A stretch of 64,000 nt of DNA, taken from NCBI RefSeq assembly GCF_041200025.1, contig NZ_CP165628.1, forward strand, positions 1,736,001 through 1,800,000, in the 5' to 3' direction. Source of the DNA: Rouxiella sp. WC2420 (GTDB taxonomy: Bacteria > Pseudomonadota > Gammaproteobacteria > Enterobacterales > Enterobacteriaceae). The notes beneath the pieces were generated by a model. The model was given only the letters and a program-made list of their open reading frames with translations. It made no database searches and had not been told where the DNA came from. A program made the translations under genes and the position numbers. This document shows, one piece after another, positions 1 through 64,000 of the stretch; the first letter of the stretch is position 1; each line of letters begins with the position of its first letter.

Positions 1-771
1 CATGGTCGACAGGAATATTGGGAAATTCAGCCCGAAGGTGCCGATCAGAAATAGCATTATCAATGAGGCTTTGAGGTCATCACGAGCCCATACGTAGCGA
101 AATCCTTCGCTAAAACTGCCCCGCGTGCGCAACGCCCTGGCACGGGTATGTAAATCTTTGACGCGAAATAGTGACAATGACACAAGCACGGCGACGAAGC
201 TGATACCGTTAATCAAAAAAGCCCAACCGGTACCTACAGAGGCGATGGTTAGGCCAGCGATAGCCGGGCCGACCATTCGTGCGGCATTAAACGAAGTTGA
301 GTTCAGCGCTACCGCGTTCGATAAATCGGCATCGCCAACAAGTTCTGCAACGAAAGTCTGCCGTACCGGCGCATCAAAGGCTGAAGCGCAGCCGAAGACA
401 AAGGCAAAGATATAAACTTGCCACAGTTGCACCACGCCGCAGACGGTAAGTAAGCCCAGCAATATTGCCAGCACGCCCATGGTTGCCTGAGTCAGCATCA
501 GCATCTTGCGCTGATTGAAATGGTCGGCAGCAAAACCGGTCCACGGCAGCAACAGAATTTGCGGGCCAAACTGAAGTGCCATGACCGTTCCCACGGCCGA
601 GGCATTGTGGTGGGTTAGCTGAGTCAGTACCAACCAGTCTTGTGCCGTCCGCTGCATCCAGGTGCCAATGTTGGAAACCAGCGAGCCGGCCGCCCACACC
701 CGATAGTTGAAGATACGCAGGGAACGGAATATGCCTTTTGCGGCACGCGAACCTTCTACAGCACCAGTCAT
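1..771 (-). CDS. MFS exporter, EntS-like (MFS_3), 3' end outside window
   Basis: The first 257 codons of a major facilitator superfamily transporter are visible; the gene reads leftward off the window. The protein opens with a short cytoplasmic tail, then NYRVWAAGSLVSNIGTWMQ and hydrophobic helices. The stretch RMVGPAIAGL and the loop FRVKDLHTRARALRTRGSF are typical of the enterobactin-exporter-like MFS_3 group. I chose the ATG at 771 because it precedes the first conserved helix; other starts up to 886 cannot be excluded. Substrate unknown: it may export a small organic molecule or drug by proton antiport. A related MFS_3 protein lies at 12694-13944. The gene is on the same strand as the ABC operon ending at 950, but a 178-base gap with a strong palindrome separates them, so it is probably transcribed separately. 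Confidence 0.8.
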   Translation of the reverse strand, partial: MTGAVEGSRAAKGIFRSLRIFNYRVWAAGSLVSNIGTWMQRTAQDWLVLTQLTHHNASAVGTVMALQFGPQILLLPWTGFAADHFNQRKMLMLTQATMGVLAILLGLLTVCGVVQLWQVYIFAFVFGCASAFDAPVRQTFVAELVGDADLSNAVALNSTSFNAARMVGPAIAGLTIASVGTGWAFLINGISFVAVLVSLSLFRVKDLHTRARALRTRGSFSEGFRYVWARDDLKASLIMLFLIGTFGLNFPIFLSTM

Positions 772-874
772 AAAAGTTGTGTTCTGATAAACATCGGAAA
801 AAGCAGAGGCATGCAAGGTGGCCTTTAATGATGAGCGAAAAAATGAGGTCAAAAGGGAGGATAGTGATAACCAC

Positions 875-912
875 ATGATTGAGCAATATTAAAAAATGTA
901 TTGCTCAATCAT
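875..912. promoter_or_regulatory. perfect 14-bp palindrome between ABC operon and MFS gene
   Basis: ATGATTGAGCAATA (875-888) and its exact reverse complement (899-912) are separated by a 10-base AT-rich loop. It lies downstream of the minus-strand ABC operon and about 100 bases upstream of the minus-strand MFS start. It could be a transcription terminator (the stem is AT-rich and a T-rich run is only weakly present) or an operator for the MFS gene. The symmetry is seen directly; the role is inference. Confidence 0.5.
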
Positions 913-949
913 CTTTTAGGCAAAAAATAGGGGGGGGATTTAGAAACGG

Positions 950-1795
950 TTACAACACTTTTTCCAGAAAACGACGGGTACGCTGATGGCGTGGGTTATC
1001 CAGTACTTGCGAGGCGCTGCCGGTCTCTACCACTGAACCATCAACCATAAACACCACGCGATCCGCCACCTGGCGAGCAAAGCCGATTTCATGGGTCACC
1101 ACCACCAGCGTGACGCCAGAATCTGCCAGCTTTTTGATAACGTCGAGCACTTCGCCGACCAGCTCTGGGTCCAGCGCCGAGGTGGGCTCGTCGAACAGCA
1201 TGACTTTAGGGTTCAACGCCAATGCGCGGGCGATAGCAATACGTTGCTGCTGTCCGCCAGAAAGATGCCGTGGCCAGGCGTGTGCCTTGTCGCGCAGTCC
1301 TACAGTATCGAGCAACTCATACGCGCGCTCAATCGCCTGTTTGCGTTTAAATAAACCGTGAACGATCGGCGCTTCAATAAGATTGTCCAACACGGTCATA
1401 TGCGGAAACAGGTTAAAGTTCTGGAAAACGTAACCACAATGGATTCGCTGTTTGAGAATGGCTTTTTCTTTAAGCTCGTAAAGTTTGTCACCTTTACGAC
1501 GATAACCGACATAGTCGCCATCGATTTGAATAAAACCCTCATCCACTCTTTCCAGATGATTAATAGTGCGCAGCAGAGTAGATTTTCCTGAACCCGAAGG
1601 CCCTAATATTACTGTTACCGTGCCTGGCTCAATGGACAGGCTAACGTTATTCAACGCCTTGAAAGCACCATAGGATTTACTGAGATTATTAATTTCAATT
1701 CGTCCGACATTCTGCGCATGACGGGTTACGCGTTTAATGGGCCGGGGCGCGTCTGGCGCAGGGCGATTAACAAAGAGATCAAAAGCTTCAGACAT
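950..1795 (-). CDS. polar amino acid ABC transporter, ATP-binding protein
   Basis: ATPase subunit of a PAAT-family (GlnQ/HisP/TcyN-like) importer that powers uptake through the permease at 1810-2724 with the binding protein at 3296-4222. Seen: Walker A GPSGSGKST, signature LSGGQQQRIA, Walker B VMLFDEPTSALD and the H-loop VVTHE, in normal order and at normal family length (281 aa). The open frame runs 12 codons further upstream, but AGGAG placed just before the ATG at 1795 favours this start, leaving 14 bases after the permease stop. A roughly 30-residue N-terminal extension precedes the usual IEINNLSKSYG start of the domain. Last gene of a four-gene minus-strand operon. Substrate inferred from context to be an S-modified cysteine or cystine-like compound. 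Confidence 0.9.
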   Translation of the reverse strand: MSEAFDLFVNRPAPDAPRPIKRVTRHAQNVGRIEINNLSKSYGAFKALNNVSLSIEPGTVTVILGPSGSGKSTLLRTINHLERVDEGFIQIDGDYVGYRRKGDKLYELKEKAILKQRIHCGYVFQNFNLFPHMTVLDNLIEAPIVHGLFKRKQAIERAYELLDTVGLRDKAHAWPRHLSGGQQQRIAIARALALNPKVMLFDEPTSALDPELVGEVLDVIKKLADSGVTLVVVTHEIGFARQVADRVVFMVDGSVVETGSASQVLDNPRHQRTRRFLEKVL

Positions 1796-1809
1796 ATTTT
1801 CGCTCCTGT

Positions 1810-2724
1810 TTAAGGTCGGGTTGCGCGCCATTGCAGCAGGCGTTGCAGAGGAGTCAGGGCTACCTGACGCATAGTGCCGCGAGCAAAATACCGCTCAACG
1901 TAATATTGCAATACCGAAAGCACAGTCGTTATCACCAGATACCAAACGGTTGCCACCATCAGCAACGGAATGACCTGCTGCGTGCGGTTGTAAAGTATCT
2001 GCACGGTGTAAAAAAGTTCCGGCATGGAGATGACGTAAACGATAGCCGTGCCTTTGGCTAGACCGATTACTTCGTTAAACCCGGTTGGGATAATCGCCCG
2101 CAGCGCCTGTGGCAGAATGATGCGGAAAGTGCGGCGATAAGACGGTAAACCCAGCGCGGCGGCGGCTTCGTGCTGCCCCTGTTCAACACCAATAATACCG
2201 CCGCGAATAATCTCGGCCGTATAGGCTGACTGCACCAGCGACAAGCCAAGCACGGCAACGGTAAACTGGTCCAAAAGATCGACTGTAGGATGTTTGAAGA
2301 ATTCAATATTGGTGAATGGGATGCCCAGCGACAGGTTGTCGTACAAATACGAGAAGTTATAGAGAACAATGAGCACCAGTAACAGCGGCAGCGAACGAAA
2401 TAGCCAGATGTATCCCCATGCCAGCGAATTCAGTAAATAAGATTTTGATAAACGAGCCAGCGCCAGCAAGGTGCCAAAAATAATGCCAAACACCGTGCCG
2501 AGCAGGGTGAGTAGCAGCGTTCTTGCCAGGCCGGATAATATCACCGGCTCAAAGAAATACTGCCTGAAAACGCCCCAGTCCCAACGAGGATTTGTCGCAA
2601 TTGACTGCGCAATCGCCAACAGAATAAAAATGGCGAAAACGGCGCCCAGCATTCGCAGTGGATAACGGGCCGCAACGACCTTAAGCGGAACCAAAGGAGC
2701 AGAGCGCGGATTGACATCAGTCAT
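1810..2724 (-). CDS. polar amino acid ABC transporter, permease
   Basis: Inner-membrane permease of the HEQRo/PAAT type, 304 aa. After a 25-residue cytoplasmic tail there is a first membrane helix (LGAVFAIFILLAIAQSIA), then a conserved core with LARTLLLTLLGTVFG, RSLPLLLVLIVLYN and the EAA coupling loop EAAAALGLPSYRRTF followed by ILPQALRAIIP. The start has an AAGGAAAAGG ribosome site. Its first 8 bases overlap the end of the acetyltransferase gene, showing translational coupling. It probably works as a homodimer with the ATPase at 950-1795. Homologues in yxe/tcy-type clusters import cystine or S-modified cysteines; substrate here is inference. Confidence 0.9.
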   Translation of the reverse strand: MTDVNPRSAPLVPLKVVAARYPLRMLGAVFAIFILLAIAQSIATNPRWDWGVFRQYFFEPVILSGLARTLLLTLLGTVFGIIFGTLLALARLSKSYLLNSLAWGYIWLFRSLPLLLVLIVLYNFSYLYDNLSLGIPFTNIEFFKHPTVDLLDQFTVAVLGLSLVQSAYTAEIIRGGIIGVEQGQHEAAAALGLPSYRRTFRIILPQALRAIIPTGFNEVIGLAKGTAIVYVISMPELFYTVQILYNRTQQVIPLLMVATVWYLVITTVLSVLQYYVERYFARGTMRQVALTPLQRLLQWRATRP

Positions 2725-3280
2725 AGGCCTTTTCCTTCAACGCATTAACCACCGCGTTTTCTTCGACTGCCTGCTCGATTGAGGCGGCAATCGCACTCAG
2801 CGGTTTCAGAAAGCGCAGGCGACCATCGTAAGGCGGTTTAGAAAATATTTCACGGTCAAGGGTGATATCGAACTGTGGCTCATAACCTTGTGAAAGATAA
2901 AGTTTCACTGCTTCCGGCTGGCGGAAACCGGTAGTCAGAAATACACGGTTATAGCCTTGCTCAAACGCCAGTCGTTCCAGTTCCTGTACCACTTTTTTCG
3001 CCAGACCCTGTTGGCGCAGCGTGGCGTCGGTCCAAATGCGTTTCAGCTCGGCGGTATTTTCGTCATAACGTTTATACGCACCCATGGCGATAGGTTGTCC
3101 ATCGCGCAGCAGCACAATGAATACCCCGTCAGGCGCAGCATAAAGGCTGGCCGGATCAACCTCTTGATTATTGCTGAAAAAGTCAGCGTACCGCGCTTTG
3201 TATTCACCAAACAGACCCTGAATAATCGGCACTATCAATGGGTCATCAGGCGTAGTGTGAATAAATTTATCTTGGCTCAT
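2717..3280 (-). CDS. GNAT N-acetyltransferase, SccA/YxeL-like
   Basis: A GCN5-related acetyltransferase of 187 aa. The acetyl-CoA loop is LRQQGLAKKVVQELE (an R/Q-x-x-G-x-A type motif), preceded by the beta-4 strand AELKRIWTDATLRQQ and followed by a C-terminal region with a second conserved GYNRVFLTTG strand. I chose the ATG at 3280, which has AGGA 8 bases upstream; an in-frame TTG at 3295 is less likely. It sits between the binding protein and the permease of an amino-acid ABC transporter and opposite a flavin monooxygenase. This is the gene content of the Bacillus yxe cluster, where the acetyltransferase N-acetylates S-(2-succino)cysteine. That role is inferred from context, not from a specific motif. 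Confidence 0.8.
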   Translation of the reverse strand: MSQDKFIHTTPDDPLIVPIIQGLFGEYKARYADFFSNNQEVDPASLYAAPDGVFIVLLRDGQPIAMGAYKRYDENTAELKRIWTDATLRQQGLAKKVVQELERLAFEQGYNRVFLTTGFRQPEAVKLYLSQGYEPQFDITLDREIFSKPPYDGRLRFLKPLSAIAASIEQAVEENAVVNALKEKAYD

Positions 3281-3295
3281 AGGTTTTTCCTGCAA

Positions 3296-4222
3296 TCAGT
3301 CGCCGAGTCCCGGCGGGTTAATCTCAGAATGATCAATCTTCTCGACGCTCTCACCCCAGCGATCCAGCACTTGCAGATAGCTGCCGTTGGCAATTGCGCT
3401 GTTGATTGAGGCCTGAACTGCATCAACCAGCCCATTGCCTTTTTTAATTGTGAAAGCGATGTTGGCGGTTTTCGGCCAGCCGCCCGGTACGATACCGACC
3501 AGTTTGGTGTTGCCAGTGAGTTTGGCGCGATAGGCGTAAGCTACGTTAGGACCAAACTGAGCATCGGCGCGCCCGGACTGAAGAGCCAGCGTTGCGGCTG
3601 CATCGTCGGTCACGTATATCGGCGTGAACGGCTTGAGGCCCTTGGCCTGATTTTCTTTATCCCAGGCCAGCAGCACAGACTCCTGATTTGTGCCGGAGCC
3701 GACAATAATGCGTTTTCCGGCAATATCCGGCGCAGACTTGATCGACGTAATTTTACTGGTGGATTTCACGTAAAAGCCCAGCGTGTCTTGGCGATAGGTC
3801 GCGAAATCGAATTTGGTTTTACGATCCCTGGTGACGGTAATGTTGTAGGCCGCGGCGTCATACTTGCCTGAGGTCACGCCCAGCGGCCAGTCTTCCCACG
3901 AGGCCGGAACCAGTTTGACCTTGAGGCCTAGCCCGTCGGCGACCAGGCGAGCGATATCTGCCTCGCTGCCAATCACCGTTTTATTATCACGAGCGAAAAG
4001 GCCAAAAGGCGGTGCGCTGCCCAGAACTGCAACCGCAACGGTTAAATATCCGGGATTGACGAATTTAAAGTTAGTCGGAATTTTTGCCGCGGCTTGAGCA
4101 TTTTTAGGCGTATCAATGGGCTTTTCATTGGCAATCAGATCAATACCGGTATTCGCTGCATTTGCCAGCGAAGAAATAGTCATTAGCACGGCGATGGCGG
4201 TTAATTTTTTGTGATGCGTCAT
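3296..4222 (-). CDS. periplasmic amino acid-binding protein (SBP family 3)
   Basis: Solute-binding protein of 308 aa with a clear signal peptide (LTAIAVLMTISSLANA, cleavage probably after ANA). The mature part has family-3 features: FKFVNPGYLTVAVAVLGSAPPFG, EADIARLVADGLGLKVKLV, the YDAAAYNITVTRDRK segment that normally contacts the amino-acid backbone, and AGKRIIVGSGTNQE at the second lobe. It captures the substrate in the periplasm for the permease and ATPase encoded downstream. First gene of the minus-strand operon; only 15 bases separate its stop from the acetyltransferase ATG. Its promoter must lie in 4223-4468, shared with the divergent operon. Confidence 0.9.
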   Translation of the reverse strand: MTHHKKLTAIAVLMTISSLANAANTGIDLIANEKPIDTPKNAQAAAKIPTNFKFVNPGYLTVAVAVLGSAPPFGLFARDNKTVIGSEADIARLVADGLGLKVKLVPASWEDWPLGVTSGKYDAAAYNITVTRDRKTKFDFATYRQDTLGFYVKSTSKITSIKSAPDIAGKRIIVGSGTNQESVLLAWDKENQAKGLKPFTPIYVTDDAAATLALQSGRADAQFGPNVAYAYRAKLTGNTKLVGIVPGGWPKTANIAFTIKKGNGLVDAVQASINSAIANGSYLQVLDRWGESVEKIDHSEINPPGLGD

Positions 4223-4468
4223 TGTTATTATTTGTCCAGTTAATTAACTCATTGAGCTGTTGATTTCACTATTCCCGAGGCTTAACCCGAAGTAAAACAA
4301 CAAAATTAACTATCCAAATTGAGAAAATGAAAATGGGCGCGAATTAAAGGAAATAATCTGGAAATGCTTTAGCTAATTAGCTGCATTGGTTGTGACGTTT
4401 AAGTATTTAGTGTGCTCGGGGTTTTATGGAAATATCAAATAAATCTCTCTGTAATAAGGATGCTTACC
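4223..4468. promoter_or_regulatory. divergent promoter region with palindrome AGCTAATTAGCT
   Basis: This 246-base AT-rich stretch separates the two divergent transport operons and must hold both promoters. It contains a perfect 12-bp palindrome, AGCTAATTAGCT, at 4371-4382, embedded in a looser symmetric TGC...GCA context, about 90 bases before the monooxygenase start. A single regulator acting on both operons would fit, but no regulator gene is adjacent and the binding factor is unknown. A CysB/Cbl-type sulfur regulator is one possibility from context only. Confidence 0.45.
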
Positions 4469-5818
4469 ATGAGCCAATCGAAGAAAAGTATTAAGCTGGG
4501 CCTGATGCTGCACGGAGCAGGCGGTCATATGAATTCATGGCGTCATCATAAAGCGCCAGCGGATGCCAGTGTCAATTTCCCTTATTTTCGTGAACTGGCC
4601 CTGCGCGCCGAAGCGGCAAACTTCGATTTCCTGTTTGTTGCCGATGGTCTGCATATTAATGAAAAATCATTGCCACATTTCCTGAACCGCTTTGAACCGA
4701 TTGCGCTGCTGTCCGCACTGGCCTCTGCTACCCAGCGCATTGGTCTGGCAGGGACAATTTCCACCTCCTATAGCGATCCTTTTACCGTGGCTCGTCAGTT
4801 GGCGACGGTTGATAACATCAGTCAGGGGCGTGCAGGCTGGAACGTGGTGACTTCGCCGCTTGCGGGCTCGGCCAGGAATTTTGGCAAGGATCACCCAGAA
4901 CATTCCCTGCGTTATCAGATTGCTGAAGAATATATCAGCGTGGTGCAAGGTCTATGGGATTCATGGGAAGACGACGCCTTCACCCGCGACCGCGAAAGCG
5001 GGGTGTTTTTCGACGCCTCCAAGCTGCATAAGTTGAATCACGAAGGGCGTTTCTTCTCGGTTGAAGGGCCACTGAACATTCAGCGTTCCCCGCAGGGACA
5101 GCCGGTTATCTTCCAGGCGGGGGCCTCGGATACCGGGATTGGACTGGCGGGTAAATCTGCCGACGCGGTGTTCACCAATGCCCGTACCCTGGAAGAAGCG
5201 CAAGCTTACGCCGCCAAATTGCAGAGTGAAGTGGCGAAAAACAATCGCCATCCGGTGGGCATTTTCCCGGGTATTAGCCCGATTGTGGGAACAACGGCCG
5301 AAGAGGCCGAAGAGAAATACCAATATCTGCTTTCATTATTGTCGGTTGAAGATGCCCTGGCCTATTTAGGGCGCTTCTTCGATCACCACGACTTCTCGCA
5401 GTATCCGCTGGACGGTCCGTTCCCTGACGTCGGCAATCTGGGGCAAAACACCTTCCGCTCTACCACCGATCAAATTAAACGTCGCGCCAAAGAAGAGAAT
5501 CTGACCTTACGTGAGATTGCTTTTCAGACCACATTACCGAGAGGCGAGTTCTTCGGCACACCTGAGCAGGTGGCGGAGACCTTTATTCGCTGGGTCGAGG
5601 AGGGGGCGGCAACCGGCTTTATCATCAGCGGGCCGGTATTGAACGAAGCGCTTGATGATATCACCCGTTTAGTGCTGCCTATTCTGGCCGATCGCGGCTA
5701 TTGGCACCCTTCTACGGAGGCCAAAACGCTGCGTGAGCGTCTGGATATTCCGTTCAAATCCAATCGCTATTCGCAGAAAAACAAAATTCGCGAGTCCACG
5801 AGCATTGTGGCCAAGTAA
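4469..5818 (+). CDS. FMN-dependent LLM monooxygenase (NtaA/SnaA/DszA/SoxA family), SccC/YxeK-like
   Basis: A bacterial-luciferase-like flavin monooxygenase of 449 aa, the normal length for the NtaA/SnaA/DszA family; it needs reduced FMN from a separate reductase and acts in the cytoplasm. Seen: [26 protein letters not shown] near the N-terminus, [37 protein letters not shown], and the C-terminal [22 protein letters not shown]. The frame opens at 4412, but AAGGA lies 8 bases before the ATG at 4469, so that start is chosen. In the yxe/scc pathway this enzyme oxidises N-acetyl-S-(2-succino)cysteine to release the succino group. It leads an operon with a second ABC importer, and sulfonate or thioether use in general remains an alternative. 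Confidence 0.85.
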
Positions 5819-5839
5819 TTGAATAATAAGGATAGGGAC

Positions 5840-7477
5840 GTGCAAGAGTTTTCAAATACCTCTCTGCGGACGGGATCGCGACTGCGGCGGCTGGTTTTTC
5901 CATTGCTGATGGCTTCTGCGCTCACCGCCTGTGATAAACCGGAAGCAGCCTCGGCCAGCAATAAACCTGCTGCCGATACGCCGCATTCTGGCGGGACTCT
6001 GTTGGTGGCTATCGATACCGATCCTAACTGCCTGGATCCGCAGCAAGTCGGCAACAATAACTCGCTCAATATCGGGCGTCAGTTAACCGATTCCCTCACC
6101 GATCAGGACCCGCAAACCGGCAAAATCGTGCCATGGCTGGCGACCCAGTGGCAGGTCAGCGATGACAACCGCAGTTTCAGCTTTACGCTACGCGATGGCG
6201 TAACTTTCAGCGACGGCACGCCGTTTAACTCGCAGTCGGTGAAGGACAATCTAGAAGCCATCGTCGCGATGGGCGCGCGTTCTTCGCTGGCCTCGACCTA
6301 TCTCAAGGGCCTGAGCAGTATTGAAACGCCGGATGCAAAACATGTGGTGATCAAATTTGTGCAGCCAAATGCGCAGTTTCTGCAGGCAACCTCGACCATG
6401 AGCCTCGGTTTCTTCGCTAACTCTACCGTGAAGGCGACGGTGGATGCGCGCTGTCAGGGTAATCTGGTGGGTACCGGTCCGTTTGTGCTCAAGACTTTTG
6501 TGCATAATCAGAAAGTCGATATTACCCGGCGTCAGGGCTACCAGTGGCCGTCGTCGCTGGCGCAGCATCGGGGCGACAGCTATCTCGACGGCATTGAGTA
6601 TCGCGTGGTGCCAGAGTCTGGAGTGCGTTTCGGCAGTCTTGTCTCGGGACAGTTAGACCTCAATGCCGGTGTTACGCCTCAGGATGAGCCGCTAATTTTG
6701 GCAAAAAAATTGCCGATCATCGCGCGAACCAATCCGGGACTGGTTTACAGCCTGTTTCCGAATCAGTCGATGCCGCTAATGGCCGATGAGAGCGTGCGAA
6801 AGGCGCTGAATCTGGCCATCGACCGCGCCGCCTTGCAGCCAATTTTGTCGCGCTATCAGGCACCGGCCAGCTCGGTACTGGCGAAAACTACGCCGCTGTA
6901 TCAAGACCTCGGCAGCCAGTTGAAATATGACCCACAGGCTGCTGAAAACTTGTTGAATAAAGATGGCTGGGTGAAAGGCGCGGACGGGGTGCGCGTCAAA
7001 GGTGGCCAGCGTTTGAGATTTACCCTGACTTACTGGCAATCCGCACCGTTTATCGAGTTGGTACAGCAGCAACTGAGGAAAGTCGGCATTGATATTCAGT
7101 TGGATAAAGCACCGATTGGGCAAGTGATCGCCCGGCAGTCCAGCGGTTCGCAGGAGGTGGAGTTCTATAATCTGACCCGTTCCGACCCGGATGTACTGCG
7201 CACGGTCTTCGATGCGGGTCCTGGCGGGCGTAATGTCAACAAACGGGCAGCGAATCAGATTGATAGCGCGCTACAGCAGTCAAGTCAGACGTTGGACAAT
7301 GACAAGCGGCAGCGACTGGTCAGCGACGCGGCCAAAGGACTGATTGCCGACGGTGATGCCATTCCGCTGGTGGAGCTGGCGACGGTGATTGCCACTGGCA
7401 ATAACGTTCACGGCTTCCGTTACGACGCTTCATCGCGTTTCCAGCTGTATGACACCTGGCTTTCACCGAAATCGTAA
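5840..7477 (+). CDS. lipoprotein solute-binding protein, SBP family 5 (peptide/nickel type)
   Basis: Binding protein of about 545 aa for the ABC importer encoded downstream. It has a lipoprotein signal: basic start (RLRRL), hydrophobic stretch and lipobox LTAC, so it should be anchored to the inner membrane facing the periplasm. Family-5 signatures are present: LDPQQVGNN, the LATQWQVSDDNRSFSFTLRDGVTFSDGTPFN block, GTGPFVLK and VRKALNLAIDRAAL. I favour the GTG at 5840, which follows AAGGATAGGG, over the in-frame TTG at 5819 that directly abuts the previous stop. Cluster context suggests a modified amino acid, a thioether or a small peptide as ligand; the family binds very varied ligands. Confidence 0.88.
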   Translation: MQEFSNTSLRTGSRLRRLVFPLLMASALTACDKPEAASASNKPAADTPHSGGTLLVAIDTDPNCLDPQQVGNNNSLNIGRQLTDSLTDQDPQTGKIVPWLATQWQVSDDNRSFSFTLRDGVTFSDGTPFNSQSVKDNLEAIVAMGARSSLASTYLKGLSSIETPDAKHVVIKFVQPNAQFLQATSTMSLGFFANSTVKATVDARCQGNLVGTGPFVLKTFVHNQKVDITRRQGYQWPSSLAQHRGDSYLDGIEYRVVPESGVRFGSLVSGQLDLNAGVTPQDEPLILAKKLPIIARTNPGLVYSLFPNQSMPLMADESVRKALNLAIDRAALQPILSRYQAPASSVLAKTTPLYQDLGSQLKYDPQAAENLLNKDGWVKGADGVRVKGGQRLRFTLTYWQSAPFIELVQQQLRKVGIDIQLDKAPIGQVIARQSSGSQEVEFYNLTRSDPDVLRTVFDAGPGGRNVNKRAANQIDSALQQSSQTLDNDKRQRLVSDAAKGLIADGDAIPLVELATVIATGNNVHGFRYDASSRFQLYDTWLSPKS

Positions 7478-7492
7478 AAGGATAGGGCGCAC

Positions 7493-8503
7493 ATGACTGA
7501 CAAAACCTGGATTTCCGATAATCCAATCGACAAAATCAACGCCAGCGGGCCGCGCGTCCACTGGCTTGTCAAGCGGGTGTTGACGAGTCTTGCCGTGCTG
7601 TGGGCGGCCTATACGCTGACGTTTCTGATCCTCTACATTTTGCCGTCAGACCCCGTGACCATCATGCTCAATCAGGGAGAACAGAGCACGGTGGATATCG
7701 CGCAGGTTAACGCGCTCAAGGCGCTGTATCACCTCGATGAGCCTTTCTATATACAGTACGCGTGGTCAATTTGGGACCTGCTGCACTTTGATTTGGGGCG
7801 CTCGATTGTCAGTGGTGATCCGGTGACGCGTTTAGTGTTACAGGCATTACCGCCGACCCTGTTGCTGGCATTGTGCGCCCTTACCGTAGCAATTATTGTC
7901 GGCGGGGGATTAGCCGCCGGGGTCAGTGTATTGCCCGCTGGCCGACTTAAATCGGCATTTTTGGCATTGCCCTCTCTGGGGGCGGCGCTGCCGACTTTCT
8001 GGCTCGGTTTGCTGCTGTTGCAGGCCTTCTCTTTCAGTCATGCCTGGTTCCCGGCGATGGGCAATCAGGGATGGCAATCTCTGGTGCTGCCGACGTTAAC
8101 GTTAGCCGTTCCAACGGCGGCCATGCTGGCACAGGTAATGAACCGCTCGCTGGCCGAAGTGTGGCGGCGGCCGTTTATTGACGCGCTGCGTTTAAAAGGT
8201 GCCAGCACCGCGCATTTATTATGGCGACATGTCTTGCCCAACGCGGCGATCCCGCTGCTGACGTTGACCGGCATGATTTTCGGCCATCTACTGGCTGGCG
8301 CGGTGGTCACGGAAACCATTTTTTCGCGCGAAGGACTGGGCCGACTGGCGCAGGGCGCGGTCTCGACTCAGGATATTCCGGTAGTGCAGGGCGTGGTTCT
8401 GACCGCTGCGATAGTCTTTGTGCTGGTGAACTTTGTGGTCGATCTCCTTTATCCGCTGCTCGACCCGCGTTTAGGCAGCCTCTCGGCAGGAGGTGGCAAA
8501 TGA
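7493..8503 (+). CDS. ABC transporter permease, DppB/OppB type
   Basis: First of the two permeases of the peptide/nickel-type importer, 336 aa with about six membrane helices. Seen: N-terminal LTSLAVLWAAYTLTFLILYILPSDPV, the FDLGRSIVSGDPV segment usual in DppB relatives, and the coupling loop with DALRLKGASTAHLLWRHVLPNA. AAGGATAGGG precedes the ATG. It starts 15 bases after the binding-protein gene and overlaps the next permease by 4 bases (ATGA), a classic translationally coupled arrangement. Confidence 0.92.
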   Translation: MTDKTWISDNPIDKINASGPRVHWLVKRVLTSLAVLWAAYTLTFLILYILPSDPVTIMLNQGEQSTVDIAQVNALKALYHLDEPFYIQYAWSIWDLLHFDLGRSIVSGDPVTRLVLQALPPTLLLALCALTVAIIVGGGLAAGVSVLPAGRLKSAFLALPSLGAALPTFWLGLLLLQAFSFSHAWFPAMGNQGWQSLVLPTLTLAVPTAAMLAQVMNRSLAEVWRRPFIDALRLKGASTAHLLWRHVLPNAAIPLLTLTGMIFGHLLAGAVVTETIFSREGLGRLAQGAVSTQDIPVVQGVVLTAAIVFVLVNFVVDLLYPLLDPRLGSLSAGGGK

Positions 8504-9342
8504 GTCTTATTCTGCCTGGTGAACGGGCGCTTACCTCGCGTCGGCGTTTAGCCTTTACGCTGTGGTTGAGTCTGGCGGTATTACTGGTGGTGGCGCTGTG
8601 GGCTATGGTTCCCAGTGTGTTTAGTCATCAGGACCCACTGGTTGGCGATCCGCTTGGCGCATTGCAGGCACCTTCGGTTTCACACTGGTTTGGAACCGAT
8701 CATCTGGGGCGCGATATCTACAGCCGCACGGTTTACGGAACCGCACTGACCTTGAAAGCCACACTGTTTTCAGTGGCGATAGCGTTAGTGGTTGGCGCGT
8801 CAATCGGCGTCATTTCCGGCTACGTGGGGGGGCGAACCGACCAGCTGTTTATGCGCATTATTGAGGTGCTGATGGCGATACCTAATCTGTTGCTGGCAAT
8901 GGCGATTGTCACCGTTTTAGGTTTTGGGACACTGCACATTGCTGTCGCAGTAGGACTGTCATCGGTAGCCACTTTTGCCCGCCTGTCGCGAGGAGAGGTG
9001 TTACGCAGCAAGGTCAATTTGTTTGTGGAAGCCGCGCGCGCCGGAGGTGTCAGTCATCTGACTATTGTACGCCGTCACATCATTCCTCATGCGCTGGCAC
9101 CGGTGCTGTCACTGGCTGCGCTGGAGCTGGGTTTTGCGCTGCTGTCAGTGTCGGCGCTGAGTTTTCTTGGCTTCGGTGCGCCACCTCCGCAGCCGGAATG
9201 GGGGTTGCTTATTTCCGAAGGCCGTAACTACATTGCGGCTGCCTGGTGGTACACCACGTTACCGGGTTTGATTATCGTGTTTGCCGTGCTGGCAACTAAC
9301 CGGGTCGCTGGATTTATTCAAGACCGAGCGGAGGAACAATGA
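8500..9342 (+). CDS. ABC transporter permease, DppC/OppC type
   Basis: Second permease, 280 aa, forming a heterodimer with the product at 7493-8503. Seen: SHWFGTDHLGRDIYSR, the near-invariant DppC-type signature, and the coupling loop FVEAARAGGVSHLTIVRRHIIPHALAP; it ends with a typical FIQDRAEE tail. The start at 8500 has AGGAGG 6 bases upstream and overlaps the previous stop by 4 bases. Its own end overlaps the ATPase start in the same ATGA fashion. A longer open frame begins at 8221, but that part is an out-of-frame shadow of the upstream permease. Confidence 0.92.
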   Translation: MSLILPGERALTSRRRLAFTLWLSLAVLLVVALWAMVPSVFSHQDPLVGDPLGALQAPSVSHWFGTDHLGRDIYSRTVYGTALTLKATLFSVAIALVVGASIGVISGYVGGRTDQLFMRIIEVLMAIPNLLLAMAIVTVLGFGTLHIAVAVGLSSVATFARLSRGEVLRSKVNLFVEAARAGGVSHLTIVRRHIIPHALAPVLSLAALELGFALLSVSALSFLGFGAPPPQPEWGLLISEGRNYIAAAWWYTTLPGLIIVFAVLATNRVAGFIQDRAEEQ

Positions 9343-10973
9343 GCCAGACAACAAAACCGGTACTGCTGTCAGTGGAACAGCTCAGTATTGACTATGCCCT
9401 CAAGAGCGGAGAAATGCTGCGGGCGGTGGAAAAACTCGATCTACAGCTGGCTGCGGGAGAAGTGTTGGCGATTGTTGGCGGCTCCGGCTCGGGCAAGTCC
9501 ACGACTGCCTCGGCATTGGTCGGACTGCTGGGCAAGCAGGCACGGCGCACAGAGGGTACGATTCGGCTGGATGGCGAAGCGCTTGAGAATATTAGCCAAC
9601 GGCGTTGGCAACAATTACGCGGGCTGGAAATTGGTTTTGTCCCTCAAGATCCGGGCCAGTCGCTTAACCCTATTCAGTCTATCGGCAAGCAAATGCTCGA
9701 AGCACTGACTTTGCACGGTGTCAGCAAAAAGCGGGCCGTGGCGCGGGTGGAAACTCTGTTGAATGAAGTGGGGCTGCACGATGCTCATCGTGTGTTGCAC
9801 AGCTACCCACACCAACTTTCCGGCGGAATGCGCCAACGCGTACTCCTGGCGATGGCGATGAGCCATCATCCAAAACTCATTATTGCCGATGAACCGACCA
9901 GCGCTCTTGATGTGACCGTGCAAAAACAGGTGCTTGACGCGCTTGAATCCATCGTGCGCAGCAAGGGAATTGCGCTGCTGTTGATAACCCATGACTTACA
10001 GGTGGCGCTGGAGCGTGCCGATCGCGTAATGGTGATGCAGCACGGAAACGTTGTAGAAACCGGCCCCGCCGCTGCGCTGTTTAACCAGCCGCGCCATGCT
10101 TACACCCGCCAGCTGTTGCAGTCTTCACCCGCTTTTTTTGAGGTGCCGCGCCGCCCGTTGTTAAAAAATAATCTACCCTTACTGCGCGCCAACCAGCTGA
10201 GCAAGCGTTTTGTTTCCAGCGGTGGCCAAAGCCATTTTATTGCCGTGGACAAGGTTTCTTTTCCGGTCATCCGTGGCGGAACCACTAGCTTGGTGGGGGA
10301 GTCTGGCTCTGGTAAATCGACCACCGTGCGTATGTTGTTAGGGCTGGAAACTCAAGACAGCGGCAATATCGAGTTCGACGGTGAGGATTTCAGCGCCCCC
10401 AGCCGCGCCAAACGACTGGCATTTCGTCGTCGAGTGCAAGTGGTGTATCAAAATCCCTATGCGTCGCTGAATCCGAAAATGACATTGCTTGAGATTATTA
10501 CTGAACCGCTGATGGCTTTTCGTATCGGCTGTCGGCACAGTCAGCGCGAAAGAGCCGAGTGGCTGATGGACAGTGTCGAGCTGCCGCGGCGATTGCTGGA
10601 TGTACGCCCTACGACATTATCCGGCGGCCAGCGACAGCGGGTCGCGATTGCACGAGCGTTGGCCATTTCCCCCGAGCTGGTGGTGCTTGACGAACCTGTC
10701 TCGGCGCTTGATGCCGCAGTTCAGTCGCAAATATTAACTTTATTGGACCGTCTGCAGCGCGAGTTAGGCTTGAGTTACCTGTTTATCTCTCATGATCTGG
10801 CGGTTGTTAAACAGATCTCAGACTATGTGGTGGTTATGCAACAGGGGAAAGTCGTCGAGCAAGCAGCGGTACAGCAAATTTTTGACCATCCCCAAACCGA
10901 CTACACCCGCCAACTTTTGAGTCATATTCCTGGCAGAAGTCAAACAACGGCGGCGTTAAGTGCTGCGGGTTAA
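9339..10973 (+). CDS. fused double ABC ATPase of peptide/nickel importer (DppD-DppF/GsiA-like)
   Basis: A single 544-aa polypeptide with two complete ATPase domains, in place of the separate DppD and DppF. Domain 1 has GGSGSGKSTT, LSGGMRQRV and LIIADEPTSALDVT. Domain 2 has GESGSGKSTT, LSGGQRQRVAIARAL and LVVLDEPVSALDAAVQ. Each is followed by the oligopeptide-family C-terminal region (RHAYTRQLL and QTDYTRQLL). It powers the two permeases just upstream, with which it overlaps by 4 bases. Last gene of the five-gene plus-strand operon that begins with the monooxygenase. GsiA (glutathione import) shares this fused layout, in keeping with a sulfur-compound role. Confidence 0.92.
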   Translation: MSQTTKPVLLSVEQLSIDYALKSGEMLRAVEKLDLQLAAGEVLAIVGGSGSGKSTTASALVGLLGKQARRTEGTIRLDGEALENISQRRWQQLRGLEIGFVPQDPGQSLNPIQSIGKQMLEALTLHGVSKKRAVARVETLLNEVGLHDAHRVLHSYPHQLSGGMRQRVLLAMAMSHHPKLIIADEPTSALDVTVQKQVLDALESIVRSKGIALLLITHDLQVALERADRVMVMQHGNVVETGPAAALFNQPRHAYTRQLLQSSPAFFEVPRRPLLKNNLPLLRANQLSKRFVSSGGQSHFIAVDKVSFPVIRGGTTSLVGESGSGKSTTVRMLLGLETQDSGNIEFDGEDFSAPSRAKRLAFRRRVQVVYQNPYASLNPKMTLLEIITEPLMAFRIGCRHSQRERAEWLMDSVELPRRLLDVRPTTLSGGQRQRVAIARALAISPELVVLDEPVSALDAAVQSQILTLLDRLQRELGLSYLFISHDLAVVKQISDYVVVMQQGKVVEQAAVQQIFDHPQTDYTRQLLSHIPGRSQTTAALSAAG

Positions 10974-11013
10974 ATATTTCCCCTCCACACAGTCGGCAAT
11001 GAGATTGGGCTGC

Positions 11014-11047
11014 ATGATCTGACTTTTTTATTTGTGAGTCAGATCAT
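11014..11047. terminator. perfect 10-bp stem-loop after the ABC operon
   Basis: ATGATCTGAC (11014-11023) and its exact reverse complement (11038-11047) are separated by a 14-base loop that starts with TTTTTTA. It lies about 40 bases after the operon stop. There is no T-run after the stem, so it is either a weak terminator or mRNA 3'-end-stabilising structure, or a binding site. The rest of 10974-11453 is AT-rich upstream region of the next gene; I see nothing else in it. Confidence 0.45.
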
Positions 11048-11453
11048 AATTCCAATAAACACTACCCGTCCCCTCTCTTTACTTTTATATAGAAGTTAGC
11101 TACCTACAGATTGGTTTTAACCCCTGTTCAAACTATTTACTCAGTAAACATTAATAATATTTGCTATTTTTTTTGTTAAGAATGATAGTAACCCTCTACA
11201 CACAGCAAGTAGTTTAAAAGCATTTTATATTCTTAAGCTATTAACCGTTTTCCATGACAATTATAAAAGTTAGTTTAGCCCTTACCAAAATGATAAGGGG
11301 TATTTTTTGTTGATGTTATTTGCGGCTCAATTTTTTGAGAAAATTTGCGCTGTATTTTTTGAGAACACCATAAGCCAAGGGAATTGCACTTTCAACTCTG
11401 TTGAGAGTTATGCCTATTTATTATTTATCAATAACCTGGCGGATTATAAAATA

Positions 11454-12440
11454 GTGAAAAATAACAGTATAGATAGCGTTAAGCTACTGTTCTCTATTAC
11501 CGTGGTTATTATGCACGGTTTTCTTTTGGATGTTCGCCACCCAAGTTATCTAACCGGATTATTGACCAATGGTTTTTTTATAACCGCAGTGCCGTTTTAT
11601 TTTATTGTCAGCGGTTATCTTTTTTATAAAACCATTATAAAATGCCATGTCAAAAAATGGTATGTTCACATCATCAGAACTTATCTGATCTGGTCAACTG
11701 TTTATGCTTATACCCTGCTAAACATCATTCAGCTAACCGACGCCAGTCCTTCCCGCAAGTTTTATCTCATTCTCAGAGCCGAGCTGACTGGTGTAGTGCA
11801 TCTCTGGTTCATTCCTTCGCTGATTACGGCATCATTACTTTGTTATTTGCTCAGAGGAGTTATTGAACAAAAAACTAAAGTCGTGATAGTCATTATTGCC
11901 TTAATTTGGCTTTTAGGGGTTGCGTTAAACTGGCGACTTTTGCTGATACACAGCCTGAATTGTTTTTGGTATAAAAATGGTTTTTTTTATGGTGCTCCAA
12001 TGTTTTTTCTGGGTTTTATATTTTCTCGACACGAGACAACAATACTTTCCAGAGTTGTTGATTTTAAAAAATGGATTACATTTTCAGCGTTGCTTATTAT
12101 TGCCGAGTCGTTGATTACCACTTCGGTGATCAATAGCTTAGAAGGAGCACTCGCTAATTCGATGGATATGATGATGACCACGCCACTGCTATCTTCATTC
12201 GTTTTCATCGGTTGTATGAAAAAACCGGGTCTGAGGATTCTGAACGGCATGGAGCGGTTGCTGTCCACTTTTATATATTACTCGCACATATTATTCCTTG
12301 GCCTGATTCTATGGTTTTTTTCAGCAGTAAACATGCCGTGGTCAAATTTAACTCGTGATATGGTAATAACCGGATTCGCACTCGTTTTAATATTTATTAT
12401 CGGCTTGGTATTTAAAAATAAAGTACGACAAATCATCTAA
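11454..12440 (+). CDS. membrane acyltransferase, family 3 (O-acetyltransferase-like)
   Basis: Integral membrane acyltransferase-3 protein, about 328 aa with about ten hydrophobic segments. The opening IDSVKLLFSITVVIMHG carries the conserved histidine of helix 1; FFITAVPFYFIVSGYLFYK and LTGVVHLWFIPSLI match the usual second and third conserved blocks. Such proteins O-acylate surface polysaccharides or lipids from acyl-CoA. The frame is open from an ATG at 11307, but the first 49 residues resemble nothing and lack a good ribosome site, so I prefer the GTG at 11454, giving the family-typical beginning. It is clearly more AT-rich than its neighbours and stands alone, suggesting acquisition. Acceptor unknown. 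Confidence 0.75.
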   Translation: MKNNSIDSVKLLFSITVVIMHGFLLDVRHPSYLTGLLTNGFFITAVPFYFIVSGYLFYKTIIKCHVKKWYVHIIRTYLIWSTVYAYTLLNIIQLTDASPSRKFYLILRAELTGVVHLWFIPSLITASLLCYLLRGVIEQKTKVVIVIIALIWLLGVALNWRLLLIHSLNCFWYKNGFFYGAPMFFLGFIFSRHETTILSRVVDFKKWITFSALLIIAESLITTSVINSLEGALANSMDMMMTTPLLSSFVFIGCMKKPGLRILNGMERLLSTFIYYSHILFLGLILWFFSAVNMPWSNLTRDMVITGFALVLIFIIGLVFKNKVRQII

Positions 12441-12693
12441 ATAGTAGTTTTTCTTATGTTTCACTGACGCGCAAGCAAGTTCAGTTAACGGATAAAATCG
12501 AAACCTTCTACCGGCATGATGTTGCTTGCTAACTCCGCAATTTCCCTACCTTTTTAGGGGGCAAAGATCTTCAGTGCTATTTTTACTTTGGTAAACTGAT
12601 TAAGTTTTAAACTTGTGATTTATTTATGGTAAAAGTGATGTCTTGAATAGCGTAATAACTATTAACTGCATAACTATTTTTCAGGGATTTGCC

Positions 12694-13944
12694 ATGCCTC
12701 CTCCTTCCGTTAACTCGGACTCGCTGCTGCAACACCGCTCTTTCGTCGCGTTCTGGATTGCTCGTGCCTCTTCAAGCTTTGGATTCCAAATGCTGACCAT
12801 TGCGGTGAGCTGGCAGATTTATTCTCTGACCGGACGCGCATTTGACCTCGGACTGATCGGACTGGTGCAATTTTTCCCTTCCGTTGCTCTCGCGTTGGTT
12901 GCCGGACACGTTGCGGATCAGTTCGATCGCCGCCGAGTGGTTGTTTTGGCTCAGTTTATCGAAGGGTTGGCGATTTTCGCGCTTGCTGCGCTCACGCTAA
13001 CTCAGCACGTCAATGAAATCGTGGTGCTCGGATTATTGTTTGTGATATCCGTTGCCAAGGCAATGGAAGGACCATCGCTGCTTTCGATGCTGCCTGCGCT
13101 AGTGCCACCAAAAATTTTGCCGCGCGCGATGGCGGCCAACAGCGTTGCCGGGCAGGCCGCGGGTATGGTGGGTCCGGCTATCGGCGGCCTGCTTTATATT
13201 GCCGGCGCGCAGGTGGTTTACGCCATTTGTGGGCTGCTTTATTTTATCTCGGTGCTGATGGTCAGCCGCCTGCGCTACGAGCAAGCACCGCCGCGCCGCG
13301 TTCCTGCGACCTTCAAAACTTTATTCGCCGGGATCAGTTTTATACGCAATCGCCCAGACGTGCTTGGGGTTATCTCGCTGGACTTGTTCGCGGTACTACT
13401 GGGGGGGGCAACGGCACTGTTGCCGATTTTTGCCCACGATATTCTGCATACCGGCCCTTGGGGATTAGGCATTCTGCGCGGAGCTCCTGCTGTTGGCGCA
13501 CTGCTGGTCGGTTTTTGGTTGAGCCGACGCGCATTATCGCGCAACGTTGGCATGATCATGTTTGCCGCCGTGGCCGGATTTGGTGTGGCGACGATAATTT
13601 TCGCGTTGTCGAATATGCTGTGGCTGTCGATTCTGGCGCTGTTTGCGCTGGGCGGATTCGATATGATCAGTATGGTTATCCGTGGGTCACTGGTTCAACT
13701 TGATACCCCTGACGACATGCGCGGTCGCGTAAGCGCGGTAAATTCAATATTTATCAATACTTCCAATCAGCTCGGAGAATTTGAATCAGGGATGTTGGCA
13801 GCATGGCTAGGCGCAGTTCCTGCAGCGGCAGTCGGTGGTATAGGTACACTGGTGGTCGTAGCTCTGTGGATGAAAATGTTCCCCGGCCTGCGTCGACGCC
13901 AAAGATTGGAAAATGATCCACCAAACACTGAAATAGTCGCTTAA
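12694..13944 (+). CDS. MFS exporter, EntS-like (MFS_3)
   Basis: Complete major facilitator transporter of 416 aa, twelve predicted helices, same subfamily as the partial gene at the left edge. Seen: RSFVAFWIARASSSFGFQML, the loop 2-3 motif GHVADQFDRRRVV, and DMRGRVSAVNSIFINTSNQLGEFESG in the C-terminal half, a hallmark of the enterobactin-exporter-like group. The ATG at 12694 has AGGGA 7 bases upstream; the frame extends further up without a better start. Likely a proton-driven exporter of a drug or small metabolite; the substrate cannot be told. It is followed 9 bases later by the DUF998 gene, so the two are probably co-transcribed. Confidence 0.88.
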   Translation: MPPPSVNSDSLLQHRSFVAFWIARASSSFGFQMLTIAVSWQIYSLTGRAFDLGLIGLVQFFPSVALALVAGHVADQFDRRRVVVLAQFIEGLAIFALAALTLTQHVNEIVVLGLLFVISVAKAMEGPSLLSMLPALVPPKILPRAMAANSVAGQAAGMVGPAIGGLLYIAGAQVVYAICGLLYFISVLMVSRLRYEQAPPRRVPATFKTLFAGISFIRNRPDVLGVISLDLFAVLLGGATALLPIFAHDILHTGPWGLGILRGAPAVGALLVGFWLSRRALSRNVGMIMFAAVAGFGVATIIFALSNMLWLSILALFALGGFDMISMVIRGSLVQLDTPDDMRGRVSAVNSIFINTSNQLGEFESGMLAAWLGAVPAAAVGGIGTLVVVALWMKMFPGLRRRQRLENDPPNTEIVA

Positions 13945-13953
13945 TAGGAATCT

Positions 13954-14610
13954 ATGCCGAGACTCAACGGTTGGCAACAAACAGGCGCGTGGTGTTTTAG
14001 CCTGGGCGGAATACAGTATCTGCTGGCAGAAAAAATAACAGCGCTAGGCTGGAGTAACCCTGCCTATTTCTACAGCAAAAATTATATCAGCGACTTGGGT
14101 ATTCCTCTGTGTGGCCAGACGGCAGATGGCCGTGATATTTGTTCGCCGCTGCACGCAGTGATGAATAGCGGTTTTGCTATTGAAGGGATTTTATTTGCAC
14201 TTGCCTGTTGGTTGCTGGGTGGGGTATTTAACGGGCGCACCCGCAGTCTGTTTATTTTGGCAGGTTTGCTGCATGGGATTGGCGGGGTATTGATTGCCTG
14301 TTTTCACAGCGGCACGGCCAGCAGCGGAATAACCTTGCATCAGGTAGGCGCAGTGATGGCTATCGGCGGCGGTAATTTGTGCTTGATCGCCGCTGCATGG
14401 TTAATGCATACCAAGGCCGGGTTTGGCCGCTATGCCTGGTTAACCCTGTTCCTGGGTGGTGTCGGGTTAGTGTGCATGTTTTCTATTACCTCCGGTAAAT
14501 ATCCGATTGGCATCATCGAACGCGCTTCGGTATATCCGATCACCTTCTGGCAAATTCTGACCGGATTTTTTTTACTGATTAAATCCCGTGAGTCTGGCGC
14601 AGAGAAATAA
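13954..14610 (+). CDS. DUF998 family membrane protein
   Basis: A 218-aa protein with about six membrane helices and the features of DUF998: GAWCFSLGGIQYLLAEKI at the start, YISDLGIPLCG after helix 1, and paired glycine-rich helices (LLHGIGGVLIACFHSG). No catalytic motif is visible. AGGAATCT precedes the ATG. It follows the MFS gene by 9 bases. Its last 32 bases overlap the 3' end of the convergent lysE-like gene. Function unknown. Confidence 0.75.
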   Translation: MPRLNGWQQTGAWCFSLGGIQYLLAEKITALGWSNPAYFYSKNYISDLGIPLCGQTADGRDICSPLHAVMNSGFAIEGILFALACWLLGGVFNGRTRSLFILAGLLHGIGGVLIACFHSGTASSGITLHQVGAVMAIGGGNLCLIAAAWLMHTKAGFGRYAWLTLFLGGVGLVCMFSITSGKYPIGIIERASVYPITFWQILTGFFLLIKSRESGAEK

Positions 14611-15223
14611 GAAAACCGAGTGCGAACAAGGTATAGAAACAGCCACAGATAATATCAAATACGCGTCTGTTACGGCCCAAAAATGCTTCTGCCGAGCGTG
14701 CGGAAAATACTATGGCATAAAGGCTAAATATCATCATACCTAATATTGCGCAGCTGCCTATCAGCACAAAAATGCTGCTTTTGGGGGCGGTTGCCCCAAG
14801 GCTGATGCTAGTGACGGCAAACCAGCTGAGTACAGCTTTGGGGTTAGTCAGGTGAATACTGAGACCTTGCAAATAAAACTCCAACGCGCTGCCTGGCTGC
14901 TTAGAAAATTTTCGAGCTAACAGCGGTTTATTATCTATTGCTTTCTTGATTGCTTTATAACCTAGCCAGAATAGATAACAGGCACCCACCAGTTTAAGCG
15001 CGATAATAAAATAGAGCGACGAGGCCAATAAAGCCGAAACGCCGATCCCTGTTAATACTCCCCAGCAAATCGACCCGCAGATAACCCCCGATGCCAGCAT
15101 TAAGCCGGCTTTCCTGCCATAGTTCATTGCCGCATTGGCGATAGAGAGGTTTGCGGGGCCTGGTGTTGCCGTGCCGACGATGTAAATGATGATGCCGGTA
15201 AGAAAGGTTGAAAAACTAATCAT
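14579..15223 (-). CDS. LysE/RhtB family amino acid exporter
   Basis: A 214-aa inner-membrane exporter with about six helices. Seen: FLTGIIIYIVGTATPGPANLSIANAAMNYGRKAGL, the diagnostic LysE-family N-terminal block with PGPA, then LKLVGACYLFWLGYKAIKKA and FYLQGLSIHLTNPKAVLSWFAV. The family exports amino acids or related metabolites using the proton gradient. It lies 122 bases downstream of a LysR-type gene on the same strand, which may regulate it, although such regulators are more often divergent. AGGGATAGCT precedes the ATG. Confidence 0.88.
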   Translation of the reverse strand: MISFSTFLTGIIIYIVGTATPGPANLSIANAAMNYGRKAGLMLASGVICGSICWGVLTGIGVSALLASSLYFIIALKLVGACYLFWLGYKAIKKAIDNKPLLARKFSKQPGSALEFYLQGLSIHLTNPKAVLSWFAVTSISLGATAPKSSIFVLIGSCAILGMMIFSLYAIVFSARSAEAFLGRNRRVFDIICGCFYTLFALGFLISLRQTHGI

Positions 15224-15345
15224 AGCTATCCCTGTGCTGTTATAAGTTTTAATTCATATTAATTAGCCAGGAGAATTTAAATAAGACACAGATTGGAATT
15301 TTTTTAACCGTACAGTATTCACGGCTCGAAGCTATCCTCGGTTTA

Positions 15346-16230
15346 TCACTTAAGATTTTCTATAATCCAGGCCTTAAATGCCTGCACATCGGGTCGCTGA
15401 GCTTTGTCTTTGCTGGTCACAAGGTAATATTTTCCGCCGGGAAGCGCGTGTTTGAACGGAACGGCAAGAATACCTTTATGAATAAAATCTCTGGCTAATA
15501 AACTGCTGACGATAGCAACGCCTTGCCCGGCAATTGCCGCCTGAATTGCGTGAGTTTCATCGCTAAAACGCAGCCCTGCGTCGATATTCAGTGACAGCGG
15601 CCCATAAAGTTTGCGCCAGTGCGCCCAGTCCGGAGAAGGTTGGGGGATGTGGCGATTTTCGACATGAAACAGGGTGATTGCCGAAAGTTGTTCGAGCCGT
15701 TTTAAGCCGAGTGCCGGGCTGGCGACCAGTATAAAAGCGTCCTCATACAGCAAGGTTGATTGCAGCCTGCAGTCTGCCGACATGCTGTAGCGAATCGCGA
15801 CGTCCACGGATCCTTGCTCTAAATCCACCAGCTCGACGCTGGTATGCAGCCGCAAATCCAGCTCGGGTATGCTGGCTTTCATTGCAGCAAGGCGCGGTAC
15901 CAACCAATGAGTCAGGAAATTTGAGGTGGTGGTTAATGTCAGGGCTGGCGGCAGCTGAGCGTGATAAATATCATCCACCGCGTCTTGCAGATCGGCAAAA
16001 GCGCGCTGGGTTGATTGCTGCAAACGTTGGCCTGCGGTGGTCAGCGTAACTTCCCGTGCGCTGCGTACAAAAACTGCTGTCCCCAGCGACTCTTCAAGAA
16101 TCCGGATTTGATGGCTAATGGCGGTGGGTGTCACGCCAATATCCTCAGCGGCGCGTTTAAAACTTTTAAATTTCGCCACGGCATCGAAAGCTTCTAGGGA
16201 ACCCAAAGGCGGCAGGCGTTTATGTTTCAT
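15346..16230 (-). CDS. LysR-family transcriptional regulator (GcvA-like)
   Basis: A 294-aa LysR regulator: winged helix-turn-helix at residues 6-65 (LGSLEAFDAVAKFKSFKRAAEDIGVTPTAISHQI), linker helix, then the periplasmic-binding-like effector domain (LTLTTTSNFLTHWLVPRLAAM). The N-terminal LPPLGSLEAF signature is the GcvA/AmpR-like subgroup. Transcribed away from the small membrane protein at 16365; the 134-base interval holds both promoters. Candidate targets are the lysE-like gene just downstream and the acyl-CoA cluster to the right; neither can be chosen from sequence. Confidence 0.88.
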   Translation of the reverse strand: MKHKRLPPLGSLEAFDAVAKFKSFKRAAEDIGVTPTAISHQIRILEESLGTAVFVRSAREVTLTTAGQRLQQSTQRAFADLQDAVDDIYHAQLPPALTLTTTSNFLTHWLVPRLAAMKASIPELDLRLHTSVELVDLEQGSVDVAIRYSMSADCRLQSTLLYEDAFILVASPALGLKRLEQLSAITLFHVENRHIPQPSPDWAHWRKLYGPLSLNIDAGLRFSDETHAIQAAIAGQGVAIVSSLLARDFIHKGILAVPFKHALPGGKYYLVTSKDKAQRPDVQAFKAWIIENLK

Positions 16231-16364
16231 GATGAGATATTTTCATCCATGGCTGAAATCTATGACTTTGATTGCCCTAAATTAAGCGATGTATTCTGGT
16301 ATTACAAGATGAGATGGATGAGTAATGCTTATCCATTGCTAGCGAGCCACCTGAGAATATCTTT

Positions 16365-16733
16365 ATGACAATGCCTCTCCATAAACATCGCCAACAGCAT
16401 ATTGTAGAATCGCTTCATTCAGACATAAGGCGGCAGTATTGGTCGTTGCTATCCTCATTTTTAATGATTTTGGCGACCGTCAGTCTGCTGCTTGCCGGAT
16501 TCAGCTGGGTGATAAATGGCCTAAATGCGGTTTTTACTCATCTGGCCAACGGGTCTACAACGGTATTATTGCTGCTAGTGTGGATGAATGAGAAATACAG
16601 CCCGCAGCCGCTGATTAATCTCCGGCTGCGTTTACAGACCCGAGAACTGGCGGCAGAGTGGGCTAATATTTTGTATTCCATCTGGGCATGGGTGGCGGTC
16701 ATTCTGTTGGCGTTGAATTTTTGCCTGTCTTGA
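16365..16733 (+). CDS. small membrane protein of unknown function
   Basis: I do not recognise this 122-aa protein. It has an amphipathic charged N-terminus (HKHRQQHIVESLHSDIRRQYW), two adjacent hydrophobic segments (LSSFLMILATVSLLLAGFSW and TTVLLLLVWMN), a charged middle and a third hydrophobic segment at the C-terminus. Both ends are probably cytoplasmic or opposite depending on the hairpin. It is divergent from the LysR gene and precedes the enoyl-CoA hydratase gene by 56 bases on the same strand. Confidence 0.6.
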   Translation: MTMPLHKHRQQHIVESLHSDIRRQYWSLLSSFLMILATVSLLLAGFSWVINGLNAVFTHLANGSTTVLLLLVWMNEKYSPQPLINLRLRLQTRELAAEWANILYSIWAWVAVILLALNFCLS

Positions 16734-16789
16734 GGCGAAAGAGAACGGTAATATTCATCCTATCGACCCAAAAGTTATTCAGGAACTTT

Positions 16790-17599
16790 ATGAGCTTTGC
16801 CAACGTCTCTTTTGACTACCAAAAATTTCAAGCTTTGATTGTCCAACCGCTCAGTGAGCAGGTGATGTTGGTGACGTTAAATCGGACACAGGCGCACAAT
16901 GCTTATAATGCAAACATGGTCAGCGAGCTTGGACAGATTGTGGCTTTTACCGAGGCGACGGTGGCAATTAAAGTGGTGATCCTGACCGGCGCGGGGGAGA
17001 AAGTTTTCTGTGCCGGGGCAGACCTTAAAGAAGCGTTTATCGACAGTGGTAAAGGGTTGCTCAACGCGCACGGTGGCTATAATCCGTTGCAGTATATGCC
17101 GCGCCGCAAGGTGTGGATTGCCGCACTCAATGGCCATGCTTTCGGTGGCGGTCTCGAGCTGGCTCTGCACTGCGACCTGCTGGTGGCAGAAGAAAAGGTA
17201 CAGCTGGCGTTACCTGAAACCCGCCATAGTCTGCTGCCGCTTGGCGGTGGAATTACCCAGCTTGCGGCATTGCTTCCCGCGCCGATAGTGAAAGAAATGA
17301 TCCTGGCCGGTGGCGTATTGGAGGCAAATCGCGCATACAGTCTGGGGTTGATTAATCGCGTGACCGACAGCCAAAATCTGTTGTCCGCTGCCTGCGAATT
17401 GGCCGAGCAAGTGACTCGCAATGCCCCGTTGGCGGTGCAGGCTGCCAATACTCTACTCGAGCACTGTCTTCACGGTGACCCTGCGACATTGGCAATCCGC
17501 ATGCAGCAAGAGCTTGAACAGTTACAACAAAGCGAAGACTTTACTGAAAGCAGTCAGGCGTTTAAAGAAAAACGAGAACCGCTGTGGAAAGGGAAATAG
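16790..17599 (+). CDS. enoyl-CoA hydratase/isomerase family protein
   Basis: Crotonase-fold protein of 269 aa. Seen: VTLNRTQAHNAYNANMVSEL, GAGEKVFCAGADLKE (first oxyanion-hole block, AGADL) and IAALNGHAFGGGLELALHCDL (second oxyanion-hole block). The position of the second catalytic glutamate is occupied in PETRHSLLPLGGGI, so hydratase activity is plausible, though crotonase relatives also do isomerisation or hydrolysis. The ATG at 16790 has AGGAA 5 bases upstream; the frame is open from 16688 without a better start. Convergent with the thiolase gene. With the thiolase, ligase, thioesterase and reductase nearby it forms a compact acyl-CoA metabolism cluster. Confidence 0.88.
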   Translation: MSFANVSFDYQKFQALIVQPLSEQVMLVTLNRTQAHNAYNANMVSELGQIVAFTEATVAIKVVILTGAGEKVFCAGADLKEAFIDSGKGLLNAHGGYNPLQYMPRRKVWIAALNGHAFGGGLELALHCDLLVAEEKVQLALPETRHSLLPLGGGITQLAALLPAPIVKEMILAGGVLEANRAYSLGLINRVTDSQNLLSAACELAEQVTRNAPLAVQAANTLLEHCLHGDPATLAIRMQQELEQLQQSEDFTESSQAFKEKREPLWKGK

Positions 17600-17606
17600 A
17601 AAAATG

Positions 17607-17634
17607 GCGCTGAAAGTGGCCAGCGCTATCTTTT
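17607..17634. terminator. weak bidirectional stem-loop between convergent genes
   Basis: GCGCTG (17607-17612) and CAGCGC (17621-17626) form a 6-bp stem with an 8-base loop, followed on the plus strand by TATCTTTT. It lies in the 48-base gap between the convergent hydratase and thiolase genes and may terminate the hydratase transcript. Confidence 0.4.
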
Positions 17635-17647
17635 ACAACCCTGTGGT

Positions 17648-18868
17648 TTACAATACCGTCGTTTTAAACAGCGCGGTTAATCCCAGACCGCCCGCTATGC
17701 CCAGCATCGCCATGGCAAATTTGGTGTCAGCAAACTGTTGCGGCGCGGGTTGGCGTAGCAACTGGCTAAATATTCTCGTCACCATAATGCAGCCGGAAGC
17801 ACCGTAGGGGTGGCCCAGAGCAATCGCGCCACCTTGTAAATTTACACGATGTTCGTCGATTTCTAGCTGATCCAACGATCCTAAAACTTGCGCAGCAAAC
17901 GCTTCGTTGAATTCGATAATATCGATATTCTCAAGCTTTACAGCAGGCTGACGAGTCAGCAGTTTTTGCGTGGAGGGAACCGGGCCAAGCCCTAAATAGT
18001 TGGGATCGACCCCGGCGCTACAGGCATCGACAAACATCAGCCCGTGGGTAAAGCCCATTTCTACTGCCTTTCTGCGGCTCATTACCAGCAGCAGTGAAGC
18101 ACCGTCGTTAAGCGGGCAGCAATTTCCCGCCGTTACGCTACCCTCAGCAACGAAAACCGGAGCCAGCTTTTCCAGGGCCGCCAGAGAGGCATTGGCCCGT
18201 GGGCATTCATCATGCAGCAGCGTTTTTCCCGCCACCTCAACAGGCACAATCTCTTCATTAAACTGGCCGTTTTCCATTGCCGCTACCGCACGCTGATGAC
18301 TGCGCAGGGCAAAGCGGTCTTGACGCTCACGGCTGATAGCGCATTTTTGTGCAACATTTTCCGCCGCGACACCCATTTCAGGATCACCAATCTCCTCTGG
18401 AGAGAACCTTGCGCGGCCAAAGAAACGCGGCATCTGTTTCAGACTTTGCGGTTTTTCGACGCGCCACGGGGCGGTGCTAACGCTCTCGACGCCGCCAGCC
18501 AGGTAGCATTCTCCGGCACCGGCCTGCACCAGGCGACAGGCGTGGATTACTGCCTCTAGCCCCGAGCCGCATTGGCGGTCAAGTGTGACGGCGGGAACTG
18601 AGTCGGGTAATCCAGCAGACAGCGCGGCGAGGCGTGCAATGTTGCCGCCGCCGCCAGTGGCATTGCCGATGATAACTTCATCAATTTGGCAGGGATCTCC
18701 CCGGTAACTGCCGAGAATTTTGTCGAACAGCGGCGCGAGCAGGGCTTCCATGCTGATGGTGGCAAATATGCCGTAGGCTCTGCCGATGGGCGTGCGGCAG
18801 GCTTCGACAATCACCGGCTGGTTACTTTCAGCAGGCTGAAAATTGAGAGATAAGTCGTTAGATTTCAT
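17648..18868 (-). CDS. thiolase family protein (acetyl-CoA acyltransferase-like) lacking the CxG cysteine
   Basis: A 406-aa thiolase-fold protein. The nucleophile block VTLDRQCGSGLEA (Cys100), NEAFA and GGAIALGHPYGASG (His353) are intact. The C-terminal acid/base motif, normally C-x-G before GG-x-G, reads G390-I-A-GGLG: the second catalytic cysteine is a glycine. I checked the codons (GGC ATA GCG) directly. This should impair classical Claisen condensation or thiolysis, so the enzyme may do another acyl transfer or act with a partner. The ATG at 18868 lies inside the end of the ligase gene (11-base overlap); the frame also opens at a TTG at 18889. Third gene of a minus-strand operon after thioesterase and ligase. 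Confidence 0.85.
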   Translation of the reverse strand: MKSNDLSLNFQPAESNQPVIVEACRTPIGRAYGIFATISMEALLAPLFDKILGSYRGDPCQIDEVIIGNATGGGGNIARLAALSAGLPDSVPAVTLDRQCGSGLEAVIHACRLVQAGAGECYLAGGVESVSTAPWRVEKPQSLKQMPRFFGRARFSPEEIGDPEMGVAAENVAQKCAISRERQDRFALRSHQRAVAAMENGQFNEEIVPVEVAGKTLLHDECPRANASLAALEKLAPVFVAEGSVTAGNCCPLNDGASLLLVMSRRKAVEMGFTHGLMFVDACSAGVDPNYLGLGPVPSTQKLLTRQPAVKLENIDIIEFNEAFAAQVLGSLDQLEIDEHRVNLQGGAIALGHPYGASGCIMVTRIFSQLLRQPAPQQFADTKFAMAMLGIAGGLGLTALFKTTVL

Positions 18869-20369
18869 GATTGATAAACTTCTTCTCAAGAACGCTGCGT
18901 TTGATTTTTCCGCTTGGGGTCAGCGGCCAGACTTTCATTTTATAAAACTCTGCGGGGACTTTGTATTTTGCCAGATGTAAGAGGCAAAGCTCGGGCAGTT
19001 GGCCGACATCAAGGGTTTCGCTTTCGAAAAAGGCGATAAGCTTTTTGCCGCGATAGTCATCCTCCAGCGCAATAACTACGGCTTCAATCATGCCCGGCAG
19101 AGACTTCAGTGCGGATTCAATTTCTGACAGATAAATATTATTGCCGCCGCTCACGATCATATCGCCACTGCGCCCAATGACCACCAGACACCCTAGCTCA
19201 TTAATATATCCAATATCTCTTACGCTTGATCCAAACAATTGGCTAGTAAAGGCTTTACCATCGTCGCCCCACAGATAGCCGGAACATATTTGTTCGCTGT
19301 TGAGATAAATAGTACCTGGAGTGTTTGGCGGTAGCGCCTGGCCCTGCTCATCACGAATTGACCAGCTGACCTCGGGAAAAGGCAGCCCTACGGTGGCTAA
19401 TTGGTCGTCAACGTTTTCATCGTCCAGCGTCGAGACGGCAATAAAGCCCAACTCAGAAGCGCCATAATATTCCTGCACCCGAGCATTAGGGAAAATTGAC
19501 CGTGCATGGCGGTAATGATTCATCTCCAGCTTGGCACCCGCTGAAAGCAAATGAGTCAGCTGATTTAAAGGTGCAAGGTCTGCAGATTGCAGCCGCCAGA
19601 AAGCAGTCAGCATGGTCGGGACTAATACCAGCCGCTGGACTTGATGCTGCGCCAGAATAGTCAAAGCCTCGGCGGCATCCCATTTTTCCATACAGAAAAA
19701 AGGAGTTCCGGCGTCAAGTGCTTCATTTAAACAGTATAGGCCGATACCGTGAAATAACGCTCCGGGGAACAGGGTCGAATTAGCATGGGCCAAATCGAAA
19801 ATCTGGTAGCCGTTTTTAAAACTAACTCGCCATGAATGACGCGAGCGCATAAAAGCTTTTGGCGTACTGGTGGTACCCGAGGTGAAGTTGATCAGAAACG
19901 GCGTTGGCGCATCGACGTCTCGCTTCACGGCTTGAACATCATGATTGGCTATTTTGCTGCAAGTGTCTTCAACCAAAAGAGTGCTGAGTTTTAGCTCGTG
20001 TGCCAAATCCTGCAACTGGTTCTGCGACTGTTTAAGCAACAGTAAATCAGGCTGCAAACGCGTCAAAACGTCGCGCAACTGCTCCAGCGGCAACATGGGG
20101 TCGATTACCGCACAAATATTCTGATTTGCAGTAGCAGCAAGCCAGGCAGGAGGAAACTGTAAATCATTGCCCAGAGCTACCGCAATAACCGGCCCTGAGG
20201 CGATTGACGAATTGTGGCGTTGATTACCCACTTTTTCGGCTATCACGCTAAATAGCGACAATGTCCGTTGCCAAAGTTGCCGCCAGCTCAGGGATTTACC
20301 GGCAATATTAATTGCCGTTTCTTCACCTTTAGCGGCGGCATGGGCGCAGACTTTATCGTGAACCGGCAT
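18858..20369 (-). CDS. AMP-dependent acyl-CoA ligase/synthetase
   Basis: ANL-superfamily adenylating enzyme, 503 aa. Seen: the P-loop INFTSGTTSTPKAFMRS, the A5-like block VQEYYGASELGFIA, the hinge DMIVSGGNNIYLSEIE with the usual aspartate just before it, and the C-terminal catalytic lysine in LTPSGKIKRSVL. It activates a carboxylic acid to an acyl-adenylate and transfers it to CoA (or another thiol). It starts 2 bases after the thioesterase stop and overlaps the thiolase start, so the three are one operon. Acid substrate unknown; a medium or branched fatty acid or an aromatic acid is possible. Confidence 0.88.
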   Translation of the reverse strand: MPVHDKVCAHAAAKGEETAINIAGKSLSWRQLWQRTLSLFSVIAEKVGNQRHNSSIASGPVIAVALGNDLQFPPAWLAATANQNICAVIDPMLPLEQLRDVLTRLQPDLLLLKQSQNQLQDLAHELKLSTLLVEDTCSKIANHDVQAVKRDVDAPTPFLINFTSGTTSTPKAFMRSRHSWRVSFKNGYQIFDLAHANSTLFPGALFHGIGLYCLNEALDAGTPFFCMEKWDAAEALTILAQHQVQRLVLVPTMLTAFWRLQSADLAPLNQLTHLLSAGAKLEMNHYRHARSIFPNARVQEYYGASELGFIAVSTLDDENVDDQLATVGLPFPEVSWSIRDEQGQALPPNTPGTIYLNSEQICSGYLWGDDGKAFTSQLFGSSVRDIGYINELGCLVVIGRSGDMIVSGGNNIYLSEIESALKSLPGMIEAVVIALEDDYRGKKLIAFFESETLDVGQLPELCLLHLAKYKVPAEFYKMKVWPLTPSGKIKRSVLEKKFINHEI

Positions 20370-20371
20370 AA

Positions 20372-20824
20372 CTAATGATTACCTTGCGCAATAGTAGTTT
20401 CAATAAACGAAAAATGACTGATGAGCAGATCGCGCGTTTCTTGTGTAATAGGACGAGGTTTATTGTCTTCAATATTTACACAAACCCACACTAATTTTCC
20501 CTCGGCACAAATAACCGCTTTATCTTTAATTTCAAGTTTGATGTTAAAGATTAAACTGCTATTTCCCAGCTTTTCAATATAAACCGCAGGAGTGACGATG
20601 TCGTCTACGGATAGGGGATAGAGGAATATTGCCTCGCATTTTTTCACATGATAGGATACGCCCGATGTAGCGGGGCGGAAATATTGTATCATCTCATTGG
20701 CGCGTAATTGGTTAACCACGGCATCTTCGAAGTAATCTAAATATACTGAATTATGCACGTGGCCGTTAAGGTCTATATCGCGCATTGACACTCGAAACGA
20801 GTCGATCTCATTATGACTATTCAT
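20372..20824 (-). CDS. acyl-CoA thioesterase, 4HBT hot-dog family
   Basis: A 150-aa single hot-dog domain. The active-site block MRDIDLNGHVHNSVYLDYFEDA carries the conserved aspartate and the GHVxNxxY pattern of the 4-hydroxybenzoyl-CoA thioesterase/YbgC group. It probably hydrolyses the acyl-CoA made by the ligase encoded 2 bases downstream, or trims products of the pathway. First gene of the minus-strand acyl-CoA operon, divergent from the reductase at 20883 with only 58 bases between. Confidence 0.88.
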   Translation of the reverse strand: MNSHNEIDSFRVSMRDIDLNGHVHNSVYLDYFEDAVVNQLRANEMIQYFRPATSGVSYHVKKCEAIFLYPLSVDDIVTPAVYIEKLGNSSLIFNIKLEIKDKAVICAEGKLVWVCVNIEDNKPRPITQETRDLLISHFSFIETTIAQGNH

Positions 20825-20882
20825 TTATACGACCCATTGCTATATTCATCCATTATACGTTTTTCTCTGAAGAAAATTTTAC

Positions 20883-21872
20883 ATGAAAGATAAAGCGCTC
20901 ACCAGAGCAATAGTCAGAGAGTTCGGCCTGATTCAAGACGTGGTGCAGCTCGAAAATATGCCCTTGCCTGAGCTGGCAGAAGGTGATGCACGCGTCAAAA
21001 TGGTGTATGCCACTATTAATCCTTCCGATATCATCACCATTTCAGGGGCTTATCGTTCACGCATCTCGGTGCCTTTTGTGCCTGGTTTCGAAGGGGTTGG
21101 CGTGATTGAACAGGCTCCGGCGGACAGCCATCTGCCCGTAGGCCAGCGCGTTTTGCCGATTGGCAGCATGGGTAACTGGCAGACTTTTAAGGATACCAAG
21201 CCTGAATGGTGTTTCACCTTGCCTGATTTCGTCAGCGATCGGCAGGCGGTGAACAGCTATGTGAACCCGATGACTGCGCTGCTGATGCTTACCGAGGCGC
21301 TGGATGCTAAACCAGGTCAACGGATCTTGGTCAATGCGGCCAATTCTGCGATTGGCAAGATGCTGATCCGCATAGCGAATCAGTTGGGTATGACGCCAAT
21401 AGCCGTGGTGCGCAAGCGTGAAAACATCGATATTTTTGAGGGCTACCAGCTTGAAACCGTATTGAATTCCAGCGACGCTGCTTACCTGCAAGAATTGCAA
21501 AGAATTAGACGTAGTGGCGGAGTGCATGCGATTTTCGACTGTATTGGTGGTGACGAATCGTTGACCTTCGCCGAAATTTTGATCCCCGGCGGCCAGTTTA
21601 TTCACTATGGTTTGCTTTCCGGCAAGCCCGTACCGCCGCAGTTTTGGCGCTCACGCCCGGATATTCGCTTTATGAATTTCCATCTACGTCAGTGGATCCA
21701 CAGCCAGGAAAAGCCAGTGGTGCAAAAGCGTATTGATCAGGTAATGGAATTAATACGCGATGGCGTGGTGCATACTGAAATAGCCACGGCCTTTAGTCTG
21801 AATAATATTTCTGACGCCATTGAGGCAGCCGTTTTCGGTGAATTAAAAGGCAAGATCCTGATCGAGATATAA
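20883..21872 (+). CDS. zinc-independent MDR family oxidoreductase (quinone/enoyl reductase-like)
   Basis: A 329-aa medium-chain dehydrogenase/reductase without the zinc ligands of alcohol dehydrogenases. Seen: TINPSDIITISGAYR and VPGFEGVGVIEQA in the GroES-like N-terminal domain, NPMTALLMLTEAL, and the NADPH-binding fold with ILVNAANSAIGKMLIRIA (a variant of the usual AAGGVG loop). The N-P-x-D feature and the Tyr/Pro-rich start resemble the MECR/ETR enoyl-thioester reductases. It would reduce an enoyl-CoA or quinone with NADPH. Divergent from the thioesterase operon and therefore likely part of the same pathway. Confidence 0.82.
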   Translation: MKDKALTRAIVREFGLIQDVVQLENMPLPELAEGDARVKMVYATINPSDIITISGAYRSRISVPFVPGFEGVGVIEQAPADSHLPVGQRVLPIGSMGNWQTFKDTKPEWCFTLPDFVSDRQAVNSYVNPMTALLMLTEALDAKPGQRILVNAANSAIGKMLIRIANQLGMTPIAVVRKRENIDIFEGYQLETVLNSSDAAYLQELQRIRRSGGVHAIFDCIGGDESLTFAEILIPGGQFIHYGLLSGKPVPPQFWRSRPDIRFMNFHLRQWIHSQEKPVVQKRIDQVMELIRDGVVHTEIATAFSLNNISDAIEAAVFGELKGKILIEI

Positions 21873-21900
21873 TTAATATCATTTTTGTTCTTTAAAAATA

Positions 21901-21932
21901 AAAAGCTGCGAAAATTATTACGCAGCTTTTTT
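21901..21932. terminator. bidirectional rho-independent terminator
   Basis: AAAAGCTGCG (21901-21910), a 10-base AT loop, then CGCAGCTTTTTT (21921-21932). The 10-bp stem is flanked by A-run and T-run, so it can stop both the reductase transcript (plus) and the bioY operon (minus). It sits in the 73-base convergent gap. Confidence 0.9.
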
Positions 21933-21945
21933 ACATCGAAAAATA

Positions 21946-22491
21946 TTAACGACTTTCCAACGTGGGATAAGCTTTTCGCACTGGCCTGACGATCAGTACT
22001 GTTAAAATAACCTTAATAATATCGCCGGGAATAAATCCCATGGCGCCGATAAATGCCTGGCCCAGGCTTATTTTGGCAAAGGCTGAAATCCATGGAATGC
22101 CAGAAGAATAAATAATGACAATTCCACCCAACGTGATAAAGATAGCTTCCTTCAGCACTGACAGCGAGCGGCTATTTTTCTCATACAGATAACCAATAAC
22201 CAACGCGGCAATTGGCCACGCTAGAATAAAACCTCCGCTTGGCCCCATAAATATTCCCAGACCGCCACGTCCACCGGCTAATAGCGGTAATCCGACTATC
22301 ACTAATAAGTCGAATAATACCATTGCCAACGCGCCGCGTTTGGCTCCGGCAATCGCACCTGCCAGCATTGGCCCCATAGATTGCGCGGTGATTGGCACGG
22401 CAATAATCGGTAGGGTGAAAGCCGGAAATAATCCCATGGCGGCAGTAATTGCGGCAAACAGGGCAATATAAACAATATCTTTAGTCGACAT
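21946..22491 (-). CDS. bioY: BioY biotin-binding S component of ECF transporter
   Basis: Membrane substrate-capture subunit for biotin, 181 aa from the ATG at 22491. Seen: DIVYIALFAAITAAMGLFPAFTLP, ITAQSMGPMLAGAIAGAKRGA and GGRGGLGIFMGPSGGFILAWPIAA, the BioY glycine-rich block that lines the biotin pocket; about six helices. The frame is open for 18 more codons inside bioN, but BioY proteins normally begin about here. It overlaps bioN by 11 bases. It works with BioN and BioM encoded upstream in the same operon. A biotin-responsive control is likely but I could not identify a BirA-type operator. Confidence 0.92.
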   Translation of the reverse strand: MSTKDIVYIALFAAITAAMGLFPAFTLPIIAVPITAQSMGPMLAGAIAGAKRGALAMVLFDLLVIVGLPLLAGGRGGLGIFMGPSGGFILAWPIAALVIGYLYEKNSRSLSVLKEAIFITLGGIVIIYSSGIPWISAFAKISLGQAFIGAMGFIPGDIIKVILTVLIVRPVRKAYPTLESR

Positions 22492-23134
22492 CCGAGGTCT
22501 CTTTTTTAGCTGCTTTATTTTTCCGATAAGGCGATTGCGGATCATAAGCTCGCGCCTCCAAGGCTGCTGCGATGTTATCCGCCATTTTTAGGGTACGAAC
22601 AATAACTGGAATAGCGACGGCGATCACGCTGTTATTTAAACCTCGGGCTTTCTGCGCCTCGCGGACTTCTTGGGTTATCGACGCCAGCACTGGAATAAAT
22701 CGCAACGCCAGTGAGAGCGCAAGGCTAATTTTTGCCGGATTAATGCCGACGAAATATAACCAAGTCAGCCTTTTTTCCAAAGCATCGATCATGTCCGAGC
22801 TGCGGGTGGTCAGGGTTACCAGGGAAGCGGTCAGCATCAGGGCACTTAAACGCAACACTACTATTAGACCCGACTGCCAGTTAACCATCACCAGTTGCAC
22901 GATAAACAGCAGTATCAGAATGGCGAAAATAGGTTTTATCTGCGCCAGCATAACTTTAGGCTTAATACCTGCCAGCGGGTAAAACACCCCCACTAAGGCA
23001 AGAGCTGTAGCGGCAAAAATCATATTGGGATATACGAACAGCAGCGTTCCCAACACGGCTAGCATTAAGATTTTTAGACCCGGCGGAGTGCGATGAATAA
23101 AAGAATTGCCGGGCATATACTCACTGATGGTCAT
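22481..23134 (-). CDS. bioN: ECF transporter transmembrane subunit (EcfT/BioN)
   Basis: A 217-aa EcfT-family protein with four to five helices. The two cytoplasmic coupling sequences are seen as AQKARG (in [12 protein letters not shown]) and ALEARAYD near the end, matching the A-R-G type motifs that dock on the ATPase. It links BioY to the ATPase BioM. The start overlaps the ATPase gene by 4 bases (ATGA) and its end overlaps bioY. Confidence 0.9.
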
Positions 23135-23805
23135 GACATCATCCTGATATAAGCAGGGAGCGCCACGGAGGGAATATCATCCACGACGATTTTCCCTTGA
23201 TCAAATACTAGAACGCGGTCAAATTCTTGCAGGAACTCCAGATCATGAGAAACCACGATCGTCTTCTGCTCCATCTCGTCAATTGCCTGAGCAATACGTT
23301 TCTTATTGCGCAGGTCTAACAAGGTAGTAGGTTCGTCGAAAACAATATAATCAGGCTGCATCACCAGCACGCCGGAAATAGCCATCAGCTGTTTTTGACC
23401 GCCGCTCAATAAATGCGAAGGATGCTGGCGGAACGATTCCATATCATAACGGGCGAGGGTGGCGTCAATTCGCTCGCGAATGACTTCTTTAGGCAGGCGT
23501 AGATTTTTCATGCCAAAGGCCAAATCCTCTTCCACAATAGGAAAGACAATCTGGTTGTCAGGATTTTGAAATACAAAACCGACTTTGCGACGTACCGCTT
23601 TGCCCTCATTGCGAGTATTAAGGCCATCAACAATGACATCACCCTGTTGCGGGATAAGCAAGCCATTGAGCAATCGGGCAAAAGTACTTTTTCCGCAGCC
23701 GTTGCTGCCTACCACGCCAACACGTTTTTCATCGAGTTGCAGGTTGATATTATTCAGCACCTGAAGATCGCCAAAAGCGTGCGAAACCTGTTTTAATTCC
23801 AGCAT
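23131..23805 (-). CDS. bioM: ECF transporter ATPase (BioM)
   Basis: A 224-aa ATPase: Walker [11 protein letters not shown]-loop [11 protein letters not shown] (the PDNQ pattern typical of ECF/cobalt-type ATPases), signature [11 protein letters not shown], Walker [14 protein letters not shown] and VVSHD. First gene of the bioM-bioN-bioY operon. Only 59 bases separate it from the end of the biotin-ligase gene on the same strand, so biotin uptake and attachment could be co-transcribed. Confidence 0.9.
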
Positions 23806-23864
23806 TTACTGATTACTCATTCTTAATTACCGCCTGAATTCAGTTCCCACGGGCGTGAGGGCGT

Positions 23865-24584
23865 TTAAAGCCTGCGAATTATATCGATATCACCGGCGTT
23901 ATAGCTTGTGATTTTGCCGTTTTGATCTCTTAGGCAAATATGGCCTTCGCGAGTTACACCGGTACAAATTCCTGACGCCCATTCAGTGCGGTCGCGGTCG
24001 AGGGAAATTCGTAATGGCGCATTGCGACCGTATAAATGAGCGTTATATTGCTCACAAATCGGAGTGAAACCGAATTCAAGCCATTGATTCAGGTGCATAT
24101 TCCAGCATTGAGTCAGCGCCTGCGCCAGCTCTTCGAGACTAATTTTAACCTTATCGGCCAGTGAAAAAGTCTCATAGGGAACATTCTCTGGGCGACTTAC
24201 CAGATTAACACCAATGCCAATGTAAAGAACCTTACCCACCAGTTCAATCAGCGTGCCCGAGACTTTATGCCCATTAACCAGCATATCGTTAGGCCACTTG
24301 ATTTGCACTTTGGCACTGTCTTGCATAAGTGGCTGCAGGATATCGTGCAACGCCAGGCCGGTCATCAGTGCTAACGTCGGTAAATCAGCACGAGAAAGCG
24401 GGGCAGGGATGGCAAAAGTCAGCGCCAGATTGCCTGCGGGGGTCTGCCAAACGCGGTCAAATCGCCCACGACCGGCAGTTTGCCGCTCGGCAGCAATGGC
24501 AAAACCCGGTGCTTTGCCAGCATCGACCAGACGTTTTGCCTCGCTGTTAGTGCTGTCGATCTCTTTATAAAAGGTAATTTCCAT
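23865..24584 (-). CDS. monofunctional biotin-[acetyl-CoA-carboxylase] ligase, no DNA-binding domain
   Basis: A 239-aa biotin protein ligase catalytic plus C-terminal domain: STNSEAKRL, the adenylate loop TAGRGRFDRVWQ, NLALTFAIP, KWPNDMLVNGHKVSGTLIE and IGIGVNL. It attaches biotin to the carboxyl-carrier protein of acetyl-CoA carboxylase. E. coli-type BirA carries an N-terminal winged helix that represses bio genes; here the protein begins directly with the catalytic domain, so it cannot act as that repressor. Enterobacteria normally have a bifunctional BirA elsewhere, making this a likely second ligase tied to bioYMN. Its ATG overlaps the SDR stop by one base (TAATG). Confidence 0.88.
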   Translation of the reverse strand: MEITFYKEIDSTNSEAKRLVDAGKAPGFAIAAERQTAGRGRFDRVWQTPAGNLALTFAIPAPLSRADLPTLALMTGLALHDILQPLMQDSAKVQIKWPNDMLVNGHKVSGTLIELVGKVLYIGIGVNLVSRPENVPYETFSLADKVKISLEELAQALTQCWNMHLNQWLEFGFTPICEQYNAHLYGRNAPLRISLDRDRTEWASGICTGVTREGHICLRDQNGKITSYNAGDIDIIRRL

Positions 24585-25282
24585 TATTTTCTCATCCGAC
24601 CAATAGTCAGTTGTTCAACCATTGCTGCGGGTGATAACGACATAATAAAGTCTATAGCCCGGCAAATATCGGCAGTTTCAAGCATTTCATGCGCCGCCAG
24701 ACCGGATCCCTGCGCCATTTCGGTATCGACCACGTCTGGGCACAATACCGTGACTTTTATCCCTTGGGATGCCAGTTCACGGCCCAATGATAGGCTGTAG
24801 CCCACTAATGCGTGCTTGCTGGCGGCATAACCTGCGATACCGCCAAAGGCCTGAACGCCGCTTACCGAGGAGAGATTGAAAATTCGCCCCTGTTTTGAGC
24901 GGGCCAGTGCGGGAATGCACAGCTGGCAAAGATGGTGGACAGCCGCGACGTTGGTGTCCAGCATGGCGCTAAAATCGCCTAACGTGGCCTGACTGGAGCC
25001 CGGTCGAAAAATACCGGCGGCATTGACCAGCACGTTGAGCTGCGGGAAGGCGGCCAGCGCGGTATTGACCTTTCGCTCAACCTCGTTCGCGGCGCAAAGG
25101 TCGGTGGCAATAATTTGCACTTGCTGTCCGGCCTTGACCGGCAGCGAAGCGGCGACGGCATTGAGCAGATTTTCGTCGCGAGCCAGAAGGATCAGGCTGT
25201 AGCCCTGTTCGGCAAAATATTGGGCGACCTGTCGCCCAATGCCCCGGCTGGCCCCGGTAATCAGCGCTACTTGTTGAGTCAC
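24584..25282 (-). CDS. short-chain dehydrogenase/reductase (SDR)
   Basis: Classical SDR of 232 aa. Seen: the cofactor loop TGASRGIGRQV, NAAGIF, the catalytic serine in IFNLSSVSG, Tyr-x-x-x-Lys as YAASKHAL, and CPDVVDTEMA. It uses NAD(P)H on an unknown carbonyl or alcohol. It starts with GTG, preceded by AAGG. It is directly coupled to the biotin-ligase gene, so a link with biotin or a pimeloyl precursor (BioI/BioZ-like supply, or an FabG-like step) is possible but only by position. Confidence 0.85.
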   Translation of the reverse strand: MTQQVALITGASRGIGRQVAQYFAEQGYSLILLARDENLLNAVAASLPVKAGQQVQIIATDLCAANEVERKVNTALAAFPQLNVLVNAAGIFRPGSSQATLGDFSAMLDTNVAAVHHLCQLCIPALARSKQGRIFNLSSVSGVQAFGGIAGYAASKHALVGYSLSLGRELASQGIKVTVLCPDVVDTEMAQGSGLAAHEMLETADICRAIDFIMSLSPAAMVEQLTIGRMRK

Positions 25283-25372
25283 GTAAGGCCTTATGATTCT
25301 AACTAATTGATAAGTAATGTATGATTTTTTTAATCGCGCTACATTATTCCGCTTTTAAAGGTTAAATACAAT

Positions 25373-26737
25373 TTAGCTTTGTGCGCTTTCTGCGAACAGC
25401 TGGTTCAGCGAAGTCGCCTCTATTTCGGCATAGAGAGAAAATTCGTCAATCACCTCGCGACCAAGAGCGGTTTCAAACGCCGACCGATTGGGATTGCCGC
25501 TGCTGACATGGTTTTTTTCGCTGCCAAGATTTGACTGGAAGATGCCCGCCGCACTGACCGGTAAAAAGTCTTCATAGATGATGGGCGTCACCAGCACTAA
25601 CCCCTGTTTAATCAGTGAGTCGAGATGTGCGGGGATGTTTTGATCGGCTGGCAGCTTAGCGCCGTTTTTTAACGTATAGCGGAAATAGCCAAGTTTTTGC
25701 TGCCTTAGAGACTCGATATCATCAGGAAACGCGGCAAAGGCGTGGGCGAAATGCTGCTGATGCTGGTCGTTATTGTTTGAGGTATCCGAGGCCGAGGCTC
25801 TCAACAACAGCTGATCGTAAAGCGCGCGCCCTTCGGGCGTTAGTGCTAGCCCGCGCTGTTCGATTTCGCCAAAGCGCGCGGTGTGTTTACCTTCTTCAGA
25901 GTCTGTAAAGGTAATACGCTCACTCAGCGCTTTGAAGCTGGTTTGACGTAACAGAATCGGTACGTGGCGCAACGGCGGCCCTTCAATCACCTCTTTCGGG
26001 GTGATGCCAAACTGCGGCATGATCCTTTGTACCTGATCAATATCCAGCGTTCTCGGCGTCAGGTGATTGATATGCGGACCTTTAAAACTCACAACATCGG
26101 CTATCAGACGGTGATGTTCCAGCAGCGCATTGTAACTATCGAGGCTGACCAGTGCATCACTGTGCCAGCGGAAAGTTTTCAGAGCCTCACTGACAAATTC
26201 GTCGGCTTGCCCGTCACTAAGCCCGTTTTGCTGCTCGCTCAATGCAATCAGTTCGCGAACGCGAGGAGAAAAAATATCCCGCGCCTCAAGTATTTTGCGT
26301 GCCTTTTCTCTCAGGTCTGAGTTATCAATCAATTCAAGCCGCAACAGCGAGGTAAATACTCGGAAGGGATTAATGAGCAAGGCTTGTTCAGTTATTGGAC
26401 GAAAGGCAGTGGAATGGACCGGAACACCTGCGGCAGATAAATCGTAATAACCTACCGGCGACATACCCATGACTGCAAACAGGTCTTTCATGGTAGCGAG
26501 CTCACTGGCGGTGCCAAGACGGATCGCACCATGGCGTTCAACGTCGAGCCGATTTAATTCTGAGCCCTGCTGGTGTTCAGCAAAAGTATCAGGATGCTTG
26601 CTCAGATAATCTGTATTAGTTTCTTTAACGATTTGCAGCAGCGTGCCGTATTGCGGCACCTCTTGCTGATACATTTGTGACATGGCTTTAGAAAAACGGT
26701 CACGGATTATGTCCTGCGAAATAGTTTGTTTATCCAT
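25373..26737 (-). CDS. hglS: 2-oxoadipate dioxygenase/decarboxylase, HglS/YdcJ family (DUF1338)
   Basis: A 454-aa DUF1338 protein, the YdcJ family now known to convert 2-oxoadipate to 2-hydroxyglutarate with Fe(II) and oxygen in D-lysine breakdown. Seen: RHGAIRLGTASELATMKDLFAVMGM near residue 70, where the first iron-binding histidine lies, GYYDLSAAGVPVHSTAFRP, FKGPHINHLTPRTLDID and the C-terminal YEDFLPVSAAGIFQSNLG block that supplies the glutamate ligand region. The ATG at 26737 has AAGGTG 7 bases upstream; a GTG at 26746 is possible. It stands alone with its own promoter region shared with the divergent ABC-F leader. No other lysine-catabolism gene is nearby. Confidence 0.85.
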   Translation of the reverse strand: MDKQTISQDIIRDRFSKAMSQMYQQEVPQYGTLLQIVKETNTDYLSKHPDTFAEHQQGSELNRLDVERHGAIRLGTASELATMKDLFAVMGMSPVGYYDLSAAGVPVHSTAFRPITEQALLINPFRVFTSLLRLELIDNSDLREKARKILEARDIFSPRVRELIALSEQQNGLSDGQADEFVSEALKTFRWHSDALVSLDSYNALLEHHRLIADVVSFKGPHINHLTPRTLDIDQVQRIMPQFGITPKEVIEGPPLRHVPILLRQTSFKALSERITFTDSEEGKHTARFGEIEQRGLALTPEGRALYDQLLLRASASDTSNNNDQHQQHFAHAFAAFPDDIESLRQQKLGYFRYTLKNGAKLPADQNIPAHLDSLIKQGLVLVTPIIYEDFLPVSAAGIFQSNLGSEKNHVSSGNPNRSAFETALGREVIDEFSLYAEIEATSLNQLFAESAQS

Positions 26738-26764
26738 CTCTGTCACCTTATCTATTGCTCGGTA

Positions 26765-26792
26765 TTGACTGTGCCTGATTCAAAGATACACT
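26765..26792 (+). promoter_or_regulatory. candidate sigma-70 promoter for the ABC-F leader
   Basis: TTGACT (26765-26770), 16-base spacer, TACACT (26787-26792). It points toward the small leader ORF at 26834 and the ABC-F gene. The match is fair, not strong. Confidence 0.4.
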
Positions 26793-26833
26793 GAAATCAC
26801 CCATCAATCAGAGACTAATAAGGAGGAACCCCC

Positions 26834-26917
26834 ATGCTGTTATGTGATTTGATTGATTACTCACATTTCTTTGGTAATCACCCTTGCTCAAGCGTTTCCG
26901 GCCTCGTGCTGCGATAA
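26834..26917 (+). CDS. putative 27-aa leader peptide upstream of ABC-F gene
   Basis: A short open frame with a very strong ribosome site (AGGAGG, 7 bases before ATG) encodes MLLCDLIDYSHFFGNHPCSS followed by VSGLVLR. It begins 213 bases before the ABC-F gene on the same strand. A perfect inverted repeat starts inside its last third and ends just after its stop. That arrangement (well-translated short ORF, overlapping hairpin, ribosome-protecting gene downstream) resembles translation-dependent attenuation of antibiotic-resistance ABC-F genes. The ORF and its ribosome site are seen; expression and role are inference. Confidence 0.5.
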   Translation: MLLCDLIDYSHFFGNHPCSSVSGLVLR

Positions 26918-27027
26918 CCCCTGCTTGAGCGAAGACAATTAAAGCGTTAATGAAGAGTTAACCCCGCACTTCACTTCAGCTTTCCGGGTTGTCGTCAGCT
27001 TTTATTGACGACGGGCATGCCAATGCC
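26886..27027 (+). promoter_or_regulatory. series of hairpins between leader ORF and ABC-F gene
   Basis: Three symmetric elements follow each other: GCTCAAGC (26886-26893) with GCTTGAGC (26923-26930); GTCGTCA (26991-26997) with TGACGAC (27006-27012); and GGCAT with ATGCC around 27014-27027. The first overlaps the end of the leader ORF. None has a good T-run, so control of translation or of rho access is more likely than intrinsic termination. Candidate attenuator. Confidence 0.4.
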
Positions 27028-27046
27028 TGCAATTCTGGAATAAGCA

Positions 27047-28771
27047 ATGAGCACATTACTTTCTGCACAATCTGTCTCTTATGAGACGCCTAACGGTCCC
27101 TTGCTGTCTGAGGTTTCATTCAACCTTAAAAAAGGCGATCGCATGGGTCTGATCGGCCACAACGGCAGTGGAAAAAGTACTTTTCTAAATATTCTCAATG
27201 GTAACCTTGCCCCGACTTCTGGCAGCGTGATTCGTGCCGGACAATGCCTGATGGCGACCATAGAACAGCATCTGCCTGAGGCATTGAGTTCTGGCTCACT
27301 ATTGGATGTGATTCTGGAAAAGCTACCTGAAAATCAACGCATTTCAGAGAGTTGGCGCGCCGAGCGGCTATTGGCAATCCTGGGTTTTGACTCAGCTAGC
27401 GGGTCACAGACTGTTGCTACGCTGAGCGGTGGTCAGCACACGCGTTTGATGCTGGCGCGAGCGCTGATACTGGAACCCAATTTGTTGCTGCTCGATGAGC
27501 CTGGCAACCATTTGGATCTGCCCACTTTGCTATGGCTCGATGAGTTTCTAAAGCATTGGAATAGCAGCTTTATTCTGGTATCTCACGACGAAGTGCTGCT
27601 TGACAGTGTTACCAACAGCACCTGGATACTACGTGATAAAACGCTGCACTATTTCGGCTTACGCTGTAGCGAGGCTCGAGTAGCTTTAGCGCATCGGGAT
27701 AAAACCGATGCCGAACGCCGCCATGCCGAGCAGCGTGAAATTGAGCGGGTTGAAAAGAGCGCGACTCGTCTGGCGCTGTGGGGCAAGGTTTACGATAACG
27801 AAGGTTTGGCCCGTAAAGCGAAACAGATGGAAAAGCACATCGATCGTCTTAAAGATGAGCAAACTCAGCTGGCCGCCGCCAATGTCTGGCGTTTAAATTT
27901 ACAGGGCGAAAGGTTGGACGCCGATCGAGTGTTGGCATTTTCATCCGTGGATGTCAGTCCGGCGGCGGGTGCTGAGACTCTGTTTTCACTTGAAAATCTT
28001 CAGCTAAAAAGCGGCGACCGAGTGGCGTTGATGGGCCGCAACGGCTGCGGGAAATCGTCGCTGTTGCGCCTGCTTTGGCGTTCTATCGGGCAAAGTTCAG
28101 CGGGTATCGTTTGGCATCCGCGAGTTGCAGTCGGTTACTACGACCAGAGCCTGCAACAGCTGAATGACTGCGACAGTTTGGGTGATGCGCTAGGTCATTT
28201 TGTCGCTTTAACTGAAGAGCAGTGCAAGATGGCATTGATTGGCGCGGGTTTTCCCTATCTTCGCCATCAGCAAAAGGTTGCATCGTTAAGCGGTGGTGAA
28301 CGATCGCGTTTATTGTTTGTGGGATTATCCTTGGCACGCTATTCACTGCTACTGCTTGATGAGCCAACCAACCATCTCGATATGGAAGGCAAAGAAGAGC
28401 TGGCTGAGACGCTGCGCACTTTTCCCGGCGCGGTGCTGCTGGTTAGTCACGATCGGGCGCTAATCGAAAACAGCTGTAACCGTTTCTGGCTGGTAAACGA
28501 CAACCGACTGGAAGAATGGCATCAGCTTGAAACGGTTTATGAGCGTTTAGGCGGTAGAGTAAGCGCGACTTCTGCTAGTGATCTGCCCTCTGCGTTGCCA
28601 GTAACGCTCGAGAATCTAACGGATGAAGACAGCCTGCTGGAGCAGCTTTGTCAACTAGAACAGAGGCTTGAGGAAGAGCTTGTGCGCAAGGTTCGCCATC
28701 AAAAACCGCTGGTGCAACAGCAATTGCGTGCTGATATCGAAAAGGTCATGCAGAAACTAGGCATGGTTTAA
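27047..28771 (+). CDS. ABC-F family ribosome-associated ATPase
   Basis: A 574-aa soluble protein with two ABC domains and no membrane segment, the ABC-F plan. Domain 1: GHNGSGKST, LSGGQHTRLMLARAL, LLLLDEPGNHLD; a charged linker rich in RHAEQREIERVEK helices and ARKAKQMEKHIDRLKDEQ (the tRNA/PTC-facing arm); domain 2: GRNGCGKSS, LSGGERSRLLFVGLSLA, LLLLDEPTNHLD. It ends in a coiled-coil-like tail (DSLLEQLCQLEQRLEEELVRK). Walker B of domain 1 has PGNHLD in place of PTNHLD. It may be a translation factor or may protect ribosomes from an antibiotic; the leader ORF upstream favours the latter. Confidence 0.85.
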   Translation: MSTLLSAQSVSYETPNGPLLSEVSFNLKKGDRMGLIGHNGSGKSTFLNILNGNLAPTSGSVIRAGQCLMATIEQHLPEALSSGSLLDVILEKLPENQRISESWRAERLLAILGFDSASGSQTVATLSGGQHTRLMLARALILEPNLLLLDEPGNHLDLPTLLWLDEFLKHWNSSFILVSHDEVLLDSVTNSTWILRDKTLHYFGLRCSEARVALAHRDKTDAERRHAEQREIERVEKSATRLALWGKVYDNEGLARKAKQMEKHIDRLKDEQTQLAAANVWRLNLQGERLDADRVLAFSSVDVSPAAGAETLFSLENLQLKSGDRVALMGRNGCGKSSLLRLLWRSIGQSSAGIVWHPRVAVGYYDQSLQQLNDCDSLGDALGHFVALTEEQCKMALIGAGFPYLRHQQKVASLSGGERSRLLFVGLSLARYSLLLLDEPTNHLDMEGKEELAETLRTFPGAVLLVSHDRALIENSCNRFWLVNDNRLEEWHQLETVYERLGGRVSATSASDLPSALPVTLENLTDEDSLLEQLCQLEQRLEEELVRKVRHQKPLVQQQLRADIEKVMQKLGMV

Positions 28772-29070
28772 AAGTGCGTTAATGGCTAAATGAAAGTCTA
28801 AGGTAGCGACCTCTGCTCAATTCATCAGGGCAGGGGTCTTAACTTGATGCTTAATAATTAAAACCTTCTATTTCAACAGACATCGTTTCCCGCAAGTCTT
28901 TTTGAGAACGTTCATGTAAACACGGCCTGACCGGTTTTTTGAGCGAAATATTCTTGATATGAAAATAAAACTGATTATCATTTTCAATATTAATTGGGCG
29001 TAATTGTCATCAAGTATGTTGAAAAGCAGTTAAATACGGGCGCATGCCGCGTTTCAGTCCGAGAGTGAAT

Positions 29071-29160
29071 CTATAGCGCCGTACATTTCCCTATAAGAAG
29101 GGTACGCCGGTAAAAAACACTGTTACCGAGGAGCATAACGTTTTACTCGGTAGCAGGTTA
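29071..29160 (+). promoter_or_regulatory. structured leader upstream of nhaA (possible ion-sensing RNA)
   Basis: The 604-base gap 28772-29375 has no supportable gene. Its second half folds: CGTAC/GTACG (29080-29084 with 29102-29106), then a strong 11-bp stem CTGTTACCGAG (29120-29130) with CTCGGTAGCAG (29146-29156, one G-T pair), followed by an AAAGAGGCGGGTTGCC run. Long structured leaders before nhaA include a known lithium/sodium-class RNA (the nhaA-I motif). I cannot verify the match by eye, so this is a candidate only. Confidence 0.4.
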
Positions 29161-29375
29161 AAGAGGCGGGTTGCCAAACTGATTTTTGTTCAGGCTTTAC
29201 TTTGCCTTACGTCGACGGTAACCGTTTCTGTTAAAATAAAAACCTTCATCAGGGCGTTAAAGCCCAGATCAGGCTGGAGACCTTGCTCCGCCAGATATTC
29301 TTTTATATTGATAAATTTTCTCATAATTGTTTTGTCTTGTTCAGATAAGCACGGTGTAAATTACAGAGAGGTAAC

Positions 29376-30560
29376 GTGTCGGAAAACACTTTTCGCAGAC
29401 CAAAAATCGTGGCTGCAGCTTTATCAGGGTTCTTTAATTCCCCCATTTCAGGCGGTATCGTTCTTATTATCGCGTCTATTGCGGCAATCATTGTTGCCAA
29501 CTCTCCGCTTAGCGAAAGTTATGAATTACTGCTTCACTACACGGCTGCCGGATTGTCCACTGAACACTGGGTCAATGATGGCCTAATGGCGATTTTCTTT
29601 TTGCTGGTTGGTCTTGAGATCAAACGCGAACTGCTCGTTGGTGAACTTTCAACGTGGAGCCAGCGTGCGTTACCAGGTTTTGCAGCATTGGGAGGAATGG
29701 CTGTTCCTGCGCTTATTTATACTGGATTCAACGTAGGGGACAGCAAAACCCTGGCAGGATGGGCCATCCCGGCCGCTACCGATATTGCTTTTGCACTTGG
29801 CGTACTCGCCCTGATTGGCAGCCGCGTACCCGCTTCGCTGAAAATATTTCTGTCGGCGTTGGCAATTCTCGATGACATGGGTGCGGTGATCATTATTGCT
29901 CTTTTCTATACCAGCAGCATCTCCATGACCATGCTCATGGCTGCCGCAGGCGTGGTGGTGTTGCTGTTTATTATGAATCGCGCTGGCGTAACGCGCCTTC
30001 TGCCTTATTTATTGGCGGGCGGCGTGCTGTGGTTTTGCATGCTGCAGTCGGGCGTGCACGCAACTATTGCCGGGATCGTTTTGGCATTTTTCATTCCAAT
30101 ACGTGGAAAAACGGTGGATGAAATAGCTCCGCTTGAACGTCTGGAGCACGCGCTAGGTTCCTGGGTGACTTTTCTGGTATTGCCGATATTTGGATTTGCC
30201 AACGCTGGCGTGTCGCTGTCGGGCATGAGTTTGGGTAATTTGACGTCCCCGGTTCCCATCGGCGTGGCGCTGGGCCTATTTCTTGGCAAGCAGGTTGGTG
30301 TTTTCAGCCTGTCACTTTTGGCCATTAAACTCGGGTTGGCAAGAAGACCCTATAACAGCTCGTGGATGCAGTTATACGGCGTATCGGTGCTCTGTGGTAT
30401 CGGTTTTACCATGAGCCTGTTTATCGGCAATCTGGCGTTTGCCCAATCACCTCTTCTGGTCGATGAGGTTAAGGTCGGGGTGCTGGCAGGCTCAATTATT
30501 GCCGCGCTGGCCGGCGTTCTGATACTGCGCCTCGCATTGCCGTCAAGGCCTGCAGTCTAA
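29376..30560 (+). CDS. nhaA: Na+/H+ antiporter NhaA
   Basis: A 394-aa, twelve-helix NhaA. The ion-binding aspartate pair lies in [14 protein letters not shown]; the pH-sensor and dimer regions are recognisable ([36 protein letters not shown] and [15 protein letters not shown]). It exchanges one sodium or lithium ion for two protons at the inner membrane, giving salt and alkaline tolerance. The start is GTG with AGAGAGG upstream. Unlike E. coli, no nhaR regulator follows; a terminator comes 37 bases after the stop. Confidence 0.97.
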
Positions 30561-30596
30561 AATTTGTTAATGAATATCGTGCGGTGAAAGTTATTG

Positions 30597-30660
30597 CTCA
30601 GTCCGGTTGTGGTTTAAGAAACAGCGATTGGCAAAATCGCTAAACCGGACTGAGTTTCCT
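30597..30660 (+). terminator. terminator after nhaA
   Basis: CTCAGTCCGGTT (30597-30608) pairs with AACCGGACTGAG (30643-30654). An inner hairpin, AGCGATT with AATCGCT, stacks in the loop, and TTTCCTT follows. A 12-bp perfect outer stem and partial T-run make a good intrinsic terminator for nhaA. Confidence 0.75.
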
Positions 30661-30700
30661 TCAAGTGAGCTAATATTTGGTAAACTTGTTTTTAGCTAAG

Positions 30701-30742
30701 AGTTATTGGCTAAAAGTTATTAGCCAAAAGTTATTAGCCAAA
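30701..30742. repeat. 14-bp tandem repeat, 3 copies
   Basis: Three successive copies of AGTTATTRGCYAAA (first copy AGTTATTGGCTAAA, then two identical AGTTATTAGCCAAA), with a degenerate echo on either side. It lies between nhaA and mesD, just past the mesD stop. No function apparent; probably a slippage array. Confidence 0.8.
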
Positions 30743-30759
30743 TAGTACTGAACCGAAAA

Positions 30760-31791
30760 TTATTTAGCCGAAAGTTCCTTTCTAACAATGTGTGCGCCTA
30801 AACTTAAAGCATTTAGCTTGCCTCTTGCTACTCGGCGAGGTAAAGGGATCATGCCACAGTTGGTGCTTGGGTAAAGTTTGTCTGCATCTACAAACTGAAG
30901 TGCTTTTCGCAGCGTTTCGGCGACTTCCTCTGGTGTCTCAATGTTATTGGTTGCCACATCAATGGCACCAACCATGACTTTTTTCCCACGGATCAGTTCA
31001 ATAAGATCCATTGGAACATGAGAGTTTTGACACTCCAGCGAGATTATATCAATGCTGGATTTTTGCAGCTTAGGGAAAATTTCTTCATATTGTCGCCACT
31101 CTGTGCCCAGAGTCTTTTTCCAATCCGTATTGGCTTTAATGCCGTAGCCATAGCAAATATGCACAGCAGTTTCGCATTTAAGTCCTTCAACGGCTCTTTC
31201 TAAAGCGGCAATGCCCCAATCATTTACCTCATCAAAGAACACATTAAATGCAGGCTCATCAAATTGGATAATATCGACACCCGCAGCCTCTAATTCCCTG
31301 GCTTCTTCATTGAGGATTTTAGCGAATTCCCAAGCGAGTTTTTCGCGACTTTTGTAGTGATTATCATAAAGCGTATCAATCATAGTCATTGGACCTGGCA
31401 GAGCCCATTTAATAGGCTGCTTGGTTTGCTGACGTAAAAACTTGGCATCTTCAACAAAAACGGACTTTTGACGGCTCACTGCACCCACAACTGTCGGCAC
31501 ACTTGCATCATAGCGATTGCGAATTCTTACCGTCTCACGTTTCTCGAAATCAACACCGCTGAGGTGCTCAATAAACGTGGTGACAAAATGTTGGCGCGTT
31601 TGCTCGCCGTCGCTGACAATATCAATTCCTGCCTGTAATTGATCTTGCAGGCACAGACGCAGCGCATCTTGTTTGCCGTCAATTAATTCTTGATCCTGCA
31701 ATTTCCAAGGTGACCAAAGTGTCTCGGGTTGTGCAAGCCAGGAAGGTTTAGGCAAACTGCCCGCAGTCGAAGTGGGTAATAAAATTTTCAT
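30760..31791 (-). CDS. mesD: folate-independent methionine synthase MesD (MetE C-terminal-like core)
   Basis: A 343-aa single-barrel protein related to the C-terminal half of cobalamin-independent methionine synthase MetE, without the folate-binding N-terminal half. The zinc/thiolate ligands are present: His211 and Cys213 (VHICYG), Glu253 (SLECQNSH) and Cys312 (STNCGM). FDEPAF and the DGEQTRQHF block bind homocysteine. Pairing with a DUF1852 gene 27 bases upstream identifies it as MesD, a core methionine synthase that needs MesX and, in the characterised system, oxygen. The methyl donor is unknown. AAGGTC precedes the ATG. Confidence 0.85.
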   Translation of the reverse strand: MKILLPTSTAGSLPKPSWLAQPETLWSPWKLQDQELIDGKQDALRLCLQDQLQAGIDIVSDGEQTRQHFVTTFIEHLSGVDFEKRETVRIRNRYDASVPTVVGAVSRQKSVFVEDAKFLRQQTKQPIKWALPGPMTMIDTLYDNHYKSREKLAWEFAKILNEEARELEAAGVDIIQFDEPAFNVFFDEVNDWGIAALERAVEGLKCETAVHICYGYGIKANTDWKKTLGTEWRQYEEIFPKLQKSSIDIISLECQNSHVPMDLIELIRGKKVMVGAIDVATNNIETPEEVAETLRKALQFVDADKLYPSTNCGMIPLPRRVARGKLNALSLGAHIVRKELSAK

Positions 31792-31818
31792 AATAGATGA
31801 CCTTGTATTTTTGGTTAA

Positions 31819-32802
31819 TCAAAGAACGGAATCAGCAGACCATTGCTCAAGAATAGTTTGGTAGGGCTTAATGAAGTGCTCCTCAGTAAACTTCCCTTGC
31901 TCAACGGCCAGTTGGCTACGTTCTTCTCGATCATAAACAATCAGAGTTAACGAATAATCCTGGTGATTCAAGCTTGGTTGGTAGCATTTTGCTGCTGCAG
32001 AATTAGCATTGTAAATTTCAGGTCGGTAAATTCGTTGGAATGTCTCCATCGTACTGATGGTGCTAATCAGTTCAAGATTAGTGTAATCGCTGAGCAAATC
32101 GCCAACAAAATAAAATGCCAAAGGCGCAACGCTATTTGCAGGCATGAAGTAGCGCGCACGCAATCCCATTTTTGCAAAATATTCATCAGTCAAGGAAAAC
32201 TCGTCTTGCTGATATTCAATGCCTAATACAGGATGCTCATTGCCCGTCCGATAATAAGTGTTTTTACTTGAAACACTCAGGCAAATCACAGGCGTTTTAT
32301 TGAAATTATCTTTGTAGGTATCAGAATTGATAAAACGTTTAAATATATTCCCATGTAAACTGCCAAAATTATCTGGAAGGCTAAATTCAGTTTTGTTTTT
32401 ATTATGTTCTGACAGCAATATACTAAAATCATAATCTCGCACGTATGAAGAAAAGTTATTCCCTAAAATCCCTTCAATACGTGAGTCGGTTGTTTTATCA
32501 ATAATATTTGTTTTCAATATTTCAATCACTGGGAAGGTATCACCCTTGCCCTCAATTCCAATATTCAACTCAACAGAAATGATTTCAAGTTCAACAGAAT
32601 AGCGATCGCCCTTGGGATTATCCCAATGCGCCAAGGAATTGAAACGATTGTCAATCATTACCAAGGCGTTGCGCAAGTTATCTTGGCGTTTCTCACCGCG
32701 AGCCAAGTTCGCAAAGTTGGTCGTAATACGCGTACTTTCCGAGGGGTTATAATTTTCGTCGAAACGAATGCTCTTAATAGCAAATGTACATTCTTTATTC
32801 AT
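31819..32802 (-). CDS. mesX: MesX, DUF1852 partner of MesD
   Basis: A 327-aa DUF1852 protein. Recognisable family features are the opening CTFAIKSIRFDENYNPSEST RI-type block, the repeated NFANLARGEKRQDNL segment, LGIEYQQDEFSLTDEYFAKMGLRARYFMP and the C-terminal DYSLTLIVYDREERS. No signal peptide, no classical catalytic motif. DUF1852 genes are almost always next to mesD and the product is needed for MesD activity, perhaps by making or delivering the methyl donor. First gene of the two-gene operon; ATG at 32802. I see no convincing MetJ box upstream, although methionine control would be expected. Confidence 0.85.
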   Translation of the reverse strand: MNKECTFAIKSIRFDENYNPSESTRITTNFANLARGEKRQDNLRNALVMIDNRFNSLAHWDNPKGDRYSVELEIISVELNIGIEGKGDTFPVIEILKTNIIDKTTDSRIEGILGNNFSSYVRDYDFSILLSEHNKNKTEFSLPDNFGSLHGNIFKRFINSDTYKDNFNKTPVICLSVSSKNTYYRTGNEHPVLGIEYQQDEFSLTDEYFAKMGLRARYFMPANSVAPLAFYFVGDLLSDYTNLELISTISTMETFQRIYRPEIYNANSAAAKCYQPSLNHQDYSLTLIVYDREERSQLAVEQGKFTEEHFIKPYQTILEQWSADSVL

Positions 32803-33161
32803 TGCAAGCTGGTATCCTAATTATTATATAAAACCTGAATTTATTTCTTGCTTTTTCAGAGTTTTTAAATTTATTTTCTGGTTTTGTTACCCAGTATTCA
32901 TCGTAATGTATATAGCTAATAATAATGTGTATTTTATGCCAGACTCACTGATTGAGTAAAAGTGATTTAATTTCATTGAAGCATGAGTCATCTTCATGAT
33001 CTGCAGCGGGATTGGATTCGGCGATACTGCGAAGGTGGTTTTTTGCTAGTATTCTACAATAAATTCATTGGGTTATGGTTTTCAAGAGAAAGAAATTCAT
33101 GGCAGGCTGTACGTCAAAAACGGTCATTTCGGCGAGTTCCTCAGCGGGAATGGCGATTTGA
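32803..33161. other. intergenic region upstream of mesX, no gene supported
   Basis: AT-rich 359 bases. The left part must contain the mesXD promoter on the minus strand. The right part (about 33060-33160) has a minus-strand frame that reads like protein (IAIPAEELAEMTVFDVQP) just past the broken GNAT gene, but it is too short to call. No terminator or repeat stands out. Confidence 0.4.
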
Positions 33162-33472
33162 TTAAGGTTTTTTGCTCATAAAGACGGTTGTTCCACCTTT
33201 GAACGGTTCACGACTGTCGATTTTGTATCCGAGTGCTTTTCAATCCAAAGATAATCAGCATGCGGCCATGTTTCAATTAGGCCAACAATCTCCGACCCAT
33301 GAATCGCGAGATCAATGTCATGATCACGGACAGATTTGTTAAAATCAGCCGTCATGGGCGTGGGTTCTCGACCAATCACCGAAATCCATTTGCAATAGGC
33401 TGCGCGCACAATCTCCCGCACTGATTCTGCTTCGTTTTCTTCGGCGCGGCGGATAGTGATATTACAGCTCAT
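33162..33472 (-). pseudogene. GNAT acetyltransferase broken by internal deletion and frameshift
   Basis: The frame from the ATG at 33472 gives a normal GNAT N-terminus (ITIRRAEENEAESVREIVRAAYCKW ... HADYLWIE) and then runs into unrelated sequence ending at 33176. In the next frame, the same DNA encodes KALGYKIDSREPFKGGTTVF then MSKKP with a stop at 33162, a typical GNAT C-terminus. The acetyl-CoA-binding core that should lie between (about 50-60 residues) is missing. So one deletion removed the cofactor site and shifted the frame. Its ATG overlaps the stop of the preceding GNAT gene by 4 bases, showing a former two-gene operon. Confidence 0.75.
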
Positions 33473-33882
33473 TGACCTATCCACATTGCCATGCCAATAG
33501 ATACGGGTGCGGTTTCTTTAAACCCATATTTTTTATAAAGGAAAGATGCATCGCCATCGGCGATAAGGCTAATATAAACCTCAGTGGTGGCAATTTCCTT
33601 TAATTTATCCATTAGCGTTGACATGATTTCTTTACCCAAACCTCGCCCTTGATGTTCGGGTAATACAGCAATATCAACTATCTGGTAGCAGAGACCGTCA
33701 CCTATCACTCTTCCCATGGCGACGACATTTTCCCCATTTCTTATTAACGCGGATACCACCGTGTTCGGTAATCCTCGTTTGGCCGCCTCGTGGGAACGAG
33801 GAGTCAGGCCTGCTGCTTTACGAAGATGCAGATAGTCAGTAATAGAAGGAATCTCAACGAAAGTTTTATAACTGGCCGCCAT
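33469..33882 (-). CDS. GNAT family N-acetyltransferase
   Basis: Complete 137-aa GNAT protein with the cofactor loop VLPEHQGRGLGKEIMSTLM (Q/R-x-x-G-x-G), preceded by the beta-4 strand YQIVDIAV and ending in FLYKKYGFKETAPVSIGM. The frame is open from 33954; I prefer the ATG at 33882, which has AAAGGAA 8 bases upstream and gives the usual family start. Substrate unknown; small stand-alone GNATs acetylate amines, amino acids or antibiotics. It overlaps by 4 bases a second, now broken, GNAT gene. Confidence 0.82.
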   Translation of the reverse strand: MAASYKTFVEIPSITDYLHLRKAAGLTPRSHEAAKRGLPNTVVSALIRNGENVVAMGRVIGDGLCYQIVDIAVLPEHQGRGLGKEIMSTLMDKLKEIATTEVYISLIADGDASFLYKKYGFKETAPVSIGMAMWIGQ

Positions 33883-34086
33883 GTTTAGGGTTCCTTTATT
33901 CTCGAACATTTTCGAGTTACGACTGTTGGAATTTGTATTAGGTCCGCTTACCATTATGGCCGTTCAGCGTTATTCCTGAAGACACTAAGTGCTGGAAGCG
34001 GACAATAAAAATACGATTTAACCTATCAGCGATTCGGGCAGAATACTCTTACCACTCAACCGCGGTTAAATCGCTATATTTGATGT

Positions 34087-35274
34087 CTAACGCGGCGTGC
34101 TGCGAATAGAAGCAGGCCCGGCGGTTAATTCAACGGTATCCGGTAATTTGATAAGCTTCTTATCTTTAATTTGATAAACGACCAGCTGTTTTTCAACGTT
34201 GAACTGGGCAATGATATGCTGACTGTCTTTGGTAAATATTACGCCTTGGCCAGCCGTTGCTGCCGGCACTTCATTGACTTGTCGGGCTTTACCCTTATCA
34301 ATGGCAAACAGAGTTAATTTTCCCTGCAAGTGCTGACCCGTACTCCCCTTGGGCAGGTTTGAACCATCCATTGACAAAACGGCTATCCATTTTCCATCTG
34401 GCGAAATAGCGACGCCCTCAGGTGTGGAAGGGACGGTAAGGTATTGTACAGTTTTAAACGGGTACACAGAGGTGTCAATCAAACTCACGCTGTCGCTGTC
34501 GGCGATTTTTTGCGTGTGATCGTCCGCCAGGCCTGCGAGTCCAACATTGCTTACAACAGCCCAATGGCCATCACTTGAGATATCAATGGTATAGGGAGCC
34601 ACACCGCTGCTGAGGCGCACTCGGCTATCAGACACTTTTCCACCGTCAATATTCACCACGGCAATGCCCTGTTGATCACGCATTGCGACCAGGGCGTGTT
34701 TGCCATCGTGGGTGAAACTGATACCGGCTAATCGTCCATTACTGAGCTGTATCGAATTGGATAATGTGACTGCGTTGCCTGCGATGTTTAAAACGTAAAG
34801 CTTACCGTCAACGCCAGCCGCCAGAGCCAGAGTGCCTTCAGGATTTACGGCAATGCCCTGTGGGCTGGTAGGTAAGGCCAGTTTTTCAATTTCCGGTTTG
34901 GTACCATCAAGCGCAATAACCTGCAGATATTTCTCGGCAATTAACGTATGGCTTTGATAATCATATCGCGTTGGAGCACTTACAAATGCGGTTTTGCCAT
35001 CAGGAGTAATCGCGACAGCCTGAGGCGGCCCCTGGATACCAAAACTTACCGGCACGGTGTGCAATAATTTCATCGGAAATTTGCTGGCATCAAAAACGGT
35101 CAATGTATCCGGTGAAGCGGGGACTGGAAAGGTATCATGCCCGTTTACGCGTTGATATTTGCCATCATTGGCTGAAACAATAAGGTCTGCCGACCATGCT
35201 ACTCCTGTGGATAATGCCATGAGAAGTGCAGTGCATAATACTTTCCGCTTAAGGCCATGCGCTTTTAAAATCAT
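34087..35274 (-). CDS. secreted YVTN-type beta-propeller protein
   Basis: A 395-aa protein with a signal peptide (RKVLCTALLMALSTGVAWS, cleavage near AWS-AD) and repeated blades of the type AVTPDGKTAFV, AVNPEGTLALA, SFTHDGKHALV, DISSDGHWAVV, AISPDGKWIAV and FTKDSQHIIA, so about seven blades of the YncE/lactonase-like class. Probably periplasmic. No catalytic residues can be assigned; relatives bind DNA, act as lactonases or serve as scaffolds. GAAGGT precedes the ATG. It is a single-gene unit. Confidence 0.8.
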   Translation of the reverse strand: MILKAHGLKRKVLCTALLMALSTGVAWSADLIVSANDGKYQRVNGHDTFPVPASPDTLTVFDASKFPMKLLHTVPVSFGIQGPPQAVAITPDGKTAFVSAPTRYDYQSHTLIAEKYLQVIALDGTKPEIEKLALPTSPQGIAVNPEGTLALAAGVDGKLYVLNIAGNAVTLSNSIQLSNGRLAGISFTHDGKHALVAMRDQQGIAVVNIDGGKVSDSRVRLSSGVAPYTIDISSDGHWAVVSNVGLAGLADDHTQKIADSDSVSLIDTSVYPFKTVQYLTVPSTPEGVAISPDGKWIAVLSMDGSNLPKGSTGQHLQGKLTLFAIDKGKARQVNEVPAATAGQGVIFTKDSQHIIAQFNVEKQLVVYQIKDKKLIKLPDTVELTAGPASIRSTPR

Positions 35275-35674
35275 AGTACCTTCTTTAAACCAGAAAATTG
35301 TGAATCACTTTGAAGAGATTCAGGGCGTTCACTTAAATATCATTAATCTGCTCAACTAGCAGACTGTCAATTCTGAAACATGTGAGCAGGTATGCTATGA
35401 CCAAACTTTTAGGCTGAGCCTGGATGGCTTTGCCAAAAATGGTCATTCAACTCAATTAGTTGAATCGATTTTTTGATAAAGATAAAGCACATCTAATGCT
35501 AAATGGTGATCTTTGTGAACATAGTGTTTATTTTAGGTTAAAGTGCTAGGCGCGTTAGCCTTTGCTGAAACTTATCAATCCCAAACTATAAAATGTTCAT
35601 CTGCGGCAACTAGGTACAGCCTAAAAAATTACGGGTATAATCTCTCCTATGATTCCACGACTTTAGAAACGAAA
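35275..35674. promoter_or_regulatory. divergent promoter region, with TATAAT at 35636-35641
   Basis: A 400-base AT-rich interval between the beta-propeller gene (minus) and the DUF2058 gene (plus). A perfect TATAAT at 35636-35641 lies 33 bases before the DUF2058 ATG, but its -35 (GGTACA) is weak. The frame of the plus gene is open back to 35543, with no credible start there. Nothing else stands out. Confidence 0.45.
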
Positions 35675-36214
35675 ATGACCAAACTTACCTTACAAGAACA
35701 GATGCTAAAAGCTGGTTTAGTGACCAGCACGAAAATGGCCAAGGTCCAGAGAACGGCTAAAAAGTCACGAGCTCAGGTTCGTGAGGCCAGAGAGGCTGTT
35801 GAAGAGAGTAAAAAGGCACAGCTTGAGCGTGATAAACAGCTAAGCGAACAACAAAAACAGGCTGCACTGGCAAAAGAATATAAAGCTCAGGTGAAACAGC
35901 TTATAGAAATGAATAGAATTGATATTTCAAAAGGGGATATTAATTTTAACTTTACAGATAATAATTTAATTAAAAAAATTGTTGTCGATAAAACGACTCA
36001 AGCACAGCTGATTAATGGCCGTCTCGCCATCGCTCGTTTAGTTGTTAATAGTAATGGCGAGAGTCAATACGCTATTATTCCCGCCAGCGTCGCCGATAAA
36101 ATTACGCAACGAGATGCCAGCAGCATTGTATTAAATAGTGTGCTTAGTCAGGAAGAACAGGATGAAGAAGATCCGTATGCTGATTTTAAAGTGCCCGATG
36201 ATTTGATGTGGTAA
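35675..36214 (+). CDS. DUF2058 protein (YaiL-like)
   Basis: A 179-aa soluble protein: MTKLTLQEQMLKAGLVTSTKMAKV, then a long basic coiled coil (about residues 25-75, REAREAVEESKKAQLERDKQLSEQQ), then a C-terminal domain with INFNFTDNNLIKKIVVD and a very acidic tail (SQEEQDEEDPYADFKVPDDLMW). This is the enterobacterial YaiL/DUF2058 family, annotated as nucleoprotein or polynucleotide-associated; its biochemical function is unknown. Start chosen at the family-typical MTKLTLQEQ; the upstream 44 in-frame codons are not protein-like. Confidence 0.85.
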   Translation: MTKLTLQEQMLKAGLVTSTKMAKVQRTAKKSRAQVREAREAVEESKKAQLERDKQLSEQQKQAALAKEYKAQVKQLIEMNRIDISKGDINFNFTDNNLIKKIVVDKTTQAQLINGRLAIARLVVNSNGESQYAIIPASVADKITQRDASSIVLNSVLSQEEQDEEDPYADFKVPDDLMW

Positions 36215-36229
36215 TTAATCTTTGCAGAT

Positions 36230-36262
36230 GCCTGTATATAAAAAGTACTCCCAGGCTTTTTA
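36230..36262 (+). terminator. stem-loop after the DUF2058 gene
   Basis: GCCTG (36230-36234) pairs with CAGGC (36252-36256), followed by TTTTTATT. Short stem with a good T-run 15 bases after the stop codon. Confidence 0.55.
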
Positions 36263-36373
36263 TTAAGATTTAATGGCCAGCGAGTCCTGATGAAAACCCC
36301 GGGGGAGTCGCCAAGTTGGGCTGGCACCGCAATTTGTGCTCAAAATCTGTGCGCCCTATCAATACTGTCAGGT

Positions 36374-37072
36374 TCAAAACGGGCTGACATTGCTGGCTTT
36401 GATCGATTCTCCGCTGACTGGATGGGCGAAATGCAATTCGCTGGCATGGAGCATGAGTCGCGGAGTGCGTTCAGTGCCTGGTGATATCAGGCCGCCGTAC
36501 AGGTCACAGCCCAGAATAGGGTGGCCCAACAGCTGGCAGTGAATGCGAAGTTGATGAGTGCGACCGGTTTGCGGGGTCAAGAGTACTCGCGTTAATGGCA
36601 GTAACGACCCGTTTTCTAATTCGTGATAAAAGCGCTCAACGACCCGATAGTCCGAGCGGGCAGGCTTGCCGTGGGTTTCACAAATCGACATCAGCGGGAA
36701 CAGCGCCGGGTCTTTGGCAATCGCCGCGTCTATCACTCCCTCATTGTCGTGCAAATGCCCGCATAGCAGGGCGCTGTAAACCTTGGTTACCGTGCGCTGG
36801 CTGAACTGTTTGCAGAGGGCGGCATTAATAGCCTTATTACGCGCAATCACCATCAGCCCGGAGGTGCCAAAATCGAGTCGGTGGACCAGTGTGCAGCCGG
36901 GAAAGATCTGCACCAGCCGATGATGCACCGAATCAATATTTTGTGGATTTTTCCCTGAAAGGCTGAGCAAACCTGTGGGTTTATTAATAAGTACCAGGTG
37001 CTCATCCTGATAAAGAATCTCTACGTTGCCATGGCACGGCGGGGCAATAAAAGTATCGATTATCTTGGACAT
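36374..37072 (-). CDS. RluA-family pseudouridine synthase
   Basis: A 232-aa pseudouridine synthase of the RluA family without an S4 domain. Seen: ILYQDEHLVLINKPTGLLS, the catalytic block TLVHRLDFGTSGLMVIARN (Asp in HRLD), KVYSALLCGHL and the RNA/uracil-binding LTPQTGRTHQLRIHCQLLGHPILG. It isomerises uridine in rRNA or tRNA. Chain length and the missing N-terminal S4 domain match RluA (23S U746 / tRNA U32), but it could be a paralogue; the C-terminal HASELHFAHPVSGE is the family end. Single gene. Confidence 0.85.
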   Translation of the reverse strand: MSKIIDTFIAPPCHGNVEILYQDEHLVLINKPTGLLSLSGKNPQNIDSVHHRLVQIFPGCTLVHRLDFGTSGLMVIARNKAINAALCKQFSQRTVTKVYSALLCGHLHDNEGVIDAAIAKDPALFPLMSICETHGKPARSDYRVVERFYHELENGSLLPLTRVLLTPQTGRTHQLRIHCQLLGHPILGCDLYGGLISPGTERTPRLMLHASELHFAHPVSGESIKASNVSPF

Positions 37073-37204
37073 CAGGCTACCGGGATAAAGAGTGGGGGCG
37101 GATGATAACGAATTTCAAGGCGACTGGCGAGTCTGGCTATTTGTCTCATGAAGCGGCGGCTGGCGAGTCGAATTTATATGCGAATTCATGCTTGTTGATA
37201 CAAG

Positions 37205-37234
37205 GCCCGTTTAAGTTAATTTAAACGGGCTTTT
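37205..37234. terminator. bidirectional rho-independent terminator
   Basis: GCCCGTTTAA (37205-37214), 6-base loop, TTAAACGGGC (37221-37230), then TTTT. A perfect 10-bp stem 8 bases beyond the stop of the minus-strand transporter gene, with A/T runs suited to termination on that strand too. Confidence 0.85.
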
Positions 37235-37241
37235 CTATAAA

Positions 37242-38558
37242 TTAATGTGCTTTTTTCATCATCATGGCAGTGGCGCTAGAAAGCAGGCAACCAGCCAGCA
37301 GATAGACAGCTACGCTACGCCAGTCGCCGCCAGAAAACGTGACCAGCGAGGCAGCAATCAATGGCGTAAATCCACCGCCAACCACGCTAGCCACTTGATA
37401 ACCTACACCCGCGCCACTGTAGCGATAACTCGCACCAAACATCTCTGTAAACATCGGTTGCTGCACGCAGACCACCATGTCATGAGCCACATTCGCCAGC
37501 ATAATGGCGAAGAATATGATCCAGAATACAGAGTGAGCTTCCAGCGCCATAAAGAACGGAAAGGCGCTGAGTGTGCCGACCAACGCACCGGTAATGTAAA
37601 TGCGCCGCCGTCCAAAGCGGTCGGCCAGCCAGGCAAAGCTGGGAATGGTCAGGCAACTTAGGCCGCCAACCAACAAACCGATATTAAGAAACAGTTCGCG
37701 TGGTAAACCAAGGTTTTGGGTGGAATAGCTGAGGGCAAAAGTGGTGACAATATACATTGTCAGCAGCTCGCACAGTCGCAGGGCAATAATTTTTAGAAAC
37801 GCGCTGGGATGGCGTATCAACGCTTCCATAACCGGCAGGCGTCGTTTAGCCTGTACTTCAGGTTCATGCTGACTCTGCTGCTCAAATTCGGCAGACTCGA
37901 CTATGCCATTGCGGACCCAAAGCGCCGCCAGTACCAATAGGGTGCTGAACAGGAATGGAATACGCCAGCCCCAGCTCAGGAACTGTTCATCGGTGGTGAA
38001 ATGGCTGATGAGCGAGACCAGGCCGGTCGACAGCAGCAGCCCGACACCGTAGCCTATTTGCACGCCACTGCTGTAGAACGCTTTTTTCTTCTCAGGAGCG
38101 CTCTCCACTGAAAGCACCGCCGCGCCTCCCCATTCACCGCCAACCGCGAAACCTTGTATTGCTCGCAGTGACACCAGCAGCACCGGAGCCCACCAGCCAA
38201 TCATGCTAAAGCTTGGCAATAGGCCGATTAGCGCGGTTGCCAAACCCATTATCCAGACGGTCATCATCAGCATGCGTTTACGGCCAAGACGATCGCCAAA
38301 ATGGCCGAAGATTACCCCGCCTAATGGCCGGAACAGAAAGCCGACGCCAAAGGTCGCCAAAGCAGCAATGGTCCCCATGGCCGGACTTATCTGCGGGAAA
38401 AATTCGCGGTTAAACACCAGGGCCGCGGTGATGCCATAAAGTAGAAAGTCATACCAGTCTACTACTGCGCCAGCGAAGCTACCCCATGCAGCGCGACGGG
38501 CACGATTAAGTGAAAACGTCTCCTTGCCGGGGGAAGTCGAAATGAGGGTGGAGTCCAT
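37242..38558 (-). CDS. MFS transporter, metabolite:H+ symporter (MHS) family
   Basis: A 438-aa, twelve-helix transporter. Seen: RAAWGSFAGAVVDWYDFLLYG, the MHS hallmark; GHFGDRLGRKRMLM in loop 2-3; RAIQGFAVGGEWGGAAVLSVE in helix 5, nearly diagnostic for the ShiA/ProP/CitA group; and WLADRFGRRRIY in the second half. It imports an organic acid, shikimate-like compound or osmolyte with protons; the substrate is not readable. The ATG at 38558 follows AGGACAAGT; the frame extends 27 codons further up with no support. Confidence 0.9.
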   Translation of the reverse strand: MDSTLISTSPGKETFSLNRARRAAWGSFAGAVVDWYDFLLYGITAALVFNREFFPQISPAMGTIAALATFGVGFLFRPLGGVIFGHFGDRLGRKRMLMMTVWIMGLATALIGLLPSFSMIGWWAPVLLVSLRAIQGFAVGGEWGGAAVLSVESAPEKKKAFYSSGVQIGYGVGLLLSTGLVSLISHFTTDEQFLSWGWRIPFLFSTLLVLAALWVRNGIVESAEFEQQSQHEPEVQAKRRLPVMEALIRHPSAFLKIIALRLCELLTMYIVTTFALSYSTQNLGLPRELFLNIGLLVGGLSCLTIPSFAWLADRFGRRRIYITGALVGTLSAFPFFMALEAHSVFWIIFFAIMLANVAHDMVVCVQQPMFTEMFGASYRYSGAGVGYQVASVVGGGFTPLIAASLVTFSGGDWRSVAVYLLAGCLLSSATAMMMKKAH

Positions 38559-39289
38559 ACTTGTCCTGTTTACACCGTTTTTTATGACTACGATTGGTCG
38601 AGGTTTACTCACATTACGGCCGACATTTTTTAGCGGCACATGAGACTACCCCGACAACAGGTGAGAGGAAACATAAATTTAAGAAAACAACGACAAGGGG
38701 ACTCATGGACGTATGAGGATGCAGGAGTCTGACACGCTGATTTGCCAAGGCGTTCAGTCGCACCACTGTTAACCTCAAACCAGTGCTTTGCTGATGACGT
38801 TGTGGCTAAATACCCAACATCAAATATCTTGTTTGTTTAATGTGTTTGGTAACCCGGCAATTTAAAACATAATGGGGAATAGATCTTTACTTCAATATTA
38901 AATGATGTGAGCCAATTTGATGGGTTAAATAATAATATTGATGAAAGGCGAGGTTACTAGAATAAATACGCCGTTCTACGGGGTGCCTAGAATTAAGATC
39001 GGAATCTTAAGTTTAAATATTTAGTATGTGATGCGAGTGATTGTTTTAATGTTAGATGCCTCAGGTGTTCGAATGATTTCTACGCATGGAGGGTAAGAGT
39101 TGTATTTTTAACTTCTAATTTTTATTGATTAAAATAAGAGAGTGTAAGAATAAATAACATTTTACCAGCAGTAATAAAGTTGAGTTATTTGTATTGCCAT
39201 CATGATTTGCTGTTAGAAGTATCATAAAGTTAAATTGGAAGTCAATTATTCTCGCAGCAGTTAAACCACAGTAATGGAAAATAAAAATA
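38559..39289. other. 731-base AT-rich region, no gene supported
   Basis: Left 100 bases belong to the transporter promoter. From about 38850 the base composition turns strongly AT-rich and stays so, marking the transition from metabolic chromosome to accessory DNA. It must contain the promoter of the toxin operon beginning at 39290. I found no credible ORF, terminator or long repeat. Confidence 0.5.
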
Positions 39290-39472
39290 ATGGATATTCA
39301 ATATAACAACGAACTGACTCCTGAAGTTTTAGCCAAGATGGGCAAGTCTCCGCTTGTTCTTGAACAACTGGCTGAGATTGCTGAGTTTAATGATGACGCG
39401 CGTGAGCTCATCGCTGGACAACAGGAATATTGCTGCCAGCACCCAGGTAATGAAGTAAGAGTAGTGTTGTAA
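39290..39472 (+). CDS. small protein upstream of PAAR toxin, unknown function
   Basis: A 60-aa acidic protein that I do not recognise: ELTPEVLAKMGKSPLVLEQLAEIAEFNDDARELIAGQ, predicted helical. It ends one base into the PAAR gene start (TAATG), so the two are translated as a unit. By position it could be a loading adaptor or chaperone for the PAAR effector; nothing in the sequence proves that. Confidence 0.6.
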   Translation: MDIQYNNELTPEVLAKMGKSPLVLEQLAEIAEFNDDARELIAGQQEYCCQHPGNEVRVVL

Positions 39473-41076
39473 TGGGAAATCGTTCTAATTGTTATGGACG
39501 AGGTACGGCACTGGAGGGGGACAAAACAACCACGGGTGCAGAATGCATCGCCTCAATCTCCAATGATATCGAGCATGGGCGAAGGGTTGTTCGCGTTGGT
39601 GATAAAACTACTCCATGCCCTAAATGTAGTGAGGTTGGAGAGATAATATCGGGTGAGCCACGCGATTCTAATATGGGTAAAATTGCAGCTGTAGATGGTT
39701 CTATCGTGCGGTGTGGTTGCCTATGTGGATCTAACCGAATTATTGCTCCTGCAGGGCAATGGATTGGAAGAGGCCCCGATCCTTCCATTGCAGCATGTGA
39801 AAAATTAGCAGCTGAATGTAAGGCAATCGTAGAAGCCGAAAAAATAAAACTGGCAGAAGAACGTGATCTTAATCGTGTATTTGCCAAGTCCTTCCTGCGG
39901 GGGGAGGGTTGTAACGATTCAGGGAAAGAGCCGGAGCCGCACAGCAATTTTGCTGAGATGTCATTTTATCAGGCAGCTATTACCCAAAAGCCTGTATCAG
40001 AGACTGACGTTCCACAACACGCCCAGACTGCCAAGAAAAAGAAACCCGCAGAAGATATTGCTCAGCCCAAAAAGCGAAGTGCCTTATATAAATGGTGGAA
40101 TGGTAATCATCAGGAAATAGAATATCGGAGGGCAACATCCGCTGCAGCAAATGCTAACAATGCTCCGATGTCGATTGAAGGTGCTAGCGTTCTTGGTTTG
40201 GTGGGGGGAAATGCCATTACATCTGGAACTTGGGCGGTAAAACTTGGGGAGATGGCAAACGGACTCGGAAGGATCGCAGCCAGCGGCCCCGGAGCACCAA
40301 TAGCAGTTGTAGTGGTAGGAATGATGCCCGGCAGGCTGAATGATGGTGAACAGGATTTCATTGATCGGATGCGACTTGAACAAATGAATGAAGCCCCAAG
40401 TCGTGTGCGGTATACGTGGGAGCAAGACGGCACAGGCAATCTGTTTCCTCGTGGCTGGCATACGCCGCCGGGTAAGGATATGGTACGGGTGCGAAAAATG
40501 GGGTGGGATAACAGCCTTGAGGCGTATACTTTCGCTATAGATGAAGATCCACATATCACCATTTTCTGGACGGCGGATAATTCAGGAGTGAGTGTTCACT
40601 CGAATACAGGCAATCAGAACCCGATAAAGATACCTAATCCTGTGATTGTTGATCCTTTACCATACAAGACCAACATTGAGGCGACAACCAGTCCGGCCCC
40701 GAAAGATAAAGGCTTTGCGGATTATATTCTTATCTTACCGATATCGAATATTCCGCCGATTTATATTTACATTAGTCAGGGACGTTCAGGTATCCCTGAT
40801 AAAGATCATGATTATCATCCAGCACCGGAAACAAATGAAATTGGTATTTCAGGTCTTAGGCAAGCTAAGAAAAAAACACCTAAACAAGGTGGTGGCGGAC
40901 TTAGAGAGCGCTGGGTTGATGCTAAAGGTAGGCGGATTTACGAATGGGATTCGCAGCACGGTGAACTTGAAGAATACAGGGCCAGCGATGGTGAGCATTT
41001 AGAATTTGTAGATTATAAAACAGGTGAGCAGTTAAAACCTGCGGTCAAGGGTCGAAATATTAAAAGGTATCTGTGA
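39472..41076 (+). CDS. PAAR-domain toxin with S-pyocin domain and colicin E3-type rRNase
   Basis: A 534-aa modular toxin. Residues 1-100: PAAR-like spike-tip domain (ALEGDKTTTGAECIAS, RVVRVGDKTTPCPKC, GKIAAVDGSIVRCGC), which lets the protein ride on a type VI secretion spike. Residues about 100-210: charged linker. About 220-440: S-type-pyocin-like translocation domain (ending HPAPETNEIG-like YHPAPETNEIGISG). Residues 455-534: colicin E3/cloacin DF13 ribonuclease domain, with YEWDSQHGELEEYRASDG. The E3 catalytic set is present as Asp493, His496, Glu500 and Arg528. It should cut 16S rRNA at the decoding site (A1493 in E. coli). Immunity gene follows. No type VI structural genes are in the window. 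Confidence 0.9.
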   Translation: MGNRSNCYGRGTALEGDKTTTGAECIASISNDIEHGRRVVRVGDKTTPCPKCSEVGEIISGEPRDSNMGKIAAVDGSIVRCGCLCGSNRIIAPAGQWIGRGPDPSIAACEKLAAECKAIVEAEKIKLAEERDLNRVFAKSFLRGEGCNDSGKEPEPHSNFAEMSFYQAAITQKPVSETDVPQHAQTAKKKKPAEDIAQPKKRSALYKWWNGNHQEIEYRRATSAAANANNAPMSIEGASVLGLVGGNAITSGTWAVKLGEMANGLGRIAASGPGAPIAVVVVGMMPGRLNDGEQDFIDRMRLEQMNEAPSRVRYTWEQDGTGNLFPRGWHTPPGKDMVRVRKMGWDNSLEAYTFAIDEDPHITIFWTADNSGVSVHSNTGNQNPIKIPNPVIVDPLPYKTNIEATTSPAPKDKGFADYILILPISNIPPIYIYISQGRSGIPDKDHDYHPAPETNEIGISGLRQAKKKTPKQGGGGLRERWVDAKGRRIYEWDSQHGELEEYRASDGEHLEFVDYKTGEQLKPAVKGRNIKRYL

Positions 41077-41084
41077 GGTGAGAG

Positions 41085-41333
41085 ATGGGACTGAAATTAA
41101 CATTAGAATGGTTTGATAAAATAGATGAAATATTGATCAACAAGGAGACTTCTATAGACCTGGGTCAAGATGGTAGCCTAATTAAAAAATTCAACTTACC
41201 TCTTGATGGCAGAATATATGATGGTGGATTTGATGTGTTAATTTTGTGGAAGGATGATTTACAACCACTATTTTCCCATCATATTGATTTTGATAAATAT
41301 GACTATCAGTTAGTATTTAAGCGAAGTGAATAA
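41085..41333 (+). CDS. colicin E3/cloacin-type immunity protein
   Basis: An 82-aa acidic protein that resembles the ColE3 immunity protein throughout: MGLKLTLEWFDKIDE at the start, LGQDGSLIKKFNLPL, GGFDVLILW and LQPLFSHHIDFDKYDYQLVF at the end. It should bind the rRNase domain of the toxin encoded 8 bases upstream and block it in the producing cell. AGGTGAGAG precedes the ATG. Confidence 0.92.
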   Translation: MGLKLTLEWFDKIDEILINKETSIDLGQDGSLIKKFNLPLDGRIYDGGFDVLILWKDDLQPLFSHHIDFDKYDYQLVFKRSE

Positions 41334-41382
41334 CATATCTACGGTTTCCAAACTAAGTTTTAGCAATCGGTAATTGTTAAGT

Positions 41383-41408
41383 AGCAGCACACTGTTTCTT
41401 GTGCTGCT
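41383..41408 (+). terminator. stem-loop after the immunity gene
   Basis: AGCAGCACA (41383-41391), 8-base loop, TGTGCTGCT (41400-41408). A perfect 9-bp stem about 50 bases after the immunity stop; only a short T-containing tail (GCATTTCTT) follows. Confidence 0.55.
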
Positions 41409-42075
41409 GCATTTCTTAACCTCACTGAACACCTTTAATATCTTGCCAAAGCATGCCAACTGTGGCGATCCGTAGCCCTCTTTTATCACCAATAAATTGG
41501 TACAAAAGATCGATAAATTAATACTGATAGATTTTAACGATTAAATTATTATTGATCTGTTTTTAAATTGATTTGATCGATCGATTTAAACGATATGACG
41601 AACACCTAAAATAATTAAATTCTATAAATCTCAGTGACGTCTTTGTTACTAAAATCGGGGAGTATGTTGGTTTCAAGTCGAGTCAAGACCGTATTGCAAT
41701 AATCTTCATACCATTTCTTTTTGGTAGTAAATCACCTCGTGGCAACTACTCTGAAAGAACAAGTGTTGTCGAGTTTTGCATTCAACTCTCGAGCTTCTGC
41801 CAGTATTTATCACCGTTGGGATGAGCACGGAGGAACTTACCGAAGCCTTCAATAAGTTTATATTTCTTAACAAAGGGCTTTGCGTTTTTTACTTAAGTAT
41901 CAGTAAGTGGCATAACGATTTCCCCCCATTTGGGGGTCACTCCGTCATCGAACCAACATGACCACAAATCTGACCACCAATTTATCCCGATGCAGAGGGG
42001 TAATTGAAGATAGGCCGAGAAGAGTGAATAACCGACGAAGGCGCGTGCAGCAAGGGTAAAGCTCGAAAAGCAAAA
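41409..42075. other. decayed accessory DNA, no gene supported
   Basis: AT-rich sequence without a credible ORF. It contains a CCCCC-ATTT-GGGGG hairpin at about 41922-41936. At about 41940-41985 the minus strand reads TTGGTGGTCAGATTTGTGG, resembling the GTGGTCAT motifs near the element ends at 42193-42215 and 46670-46695. That may be a further eroded copy of the same integration end. Confidence 0.4.
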
Positions 42076-42076
42076 A

Positions 42077-42106
42077 GCCCGCGCAAGTTTCCTTGTGCGG
42101 GCTTTT
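42077..42106 (-). terminator. tRNA-type terminator downstream of the tRNA-Asn remnant
   Basis: GCCCGCGCAAG with CTTGTGCGGGC (one G-T pair) forms an 11-bp hairpin flanked by A-run and TTTT. On the minus strand it directly follows the tRNA-Asn 3'-end remnant at 42113-42128, as in an ordinary asn tRNA transcription unit. Confidence 0.75.
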
Positions 42107-42230
42107 CTAAATTTGGCTCCTCTGACTGGGATCGCCTTCGCCAGTAACTGGCTAATAAGCAAGCTAAACTTGAATTCCCTTTCTGTCAAGACCCCCAGAA
42201 TGACCACCAATAGTTACTGGTTACATAAAT
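42107..42230 (-). repeat. integrative-element end with tRNA-Asn 3' end (att-like), copy A
   Basis: On the minus strand this reads: element end (TGGTGGTCATTCTGGGGGTC ... CAGTTACTGGCGAAGGCGATCC) followed by CAGTCAGAGGAGCCAAATTT. The last part (42113-42128) is the exact 3' end of enterobacterial tRNA-Asn, the attachment core used by the Yersinia high-pathogenicity island and related ICEs. No complete tRNA is present. An imperfect copy of the whole 120-base unit is at 46590-46708. I read it as the displaced attR of an island integrated at tRNA-Asn. Confidence 0.75.
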
Positions 42231-42953
42231 CGATTTGAGCGGTCTACGTTCATTTGGTAATGGTTATCATGGTTATATCTACGATAGTAGTGTTTTTTCT
42301 GTCTCCATCGTGGAATTGTACCCGAGCAAATACCTGGGGGCCTGTTCTGTGCATAGGTTGTGTGAAGAGGTTTTTGGTCAAAGAGAGACTGCCAAAAACA
42401 GAACTGAAAACCGCGCTCGTGTGTAAAATTCGCCCCTAACTAACCAGTTGAGCAGTTTCAGATTTTGCGTAGACTGGCTATAAACAAGTTGCTTGGACTG
42501 CCCCCCCGACAATGGTGAGCGGCAGTAATATGACCGCACAAATAGACTCGCATTGAAAAGCGACGTTCGGGGTGAGTGGCGATCAGATCCAGATGCTCGT
42601 AGGGGTAGATATCAGGATGAGGGCACTATCCTGTGGGCAGAGCGTGGCTGGCTCGACGAAGTACTCAAATCCTGAAAACGAAGCCTCATCTTCACGCTCG
42701 ATTTCTCTAAATAAAAATCAAGCGGCTTATCTGGAATTCGCGAGCGGTATGTAGTCTTGAAGCGGAGTGGTGATCCCCCTCGCTTTTGGTATGCAAAGAA
42801 TGCATCTAAAAGGGCGTAAAAGTTGTGGAATACGCGCTTTTCCGTGAGGTGTGGCTGGTTGACAGAAAAATATGAACACCTTCTAACCCGGCTAACAGGA
42901 AATTCCAGGTTAAGAGAATTTGCATACACCTTCTTACGAAAATGACGGTGTTA
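42231..42953. other. decayed island DNA left of the Septu-like genes
   Basis: About 720 bases with only short, unconvincing frames on both strands. Some stretches look like old coding sequence (for example a plus-strand segment near 42810-42930 with WLTEKYEHLLTRLTGNSRL) but frames break repeatedly. I cannot name a gene here. Confidence 0.35.
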
Positions 42954-43109
42954 ATGAACAGTCCCGATCAAATCAAATGAGAATACGAAGAGCTGACAAA
43001 ACTGCCGCTTGATTCTGACGCGACCGCAAAGCGGCGACATGGTTTTGCATTCGAGCAGTTGCTCACTGGGCTCTTGAATGTGCTGCCCGTAAACCTAAAG
43101 GATTCTTAA
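42954..43109 (+). pseudogene. N-terminal remnant of a nuclease-like protein with in-frame stop
   Basis: From the ATG at 42954 the frame reads MNSPDQIK, stop (TGA at 42978), then EYEELTKLPLDSDATAKRRH GFAFEQLLTGLLNVLPVN to a stop at 43107. The pattern AKRRHGFAFEQLLTGLL is the usual opening of several restriction-endonuclease-like defence proteins. Only about 51 codons survive and one is a stop. It lies 49 bases before the Septu-like ATPase, suggesting a lost neighbour gene. Confidence 0.45.
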
Positions 43110-43158
43110 CAGTTTACCGATGACGCTGGCTCAGATCCGCAACTTGAGGAGAGTACCG

Positions 43159-45474
43159 ATGCAGTACATTGACAGACGGCGTGTTCCGCCGCCGGAGGAA
43201 TTACGGGGTAATAAGCTTTTTAGCAACGGGGAGCGGATGGGGCAATTTTTGCAACTGGATCCCAGTAAGCGTGCGCAAACCCGCGTCCCGCAAAGCAGTA
43301 TTCAGTCTGATAGCTATTCCCGCGTACTGCCCGCGCTTCACTCGCTTTTTCGTGGCCGCTGTGCGTTTTGCGAATCGCAAACGTTAGCACTGAACATAAA
43401 TTATTTTCGCCCCGTGAACGGCGCAGAGCCACATTACGGGCTGGCGGATAGCCATATTTACTATGCCTGGCTGGCAAATGCTTGGCAGAACTTCTACCTA
43501 GCCTGTGAAGAGTGTAACGTGCGTAGCCGTAACTATTTTCCGGTGAAAGGGGCCCGAGCGCCTATCCCCACGCAACAGATGTATATGCAGTATCTGGAAA
43601 GCGGTACAGGGCTGTGGCCAGAGTGGCCGCCTAAAGAGAGAGCTCTGTTGTTAGATCCATGCAAACTTCAGAACTTTTACACCCATTTTTCGGTGGAAGT
43701 TGAAGGTCGATTTGTCGCGCGATCTGAAGCGGGAAATGAAACCATCAATACCTTTGGCCTCAATCGCAATGAACTGGTCACACAGCGGTCGATTCGTTTT
43801 AGTCAGTACCTTGAAGGTTTTACCAGTGCCATTAAGCACTCTTCCTCCGGCGAACTCAAAACGCTGTTCTGTTTTTCAGAACTTGAATTTGGGGGGAGCT
43901 GGTATCTGCTATTACGGCGTCTGGCGGAAAAAATCGGCACGTACAAAGGGCCAAAACCAAATCTCTCTCCGGCAAGGATTAACCGCCTGTTTTTACCGTT
44001 GCTTAAAGAGCCACACGGGATGGAATGGTTTACTGACGCAATAAGGGAGAACCAGCGTGAAGAACCGCTTCTAAACGGCGAATTCAGCGACGAAGAGGTT
44101 ACTGGCGCAAAACCAGCCCGAATAAGCGGGGTTGATTTTGAAAATTTCAAATCGCTGCAAAAGATAGAGCTGAAGATCACCTCTGCGACGGTAGATGATG
44201 ATGGTTCACCGATAGCACCAGCGGTGCTTATCCTTGGAGAAAATGCCACCGGAAAGAGTTCAATCCTTGAGGGTATTGCACTGGCGTTGACCACCGAGGC
44301 AGCAAGAAAAAAACTCACACTTAACTGGCGTAGCTATGTGCTGGATCCGCAGTTCATGGGGGGGGAACCGGGGCACGGCTCTGATACCGCCTATGTCAAT
44401 ATTCTCAGCTCAGGACAGCAACACCTCAAAATGACGTTCAAAAAGGGAGGTTATCGGATCAATCGGGAACAAGACTTTAACGTTGGGCCGGTCTTCGCGT
44501 ATGGTGCCTTTCGTCATTACCAGCATAAGCAGCATCGGTATGTCGCTGATTACCCAGTGCGAAATCTTTTTGAGGGCAACCTGCTCGGCAACCCACAGGC
44601 TTGGCTGTTGGGACTTGAAAAATATCACTTCAATATGGTGATCCGGGCGTTACGTGATGTACTGGCGATAGAAGGGGAGTTTGACGTTGTTGAGCGTGAT
44701 GAAGCGCTGGGGGTGTGCTATATCGTCACGCCGATGCTTCAACAAAACGGTGAGTCTGTTCGTATTCGCACTCCGCTTAACATTGTCTCATCGGGATTTC
44801 GTTCCGTGCTTGCGATGGTATGCGACATCATGGCAGGGCTGATGAATCCGCAATTTAACCCTACCTTTGAGACGTTAGATAGCGCTCTGGGCGTGGTGTT
44901 GATTGACGAGGTTGAAGCGCACCTTCATCCCCGCTGGAAAATGCAGATAATGAAGGGATTGCGTCGGGCGCTGCCTAATATGACCTTTATTGTCACTACC
45001 CACGATCCGCTTTGCCTGCGGGGGATGTGCGATGGCGAAGTGGTCGTACTGCAAAAAACGGTGAATGAGAATTTGGTATGGCGCGATGAATTACCCACAG
45101 TAGTTCAGATATTGACCGCTTTGCCGAGTATCGATACCCTGCGCGTCGATCAGCTTCTGACTGCCGACTTCTTCCAGCTCTATTCCACTGTTGAGCCGAA
45201 AATAAACCAGCAGATGGCCCACGTGGCTGATCTGCTGGCAAAGAAGCAGCAAGCGATCCCGTTAAATGACGTGGAAAAGCGAGTCCTTGACTCGTTTGAG
45301 AAAGATATCGCCTCAGCAATGCCCGTCGGGACGTCGGAAGCGCATCGTCTGGTGCAGGAAGCTGTCGCGAATTATTTGCAGGAACGGCATCGGGAAACGC
45401 CGAACTTACGTGCGGCATTGCGGGAAAGCACAAAGGATAAAATTGTTGATATTCTGAAGCAGGTACTGCAATGA
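43159..45474 (+). CDS. Septu-like AAA ATPase with degenerate N-terminal HNH domain
   Basis: A 771-aa fusion. Residues 1-330 resemble an HNH nuclease of the same type as the next gene: Cys68-x-x-Cys71 (GRCAFCES) and Cys116-x-x-Cys119 (CEECN) remain, but the expected I-E-H-F-R-P-K catalytic motif reads I-Asn81-Tyr82-F-R-P, so the histidine is lost. Residues 330-771 form an SMC/RecF-like AAA ATPase: FENFKSLQKIEL, Walker A GENATGKSS (about 360), Walker B VVLIDEVEAHLHP (Asp583-Glu584) and TTHDPL. The ATG at 43159 follows GAGGAGAG. It overlaps the HNH gene by 4 bases. Pairing of ATPase and HNH partner is as in PtuA/PtuB anti-phage systems. Confidence 0.8.
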   Translation: MQYIDRRRVPPPEELRGNKLFSNGERMGQFLQLDPSKRAQTRVPQSSIQSDSYSRVLPALHSLFRGRCAFCESQTLALNINYFRPVNGAEPHYGLADSHIYYAWLANAWQNFYLACEECNVRSRNYFPVKGARAPIPTQQMYMQYLESGTGLWPEWPPKERALLLDPCKLQNFYTHFSVEVEGRFVARSEAGNETINTFGLNRNELVTQRSIRFSQYLEGFTSAIKHSSSGELKTLFCFSELEFGGSWYLLLRRLAEKIGTYKGPKPNLSPARINRLFLPLLKEPHGMEWFTDAIRENQREEPLLNGEFSDEEVTGAKPARISGVDFENFKSLQKIELKITSATVDDDGSPIAPAVLILGENATGKSSILEGIALALTTEAARKKLTLNWRSYVLDPQFMGGEPGHGSDTAYVNILSSGQQHLKMTFKKGGYRINREQDFNVGPVFAYGAFRHYQHKQHRYVADYPVRNLFEGNLLGNPQAWLLGLEKYHFNMVIRALRDVLAIEGEFDVVERDEALGVCYIVTPMLQQNGESVRIRTPLNIVSSGFRSVLAMVCDIMAGLMNPQFNPTFETLDSALGVVLIDEVEAHLHPRWKMQIMKGLRRALPNMTFIVTTHDPLCLRGMCDGEVVVLQKTVNENLVWRDELPTVVQILTALPSIDTLRVDQLLTADFFQLYSTVEPKINQQMAHVADLLAKKQQAIPLNDVEKRVLDSFEKDIASAMPVGTSEAHRLVQEAVANYLQERHRETPNLRAALRESTKDKIVDILKQVLQ

Positions 45475-46400
45475 GAAAGGTCATCCGCACACAGGAGCAG
45501 ACGTTACCCCCCTCAGCTCTGAACGCGAAGAAAAGAGATGGGACAACAGAACTGGAACGCTCCAGGGCACATTATGCCGTAGAGCGGGAGAAAAAAGAGA
45601 GTTACGATTTTGTCGCATATAAAGCCGATGAGGTGAAATGGCGGCTTAACGCGCTGTTTCATTATAAATGCGCCTATTGTGAGAGCTTCTTCTCGGCCTC
45701 CGCACCGGTGGACATAGAACATTATCGCCCCAAAGGCGCTGTTAGCGAGGACGCAGCACATCCGGGTTACTGGTGGCTGGCGATGGACTGGGATAATCTC
45801 CTGCCAAGTTGCATTGACTGTAACCGCAAGCGCAAACAGCGGCTGGTTGATGGGGCAACCGAACTTAGTGTACTGCTGGCTCGCCAGACGCAATCACGTA
45901 ATTCGTCAGGTAAGCAGGACAGCTTTCCTGTCGCGCGCGGTGGGCAGAGGCTTATGCCGGAAGATAAAAACTATGTGGCCGAGTCGCCACTGCTGCTCAA
46001 CCCTTACTATGACAATCCCGACGAGCATATACAGTTTGTCAGCATTGGCAACCCGCCGGTGAGTCTGGCGATCCCGATTGGCGAAGGGCCAAGCGAGCGC
46101 GGAGTCACCTCAATTCATATCTACGGTCTTAACCGACTAGGTCTCGTGCAGGAGCGGACGCGCCATCTGCGTCGGCTGGTGTTTTTAGGTGAAATGCTGA
46201 TTTCTCTCGGTGAACTTGTCGAGGAGATTGAGGCTACGCCGATATCTGATGAGATTAAGGTGAGCATTAATCGCAAGCTGGAATTGCTAATGAAGTGGAC
46301 CGGGGAAGAGTTGAAGCAGATGACCTCAGTGGATCAACCCTATTCGGCAATGGCAACAGCTTGGGTGATCGGGTTTAAAGCGGCTATGGCGGAGCACTAA
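45471..46400 (+). CDS. HNH endonuclease, PtuB-like partner
   Basis: A 309-aa HNH nuclease related to the TIGR02646/PtuB group: MRKVIRTQEQTLPPSAL at the start, zinc/structural KCAYCES (Cys67, Cys70), catalytic DIEHYRPKGAV (His84) and WDNLLPSCIDCNRKRKQ. Unlike the HNH region fused to the ATPase upstream, the catalytic motif is intact here. It probably cleaves DNA when released or triggered by the ATPase during phage infection. No reverse transcriptase or ncRNA gene precedes the pair, so this is not a retron-type arrangement. Coupled to the ATPase gene by ATGA overlap. Confidence 0.82.
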   Translation: MRKVIRTQEQTLPPSALNAKKRDGTTELERSRAHYAVEREKKESYDFVAYKADEVKWRLNALFHYKCAYCESFFSASAPVDIEHYRPKGAVSEDAAHPGYWWLAMDWDNLLPSCIDCNRKRKQRLVDGATELSVLLARQTQSRNSSGKQDSFPVARGGQRLMPEDKNYVAESPLLLNPYYDNPDEHIQFVSIGNPPVSLAIPIGEGPSERGVTSIHIYGLNRLGLVQERTRHLRRLVFLGEMLISLGELVEEIEATPISDEIKVSINRKLELLMKWTGEELKQMTSVDQPYSAMATAWVIGFKAAMAEH

Positions 46401-46558
46401 CGCGATATTAGTCTGGCTCAGCCTGAATAGGGATGCAGCACCATATTTTGTTTATCTGTTTCACAATAACCATTCGATCCGCAAACAGTTTTATACCATA
46501 TGCTTTTAACAAATTCGTATAAACAAACTATCAGTCCTTGTTGTAATAAGTACAAAAA

Positions 46559-46586
46559 AAACCGCTCAGGTTTTCCTGAGCGGTTT
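46559..46586. terminator. strong terminator after the Septu-like operon / tRNA-Asn-like remnant
   Basis: AAACCGCTCAGG (46559-46570), TTTT loop, CCTGAGCGGTTT (46575-46586): a perfect 12-bp stem with A-run before and T-rich run after. It can terminate the plus-strand Septu-like operon. On the minus strand it follows the copy-B tRNA-like end as a tRNA terminator would. Confidence 0.85.
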
Positions 46587-46589
46587 CCT

Positions 46590-46708
46590 TAAATTTGGCT
46601 CCAGACTGGGATCGCCTTTGCCATTAACTGGATAATACGTAAGTTAAACCTGAATCACTATGCTGTCCAAACCACCAGAATGACCACAATAGTGATAGGG
46701 TACATAAA
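46590..46708 (-). repeat. integrative-element end with tRNA-Asn-like 3' end, copy B
   Basis: An imperfect direct repeat of 42107-42230, matching at roughly four bases in five over about 120 bases. On the minus strand: GTGGTCATTCTGGTGGTTTG ... CAGTTAATGGCAAAGGCGATCC, then CAGTCTGGAGCCAAATTTAA, which is the tRNA-Asn end with two bases missing. Its terminator differs from that of copy A. Together the copies bracket the Septu-like pair, as expected for tandem or successive insertions at one tRNA-Asn site. Confidence 0.7.
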
Positions 46709-46813
46709 CCTTAAAATCAGCCCCCCATAACCGCCAAAAAGAACAGAAAAACGAAATTACGCAAATAATTAACTTTATAATAAATGCCTTTAATAAGGGT
46801 ATTTTCTTAATTT

Positions 46814-48394
46814 TTAGTGGTAATTTATAGTCGTGCGAGATGAGTCATTTATCAATGATAAGATTGGGTGCATACTCCCGTCTTTAAAATCGTAAACTAT
46901 CATTTCTGGGTGGTGCAAATCGAATGCTTGACCTATAAATACAGATGCAGCATTAGATGCACAAATTAAAACATGCATTTTTTTTACACCAAAGTTTGAT
47001 TTTAATGTATGGAAGTCGTAATTAAGCTTTGAAGAGAAAAGTACACCATCAGTAGGGTGTGGTATTGCGCCGTTATCGAATGAATCATTTTTTGGTTTAT
47101 ACGTAATTATTTTTGCACCAAGCTTTTCGCTCAAACTTTTTGCTGTCATCAGCATAGCATCAGGAAATGCAGTAAAAGCTATACATATTATAACTTCTTC
47201 ATTTATTTCCAGCGTTTCAAATCCTTCTCTATTATAAAATACTCCAGATGCAGTGGCAGAAGGCCACTTCCAGCAGGCTCCGTCTCGGTATCTCAGCATA
47301 GGAGTATATTGACTTTTGTTTCCAAGAAATGCTCCCAGTGCGACTAATGCAGGTGTTGGACCAAAAGCAAACAATGCTGCTCGGTGTCCAGAATCTCTTG
47401 TCTGCTGAATGATTTTATCTGCAGCCATTTTTATGCTAAGGGGCATAATATATTTATGAGATTCTGGGGCTTCCCGAGTAGAATCATTACTATCGTAAAT
47501 GCTATTGACTACACCACTCATTTTCAGATTAAGTGTAGAGAGGCATGCTGAAATTTCTTTTTTGTTCGGTGGCGATGCAACATTCGTGTTTATGGGCCAT
47601 AAAATCGAGTAAACCGGTATTGGTTGATACTTAAGGCCGTTAAGAAGTTCATCAGCATCGCTAATAAACCTACTTCTCATATTCGATAATATTTCGGCAG
47701 TGTAATCACAGGTAGCAACACGATCTATTAATCGGTGGTGTTTATCACACAACAAAAGTATATTACTCGGTTCATTTGAAAGCAAGTTTGATAAAACAGG
47801 AATGCCACGTTCACCATTCTCAGAAGAAGCAACATTATGAGCTAGGTAAGAGTAATTTCCTTCCTGTCCTGTCAACTCATCTATATTCAAATGCTCGCCA
47901 CATCCAATAAACATGCAGCGGCTATGACTAGCCATATTCACAGCTCGTCTAGTTTCAACTGTGAAATCTTTTCCTCTACCTTTTTCCCGACTCCCTTTTT
48001 CTGCGGCTACAAGGAACTCTTTTAACTCTATGAAATTTACTTCAGATGACTGCCCTCTAGTACGCAGGTATATAGCATGTATAGATTCGAGAGTTAGGAG
48101 ATCTTGAGATAATAAACTATTACCTTGAAGATATGAAAGTGTTAATTTTTTGTCGTAAGCAAATTTTCTTATAACTTCTATAAATTCGACGGCTGGTAGA
48201 TTTAATCTAAAACAAGATTTTACAACTTCCTTGTCACTTAAAGTAATAATAATATTTGAACATCCTTCATCACTCATTACATCAACACAATCCCATTTTA
48301 TTTCAGTTTCTATAAACGACGAGAAATCTGTAATTGATGATTCATCTTCAAGAGGAGGGTAGTTAGTCTGATTAAGCAACTCATTTTTATTCAT
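46814..48394 (-). CDS. cap5: CBASS effector, HNH-SAVED nuclease (Cap5-like) with N-terminal extension
   Basis: A 526-aa protein from the ATG at 48394 (GGAG 8 bases upstream). Residues about 150-230 form an HNH domain of the Cap5 type: SRCMFIGCGEHL (Cys160, Cys165), LAHNVASSENG (His186) and LLLCDKHHRLID. Residues about 290-526 form the SAVED cyclic-oligonucleotide sensor, ending with MHVLICASNAASVFIGQAFD and PEMIVYDF. On binding the CD-NTase product it should oligomerise and degrade DNA. Typical Cap5 is near 400 aa; the first 150 residues here are extra and unfamiliar. It faces away from the CD-NTase operon, with an IS remnant between. It ends 106 bases from island repeat B. Confidence 0.85.
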   Translation of the reverse strand: MNKNELLNQTNYPPLEDESSITDFSSFIETEIKWDCVDVMSDEGCSNIIITLSDKEVVKSCFRLNLPAVEFIEVIRKFAYDKKLTLSYLQGNSLLSQDLLTLESIHAIYLRTRGQSSEVNFIELKEFLVAAEKGSREKGRGKDFTVETRRAVNMASHSRCMFIGCGEHLNIDELTGQEGNYSYLAHNVASSENGERGIPVLSNLLSNEPSNILLLCDKHHRLIDRVATCDYTAEILSNMRSRFISDADELLNGLKYQPIPVYSILWPINTNVASPPNKKEISACLSTLNLKMSGVVNSIYDSNDSTREAPESHKYIMPLSIKMAADKIIQQTRDSGHRAALFAFGPTPALVALGAFLGNKSQYTPMLRYRDGACWKWPSATASGVFYNREGFETLEINEEVIICIAFTAFPDAMLMTAKSLSEKLGAKIITYKPKNDSFDNGAIPHPTDGVLFSSKLNYDFHTLKSNFGVKKMHVLICASNAASVFIGQAFDLHHPEMIVYDFKDGSMHPILSLINDSSRTTINYH

Positions 48395-48527
48395 TTTGAG
48401 ACTCCCGAGAAAGTTTGACTTGACTAAAATCAATGCACTTTACTTTTGGCGCACTTCTAAAATATAATCAATCTTGTAAAATATCATGTCATACCTTATA
48501 AAATCTCAACGATTTCATGTTTTGCTA

Positions 48528-49548
48528 CGCTTTGTTGAGTAAATCAGATTTTGGATAAGCATCTCAGTAACAGGTTATTGCTATCAGGAAATACTCGCGC
48601 TTTCCGACATATCTGCCTTCGTAATTTTATTCAACCCATGGACCATGTCTAGGCCTGTGCAACTTGTCAACGAAGTCACGCAGCGCCAATGAACCACCGA
48701 ACAACGGCTTCACTCTGTACTTCCCCGTTTCGGCTGTCGAACGAAGGGAGTACTCAGTTTTCCATTACCACCGCGTATCGCTCCCGCTCAAACGCTGATT
48801 CGCAACAACAGGATGCGGTCTTATATTGTACCCGCCGCTTATTGTACCCGCCGCTGGGCGGTGGTATCAGTGCCCTGATGCTCTTACGCCGAAGTTAATT
48901 GTGACATAACTGCGTATCGTAAGCGCCATCAGCTGCAGCTGAGCTTACGGTGAGTATGCCATATGAGCGTCGGGGAGGCTTTTGAGTCCGTCACATTGTT
49001 CAGCGACATAACTTCATGCGTTTTTGTATCCACACCAAGATGCAGCTTTCGTCATATGTTATGGCGTTCTTTCCCGTGTTTTTGATTTTCCACTAATCTT
49101 CACCAAAGACTTTCAGCCCTGTTGAATCAATAACCAGATGGGCGAATTTACCTCGAATGGGCGTTTGAAAACTGGCGTTATCCGACATTGCGTACTAACT
49201 ATCACTACTGTAATCTGGATTCAGTAGTGGAACATCCATCAATGGAATCATTGAAACCTTGGACAGCTCGTAGATTCAGCCGGAATACGCGTTTAATCAC
49301 TAAGACAGTTGTGGTGGTTAGGTCAGAATAGCGCTGGGGTTTTCCACATGAAGAAGGCATTGCTGACTCATACCATGCCTGAATAGCTTCATCGTCCAGA
49401 CAAAACTTGGCAGATGGTAAGGGTCTTGTTGTAAGTGCTTCAGATGGTGATTCTGAACTTCTGCATACCATAGGATTGCCGGTGTTTAGAGGATGATGCG
49501 TGATCTGCTTCTGCCATTGAGAAAAAGTTCGATTTATTCAAAAAAGCT
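48528..49548 (-). mobile_element. decayed IS903-like (IS5 family) element
   Basis: Both ends survive as near-copies of the IS903 terminal repeat: CGCTTTGTTGAGTAAATC at 48528 and GATTTATTCAAAAAAGCT ending 49548. In between, the minus strand encodes broken transposase: FCLDDEAIQAWYESAMPSS, RYSDLTTTTVLVIKRVFRL near the N-terminal part (49205-49471) and TGKYRVKPLFGGSLALRD near the C-terminal part (about 48670-48740). Frameshifts, stops and small deletions make it non-functional. Length 1021 against about 1057 for IS903. No matching 9-bp target duplication is visible. Confidence 0.8.
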
Positions 49549-49670
49549 GATATGGCATTTAAAAAACATTAAAAACAACATGTTAGGGATGATTATTGAT
49601 TGGGTGACCGATTGATTAATTGACTTTTTTTGTTGTTTTGTTATTTTTCTTAATTAGTTGTTCTCAATTA

Positions 49671-49678
49671 TATAAAAT
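49671..49678 (+). promoter_or_regulatory. extended -10 box directly before the CBASS exonuclease start
   Basis: TATAAAAT lies so close to the ATG at 49685 that a transcript initiated at normal spacing would begin at or next to the start codon. There is no Shine-Dalgarno before this ATG. A leaderless mRNA is therefore possible. The -35 region is poor. Confidence 0.45.
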
Positions 49679-49684
49679 GAGTCC

Positions 49685-50230
49685 ATGATGTTGATACCTT
49701 CGCCAGAAATATATATATCTGTTGATATCGAGACTACTGGGCCCATCCCAGGAGTATATGATCTCATTAGTATCGGTGCCTGTGTAGTTGGGAAACCTGA
49801 AGATAATTTCAGTTGTTTAGTTAAACCACAGGGAGGCTTGGTTGAGGATGAGGCTCTTGCCGTAACTGGGTTAAATATTGACTATTTGAATGAAAATGGG
49901 AGAAATATAATTCTCGCAATGGAGCTCTTTAGTAATTGGCTTGAAAGAAATGAGTTCAAACAAAAAAACTTAGTTTTCGTTGGGTTTAATGCTGCTTTTG
50001 ATTGGTCATTTATTAATTATGCATTCATAAAATACATTGGTAGAAACCCATTTGGTTTTACAGCTTTAGATATTAAGTCATATTACATGGGAAGGTTCAG
50101 AACACTTTGGCATGAAACAAAATCTAGTAGAATAGATGTTAAACTAAAAACCAAAAATATGAAAACCCATGATGCTCTTCAGGATGCAATATATCAATCA
50201 GAAATATTTAGTATAATTTCAAAAAAATAA
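49685..50230 (+). CDS. DEDDh 3'-5' exonuclease, CBASS-associated
   Basis: A 181-aa exonuclease of the DnaQ-like DEDDh class with a complete active site: Asp14 and Glu16 (SVDIETTG), Asp106 (NAAFDWSF), His162 and Asp167 (THDALQDA). It degrades single-stranded nucleic acid or short oligonucleotides from the 3' end. It is the first gene of the plus-strand CBASS operon, 25 bases before the CD-NTase. Exonucleases of this kind are known ancillary genes in some CBASS operons (I recall the name Cap18, not verified here). It might trim the signal or phage RNA/DNA; this is inference. Confidence 0.82.
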   Translation: MMLIPSPEIYISVDIETTGPIPGVYDLISIGACVVGKPEDNFSCLVKPQGGLVEDEALAVTGLNIDYLNENGRNIILAMELFSNWLERNEFKQKNLVFVGFNAAFDWSFINYAFIKYIGRNPFGFTALDIKSYYMGRFRTLWHETKSSRIDVKLKTKNMKTHDALQDAIYQSEIFSIISKK

Positions 50231-50255
50231 TATCATTTTTCATTAGGAGATTAAT

Positions 50256-51533
50256 ATGAGCTCTCAAGTATTAGAATTTACAGCACAAGATTCTTCACAA
50301 GTATATAGTTGGGAGCAGATGCTTCTCGAAGCTTCTAAAAAAATATCTTTAAGTCAATCACAATATGATTTAATTGAAAGTCGATACTCCCAATTACAAA
50401 AAGTTTTAGATAAAGCACAAGAGTTTTGTTTGTCCGGTGCTCATATATTTATCCAAGGATCAATTGGGCTTAAGACTACTGTTAAACCTGCCCCTGAAGC
50501 AAAGGGTGATATGGCAACTATAGATGCAGATGCCATCATATTATTACCTAATGCCTCGAACACAAGCTCGGAGGATGTGTTGCTTGCAATTGAGGCTTTA
50601 TTTAAAGCCGAATCAACTGTTAAGGCTGATCCAGAGCAACTGAGACGAGGTATCCGAATCGTTTATTCTGATGAAAACCCCGGTTTCCATATCGATATAA
50701 CACCTGCCATTAAAGCCTATGGCAATAATGAAGATGACGGATATGGGAAACTACTTGTTCCAGATAGGCAAGATGGTTGGAAAGCAAGTTCGCCGCGTTC
50801 TTATTCCAAATGGCTTGAGAGTGTTAGCACTGAAAAAATTGTAATGATCTCTGAATCAATAAGGACTATGGATAGTATTGTTAGCAATGAAGAATTTGCT
50901 AAATCCACAATGGACCCTATTCCGCAATATCAAGAATATTCAGATTCTCACCCTCTTGGCGCAACGATTAAACTATTGAAAAGACATCGTGATCGCTGGG
51001 CTATTCGCTCTTCATCTGAGCTTTATAGGCCAATTTCTGCGGTTATTACAACACTAGCAACCCAAGCTTATTATAATATTGCGTTACGATCTACTTCCAA
51101 ACCAATGAGACCGATCGATGTGATGTTCTCAATAGTATCGGATATGACTCAATATGTTAATTATGCCAATGATGAGCACCAAGTATTAAATCCATGTGAT
51201 AAAGGTGAAAACTTTGCTGAAAAATGGAATAGAAATAATGGTGAGGGTGATATGTATAGGTCGGCTTTTTATGAATGGCATGCTGATGCAATCACTGATA
51301 TAGCACTGGGTTTGAGCGATTGGGGAACTCAGCATAGATTTGAACAGGAAGTTAGTGATAAATTTGGTGTTCCACAATCTATGGTAAATGAGATATCAAA
51401 AGAATTTGGCAGGTCTTGGACACTACCGGGGAGGAGGACTGGCGAAACATTGAATAAAACGGTACTGAGTGCTTTCGGTATGTTATCAGGCTCTGGTCAA
51501 GCTAATGCAGGGACGGTAGAACGCCTTGGATAA
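50256..51533 (+). CDS. CD-NTase (cGAS/DncV-like nucleotidyltransferase)
   Basis: Signal-making enzyme of CBASS, 425 aa. The active site is visible: Gly68-Ser69 (FIQGSIGLKTTVKP), Asp90-x-Asp92 (IDADAII) and Asp147 (GFHIDITP). It should make a cyclic di- or trinucleotide upon infection, sensed by the SAVED domain of the effector. SAVED effectors usually pair with trinucleotide-making clades such as CdnD; the clade is inferred. The chain ends in ERLG, so a C-terminal glycine is available for conjugation by Cap2. AGGAG precedes the ATG. It overlaps cap2 by 8 bases. Confidence 0.88.
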   Translation: MSSQVLEFTAQDSSQVYSWEQMLLEASKKISLSQSQYDLIESRYSQLQKVLDKAQEFCLSGAHIFIQGSIGLKTTVKPAPEAKGDMATIDADAIILLPNASNTSSEDVLLAIEALFKAESTVKADPEQLRRGIRIVYSDENPGFHIDITPAIKAYGNNEDDGYGKLLVPDRQDGWKASSPRSYSKWLESVSTEKIVMISESIRTMDSIVSNEEFAKSTMDPIPQYQEYSDSHPLGATIKLLKRHRDRWAIRSSSELYRPISAVITTLATQAYYNIALRSTSKPMRPIDVMFSIVSDMTQYVNYANDEHQVLNPCDKGENFAEKWNRNNGEGDMYRSAFYEWHADAITDIALGLSDWGTQHRFEQEVSDKFGVPQSMVNEISKEFGRSWTLPGRRTGETLNKTVLSAFGMLSGSGQANAGTVERLG

Positions 51534-53283
51534 GACTAATAATATTACACCTGCCATTCAGGCAGGTGTAGAAAGGCTTAATGAAATATTTAGTGACTGC
51601 TATCTAATTGAAGTTAATACAATAAATAATAAGGAAGTAATGCGATTTGAGTTAAGCCTACCAGTTGATTATTTAGGGATAAAAAGGAAGTTGCAAATAG
51701 GTTTCAGTGAAAACTTCCCCAGTGTAGCATTAGCATTATCAATCATACCAAGTCCATGGTTAGAATGGCCTCATATCTTAGATGATTTCGTTTGTTTATT
51801 TGGAGGCGGAGATAAGGCTGTATATGGTGATCCTATTGAGGTTATAGATAACACATTCTATAGACTGGGTAAACTCATCTCACTAGTGTGCGAAAGTAAA
51901 AACTTCAGTCAAATTAAAAATGAGTTTGATAGTGAAGTAATTAGCTATTGGGCTATGCAAACTGCATTAAGCCAGCAAAAGTTAATACTGCTTAATAAGC
52001 CTAAAGTCTCAGCGCCATTATATACTTTATCTAAGGTTGGTACATTAGGTAGGGAAGAAATTTGGATTTCAGACAATGAAAAGAAAGTTTTAGAACATTA
52101 TCAATGGCAGGTTTCTCCATCCAAAAAGAAAATTGATGCTGGTAAGGGGGCTTTTTATTTGAAACTTACATCTACACCAAATGTAAAGTTACCAACTGCC
52201 TTTGGTTTAGTTGATTGGCTCTCAAGTCATGCTGATGGTAACGATATTAAAGCTCTTAAAGATTGGTTGAAAAATGATTCTAATTATCCATTAAGGTGGG
52301 TGATACTTGAAATTTTTAATTCAGAGCCTGTTAGCATAATTTCATTATTAATTAAAAGGAAAGGGGTTAGAGATAATCAGAAATTTAACTTTGGATTGAG
52401 AAAAGCGAAAAAAAATCCTCGGGTAAACCTTATTGATGTAAGGGATAAGTTACTAATAACTGATGCGTTTATTCTTGATAATGAAGTTATTTTTTCACGT
52501 TCCAAAGATCTTAAAGTTGAAGACAATACCAAAAACAAAGTTCTCCTGATAGGTGCAGGTTCACTTGGAAGCCATGTTGCATCACAACTAATACACTCAG
52601 GCATAAAAGATTTGACAATTGTTGACCCTGATTCACTAGATGATTCAAACTTAGGTAGACATATATTAACAATTGACGACTTAGGGGAAAATAAATCTAT
52701 AGCACTTAAAAAATATCTTAAGTCTTGCATACCAACTGCTCTAATAACAGCAATTCCTCAAACTTTTTATCAAGCACTTTTTTATAAAGACATCAATATT
52801 AGTTCATATGATTGTATTGTTTCAACTTCTGCTGACTGGCCAACTGAATATTTCATTTGGGAAATGAAATCAAAGATTAAAGATATAGCGTTTGTGCAAG
52901 CTTGGGTTGAACCCTTCGCTTTCGTTGGCCATGTTTTATGTAGTGGTAAAACGAAAACTGCCGATGCGAGACATCTATTTGATCGAAGCGGAAATTTCAG
53001 AAGGAAATTTACTCATTGGGAGAATAATGGATATCACAAATTACCTGCTTGTGGGGTAGGTTTCATTCCAGGAAGTTCATTGAGCATTCAACAGATTGCA
53101 GGCATGGTATCAAAATCCGTGATAGCTGTTTTGGATAAAAATGAAGGTTTGGGCTGTAATACATGGAACTCCTTTGTGACCGATAGCAGAAAAGTTACTA
53201 TGGCTGGCGGTCAGTATATAGGTCCTGAGATAGATGAAAACATTGAAAGCATGGTGATTAGAAATGAATGGTGTGACAAATAA
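51526..53283 (+). CDS. cap2: Cap2, E2-E1 ubiquitin-conjugation-like fusion
   Basis: A 585-aa fusion that primes the CD-NTase by attaching its C-terminus to a target. N-terminal E2-like domain with catalytic Cys90 in WPHILDDFVCLFGGG. A middle linker follows to about residue 330. C-terminal ThiF/E1 adenylation domain: VLLIGAGSLGSHVASQL, LTIVDPDSLDDSNLGRH, and the E1 cysteine in KLPACGVGF (Cys509). The start is probably TTG at 51526, within the end of the CD-NTase gene; no ATG gives a full E2 domain. Its end overlaps cap3 by 20 bases. Confidence 0.88.
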   Translation: MDKTNNITPAIQAGVERLNEIFSDCYLIEVNTINNKEVMRFELSLPVDYLGIKRKLQIGFSENFPSVALALSIIPSPWLEWPHILDDFVCLFGGGDKAVYGDPIEVIDNTFYRLGKLISLVCESKNFSQIKNEFDSEVISYWAMQTALSQQKLILLNKPKVSAPLYTLSKVGTLGREEIWISDNEKKVLEHYQWQVSPSKKKIDAGKGAFYLKLTSTPNVKLPTAFGLVDWLSSHADGNDIKALKDWLKNDSNYPLRWVILEIFNSEPVSIISLLIKRKGVRDNQKFNFGLRKAKKNPRVNLIDVRDKLLITDAFILDNEVIFSRSKDLKVEDNTKNKVLLIGAGSLGSHVASQLIHSGIKDLTIVDPDSLDDSNLGRHILTIDDLGENKSIALKKYLKSCIPTALITAIPQTFYQALFYKDINISSYDCIVSTSADWPTEYFIWEMKSKIKDIAFVQAWVEPFAFVGHVLCSGKTKTADARHLFDRSGNFRRKFTHWENNGYHKLPACGVGFIPGSSLSIQQIAGMVSKSVIAVLDKNEGLGCNTWNSFVTDSRKVTMAGGQYIGPEIDENIESMVIRNEWCDK

Positions 53284-53764
53284 TATCCCCATGCTTGCAT
53301 GGAGCTGGTATTGGAATGAGTATGATTTCGAATTACATGTCAGTAAAAACGCTTACGATGTGTTTAATGCGCATAGGCAATACAATAATAAAAATGAATG
53401 TGGGGGGCAGCTATTTATAGATATTTCATTCAACAACGGATTATGGCTATCTTCCGCAACGTTACCGCATCCATCTGATAAATCCTCAAAACATTGGGTT
53501 GAGTTAAACTCTGATAGATGTGAATTAGAGCAGAATCTAGCGAGGAAAAATGGTTTGGTTTTTGCAGGTTATTGGCATACTCACCCTCAAGAAATCCCTA
53601 TGCTGTCACATCAAGATAAAATTAGTATCGAGCGCTTCTATGTTATGAATAAGGAGGTTATAAGGTCTCCAATTTTTATTATAGTTGGAACTTCATTATG
53701 CCAAGATGGGATAAAGGCATGGGCCTATAAAAATGAATGTTATAGTGAAGGTTTAATAAGGTGA
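53264..53764 (+). CDS. cap3: Cap3, JAB/JAMM deconjugating peptidase
   Basis: A 166-aa JAMM metalloprotease that removes Cap2-made conjugates. The zinc motif is complete: Glu in NECGGQLF, then HTHPQEIPMLSHQD (H-x-H, seven residues, S-x-x-D). AIQ-like neighbours place it last in the exonuclease-CD-NTase-cap2-cap3 operon. The start at 53264 overlaps cap2 by 20 bases; a second ATG at 53291 lacks a ribosome site. Confidence 0.9.
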   Translation: MNGVTNNIPMLAWSWYWNEYDFELHVSKNAYDVFNAHRQYNNKNECGGQLFIDISFNNGLWLSSATLPHPSDKSSKHWVELNSDRCELEQNLARKNGLVFAGYWHTHPQEIPMLSHQDKISIERFYVMNKEVIRSPIFIIVGTSLCQDGIKAWAYKNECYSEGLIR

Positions 53765-53830
53765 TGTCCCTATGCTTATAATCTAATTAATTTTTTGTAA
53801 TCCTATGCCAATACCTAGATACTGAGTAAA

Positions 53831-53907
53831 GACTGAAGACTGAAGACTGAAGACTGAAGACTGAAGACTGAAGACTGAAGACTGAAGACTGAAGACTGAA
53901 GACTGAA
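53831..53907. repeat. heptanucleotide tandem repeat (GACTGAA)x11
   Basis: Eleven perfect consecutive copies of GACTGAA, 77 bases, in the 406-base gap between cap3 and the DUF2235 gene. The repeat preserves no reading frame across the gap and belongs to no ORF I can support. The rest of the gap is AT-rich with nothing else recognisable. Confidence 0.97.
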
Positions 53908-54170
53908 GCAGAATATTGAATTTGGTCAGCTTAACAGAGGTGGTATGCTCACCTCAGAACAATACAGGCTCTTATGAAAATTTCGAGTATAAGTCAGGAT
54001 GTTTAAATGTCAACTGAAGTATAAACTTTGATACTATATACAATGTATTTATTTAATAATAACTTTACAGGAGTCCTGTATAAGAGAGCGTAGTTATACT
54101 CGTCCTGAGAGGGTAATATAGTAAGTCTAAACCCTGTTTTTGCTGACTGTTCCAAAATTAATAATAGGAG

Positions 54171-55379
54171 TTAATCATCAATATACTCATACTTCTGGGG
54201 GAGGTTCATAGGTTTGTAGCCAGACTGTCCCATTCGTAAGCGAACTGAACTATGTATCAAGGCACCCTCTGGAATTAATCGAGGCTCACCTCTAGGTAAA
54301 TAAAATCCTAACCATGACCTGCGATTTTCCCACTCCTTCGCTGTCAGTTTCTTAGGTATCCATTCCAATGGTTTCCAGAATGAAGTTAATGAATCATGCA
54401 TTTTTGCGGTTGCATTAGGCTCGACATAGAAGTATTTACTACCTTTCCGGGGCTTACCAAATACAAGTCGATTTATATTTGCTTGATGAACAAGTAAGCC
54501 ACAATCACGCGCTTCTTGTATCATCCAGGCGAGAGGAAATTTTGACAGGCCACTTTCTGCTTCTGGATATCCTCCTCCAATATCTGCATGTACACCAGCA
54601 AACCAGACTTGTTTGATATTCTGTGCTACGTCACTCTCACTATTAAAAGATTTCTCTCTAAAGGGTTGTGGATCATTCCAATGATGTAAACGGAACATCC
54701 TGCGACGTTCATCAATAGCGATCGCTTGGCGAAAACACTTAACTATAGGATTTTTCTGGGTGTAAAGTAGGCTCTCAATACTAGGAATTAAGCCGTATTT
54801 TTTAGGTGCAAATACAGAGGATACTGTATCCCAGACTCCAATGAATTCGATCTGGACTTTACGGGTTCTAGTGACGCGGGCCAGATGCCAGGCATCAGCC
54901 AATGCAGAGGAAGATTGTTTTGGTTCACTTGAATTTTCAGCATATTGTGCTTCTGTAACGACATATGAGCTTGCCCGTTTATATGCAGCTAAGGCATATT
55001 CAGCAAGATTTAACTGGTCCTTGCTAAGAAGCCCTATTATATTCACAAATGCCGCCAGAACACGTACTGTATAAGCTCCTCTGCTAAAACCAAATAGCCA
55101 TATTTTATCCCCTTTAATATGGTTCTCACAAAGATAACGATAAGCATTAAGAATGTCATTATCCAGGCCAAAACCTGTGGCTAACTCAAACAAACCACGA
55201 ACTTTCTGTCTGAATCGCTGCCAGGAATTATGTAACCCAATAGTACCAATGCCTGGGTTGTAGTAAACAACTTGAGCATTATTTATACTCATAACACGGT
55301 AAAGTTTAAGAACATTTGACAGTTCTGCATTCACTTCATTACCGGTGCCATCACAACAAATAACGATATTTTTCCCCAA
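54171..55379 (-). CDS. DUF2235 alpha/beta-hydrolase (Tle1-like phospholipase fold)
   Basis: A 402-aa DUF2235 protein: NIVICCDGTGNEVNAELSNVLKLYR at the start, nucleophile elbow GFSRGAYTVR (Gly-x-Ser-x-Gly), QIEFIGVWDTVSSV with a likely acid, and GVHADIGGGYPE with the catalytic histidine, then PLAWMIQEA. The fold includes type VI lipase effectors of the Tle1 family, but no immunity or VgrG gene is next to it. It lies last in a minus-strand block after the Gabija-like genes and between two heptamer arrays, so it may be a cargo or defence gene. TTG start with AAGGAC 8 bases upstream. Confidence 0.8.
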   Translation of the reverse strand: MGKNIVICCDGTGNEVNAELSNVLKLYRVMSINNAQVVYYNPGIGTIGLHNSWQRFRQKVRGLFELATGFGLDNDILNAYRYLCENHIKGDKIWLFGFSRGAYTVRVLAAFVNIIGLLSKDQLNLAEYALAAYKRASSYVVTEAQYAENSSEPKQSSSALADAWHLARVTRTRKVQIEFIGVWDTVSSVFAPKKYGLIPSIESLLYTQKNPIVKCFRQAIAIDERRRMFRLHHWNDPQPFREKSFNSESDVAQNIKQVWFAGVHADIGGGYPEAESGLSKFPLAWMIQEARDCGLLVHQANINRLVFGKPRKGSKYFYVEPNATAKMHDSLTSFWKPLEWIPKKLTAKEWENRRSWLGFYLPRGEPRLIPEGALIHSSVRLRMGQSGYKPMNLPQKYEYIDD

Positions 55380-55534
55380 TGTTAGCGTCCTTTTTAAGGT
55401 TTTATACTAATCAAAATAATCCGGATAACTTTTTTCACAGTCTAATAAAAATTTTATTATTTTTATATTTAATAAATCACTACTGATAAATAAAATTACT
55501 TCAAGTTCAAGATAGATTATTCCTGTCAGAACGA

Positions 55535-57268
55535 TTATGGTGCTGGTTTAATCGTATCGATTCCGAACCAATTTTCAAGAGTATTAAGTGCTTCTGGTGA
55601 CAAGAACTGTGTGAACAAGATGGAAAGCCTCTTTTGTGGTCTTGAGCAGGCGACATAGAACAAATTGCGGTTACGTTCAAATGCTTCTTCTTTTGCAGGG
55701 GGAACTACTTTAGCGCTGGCAAGTTCCAGCATTTCACCGAAGTTATACTGATTCCAGCCACGTCCAACTACGATCAAAACATTCTCAAATTCAGCGCCTT
55801 TGACGCCATGTTGCGTTTCAAAAGGCGAGTAACCTACAAGATAATTGCGAAGCGCCTTCACTTCAGAATATGCAATATTTCGGAATTTTTTTAATTCTCC
55901 CAGCCTCCGTGGCAACTCAACGCCATCTGCCTCGTTGAACTCACGGAGCTCTCGTTCGCTCTTTTCGATGACATCAGGAAGTCTTGGTTTTCGCACTTTA
56001 TGTAAGTGATCGATCACCTCACCAACACTTCCTGTACTCTGGATAGCAAGCAACTGTGACATTGCATCGTGCCAACTGGCTTTGTCGGAATGACTCCGTA
56101 AGTGAGGTGTAGTACCTCCCAAGGATTCAAACATCATTCCATACTTACGAGTAGAGAAAGCATCACAGGCTGGTTCCAATTTATCAATAAAGAAAGCAAT
56201 GTGTTCCTGCTCCTTCTTTGTGAATGATTCGTTGTATCGAAAAGCTGCCGCCAAATTAGAATAGCCTTGTTGGTTAGCCAAAAGTTTGTGCGTCAACATG
56301 AGGATCTTCGTGTGACTGGGTGATAAGTCCCATCCATCAAGTTCTAGTGCGGTCTCAACACGTACCAGAGTGGCATGTCCATCAGTCAAAGGTAGATCAC
56401 CTCCCCAGTGAGGTCCTTTTTGACGTACTCCTTGCCAATTATTAGTATGAAAAACGCATATTTCACCTTTAGACTCAGGATCTTGAACGAATTGCTTCAG
56501 CTCTGGCCTCATGCGATTGAGTGCATCAACTATTTTTTTAACAGACCGGAAGTTAGCTTCTTTGCCGATCTCTATCACGCTTGGATGCTCTAGTTTCCCA
56601 CATCCTCCACCATAAATTTTCTGCCAATGATCCCCGAAGAAGCCAAACAAGGGTGCACTTGGTTGTCCTAGGAAATGTTCCTTGAGCGCTTCAACCCACT
56701 CGTAGTTCGTGTCCTGGTATTCATCAACCAAAATGATCGGAAATCTATCCGCGATCATGCGACGAAATTTTTCATGGGTCATGAGTGATATTGTTAGAGG
56801 CAGTACGTCGTCATGGTGAATGGATACGCTATGATCGCGTATTGACCGATGTCCGAGGCTGTATTCGATAACACGATTACCTATAGTTCCTCCAGCCTCC
56901 TTAATCTTTTCTTTCCAAACTGGCAGCGTTTCGATCAGTGTTCGGAGCGACTTCTGGAAGCCACAGATGAGCGACCAACAGAATGCGTGATTGGTTTCGC
57001 AGAAAACTAACGGACTCCGATCTGTACGCGATGCAATTTCGTCCTTTGCAACGTTTGTAAAGGTGATACATGCAATTTGCTGGCTATGTTTCAAAAAATT
57101 AGATTTATTATGTTCAATCAGGAACTTGAGTGCTTTTATCAGCGAATATGTTTTGCCAGCACCAGCACCGGCTTCTAAACGAAAGCTTTGTCCCTCAGCA
57201 AGACAGGTGTACATGGCCTCAAGAGCACGCTGGCTTGCAACCTCGGCAGGTGAATGGGTCTCAGACAT
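55535..57268 (-). CDS. UvrD/Rep-like helicase, Gabija-like (GajB-type)
   Basis: A 577-aa superfamily-1 helicase: Walker A EAGAGAGKTYS (residues about 32-42), CITFTNVAKDEIASR (motif Ia), PIILVDEYQDTNYEW (motif II, DEYQDT), FFGDHWQKIYG (motif III), HGVKGAEFENVLIV (motif V) and NLFYVACSRPQKRLSIL (motif VI). It begins 8 bases inside the end of the OLD-nuclease gene; GGAGGTGAGG before the ATG at 57268 decides the start. A class 2 OLD nuclease followed by a UvrD-like helicase is the Gabija layout. Both chains are longer than the best-known Gabija proteins (about 580 and 500 aa), so it is called Gabija-like. Confidence 0.85.
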   Translation of the reverse strand: MSETHSPAEVASQRALEAMYTCLAEGQSFRLEAGAGAGKTYSLIKALKFLIEHNKSNFLKHSQQIACITFTNVAKDEIASRTDRSPLVFCETNHAFCWSLICGFQKSLRTLIETLPVWKEKIKEAGGTIGNRVIEYSLGHRSIRDHSVSIHHDDVLPLTISLMTHEKFRRMIADRFPIILVDEYQDTNYEWVEALKEHFLGQPSAPLFGFFGDHWQKIYGGGCGKLEHPSVIEIGKEANFRSVKKIVDALNRMRPELKQFVQDPESKGEICVFHTNNWQGVRQKGPHWGGDLPLTDGHATLVRVETALELDGWDLSPSHTKILMLTHKLLANQQGYSNLAAAFRYNESFTKKEQEHIAFFIDKLEPACDAFSTRKYGMMFESLGGTTPHLRSHSDKASWHDAMSQLLAIQSTGSVGEVIDHLHKVRKPRLPDVIEKSERELREFNEADGVELPRRLGELKKFRNIAYSEVKALRNYLVGYSPFETQHGVKGAEFENVLIVVGRGWNQYNFGEMLELASAKVVPPAKEEAFERNRNLFYVACSRPQKRLSILFTQFLSPEALNTLENWFGIDTIKPAP

Positions 57269-59330
57269 GAGCCTCACCTCCATCCAACGCGTCGGCTATC
57301 GTTTTTACAGCCGATGCCAATTCTGGATCTGGTACTGCCACTTTCTCACGAGCCAGCCAGCGAACGCCGTCCATAATGTATTTCGGCGCCACCCATTCCA
57401 TTTCAGTAATTGCATACTTCAATGCGAATTCAGACTTTTTCCACTCATCCGCCTTGCAACGGGCTTCGATTTCTAGCTCCTGGGAATCCTCTTTGGTCAA
57501 GCCAAACAAATTTGGATTGGCAAGAATGAATGCATCTTCAAATGTCCGTCCGCAGGGACCATCTTCTTTCTCTACACATTGATAAGCAATACGATTTCCT
57601 TTGAGTACTTTGTCCGAGTCTTTCTTGGCAAGTAGTCCAGCTAAAGTGAAAGAAGCGTCCTCGGAGAACCATGCCTTCAAACAGGCGTTACTGGAAGATA
57701 TTCCGAGGTGTACTGCGCAAGCTTTTCCTCCAGGTTTCTCGACGGCATCTAGATCTGTGATGATTAAGCTGCGAAGTTCGAGGAACTGCAATAAGTCGAA
57801 GAACAGGTGTGCATAAGCACCTCCTATTTCCAGCACGGTGGTATATTGGCTGGACAACTTAGGACATTCCGGTTCATCGGCTTCTAATTTTGCAATGATG
57901 ACTGGAAGCAGCAAACGCTCGCTCAGTCCTTCGACGAGAACTGCTTTATCTGCGAAAAACAAGTCACTACGTGTCAACGTCATGTATTGATGAAGGAACT
58001 TCTTATCTTCGGGTGAAATGTGCTTCAGCCCTTTGCGCAGATCTTTTATTTTGGTTTCACGTATACCTTCTTGTGCACCTGTAACAGGAGCCCCGAGAAA
58101 GTAGCGAATATTCTCGAAGCCAGCTGCATTGGCAATATGCGATGAGTGAGTAGAAACGACGAATTGAACAGGCCAGGGCTTCTTATCCTCAGTGCCATCA
58201 ACCAACTGCTGTGCTATTTTAGCTAGCTGACGAATAAAAACTTCCTGCATTTGGGGATGCAGATGCGCTTCCGGTTCCTCAATGAAGATCAAGTGCACGC
58301 CTGGCTCTTTGGCTTCTGCACGAAATGCCTTATAAAAGCCTGCTAATTGCAAAAGGATAAATATCAGATTTCGCGCACCCAAGCCGTTATATGATTCAGG
58401 TAATGCTACGCCGCCATAACCCGCGTAACGAACTTTGGTAAAGTTAGAAAGTAATTTTCCAACATCCAGCAGGGTTTCTGTATGTAGCTCTTGCCCTCCC
58501 AGACCGGGGTATCCAAATGTTTTTAGCGCAGGGATCAAGCTTTTGAGCTGACCACCAAAGTTCGTATCAATCTGAGCTTGAATGTCTTGAACTGCGCCTT
58601 TCAAAGCCTCGGCAATTTGCTGATCTGCTGTATCAGCTGATGCAGAAGAGGCTGTTGCGAAAAGTCCTTCTACAGTTTTTGCCAACACGTCGGACTCTCG
58701 AGATGTTACATCATCAAGTCCTCGTTGAGCGTTGATAAATCCGGTTTTGACTAAGCCTCGTAATGCACTGGGTTGCAACTCACGGCGATTATCTGGATCG
58801 TTTGGGTCTTCGGCCCATATTTTTGTGCTGAAATTATTGGGTATTCGTTCCCGTAGTGTACGAAGGAATAATATACGGGTCTCATACGTTAGCGGCTGGT
58901 TAGGCTGATTTTCTAGAAACTGTGCAAGTTGACCATGTTTCAACTCATAACGAATTACAGCTAGTGCCTCATTGCATCCGGGATCCAAATCAATCACGAA
59001 AGGACTCAAGGGACCTAACTGAGGTTGAGCAGGGTCATACTGGAATTTCAATCGAAGCTCAATGGCTGGGATAAGCTCACGAATAATATTTTCTTCAGCC
59101 CCTTGGTTCAGTGCATGCAGCGCCTCACAGAAGCAGTCATAACAGGCACTTGAAAAGTCTTCGAGCTGAAAGGTTGCGCTCCCATCAGCCAAAAACCTGC
59201 GGATTATCTCCGACAGAGATGTTTTTCCACTATTATTTCGTCCAACGATAACAGTTGTCTGTTCTTCCAGCATTAGCTCTACATCTGCTAAAAGGCGAAA
59301 ATTCTTGATTTGAACCTGCTGAATACGCAT
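57261..59330 (-). CDS. OLD-family ATPase-TOPRIM endonuclease, Gabija-like (GajA-type)
   Basis: A 689-aa class 2 OLD nuclease. N-terminal ABC-type ATPase: IQQVQIKNFRLLADVEL, Walker A GRNNSGKTS (30-37), signature region SYNGLGARNLIFILLQL, Walker B LIFIEEPEAHLHPQMQ, and VVSTHSSHIAN. C-terminal TOPRIM nuclease: DKAVLVEGLSERLLLP (Glu), LIITDLDAVEKPG (Asp-x-Asp). It should nick or cut DNA when nucleotide levels fall, with the helicase encoded downstream. The ATG at 59330 is preceded by GAGGG; the frame extends to 59375. First gene of the block. Confidence 0.86.
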   Translation of the reverse strand: MRIQQVQIKNFRLLADVELMLEEQTTVIVGRNNSGKTSLSEIIRRFLADGSATFQLEDFSSACYDCFCEALHALNQGAEENIIRELIPAIELRLKFQYDPAQPQLGPLSPFVIDLDPGCNEALAVIRYELKHGQLAQFLENQPNQPLTYETRILFLRTLRERIPNNFSTKIWAEDPNDPDNRRELQPSALRGLVKTGFINAQRGLDDVTSRESDVLAKTVEGLFATASSASADTADQQIAEALKGAVQDIQAQIDTNFGGQLKSLIPALKTFGYPGLGGQELHTETLLDVGKLLSNFTKVRYAGYGGVALPESYNGLGARNLIFILLQLAGFYKAFRAEAKEPGVHLIFIEEPEAHLHPQMQEVFIRQLAKIAQQLVDGTEDKKPWPVQFVVSTHSSHIANAAGFENIRYFLGAPVTGAQEGIRETKIKDLRKGLKHISPEDKKFLHQYMTLTRSDLFFADKAVLVEGLSERLLLPVIIAKLEADEPECPKLSSQYTTVLEIGGAYAHLFFDLLQFLELRSLIITDLDAVEKPGGKACAVHLGISSSNACLKAWFSEDASFTLAGLLAKKDSDKVLKGNRIAYQCVEKEDGPCGRTFEDAFILANPNLFGLTKEDSQELEIEARCKADEWKKSEFALKYAITEMEWVAPKYIMDGVRWLAREKVAVPDPELASAVKTIADALDGGEAHV

Positions 59331-59427
59331 GAGTCCCTCAGTATCGTCCATCTTTTTTGATTGTATTTTATACACAAGATTTAAAAATAGTCATAATTTA
59401 ATGACCTTGCTTATGTTGCTAGCTGTA

Positions 59428-59504
59428 CCCCAAACCCCAAACCCCAAACCCCAAACCCCAAACCCCAAACCCCAAACCCCAAACCCCAAACCCCAAACCC
59501 CAAA
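59428..59504. repeat. heptanucleotide tandem repeat (CCCCAAA)x11
   Basis: Eleven perfect copies of CCCCAAA, 77 bases, followed by an extra CCCC. On the minus strand it is TTTGGGG repeats, able in principle to form a G-quadruplex, about 100-170 bases upstream of the OLD-nuclease start. It has the same unit length and copy number as the GACTGAA array at 53831-53907 on the other side of the block. Confidence 0.97.
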
Positions 59505-59625
59505 CCCCTTTCACCGCTGCGAACCAAGGGGCGCTACGCCCGGCTATGTAGGTCATATCTTTTCCTTCCGTGTGCTTTTCGTTCCCGTATCTGCTTCCGG
59601 CTAATCGTTTCCCTACACAACCCGT

Positions 59626-59665
59626 CCCGCAAGGGTAAATAGCACGCATTCTGCGCCCTTGCGGG
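59626..59665. promoter_or_regulatory. inverted repeat CCCGCAAGGG upstream of ardC-like gene
   Basis: CCCGCAAGGG (59626-59635) and its exact reverse complement CCCTTGCGGG (59656-59665), with a 20-base spacer, 75 bases before the ATG at 59740. It may be an operator or a hairpin in the leader of the antirestriction gene. Confidence 0.5.
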
Positions 59666-59739
59666 CCGGAACGATGTCGGGAAAGCGAACCGTCAGGCGA
59701 TACGAAAACGAAAATCACACCACTGACGGAGAAAAAATC

Positions 59740-60684
59740 ATGACTATTTCCCTGCATACCCAGGCTAGCGCCCCTAACACCGCAGCGGCGACCAGCGTAT
59801 CCCCGCTGGACCCGTCAGGCTTCTCAAAAACGAAATTTTCCAAAACTAAAACTGATATTTATCAGACCGTCACTGACAGCATCATTGCGGCACTGGAAAC
59901 TGGTGTTAAACCCTGGGCGTGTCCGTTGCAGCCTACCCCCGGTATGCCTGGTTTACCGTCCAATTACGCAACTGGCATGGCATACAGTGGGATGAATATC
60001 ATGTTGTTGTGGATCATTGCGTCAGAACAGGGATTCAATGATTCGCGGTGGATGACCTACAAACAGGCAAAAGAGGAAGGCGGTCAGGTACGTAAGGGAG
60101 AACACGGGACTACCGCCATTTTCTATACCACCCTGGAAAAGGAAAATGACGACGGAGAAACTGACTATATCCCGATACTGAAGACGTTCACCGTGTTTAA
60201 TGTTGAGCAAATTGATGGGTTGCCTGTGAGTGACGAAGCAGTTTTCCCGGCAGAGACCTTTGAGCCGATACCGCATGCGGAAGCGCTTTTCCGTAACAGT
60301 GGTGCAACCATCATTGAGAAGGGACAGAATGCCTTTTTCGCACCATCAACCGACGAAATCCATTTACCGGACCGTCGTCTTTTTAGCGATGCCGCCAATT
60401 TCTACGCTACGGGCCTGCATGAGCTGATTCACTGGAGCGGGGGAAAAAGTCGCCTAAATCATGAAATGAAAGGTAAGTTTGGCAGTGAGGGGTATGCGTT
60501 TGAAGAGTTGATCGCCGAGCTGGGAAGCGCGTTCCTGAGGTCGGATCTGGGGATCGTTGGAGAGGTGCAGCATGAAAGCTATATCTCTTCCTGGCTGAAA
60601 GCACTGAAGAACGACAAACGCTATATTTTCAAGGCCGCAAGCGCGGCATCGAAAGCACATCGTTATTTGATGGATAAAATTTGA
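59740..60684 (+). CDS. ArdC-like antirestriction protein (ssDNA-binding, zincin metallopeptidase)
   Basis: A 314-aa protein of the ArdC/TraC-primase N-terminal type. After about 37 variable residues comes the ssDNA-binding domain (DIYQTVTDSIIAALETGVKPWACP, LPSNYATGMAYSGMNIMLL, SRWMTYKQAKEEGGQVRKGEHGTTAIFY). The metallopeptidase motif HELIH (His227-Glu228-x-x-His231) is followed by a downstream glutamate region (EELIAELGSAFL). Such proteins ride on plasmids and ICEs and protect entering DNA from restriction. GGAG precedes the ATG. Likely a leftover or cargo gene of a conjugative element. Confidence 0.88.
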   Translation: MTISLHTQASAPNTAAATSVSPLDPSGFSKTKFSKTKTDIYQTVTDSIIAALETGVKPWACPLQPTPGMPGLPSNYATGMAYSGMNIMLLWIIASEQGFNDSRWMTYKQAKEEGGQVRKGEHGTTAIFYTTLEKENDDGETDYIPILKTFTVFNVEQIDGLPVSDEAVFPAETFEPIPHAEALFRNSGATIIEKGQNAFFAPSTDEIHLPDRRLFSDAANFYATGLHELIHWSGGKSRLNHEMKGKFGSEGYAFEELIAELGSAFLRSDLGIVGEVQHESYISSWLKALKNDKRYIFKAASAASKAHRYLMDKI

Positions 60685-60988
60685 GCCGCAAGGTCTCAAG
60701 ACCGCAAAGGAGTGTGGCTTTGCGTGCTGGGATAGGCTCAACCGGTAACGCTGTAGAGGTATGAGTGAGGCGGAGCGGAGTCGGAACGAGCACTGAACAG
60801 TCATAGTTCTACAGCGGAATAGAGAATTCTATGCTTTGGTTATGGTGTCTGGCATTAGAACTTCTTTAAAAATCTGAGAGTTGAAGCTCTTAAGTTATGT
60901 TGATCGGACGTTTGACAATAAGATATTCTGGTGTTTCTTCCCCCCTTGGCTCCGCACTTCCAAAAGAAGACCATATAGAGGAATTAGT
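60685..60988. other. 304-base intergenic region before hamA
   Basis: No gene. A TTGACA at 60912-60917 could be a -35 box for the Hachiman operon, but the -10 is poor. The hamA frame is open back to 60881 without a better start. Confidence 0.4.
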
Positions 60989-61768
60989 ATGGCAAATTTC
61001 GAGGACTGGTGTGATTCGACAGAACGTAATATCAGCGGTCATTATTTGCAGTCAATTACGGCCAGGGATGCCGAGCTTATGTTCGGCGTTCAGGCTATGG
61101 CCGCGATAATACCTGAACACTATGCATCGCCACGAAATATCGCTAACGCATTTGAAGCTCTAGGTAAGCCAGGGCTAGCGGCATACATTGCTGGAAAATT
61201 GCCTGAAACGAAACAGATTCGTTCCGGTGATTTGGGTGAGATATTTGCAACTGAATGGATAAATGCACGTAGCAACGGCTATACAACGCCTATAAAAAGA
61301 TTGCGCTGGAAAGATCATCGCAATATGTCGATGCGTGGTGAAGACGTCATTGGTGTTTACATAGATCCGTCTTCTCAACAACTTTTTTTCCTTAAAACCG
61401 AAGCGAAAAGTCGCGCCAAAATGACAGGAGAAGTGGTTTCTGAAGCCCGCAATAACTTGAATAAAGAACAAGGGCTGCCATCTTCACATGCCTTAATGTT
61501 CATAGCAGATCGCCTGAATGAACAGGGTGAGGAGCTTTTGGCTAAAGCGATCTTAAATGCAACTCTTCGGCAAGGAATTGTTCCTGGATGCGTCCGGCAT
61601 CTTATTTTCCTCTTATCCGGCAATTCTTCAGAAGCTATGCTGACCACTTCAATTGAAAAGTATACAGATCAGAACAATCAGTGGGGTGTTTGTCTAAGAA
61701 TTGCCCGCCATGGTGAGTTTATTGCTGCAACTTTCGAAAAGGTAATTAGTGATGCCAGCAACAGCTGA
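60989..61768 (+). CDS. hamA: HamA nuclease of the Hachiman system (DUF1837)
   Basis: A 259-aa HamA-like effector. The PD-(D/E)xK-type nuclease residues can be placed: GDLGE (Glu84), RGEDVIGV (Asp119) and TEAKSR (Glu138-x-Lys140), preceded by an N-terminal helical part and followed by SEARNNL. HamA is held inactive by the HamB helicase and degrades DNA when HamB meets unusual DNA ends. GAGGAATTAGT precedes the ATG. Overlap of 17 bases with the helicase gene shows tight coupling. The identification rests on the motif pattern plus the helicase partner. Confidence 0.78.
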   Translation: MANFEDWCDSTERNISGHYLQSITARDAELMFGVQAMAAIIPEHYASPRNIANAFEALGKPGLAAYIAGKLPETKQIRSGDLGEIFATEWINARSNGYTTPIKRLRWKDHRNMSMRGEDVIGVYIDPSSQQLFFLKTEAKSRAKMTGEVVSEARNNLNKEQGLPSSHALMFIADRLNEQGEELLAKAILNATLRQGIVPGCVRHLIFLLSGNSSEAMLTTSIEKYTDQNNQWGVCLRIARHGEFIAATFEKVISDASNS

Positions 61769-64000
61769 TGAAATTATTGAGGCTATTAAGGAGGCTTCAG
61801 CTGTAGGTTTTCGCGGGCGCCTGATTGCACGCGGACAAGCCCGGTCGGTGATCTGGCGGGACGGTGACTTGCCACCGGATGCGCCTGAGTTTAGCGCGCT
61901 GCTCAGTCAGGACCTTCAAGGCTATGCCTATGCCCTAATCGATCTCGGTCTTCGTCTTCGAGAACTTAATGGAGACGACGCCTATGTACGAATTGCCTTT
62001 GAACAGGCTGGAACCGCCCTTGAATCGGCTATTGCCAAAGGAAAACGCGATAGCCGGGATACGGATTTTCACTTCGTAATGGCTGCTGCAAGCTATCACC
62101 TTGCGCATCTTTCAGCACGAGCCTATTCCTTACTCGCAATGGTTGGTCAGGATGATAATTTTTCACCAATAGAGAGGGCTCTTACACAACTGATCCGGCG
62201 TGATTTTCATACTCTGCGCGATAATGCGTTGGGCTTTCGGCTCAGAGGTGATGGCAGTGATGCGAAAATTACTGAAATCCTCCAGGCTCGCCTAAACTCG
62301 CAGCAAGACGAGAACGGTGCTAGTGAGTCAGAGGAGGACATCCTTTTTGATGGGCTTGATTTGGCACTGACTGACGCCTATATGTCGGCCATTTCTCTCT
62401 ACCTTCTCGCCGTAGAAAGGGGAGAATCACGTTTGCTATCCAAGGCTATTGAAAAATTAAGAATTAGTCTAAGTATATGTGCTCAGTTTAATATGTTACC
62501 CCAGTGGTGGCTAAACTTTATTACCATTCATCTGTTATCTGACCTTTGGTCAGATACATTCCATGAAAGATTGCCACTGTTTCCAGTTGGTGGTGACGCT
62601 GCTGAATGGCCCACGCTTCGGGAACTGTTTATTGCGCTGCTTCAAAGACGACCCCGAGCCGAAATTGATCTCTGGCCATCGCAGAGAGAGGCCGCCGGAC
62701 GCTCTGTTAATGACAATGACGATTTGGTTGTTTCGTTGCCAACCAGCGCTGGAAAAACTCGTATTGCTGAATTGTGTATTCTTCGCTGTCTGGCGGGTGG
62801 CAAGCGTGTTGTTTTCATCACCCCGCTTCGTGCGCTTTCTGCACAAACAGAAGCCACTCTCTCCAGAACATTTGGGCCGCTTGGGAAAACAATATCAATG
62901 CTGTATGGCAGCATTGGCGTAAGTGGTATGGATGAGGATGCAATTCGCCAGCGTGACATCGTCGTCGCCACGCCTGAAAAACTTGACTTTGCTCTCCGGA
63001 ATGACCCGTCAATTATTAATGATGTAGGACTTTTTATTTTTGATGAGGGGCACATGATAGGGGCCGATGAACGAGAGGTTCGCTATGAAGTTCAAATTCA
63101 ACGGCTATTGCGCAGACAGGATGCCGATACGCGCAGAATTGTCTGCCTCTCGGCAATTCTACCTGATGGCGAGCAGCTCGATGATTTTGCTGGTTGGCTC
63201 CGTCGTGACAAGCCCGGAGGACCCATCAAAAATAATTGGCGACCGACCCGCTTGCAGTTTGGCGAGATCATATGGTCCGCTCCAGCAGGTCGGCTAAATC
63301 TCAGTGTCGGTTATGAGGCGGCTTGGGTATCGCGTTTTATCGTCAGCAGACAACCGCCAAAGGTTAAATTACCTAATAAAAAGCAGCGAACAAAAATGTT
63401 TCCCTCTGATAACAAGGAGCTCTGCTTAGCGACAGCCTGGCGTCTAATTGAAGATGGACAGACCGTACTTATATACTGCCCACTTCGACGGAGCGTCGAA
63501 CCGTTTGCCGAGACTATTGTCGATTTGCATCAGCGCGGACTACTGCCATCTTTATTTGATGCTGCCCCGGACATTCTGGATACGGCTATCTCGCTGGGAG
63601 AAGAATGGTTGGGGACACACAGTCCGATACTTGCCTGCCTACGGTTGGGCGTGGCTCTTCATCATGGCGCATTGCCTACGGCTTACCGCAAAGAAATCGA
63701 ACGTTTGTTGCGAGATGGGGTCCTTAAAGTGACGATCTCGTCGCCGACGCTAGCACAAGGTCTTAATCTTTCGGCAACGGCTATCGTCATGCATTCTCTT
63801 CATCGGAATCGCGAGCTTATCAAAGTGTCCGAGTTCAGAAACGTCATAGGCAGAGCAGGGCGCGCATATGTAGATGTTGAAGGGCTGGTGATTTATCCAA
63901 TATTCGATAACGTAAATAAACGCCAGACTAACTGGCGTACCCTCACATCTGACACGGGGGCCCGTGAGATGGAGAGCGGACTAATACAGCTTGTCTGTGT
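61752..64000 (+). CDS. hamB: HamB helicase of the Hachiman system, 3' end outside window
   Basis: The first 749 codons of a large superfamily-2 helicase; it reads off the right edge. The first about 310 residues are helical and family-specific. Then come WPSQREAA (Q-like motif), SLPTSAGKTRIAE (Walker A), FITPLRALSAQ (Ia), VATPEKLD, FIFDEGHMIG (Walker B as DEGH rather than DEAH), CLSAIL (III, SAT-like), SSPTLAQGLNLSA (V) and NVIGRAGRA (VI). It should load on DNA, translocate and release HamA. AGG lies before the ATG, which is inside the end of hamA. Confidence 0.82.
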   Translation, partial: MPATADEIIEAIKEASAVGFRGRLIARGQARSVIWRDGDLPPDAPEFSALLSQDLQGYAYALIDLGLRLRELNGDDAYVRIAFEQAGTALESAIAKGKRDSRDTDFHFVMAAASYHLAHLSARAYSLLAMVGQDDNFSPIERALTQLIRRDFHTLRDNALGFRLRGDGSDAKITEILQARLNSQQDENGASESEEDILFDGLDLALTDAYMSAISLYLLAVERGESRLLSKAIEKLRISLSICAQFNMLPQWWLNFITIHLLSDLWSDTFHERLPLFPVGGDAAEWPTLRELFIALLQRRPRAEIDLWPSQREAAGRSVNDNDDLVVSLPTSAGKTRIAELCILRCLAGGKRVVFITPLRALSAQTEATLSRTFGPLGKTISMLYGSIGVSGMDEDAIRQRDIVVATPEKLDFALRNDPSIINDVGLFIFDEGHMIGADEREVRYEVQIQRLLRRQDADTRRIVCLSAILPDGEQLDDFAGWLRRDKPGGPIKNNWRPTRLQFGEIIWSAPAGRLNLSVGYEAAWVSRFIVSRQPPKVKLPNKKQRTKMFPSDNKELCLATAWRLIEDGQTVLIYCPLRRSVEPFAETIVDLHQRGLLPSLFDAAPDILDTAISLGEEWLGTHSPILACLRLGVALHHGALPTAYRKEIERLLRDGVLKVTISSPTLAQGLNLSATAIVMHSLHRNRELIKVSEFRNVIGRAGRAYVDVEGLVIYPIFDNVNKRQTNWRTLTSDTGAREMESGLIQLVC

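Follow-up and report, generated by a model that had tools for sequence, protein, structure and literature searches.

The window, a 64,000-nt stretch of the Rouxiella sp. WC2420 genome, contains a three-gene block on the minus strand with a heptamer array on either side. To the left of the first array lie three plus-strand CBASS genes, identified with PADLOC and Pfam, that encode a CD-NTase (50256-51533), an E1/E2 Cap2 protein (51526-53283) and a JAB Cap3 protein (53264-53764). The block itself consists of a DUF2235 gene (54171-55379; Pfam T6SS_Tle1-like_cat, PF09994), to which PADLOC gave no match, a gene for a GajB-like UvrD helicase (55535-57283; PADLOC GajB, 5.9e-263) and a GajA-like gene (57261-59375; PADLOC GajA, 4.1e-290). 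The GajA profile starts at residue 16 of the longest frame, and the ATG at 59330 is the likelier start. To the right, ardC is encoded on the plus strand (59740-60684; Pfam ArdcN and MPTase-PolyVal). No tRNA-associated border was seen, as no tRNA gene was found in the 64-kb window.

Tandem Repeats Finder placed array 1 at 53829-53908 (80 bp, 11.4 perfect copies of AAGACTG, or GACTGAA) and array 2 at 59427-59508 (82 bp, 11.7 perfect copies of CCCCAAA, which reads as GGGGTTT on the minus strand). This bore out the two arrays, put at exactly 11 copies each, that the initial annotation of this DNA had reported here. That annotation had also described the two as equal in copy number and total length, and as lying precisely at the borders of the block. 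Eleven whole units are indeed common to both, but the total lengths differ. From the measured distances to the neighbouring genes, array 2 is near the block border, with 51 bp between it and the longest gajA frame (start 59375) and 96 bp to the ATG at 59330. Array 1 is less so: it begins 64 bp past the Cap3 stop (53764), and 262 bp separate it from the DUF2235 stop (54171).

Both arrays are far beyond chance expectation. Evenly spaced samples totalling 800 kb of the same genome held a single heptamer run of at least three copies (3.1 copies) and none longer, and three base shuffles of this sample gave one array in total, a pentamer. The view that heptamer arrays are unusual in enterobacteria thus holds for the Rouxiella sample, but in most bacterial genomes heptamers are reported to outnumber all other long-unit repeats (PMC4679880); their over-representation is likewise on record, with slippage proposed (PMC4692102, PMC4679880). 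Three consecutive units of GACTGAA occur at one place in the Rouxiella genome, and three of CCCCAAA likewise at one. Among 149 family genomes, the first pattern was found in its own genome only, against three genomes for a control pattern (GACTGAA read backwards), and the second in four, its own included, the other three having flanks unlike the ardC region. These counts for the control and for CCCCAAA led us to reject the idea that such heptamers are unique to this locus. A dispersed family such as the GGGNATC-type heptamers of Xanthomonas and Nostoc was also rejected: that type is likewise heptameric and intergenic, with G-runs that recur here in array 2 only, but is reported at about 180 places per Xanthomonas genome (PMC4692102), whereas each three-unit pattern has one place in Rouxiella.

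Array 1 and the related island of Cedecea davisae

Array 1 sits between two convergent genes and has no G-runs. It adjoins the decayed left end of an IS3-family insertion sequence (53904-53980, plus strand), whose terminal TGAAG overlaps the last array unit. The remnant matches six further copies in the same genome at 82-86%, their common sequence opening TGAAGTGG, and most IS-end matches in E. coli and plasmids, among those listed, carry an IS3 family or IS911 annotation. A search of the array-1 gap against E. coli and plasmids returned IS-end matches only, among the best 10 or 15 of thousands. The flank at 52300-53828 gave, besides its own, three short matches (28-47 nt) in 392 family genomes. 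No Rfam match at gathering scores was obtained in the window that would mark a structured RNA at the remnant; two sub-threshold matches fall at 53500-54300.

A related island in Cedecea davisae DSM 4568 carries the same CBASS, DUF2235 and Gabija genes in the same order. At the site equivalent to array 1 it has no array and about one unit, and at the second site 18 bp with 2.6 copies of CCCCAAA. The same genes are thus present without long arrays, and the block therefore needs none. With so few units in C. davisae and local seeds that differ between the sites, the suggestion that the arrays are integration marks did not hold. An att site or target-site duplication was rejected as well, since the units differ at the two borders and the C. 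davisae block lacks long arrays. The C. davisae island appears to occupy another chromosomal site, an observation that rests on one 80% match with orthology presumed.

Divergence from C. davisae runs at three levels along the island. Synonymous divergence falls from 0.41 in Cap3 to 0.18 in DUF2235 over the array-1 gap, the position of the step being defined only to within about 400 bp. It rises at the array-2 edge from 0.15 in GajA (the 474 C-terminal codons, where the C. davisae locus, L149, ends) to 1.07 in ArdC. Composition does not explain the step between Cap3 and DUF2235, because GC3 is similar in the two genes (0.34 and 0.32) and synonymous divergence is not. A further identity step lies inside a SAVED-HNH gene near 48000, where there is no array.

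An old IS3-family insertion may have supplied the seed of array 1. Its terminal TGAAG together with the flank would make AAGACTGAAG, where AAG reappears at a distance of seven bases, and slippage could then have copied this seven-base step into the array. We infer this seed, and a gain in the lineage of the window rather than a loss in C. davisae, by comparison with that one relative, in which an array may also have been lost.

Array 2 and the conserved region upstream of ardC

Between array 2 and ardC lies a conserved region (59509-59739, plus strand) whose left edge forms the junction discussed below. Of 392 family genomes, 46 match it at E 1e-3, and 40 still do so at 1e-20 or better. Its single-stranded DNA is predicted to fold strongly (z -5.1 for the plus and -6.9 for the minus strand), and the consensus hairpin over 42 sequences has 46 pairs, six of which show two-sided changes. 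Array 2 lies where this hairpin region begins on the left, within a tract rich in A and C.

Arrays recur at the same edge in relatives. We surveyed the best loci of 30 of the 46 matching genomes, plus genomes G002 and G003; locus L094 has no alignable edge, and L092 holds only 56 bases to the left of it. Arrays with different units were present in 4 of 30 family loci (own included), and 25 of 29 edges were array-free. The units at this edge in relatives are CCCCAAA, CAAAACC and two hexamers. Across all 52 loci, eight bore an array within 60 bp of the edge, a zone chosen after the arrays were seen, against three arrays in 192,590 bp elsewhere. A single E. coli haplotype accounts for three of these eight loci, and all four array loci from E. 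coli were chosen since their alignments reached the array or began nearby; we therefore count about four independent array origins. The E. coli loci are not a random sample. Among the listings of literature searches, none pointed to arrays at this edge.

The unexpanded edges show what the arrays may have started from. A+C makes up 80% of the last 14 bases across 40 unexpanded loci, compared with 49% in nearby sequence, and the tract often holds roughly two imperfect units (AAACCCCAAACCCA). Some array-free edges are not rich in A and C: counting these only, 14 tails of the 52 are at 0.64 or lower. Short and long repeat forms thus occur at the same edge. Genomes G092 and G005 form a near before-and-after pair for a hexamer array, with flanks 96.7% and 90.3% identical by blastn, figures that replace ungapped identities of 0.48 and 0.38 distorted by indels. 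Comparison among strains, which the initial annotation had proposed, shows that copy number varies at this edge: E. coli NRZ14408, 2018-06-4CC and YF-1 carry 7, 12 and 20 units between identical flanks of 407 and 400 nt. Since edge CCCCAAA tracts in relatives span 2.6 to 20 units, the shared eleven in the window looks like a coincidence.

The region resembles the ardC end of the transfer region described for pMET1 and related integrative conjugative elements (PMC2262945, PMC4891358), and a K. pneumoniae record of 41,723 bp, which is the size stated for pMET1, matches it at the published ardC start (PMC2262945, PMC4891358). Whereas mobC follows ardC in 7 of 11 E. coli loci fetched, in the window a HamA gene comes next, and no mobC was identified beside ardC. 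A predicted strong hairpin upstream of an anti-restriction gene also recalls the Frpo/ssi single-stranded promoters of conjugative leading regions (PMC11541004), and the extended single-strand hairpin typical of these is predicted here. Identity with Frpo or CUP by sequence was rejected: the stretch of the F plasmid holding ssb gave no significant match (best E 0.054, 21 nt), and for the CUP element of IncN plasmids, known from the R46 leading region, 50,000 of the 50,969 bases of R46 gave no match to the region at E 1 or better.

A module junction and alternative readings

Sorted by their left flanks at the array-2 edge, 47 loci form 24 groups (L092, L094, L012, L143 and L144 being left out). 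When the longest left-hand frame was taken from 28 of the 29 family loci other than our own, nine matched a PADLOC family, so that a third are recognisably defence genes. Against genome G001 the identity step is reversed, gajA being 77-81% and the ardC region 91% identical. Judging from these comparisons, the array-2 edge is a junction to which different left-hand genes have repeatedly become attached; homologous recombination inside the roughly 230 bp that the loci share is the probable route.

These observations, together with the three divergence levels and their steps at the array-2 edge and in the array-1 gap, the latter beyond what composition explains, would also be expected if the arrays were recombination points for swapping defence modules, with exchange inside the repeats, as had been suggested. 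The junction at array 2 and the divergence steps uphold that suggestion in part. However, most family edges are array-free, the step near 48000 has no array, and the step near array 1 is not placeable within its gap. Array-bearing L071 and L074 gave no PADLOC match in the adjacent longest frame, and the other testable array-bearing relatives have a LysR gene beside the array. Nor can the two arrays recombine with each other, because their sequences differ. Exchange inside the repeats is accordingly improbable, and the best reading is that the arrays lie at edges used by recombination, yet are not needed for it.

It is quite unlikely that array length tunes the expression of gajA or ardC as a contingency locus, a reading under which the G-rich strand of array 2 could fold into a G-quadruplex on the coding strand of gajA. 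The genes on either side of array 2 do diverge, GGGGTTT x11 supplies the runs that a quadruplex needs, and related heptamers, GGGGA(C/T)T, are reported to form quadruplexes in vitro (PMC4692102). Yet a consensus scan found only one promoter-like site on the gajA strand, and array 2 lies about 32 bp upstream of it, ahead of the predicted -35 site and not in the spacer between its two hexamers or in a recognised gene; two mechanical frames cross the array. Array 1 has neither G-runs nor a position between divergent genes, and the left-hand genes differ among array-bearing relatives. Slippage-prone switches in their classical form, another suggestion of the initial annotation, find no clear support in these positions, and a milder effect on expression may exist. 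That the arrays or their copy numbers are assembly artefacts is very improbable. The copy number of perfect repeats is prone to misassembly, the basis here is an assembly, and in genomes G055 and G172 a contig ends inside such an array, but the tracts are just 80 and 82 bp, the Rouxiella assembly comprises 2 contigs, and complete E. coli genomes have arrays at this edge too.

Probable slippage at the edges of mobile DNA

We consider it likely that the arrays are hypervariable tandem repeats (VNTRs) and not a matched pair. Each would have arisen recently and independently, by slippage during DNA synthesis on a short local seed where mobile DNA ends, and the two seeds are unrelated. Both consist of perfect short units arranged head to tail; copy number varies at the array-2 edge in E. 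coli, and for array 1 the variation is presence versus absence in one relative. For array 2, the A/C-rich tract at the left edge would have expanded several times, the unit length following the seed, and we infer slippage as the process behind these expansions. Slippage alone does not explain two arrays so close together, since there are two long arrays within 6 kb against none in the 800 kb sampled. The ardC edge is perhaps prone to expansion through its A/C-rich seed and the stalling of DNA synthesis at the adjacent hairpin. A bolder version, which we regard as doubtful, makes this edge a hot spot at which 6-7 bp repeats are born during conjugation. As the transferred single strand enters and is made double-stranded, complementary-strand synthesis would stall at the base of the hairpin, and the newly made A/C-rich end would slip back and be recopied. 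If true, arrays at this edge would be a record of conjugative transfer.

The arrays are ordinary in kind, and the point of interest is the recurrent birth site. Long-unit repeats are common in bacteria but their birth is seldom caught; here one fixed site offers a series from a bare A/C tract through a two-unit seed to long arrays built from several different units of two lengths, including the near before-and-after pair and the three alleles on identical flanks. With such a series, a small construct could be used to test how a repeat starts and why a period of 7 is frequent. Paired arrays at the borders of defence genes, moreover, need not be integration marks. The Rouxiella and edge arrays resemble, by description, the 6-7 bp VNTR loci used in MLVA of E. 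coli O157, which have short perfect units and many alleles, and differ in lying at the edge of the ardC region and at the tip of an insertion sequence; high diversity is reported for those 6-7 bp loci (PMC3321953).

Two long heptamer arrays at the borders of a defence block

The two top-scoring arrays detected in the 64-kb window by Tandem Repeats Finder had scores of 160 and 164, and the third-best scored 76. Array 1 (53829-53908; 11.4 perfect copies of AAGACTG, 80 bp) is in the gap between the convergent genes for Cap3 of the CBASS system (stop at 53764) and DUF2235 (stop at 54171). Array 2 (82 bp at 59427-59508, with 11.7 perfect copies of ACCCCAA) lies between gajA and ardC; gajA, on the minus strand, probably starts at 59330 (alternatively at 59375), and ardC starts at 59740. 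The arrays reported in the initial annotation are real, but they do not share a length of 77 bases, and their common copy number of eleven is best read as a coincidence. CBASS genes (exonuclease, CD-NTase, E1/E2 and JAB) are found to the left of array 1, with a PtuB-like gene and a SAVED-HNH effector gene farther left; DUF2235, GajB and GajA lie between the arrays, and ardC and then HamA to the right of array 2.

Sampling of 800 kb spread evenly over the same genome gave six arrays of at least 3 copies with a period of up to 12, only one of which was a heptamer, with 3.1 copies. A pair of long arrays separated by 5.5 kb is therefore exceptional for the Rouxiella sp. WC2420 genome, and their proximity exceeds what slippage alone accounts for. 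In most of the genomes that Mrazek and co-workers studied, heptamers were reported to be commoner than any other class of long-unit repeat, and polymerase slippage was proposed as their cause (as relayed in PMC4692102 and PMC4679880). The arrays are probably two young VNTRs with separate seeds, striking for this genome yet ordinary in kind.

We searched 84,980 species genomes for relatives using Cap2 peptide patterns, a scan that detects close relatives only, and found a single locus, in Cedecea davisae DSM 4568. Its CBASS, DUF2235, GajB, GajA and ardC genes are in an order identical to that of the window. A core stretch of chromosome near the window's island had its best C. davisae match, at 80% identity, some 0.9 Mb away from the C. 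davisae island, which suggests that the two islands occupy different chromosomal sites. In C. davisae the site of array 1 reads AACGATGAAGTGAAATACTGAA, with no array, and that of array 2 carries ACCCCAAACCCCAAACCC (18 bp); therefore, the defence block exists without long arrays. The simpler reading of this comparison is that the long arrays would be gains in the window lineage.

The ardC edge as a recurrent birth site

The region upstream of ardC, beginning at TTTCACC (59509), matched 46 of 392 family genomes at an E value of 1e-3 and 40 at 1e-20. Matches were also present in 187 of 5426 E. coli genomes; the 434 plasmid records that matched did so mostly at 60-80% identity. Within these plasmid records, 783 places were similar to window 59505-59800, and many records carried two; at locus L143 the two copies precede different leading-region genes. 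The region may represent a family of repeated promoters whose sequence differs from those of R46 CUP and F Frpo.

We surveyed the left edge of this region in 52 loci for arrays of at least 3 copies within 60 bp. Arrays were present in 8: the window's own, G079 (CAAAACC x8.7), G005 (AAACTC x29.7 and CAAACC x7.3), and G172 and four E. coli strains (CCCCAAA), the E. coli loci being a biased set, fetched because their matches extended to the array region. The less biased family set had edge arrays in 4 of 30 loci, the window's own among them, and the remainder of the 52 loci held 3 arrays in 192,590 bp. Counted by flank and unit, the edge arrays appear to have about four independent origins, since three of the E. 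coli loci share a single haplotype, to which the fourth and G172 are similar. In three E. coli strains whose flanks (407 and 400 nt) are identical, the arrays had 7, 12 and 20 units. This recurrent birth of arrays at the ardC edge is the finding of value here.

At the unexpanded edges (40 loci), the final 14 bases were 80% A+C, as against 49% nearby; forms included AAACCCCAAACCCA, and several edges were not A/C-rich. These A/C-rich tails are the raw material of the edge arrays. The edge of genome G092, AAAACTCAAACCCA, and the two hexamer arrays of G005 form a near before-and-after pair, the left flanks being 96.7% identical across 1301 nt and the right flanks 90.3% across 1198 nt.

The unit CCCCAAA was also seen elsewhere. 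Genome G022, of another genus, has 28 copies (locus L030, 1499-1694) about 40 nt past a terminator-like hairpin. This site does not resemble the ardC region; G022 also carries the reversed GACTGAA unit as a run. Seven perfect copies in Kosakonia radicincitans plasmid NZ_CP040393.1 (locus L156, 755-803) lie close to another GC-rich hairpin, and an ardC-type upstream region is about 1.5 kb away.

Likely seeds and a proposed mechanism

The 249 nt adjoining the array-2 edge showed a strong single-stranded DNA fold on both strands (z of -5.1 and -6.9). A consensus hairpin of 46 pairs from 42 sequences had two-sided changes in six pairs, a modest covariation that reflects the region's high conservation. 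By its shape, the hairpin could be a single-stranded promoter of the Frpo kind; by sequence, the region has no significant match to the F plasmid stretch that holds ssb, and a match to R46 was not found either. We conjecture that, on incoming conjugative DNA, synthesis would run into the hairpin foot at the ardC edge, and that the nascent A/C-rich end would then fall exactly there. The seed would set the unit length, CCCCAAACCC giving 7 and AAACTCAAACCC giving 6. Mismatch repair fixes small loops but is not known to fix those of seven bases, and such escape would favour the survival of long units.

Array 1 abuts the left end of an IS3-family element (53904-53980), and its final unit consists of GAC from the flank and TGAA from the IS tip. 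Six further copies of this end in the genome have differing flanks and a common sequence starting TGAAGTGG, and most of the E. coli and plasmid matches listed for this end are annotated as IS3 family or IS911. C. davisae retains a longer IS remnant at the same place. The likely seed of array 1 would be AAGACTGAAG, in which AAG recurs at seven-base spacing.

Recombination and gene neighbourhood

The arrays had also been proposed as recombination points. Left flanks of the array-2 edge fell into 24 groups among 47 loci by blastn, and the longest left-hand frame matched a PADLOC family at 1e-25 in 9 of 28 loci. In E. coli, the left-hand genes encoded restriction, ABC-three-component, helicase, and HNH or nuclease proteins, and others thymidylate synthase and LysR. 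Relative to C. davisae, dS was 0.31 for CD-NTase, 0.33 for Cap2 and 0.41 for Cap3; 0.18 for DUF2235 and 0.15 for both GajB and GajA (C-terminal part); for ArdC it was 1.07. Across array 2, successive 250-bp bins showed falling identity (96.8%, 86.3% and 79.2%). At array 1 the step was visible between genes but could be located no more finely than the gap itself, about 400 bp, in which both sides have low non-coding identity. Genome G001 showed the opposite polarity to C. davisae at the array-2 edge, with 77-81% identity to the window in gajA and 91% in the ardC region. Taken together, the flank groups, the steps in dS and identity and this reversal indicate that modules have been joined anew at the array-2 edge.

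Of 29 family loci in which the array-2 edge could be aligned, however, 25 had no array there. The SAVED-HNH gene (46814-48433) seems mosaic, being about 95% identical to C. davisae at 47251-48000 and 80-84% beyond 48000, with no repeat at the step. On these two grounds we conclude that recombination is supported by the shared region and not by the array.

A HamA (Hachiman) gene (60881-61768) directly follows ardC, which is thus flanked by two defence systems, with no adjacent transfer genes identified. Elsewhere in the window, the protein encoded at 39472-41076 combines PAAR, S-type pyocin and cytotoxic domains and is, judged from its domain content, a putative bacteriocin-like or secreted antibacterial toxin. 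Immediately downstream of a Na+/H+ antiporter gene is an imperfect 14-bp direct repeat, GTTATTAGCTAAAA, in about 4-6 copies (30688-30776).
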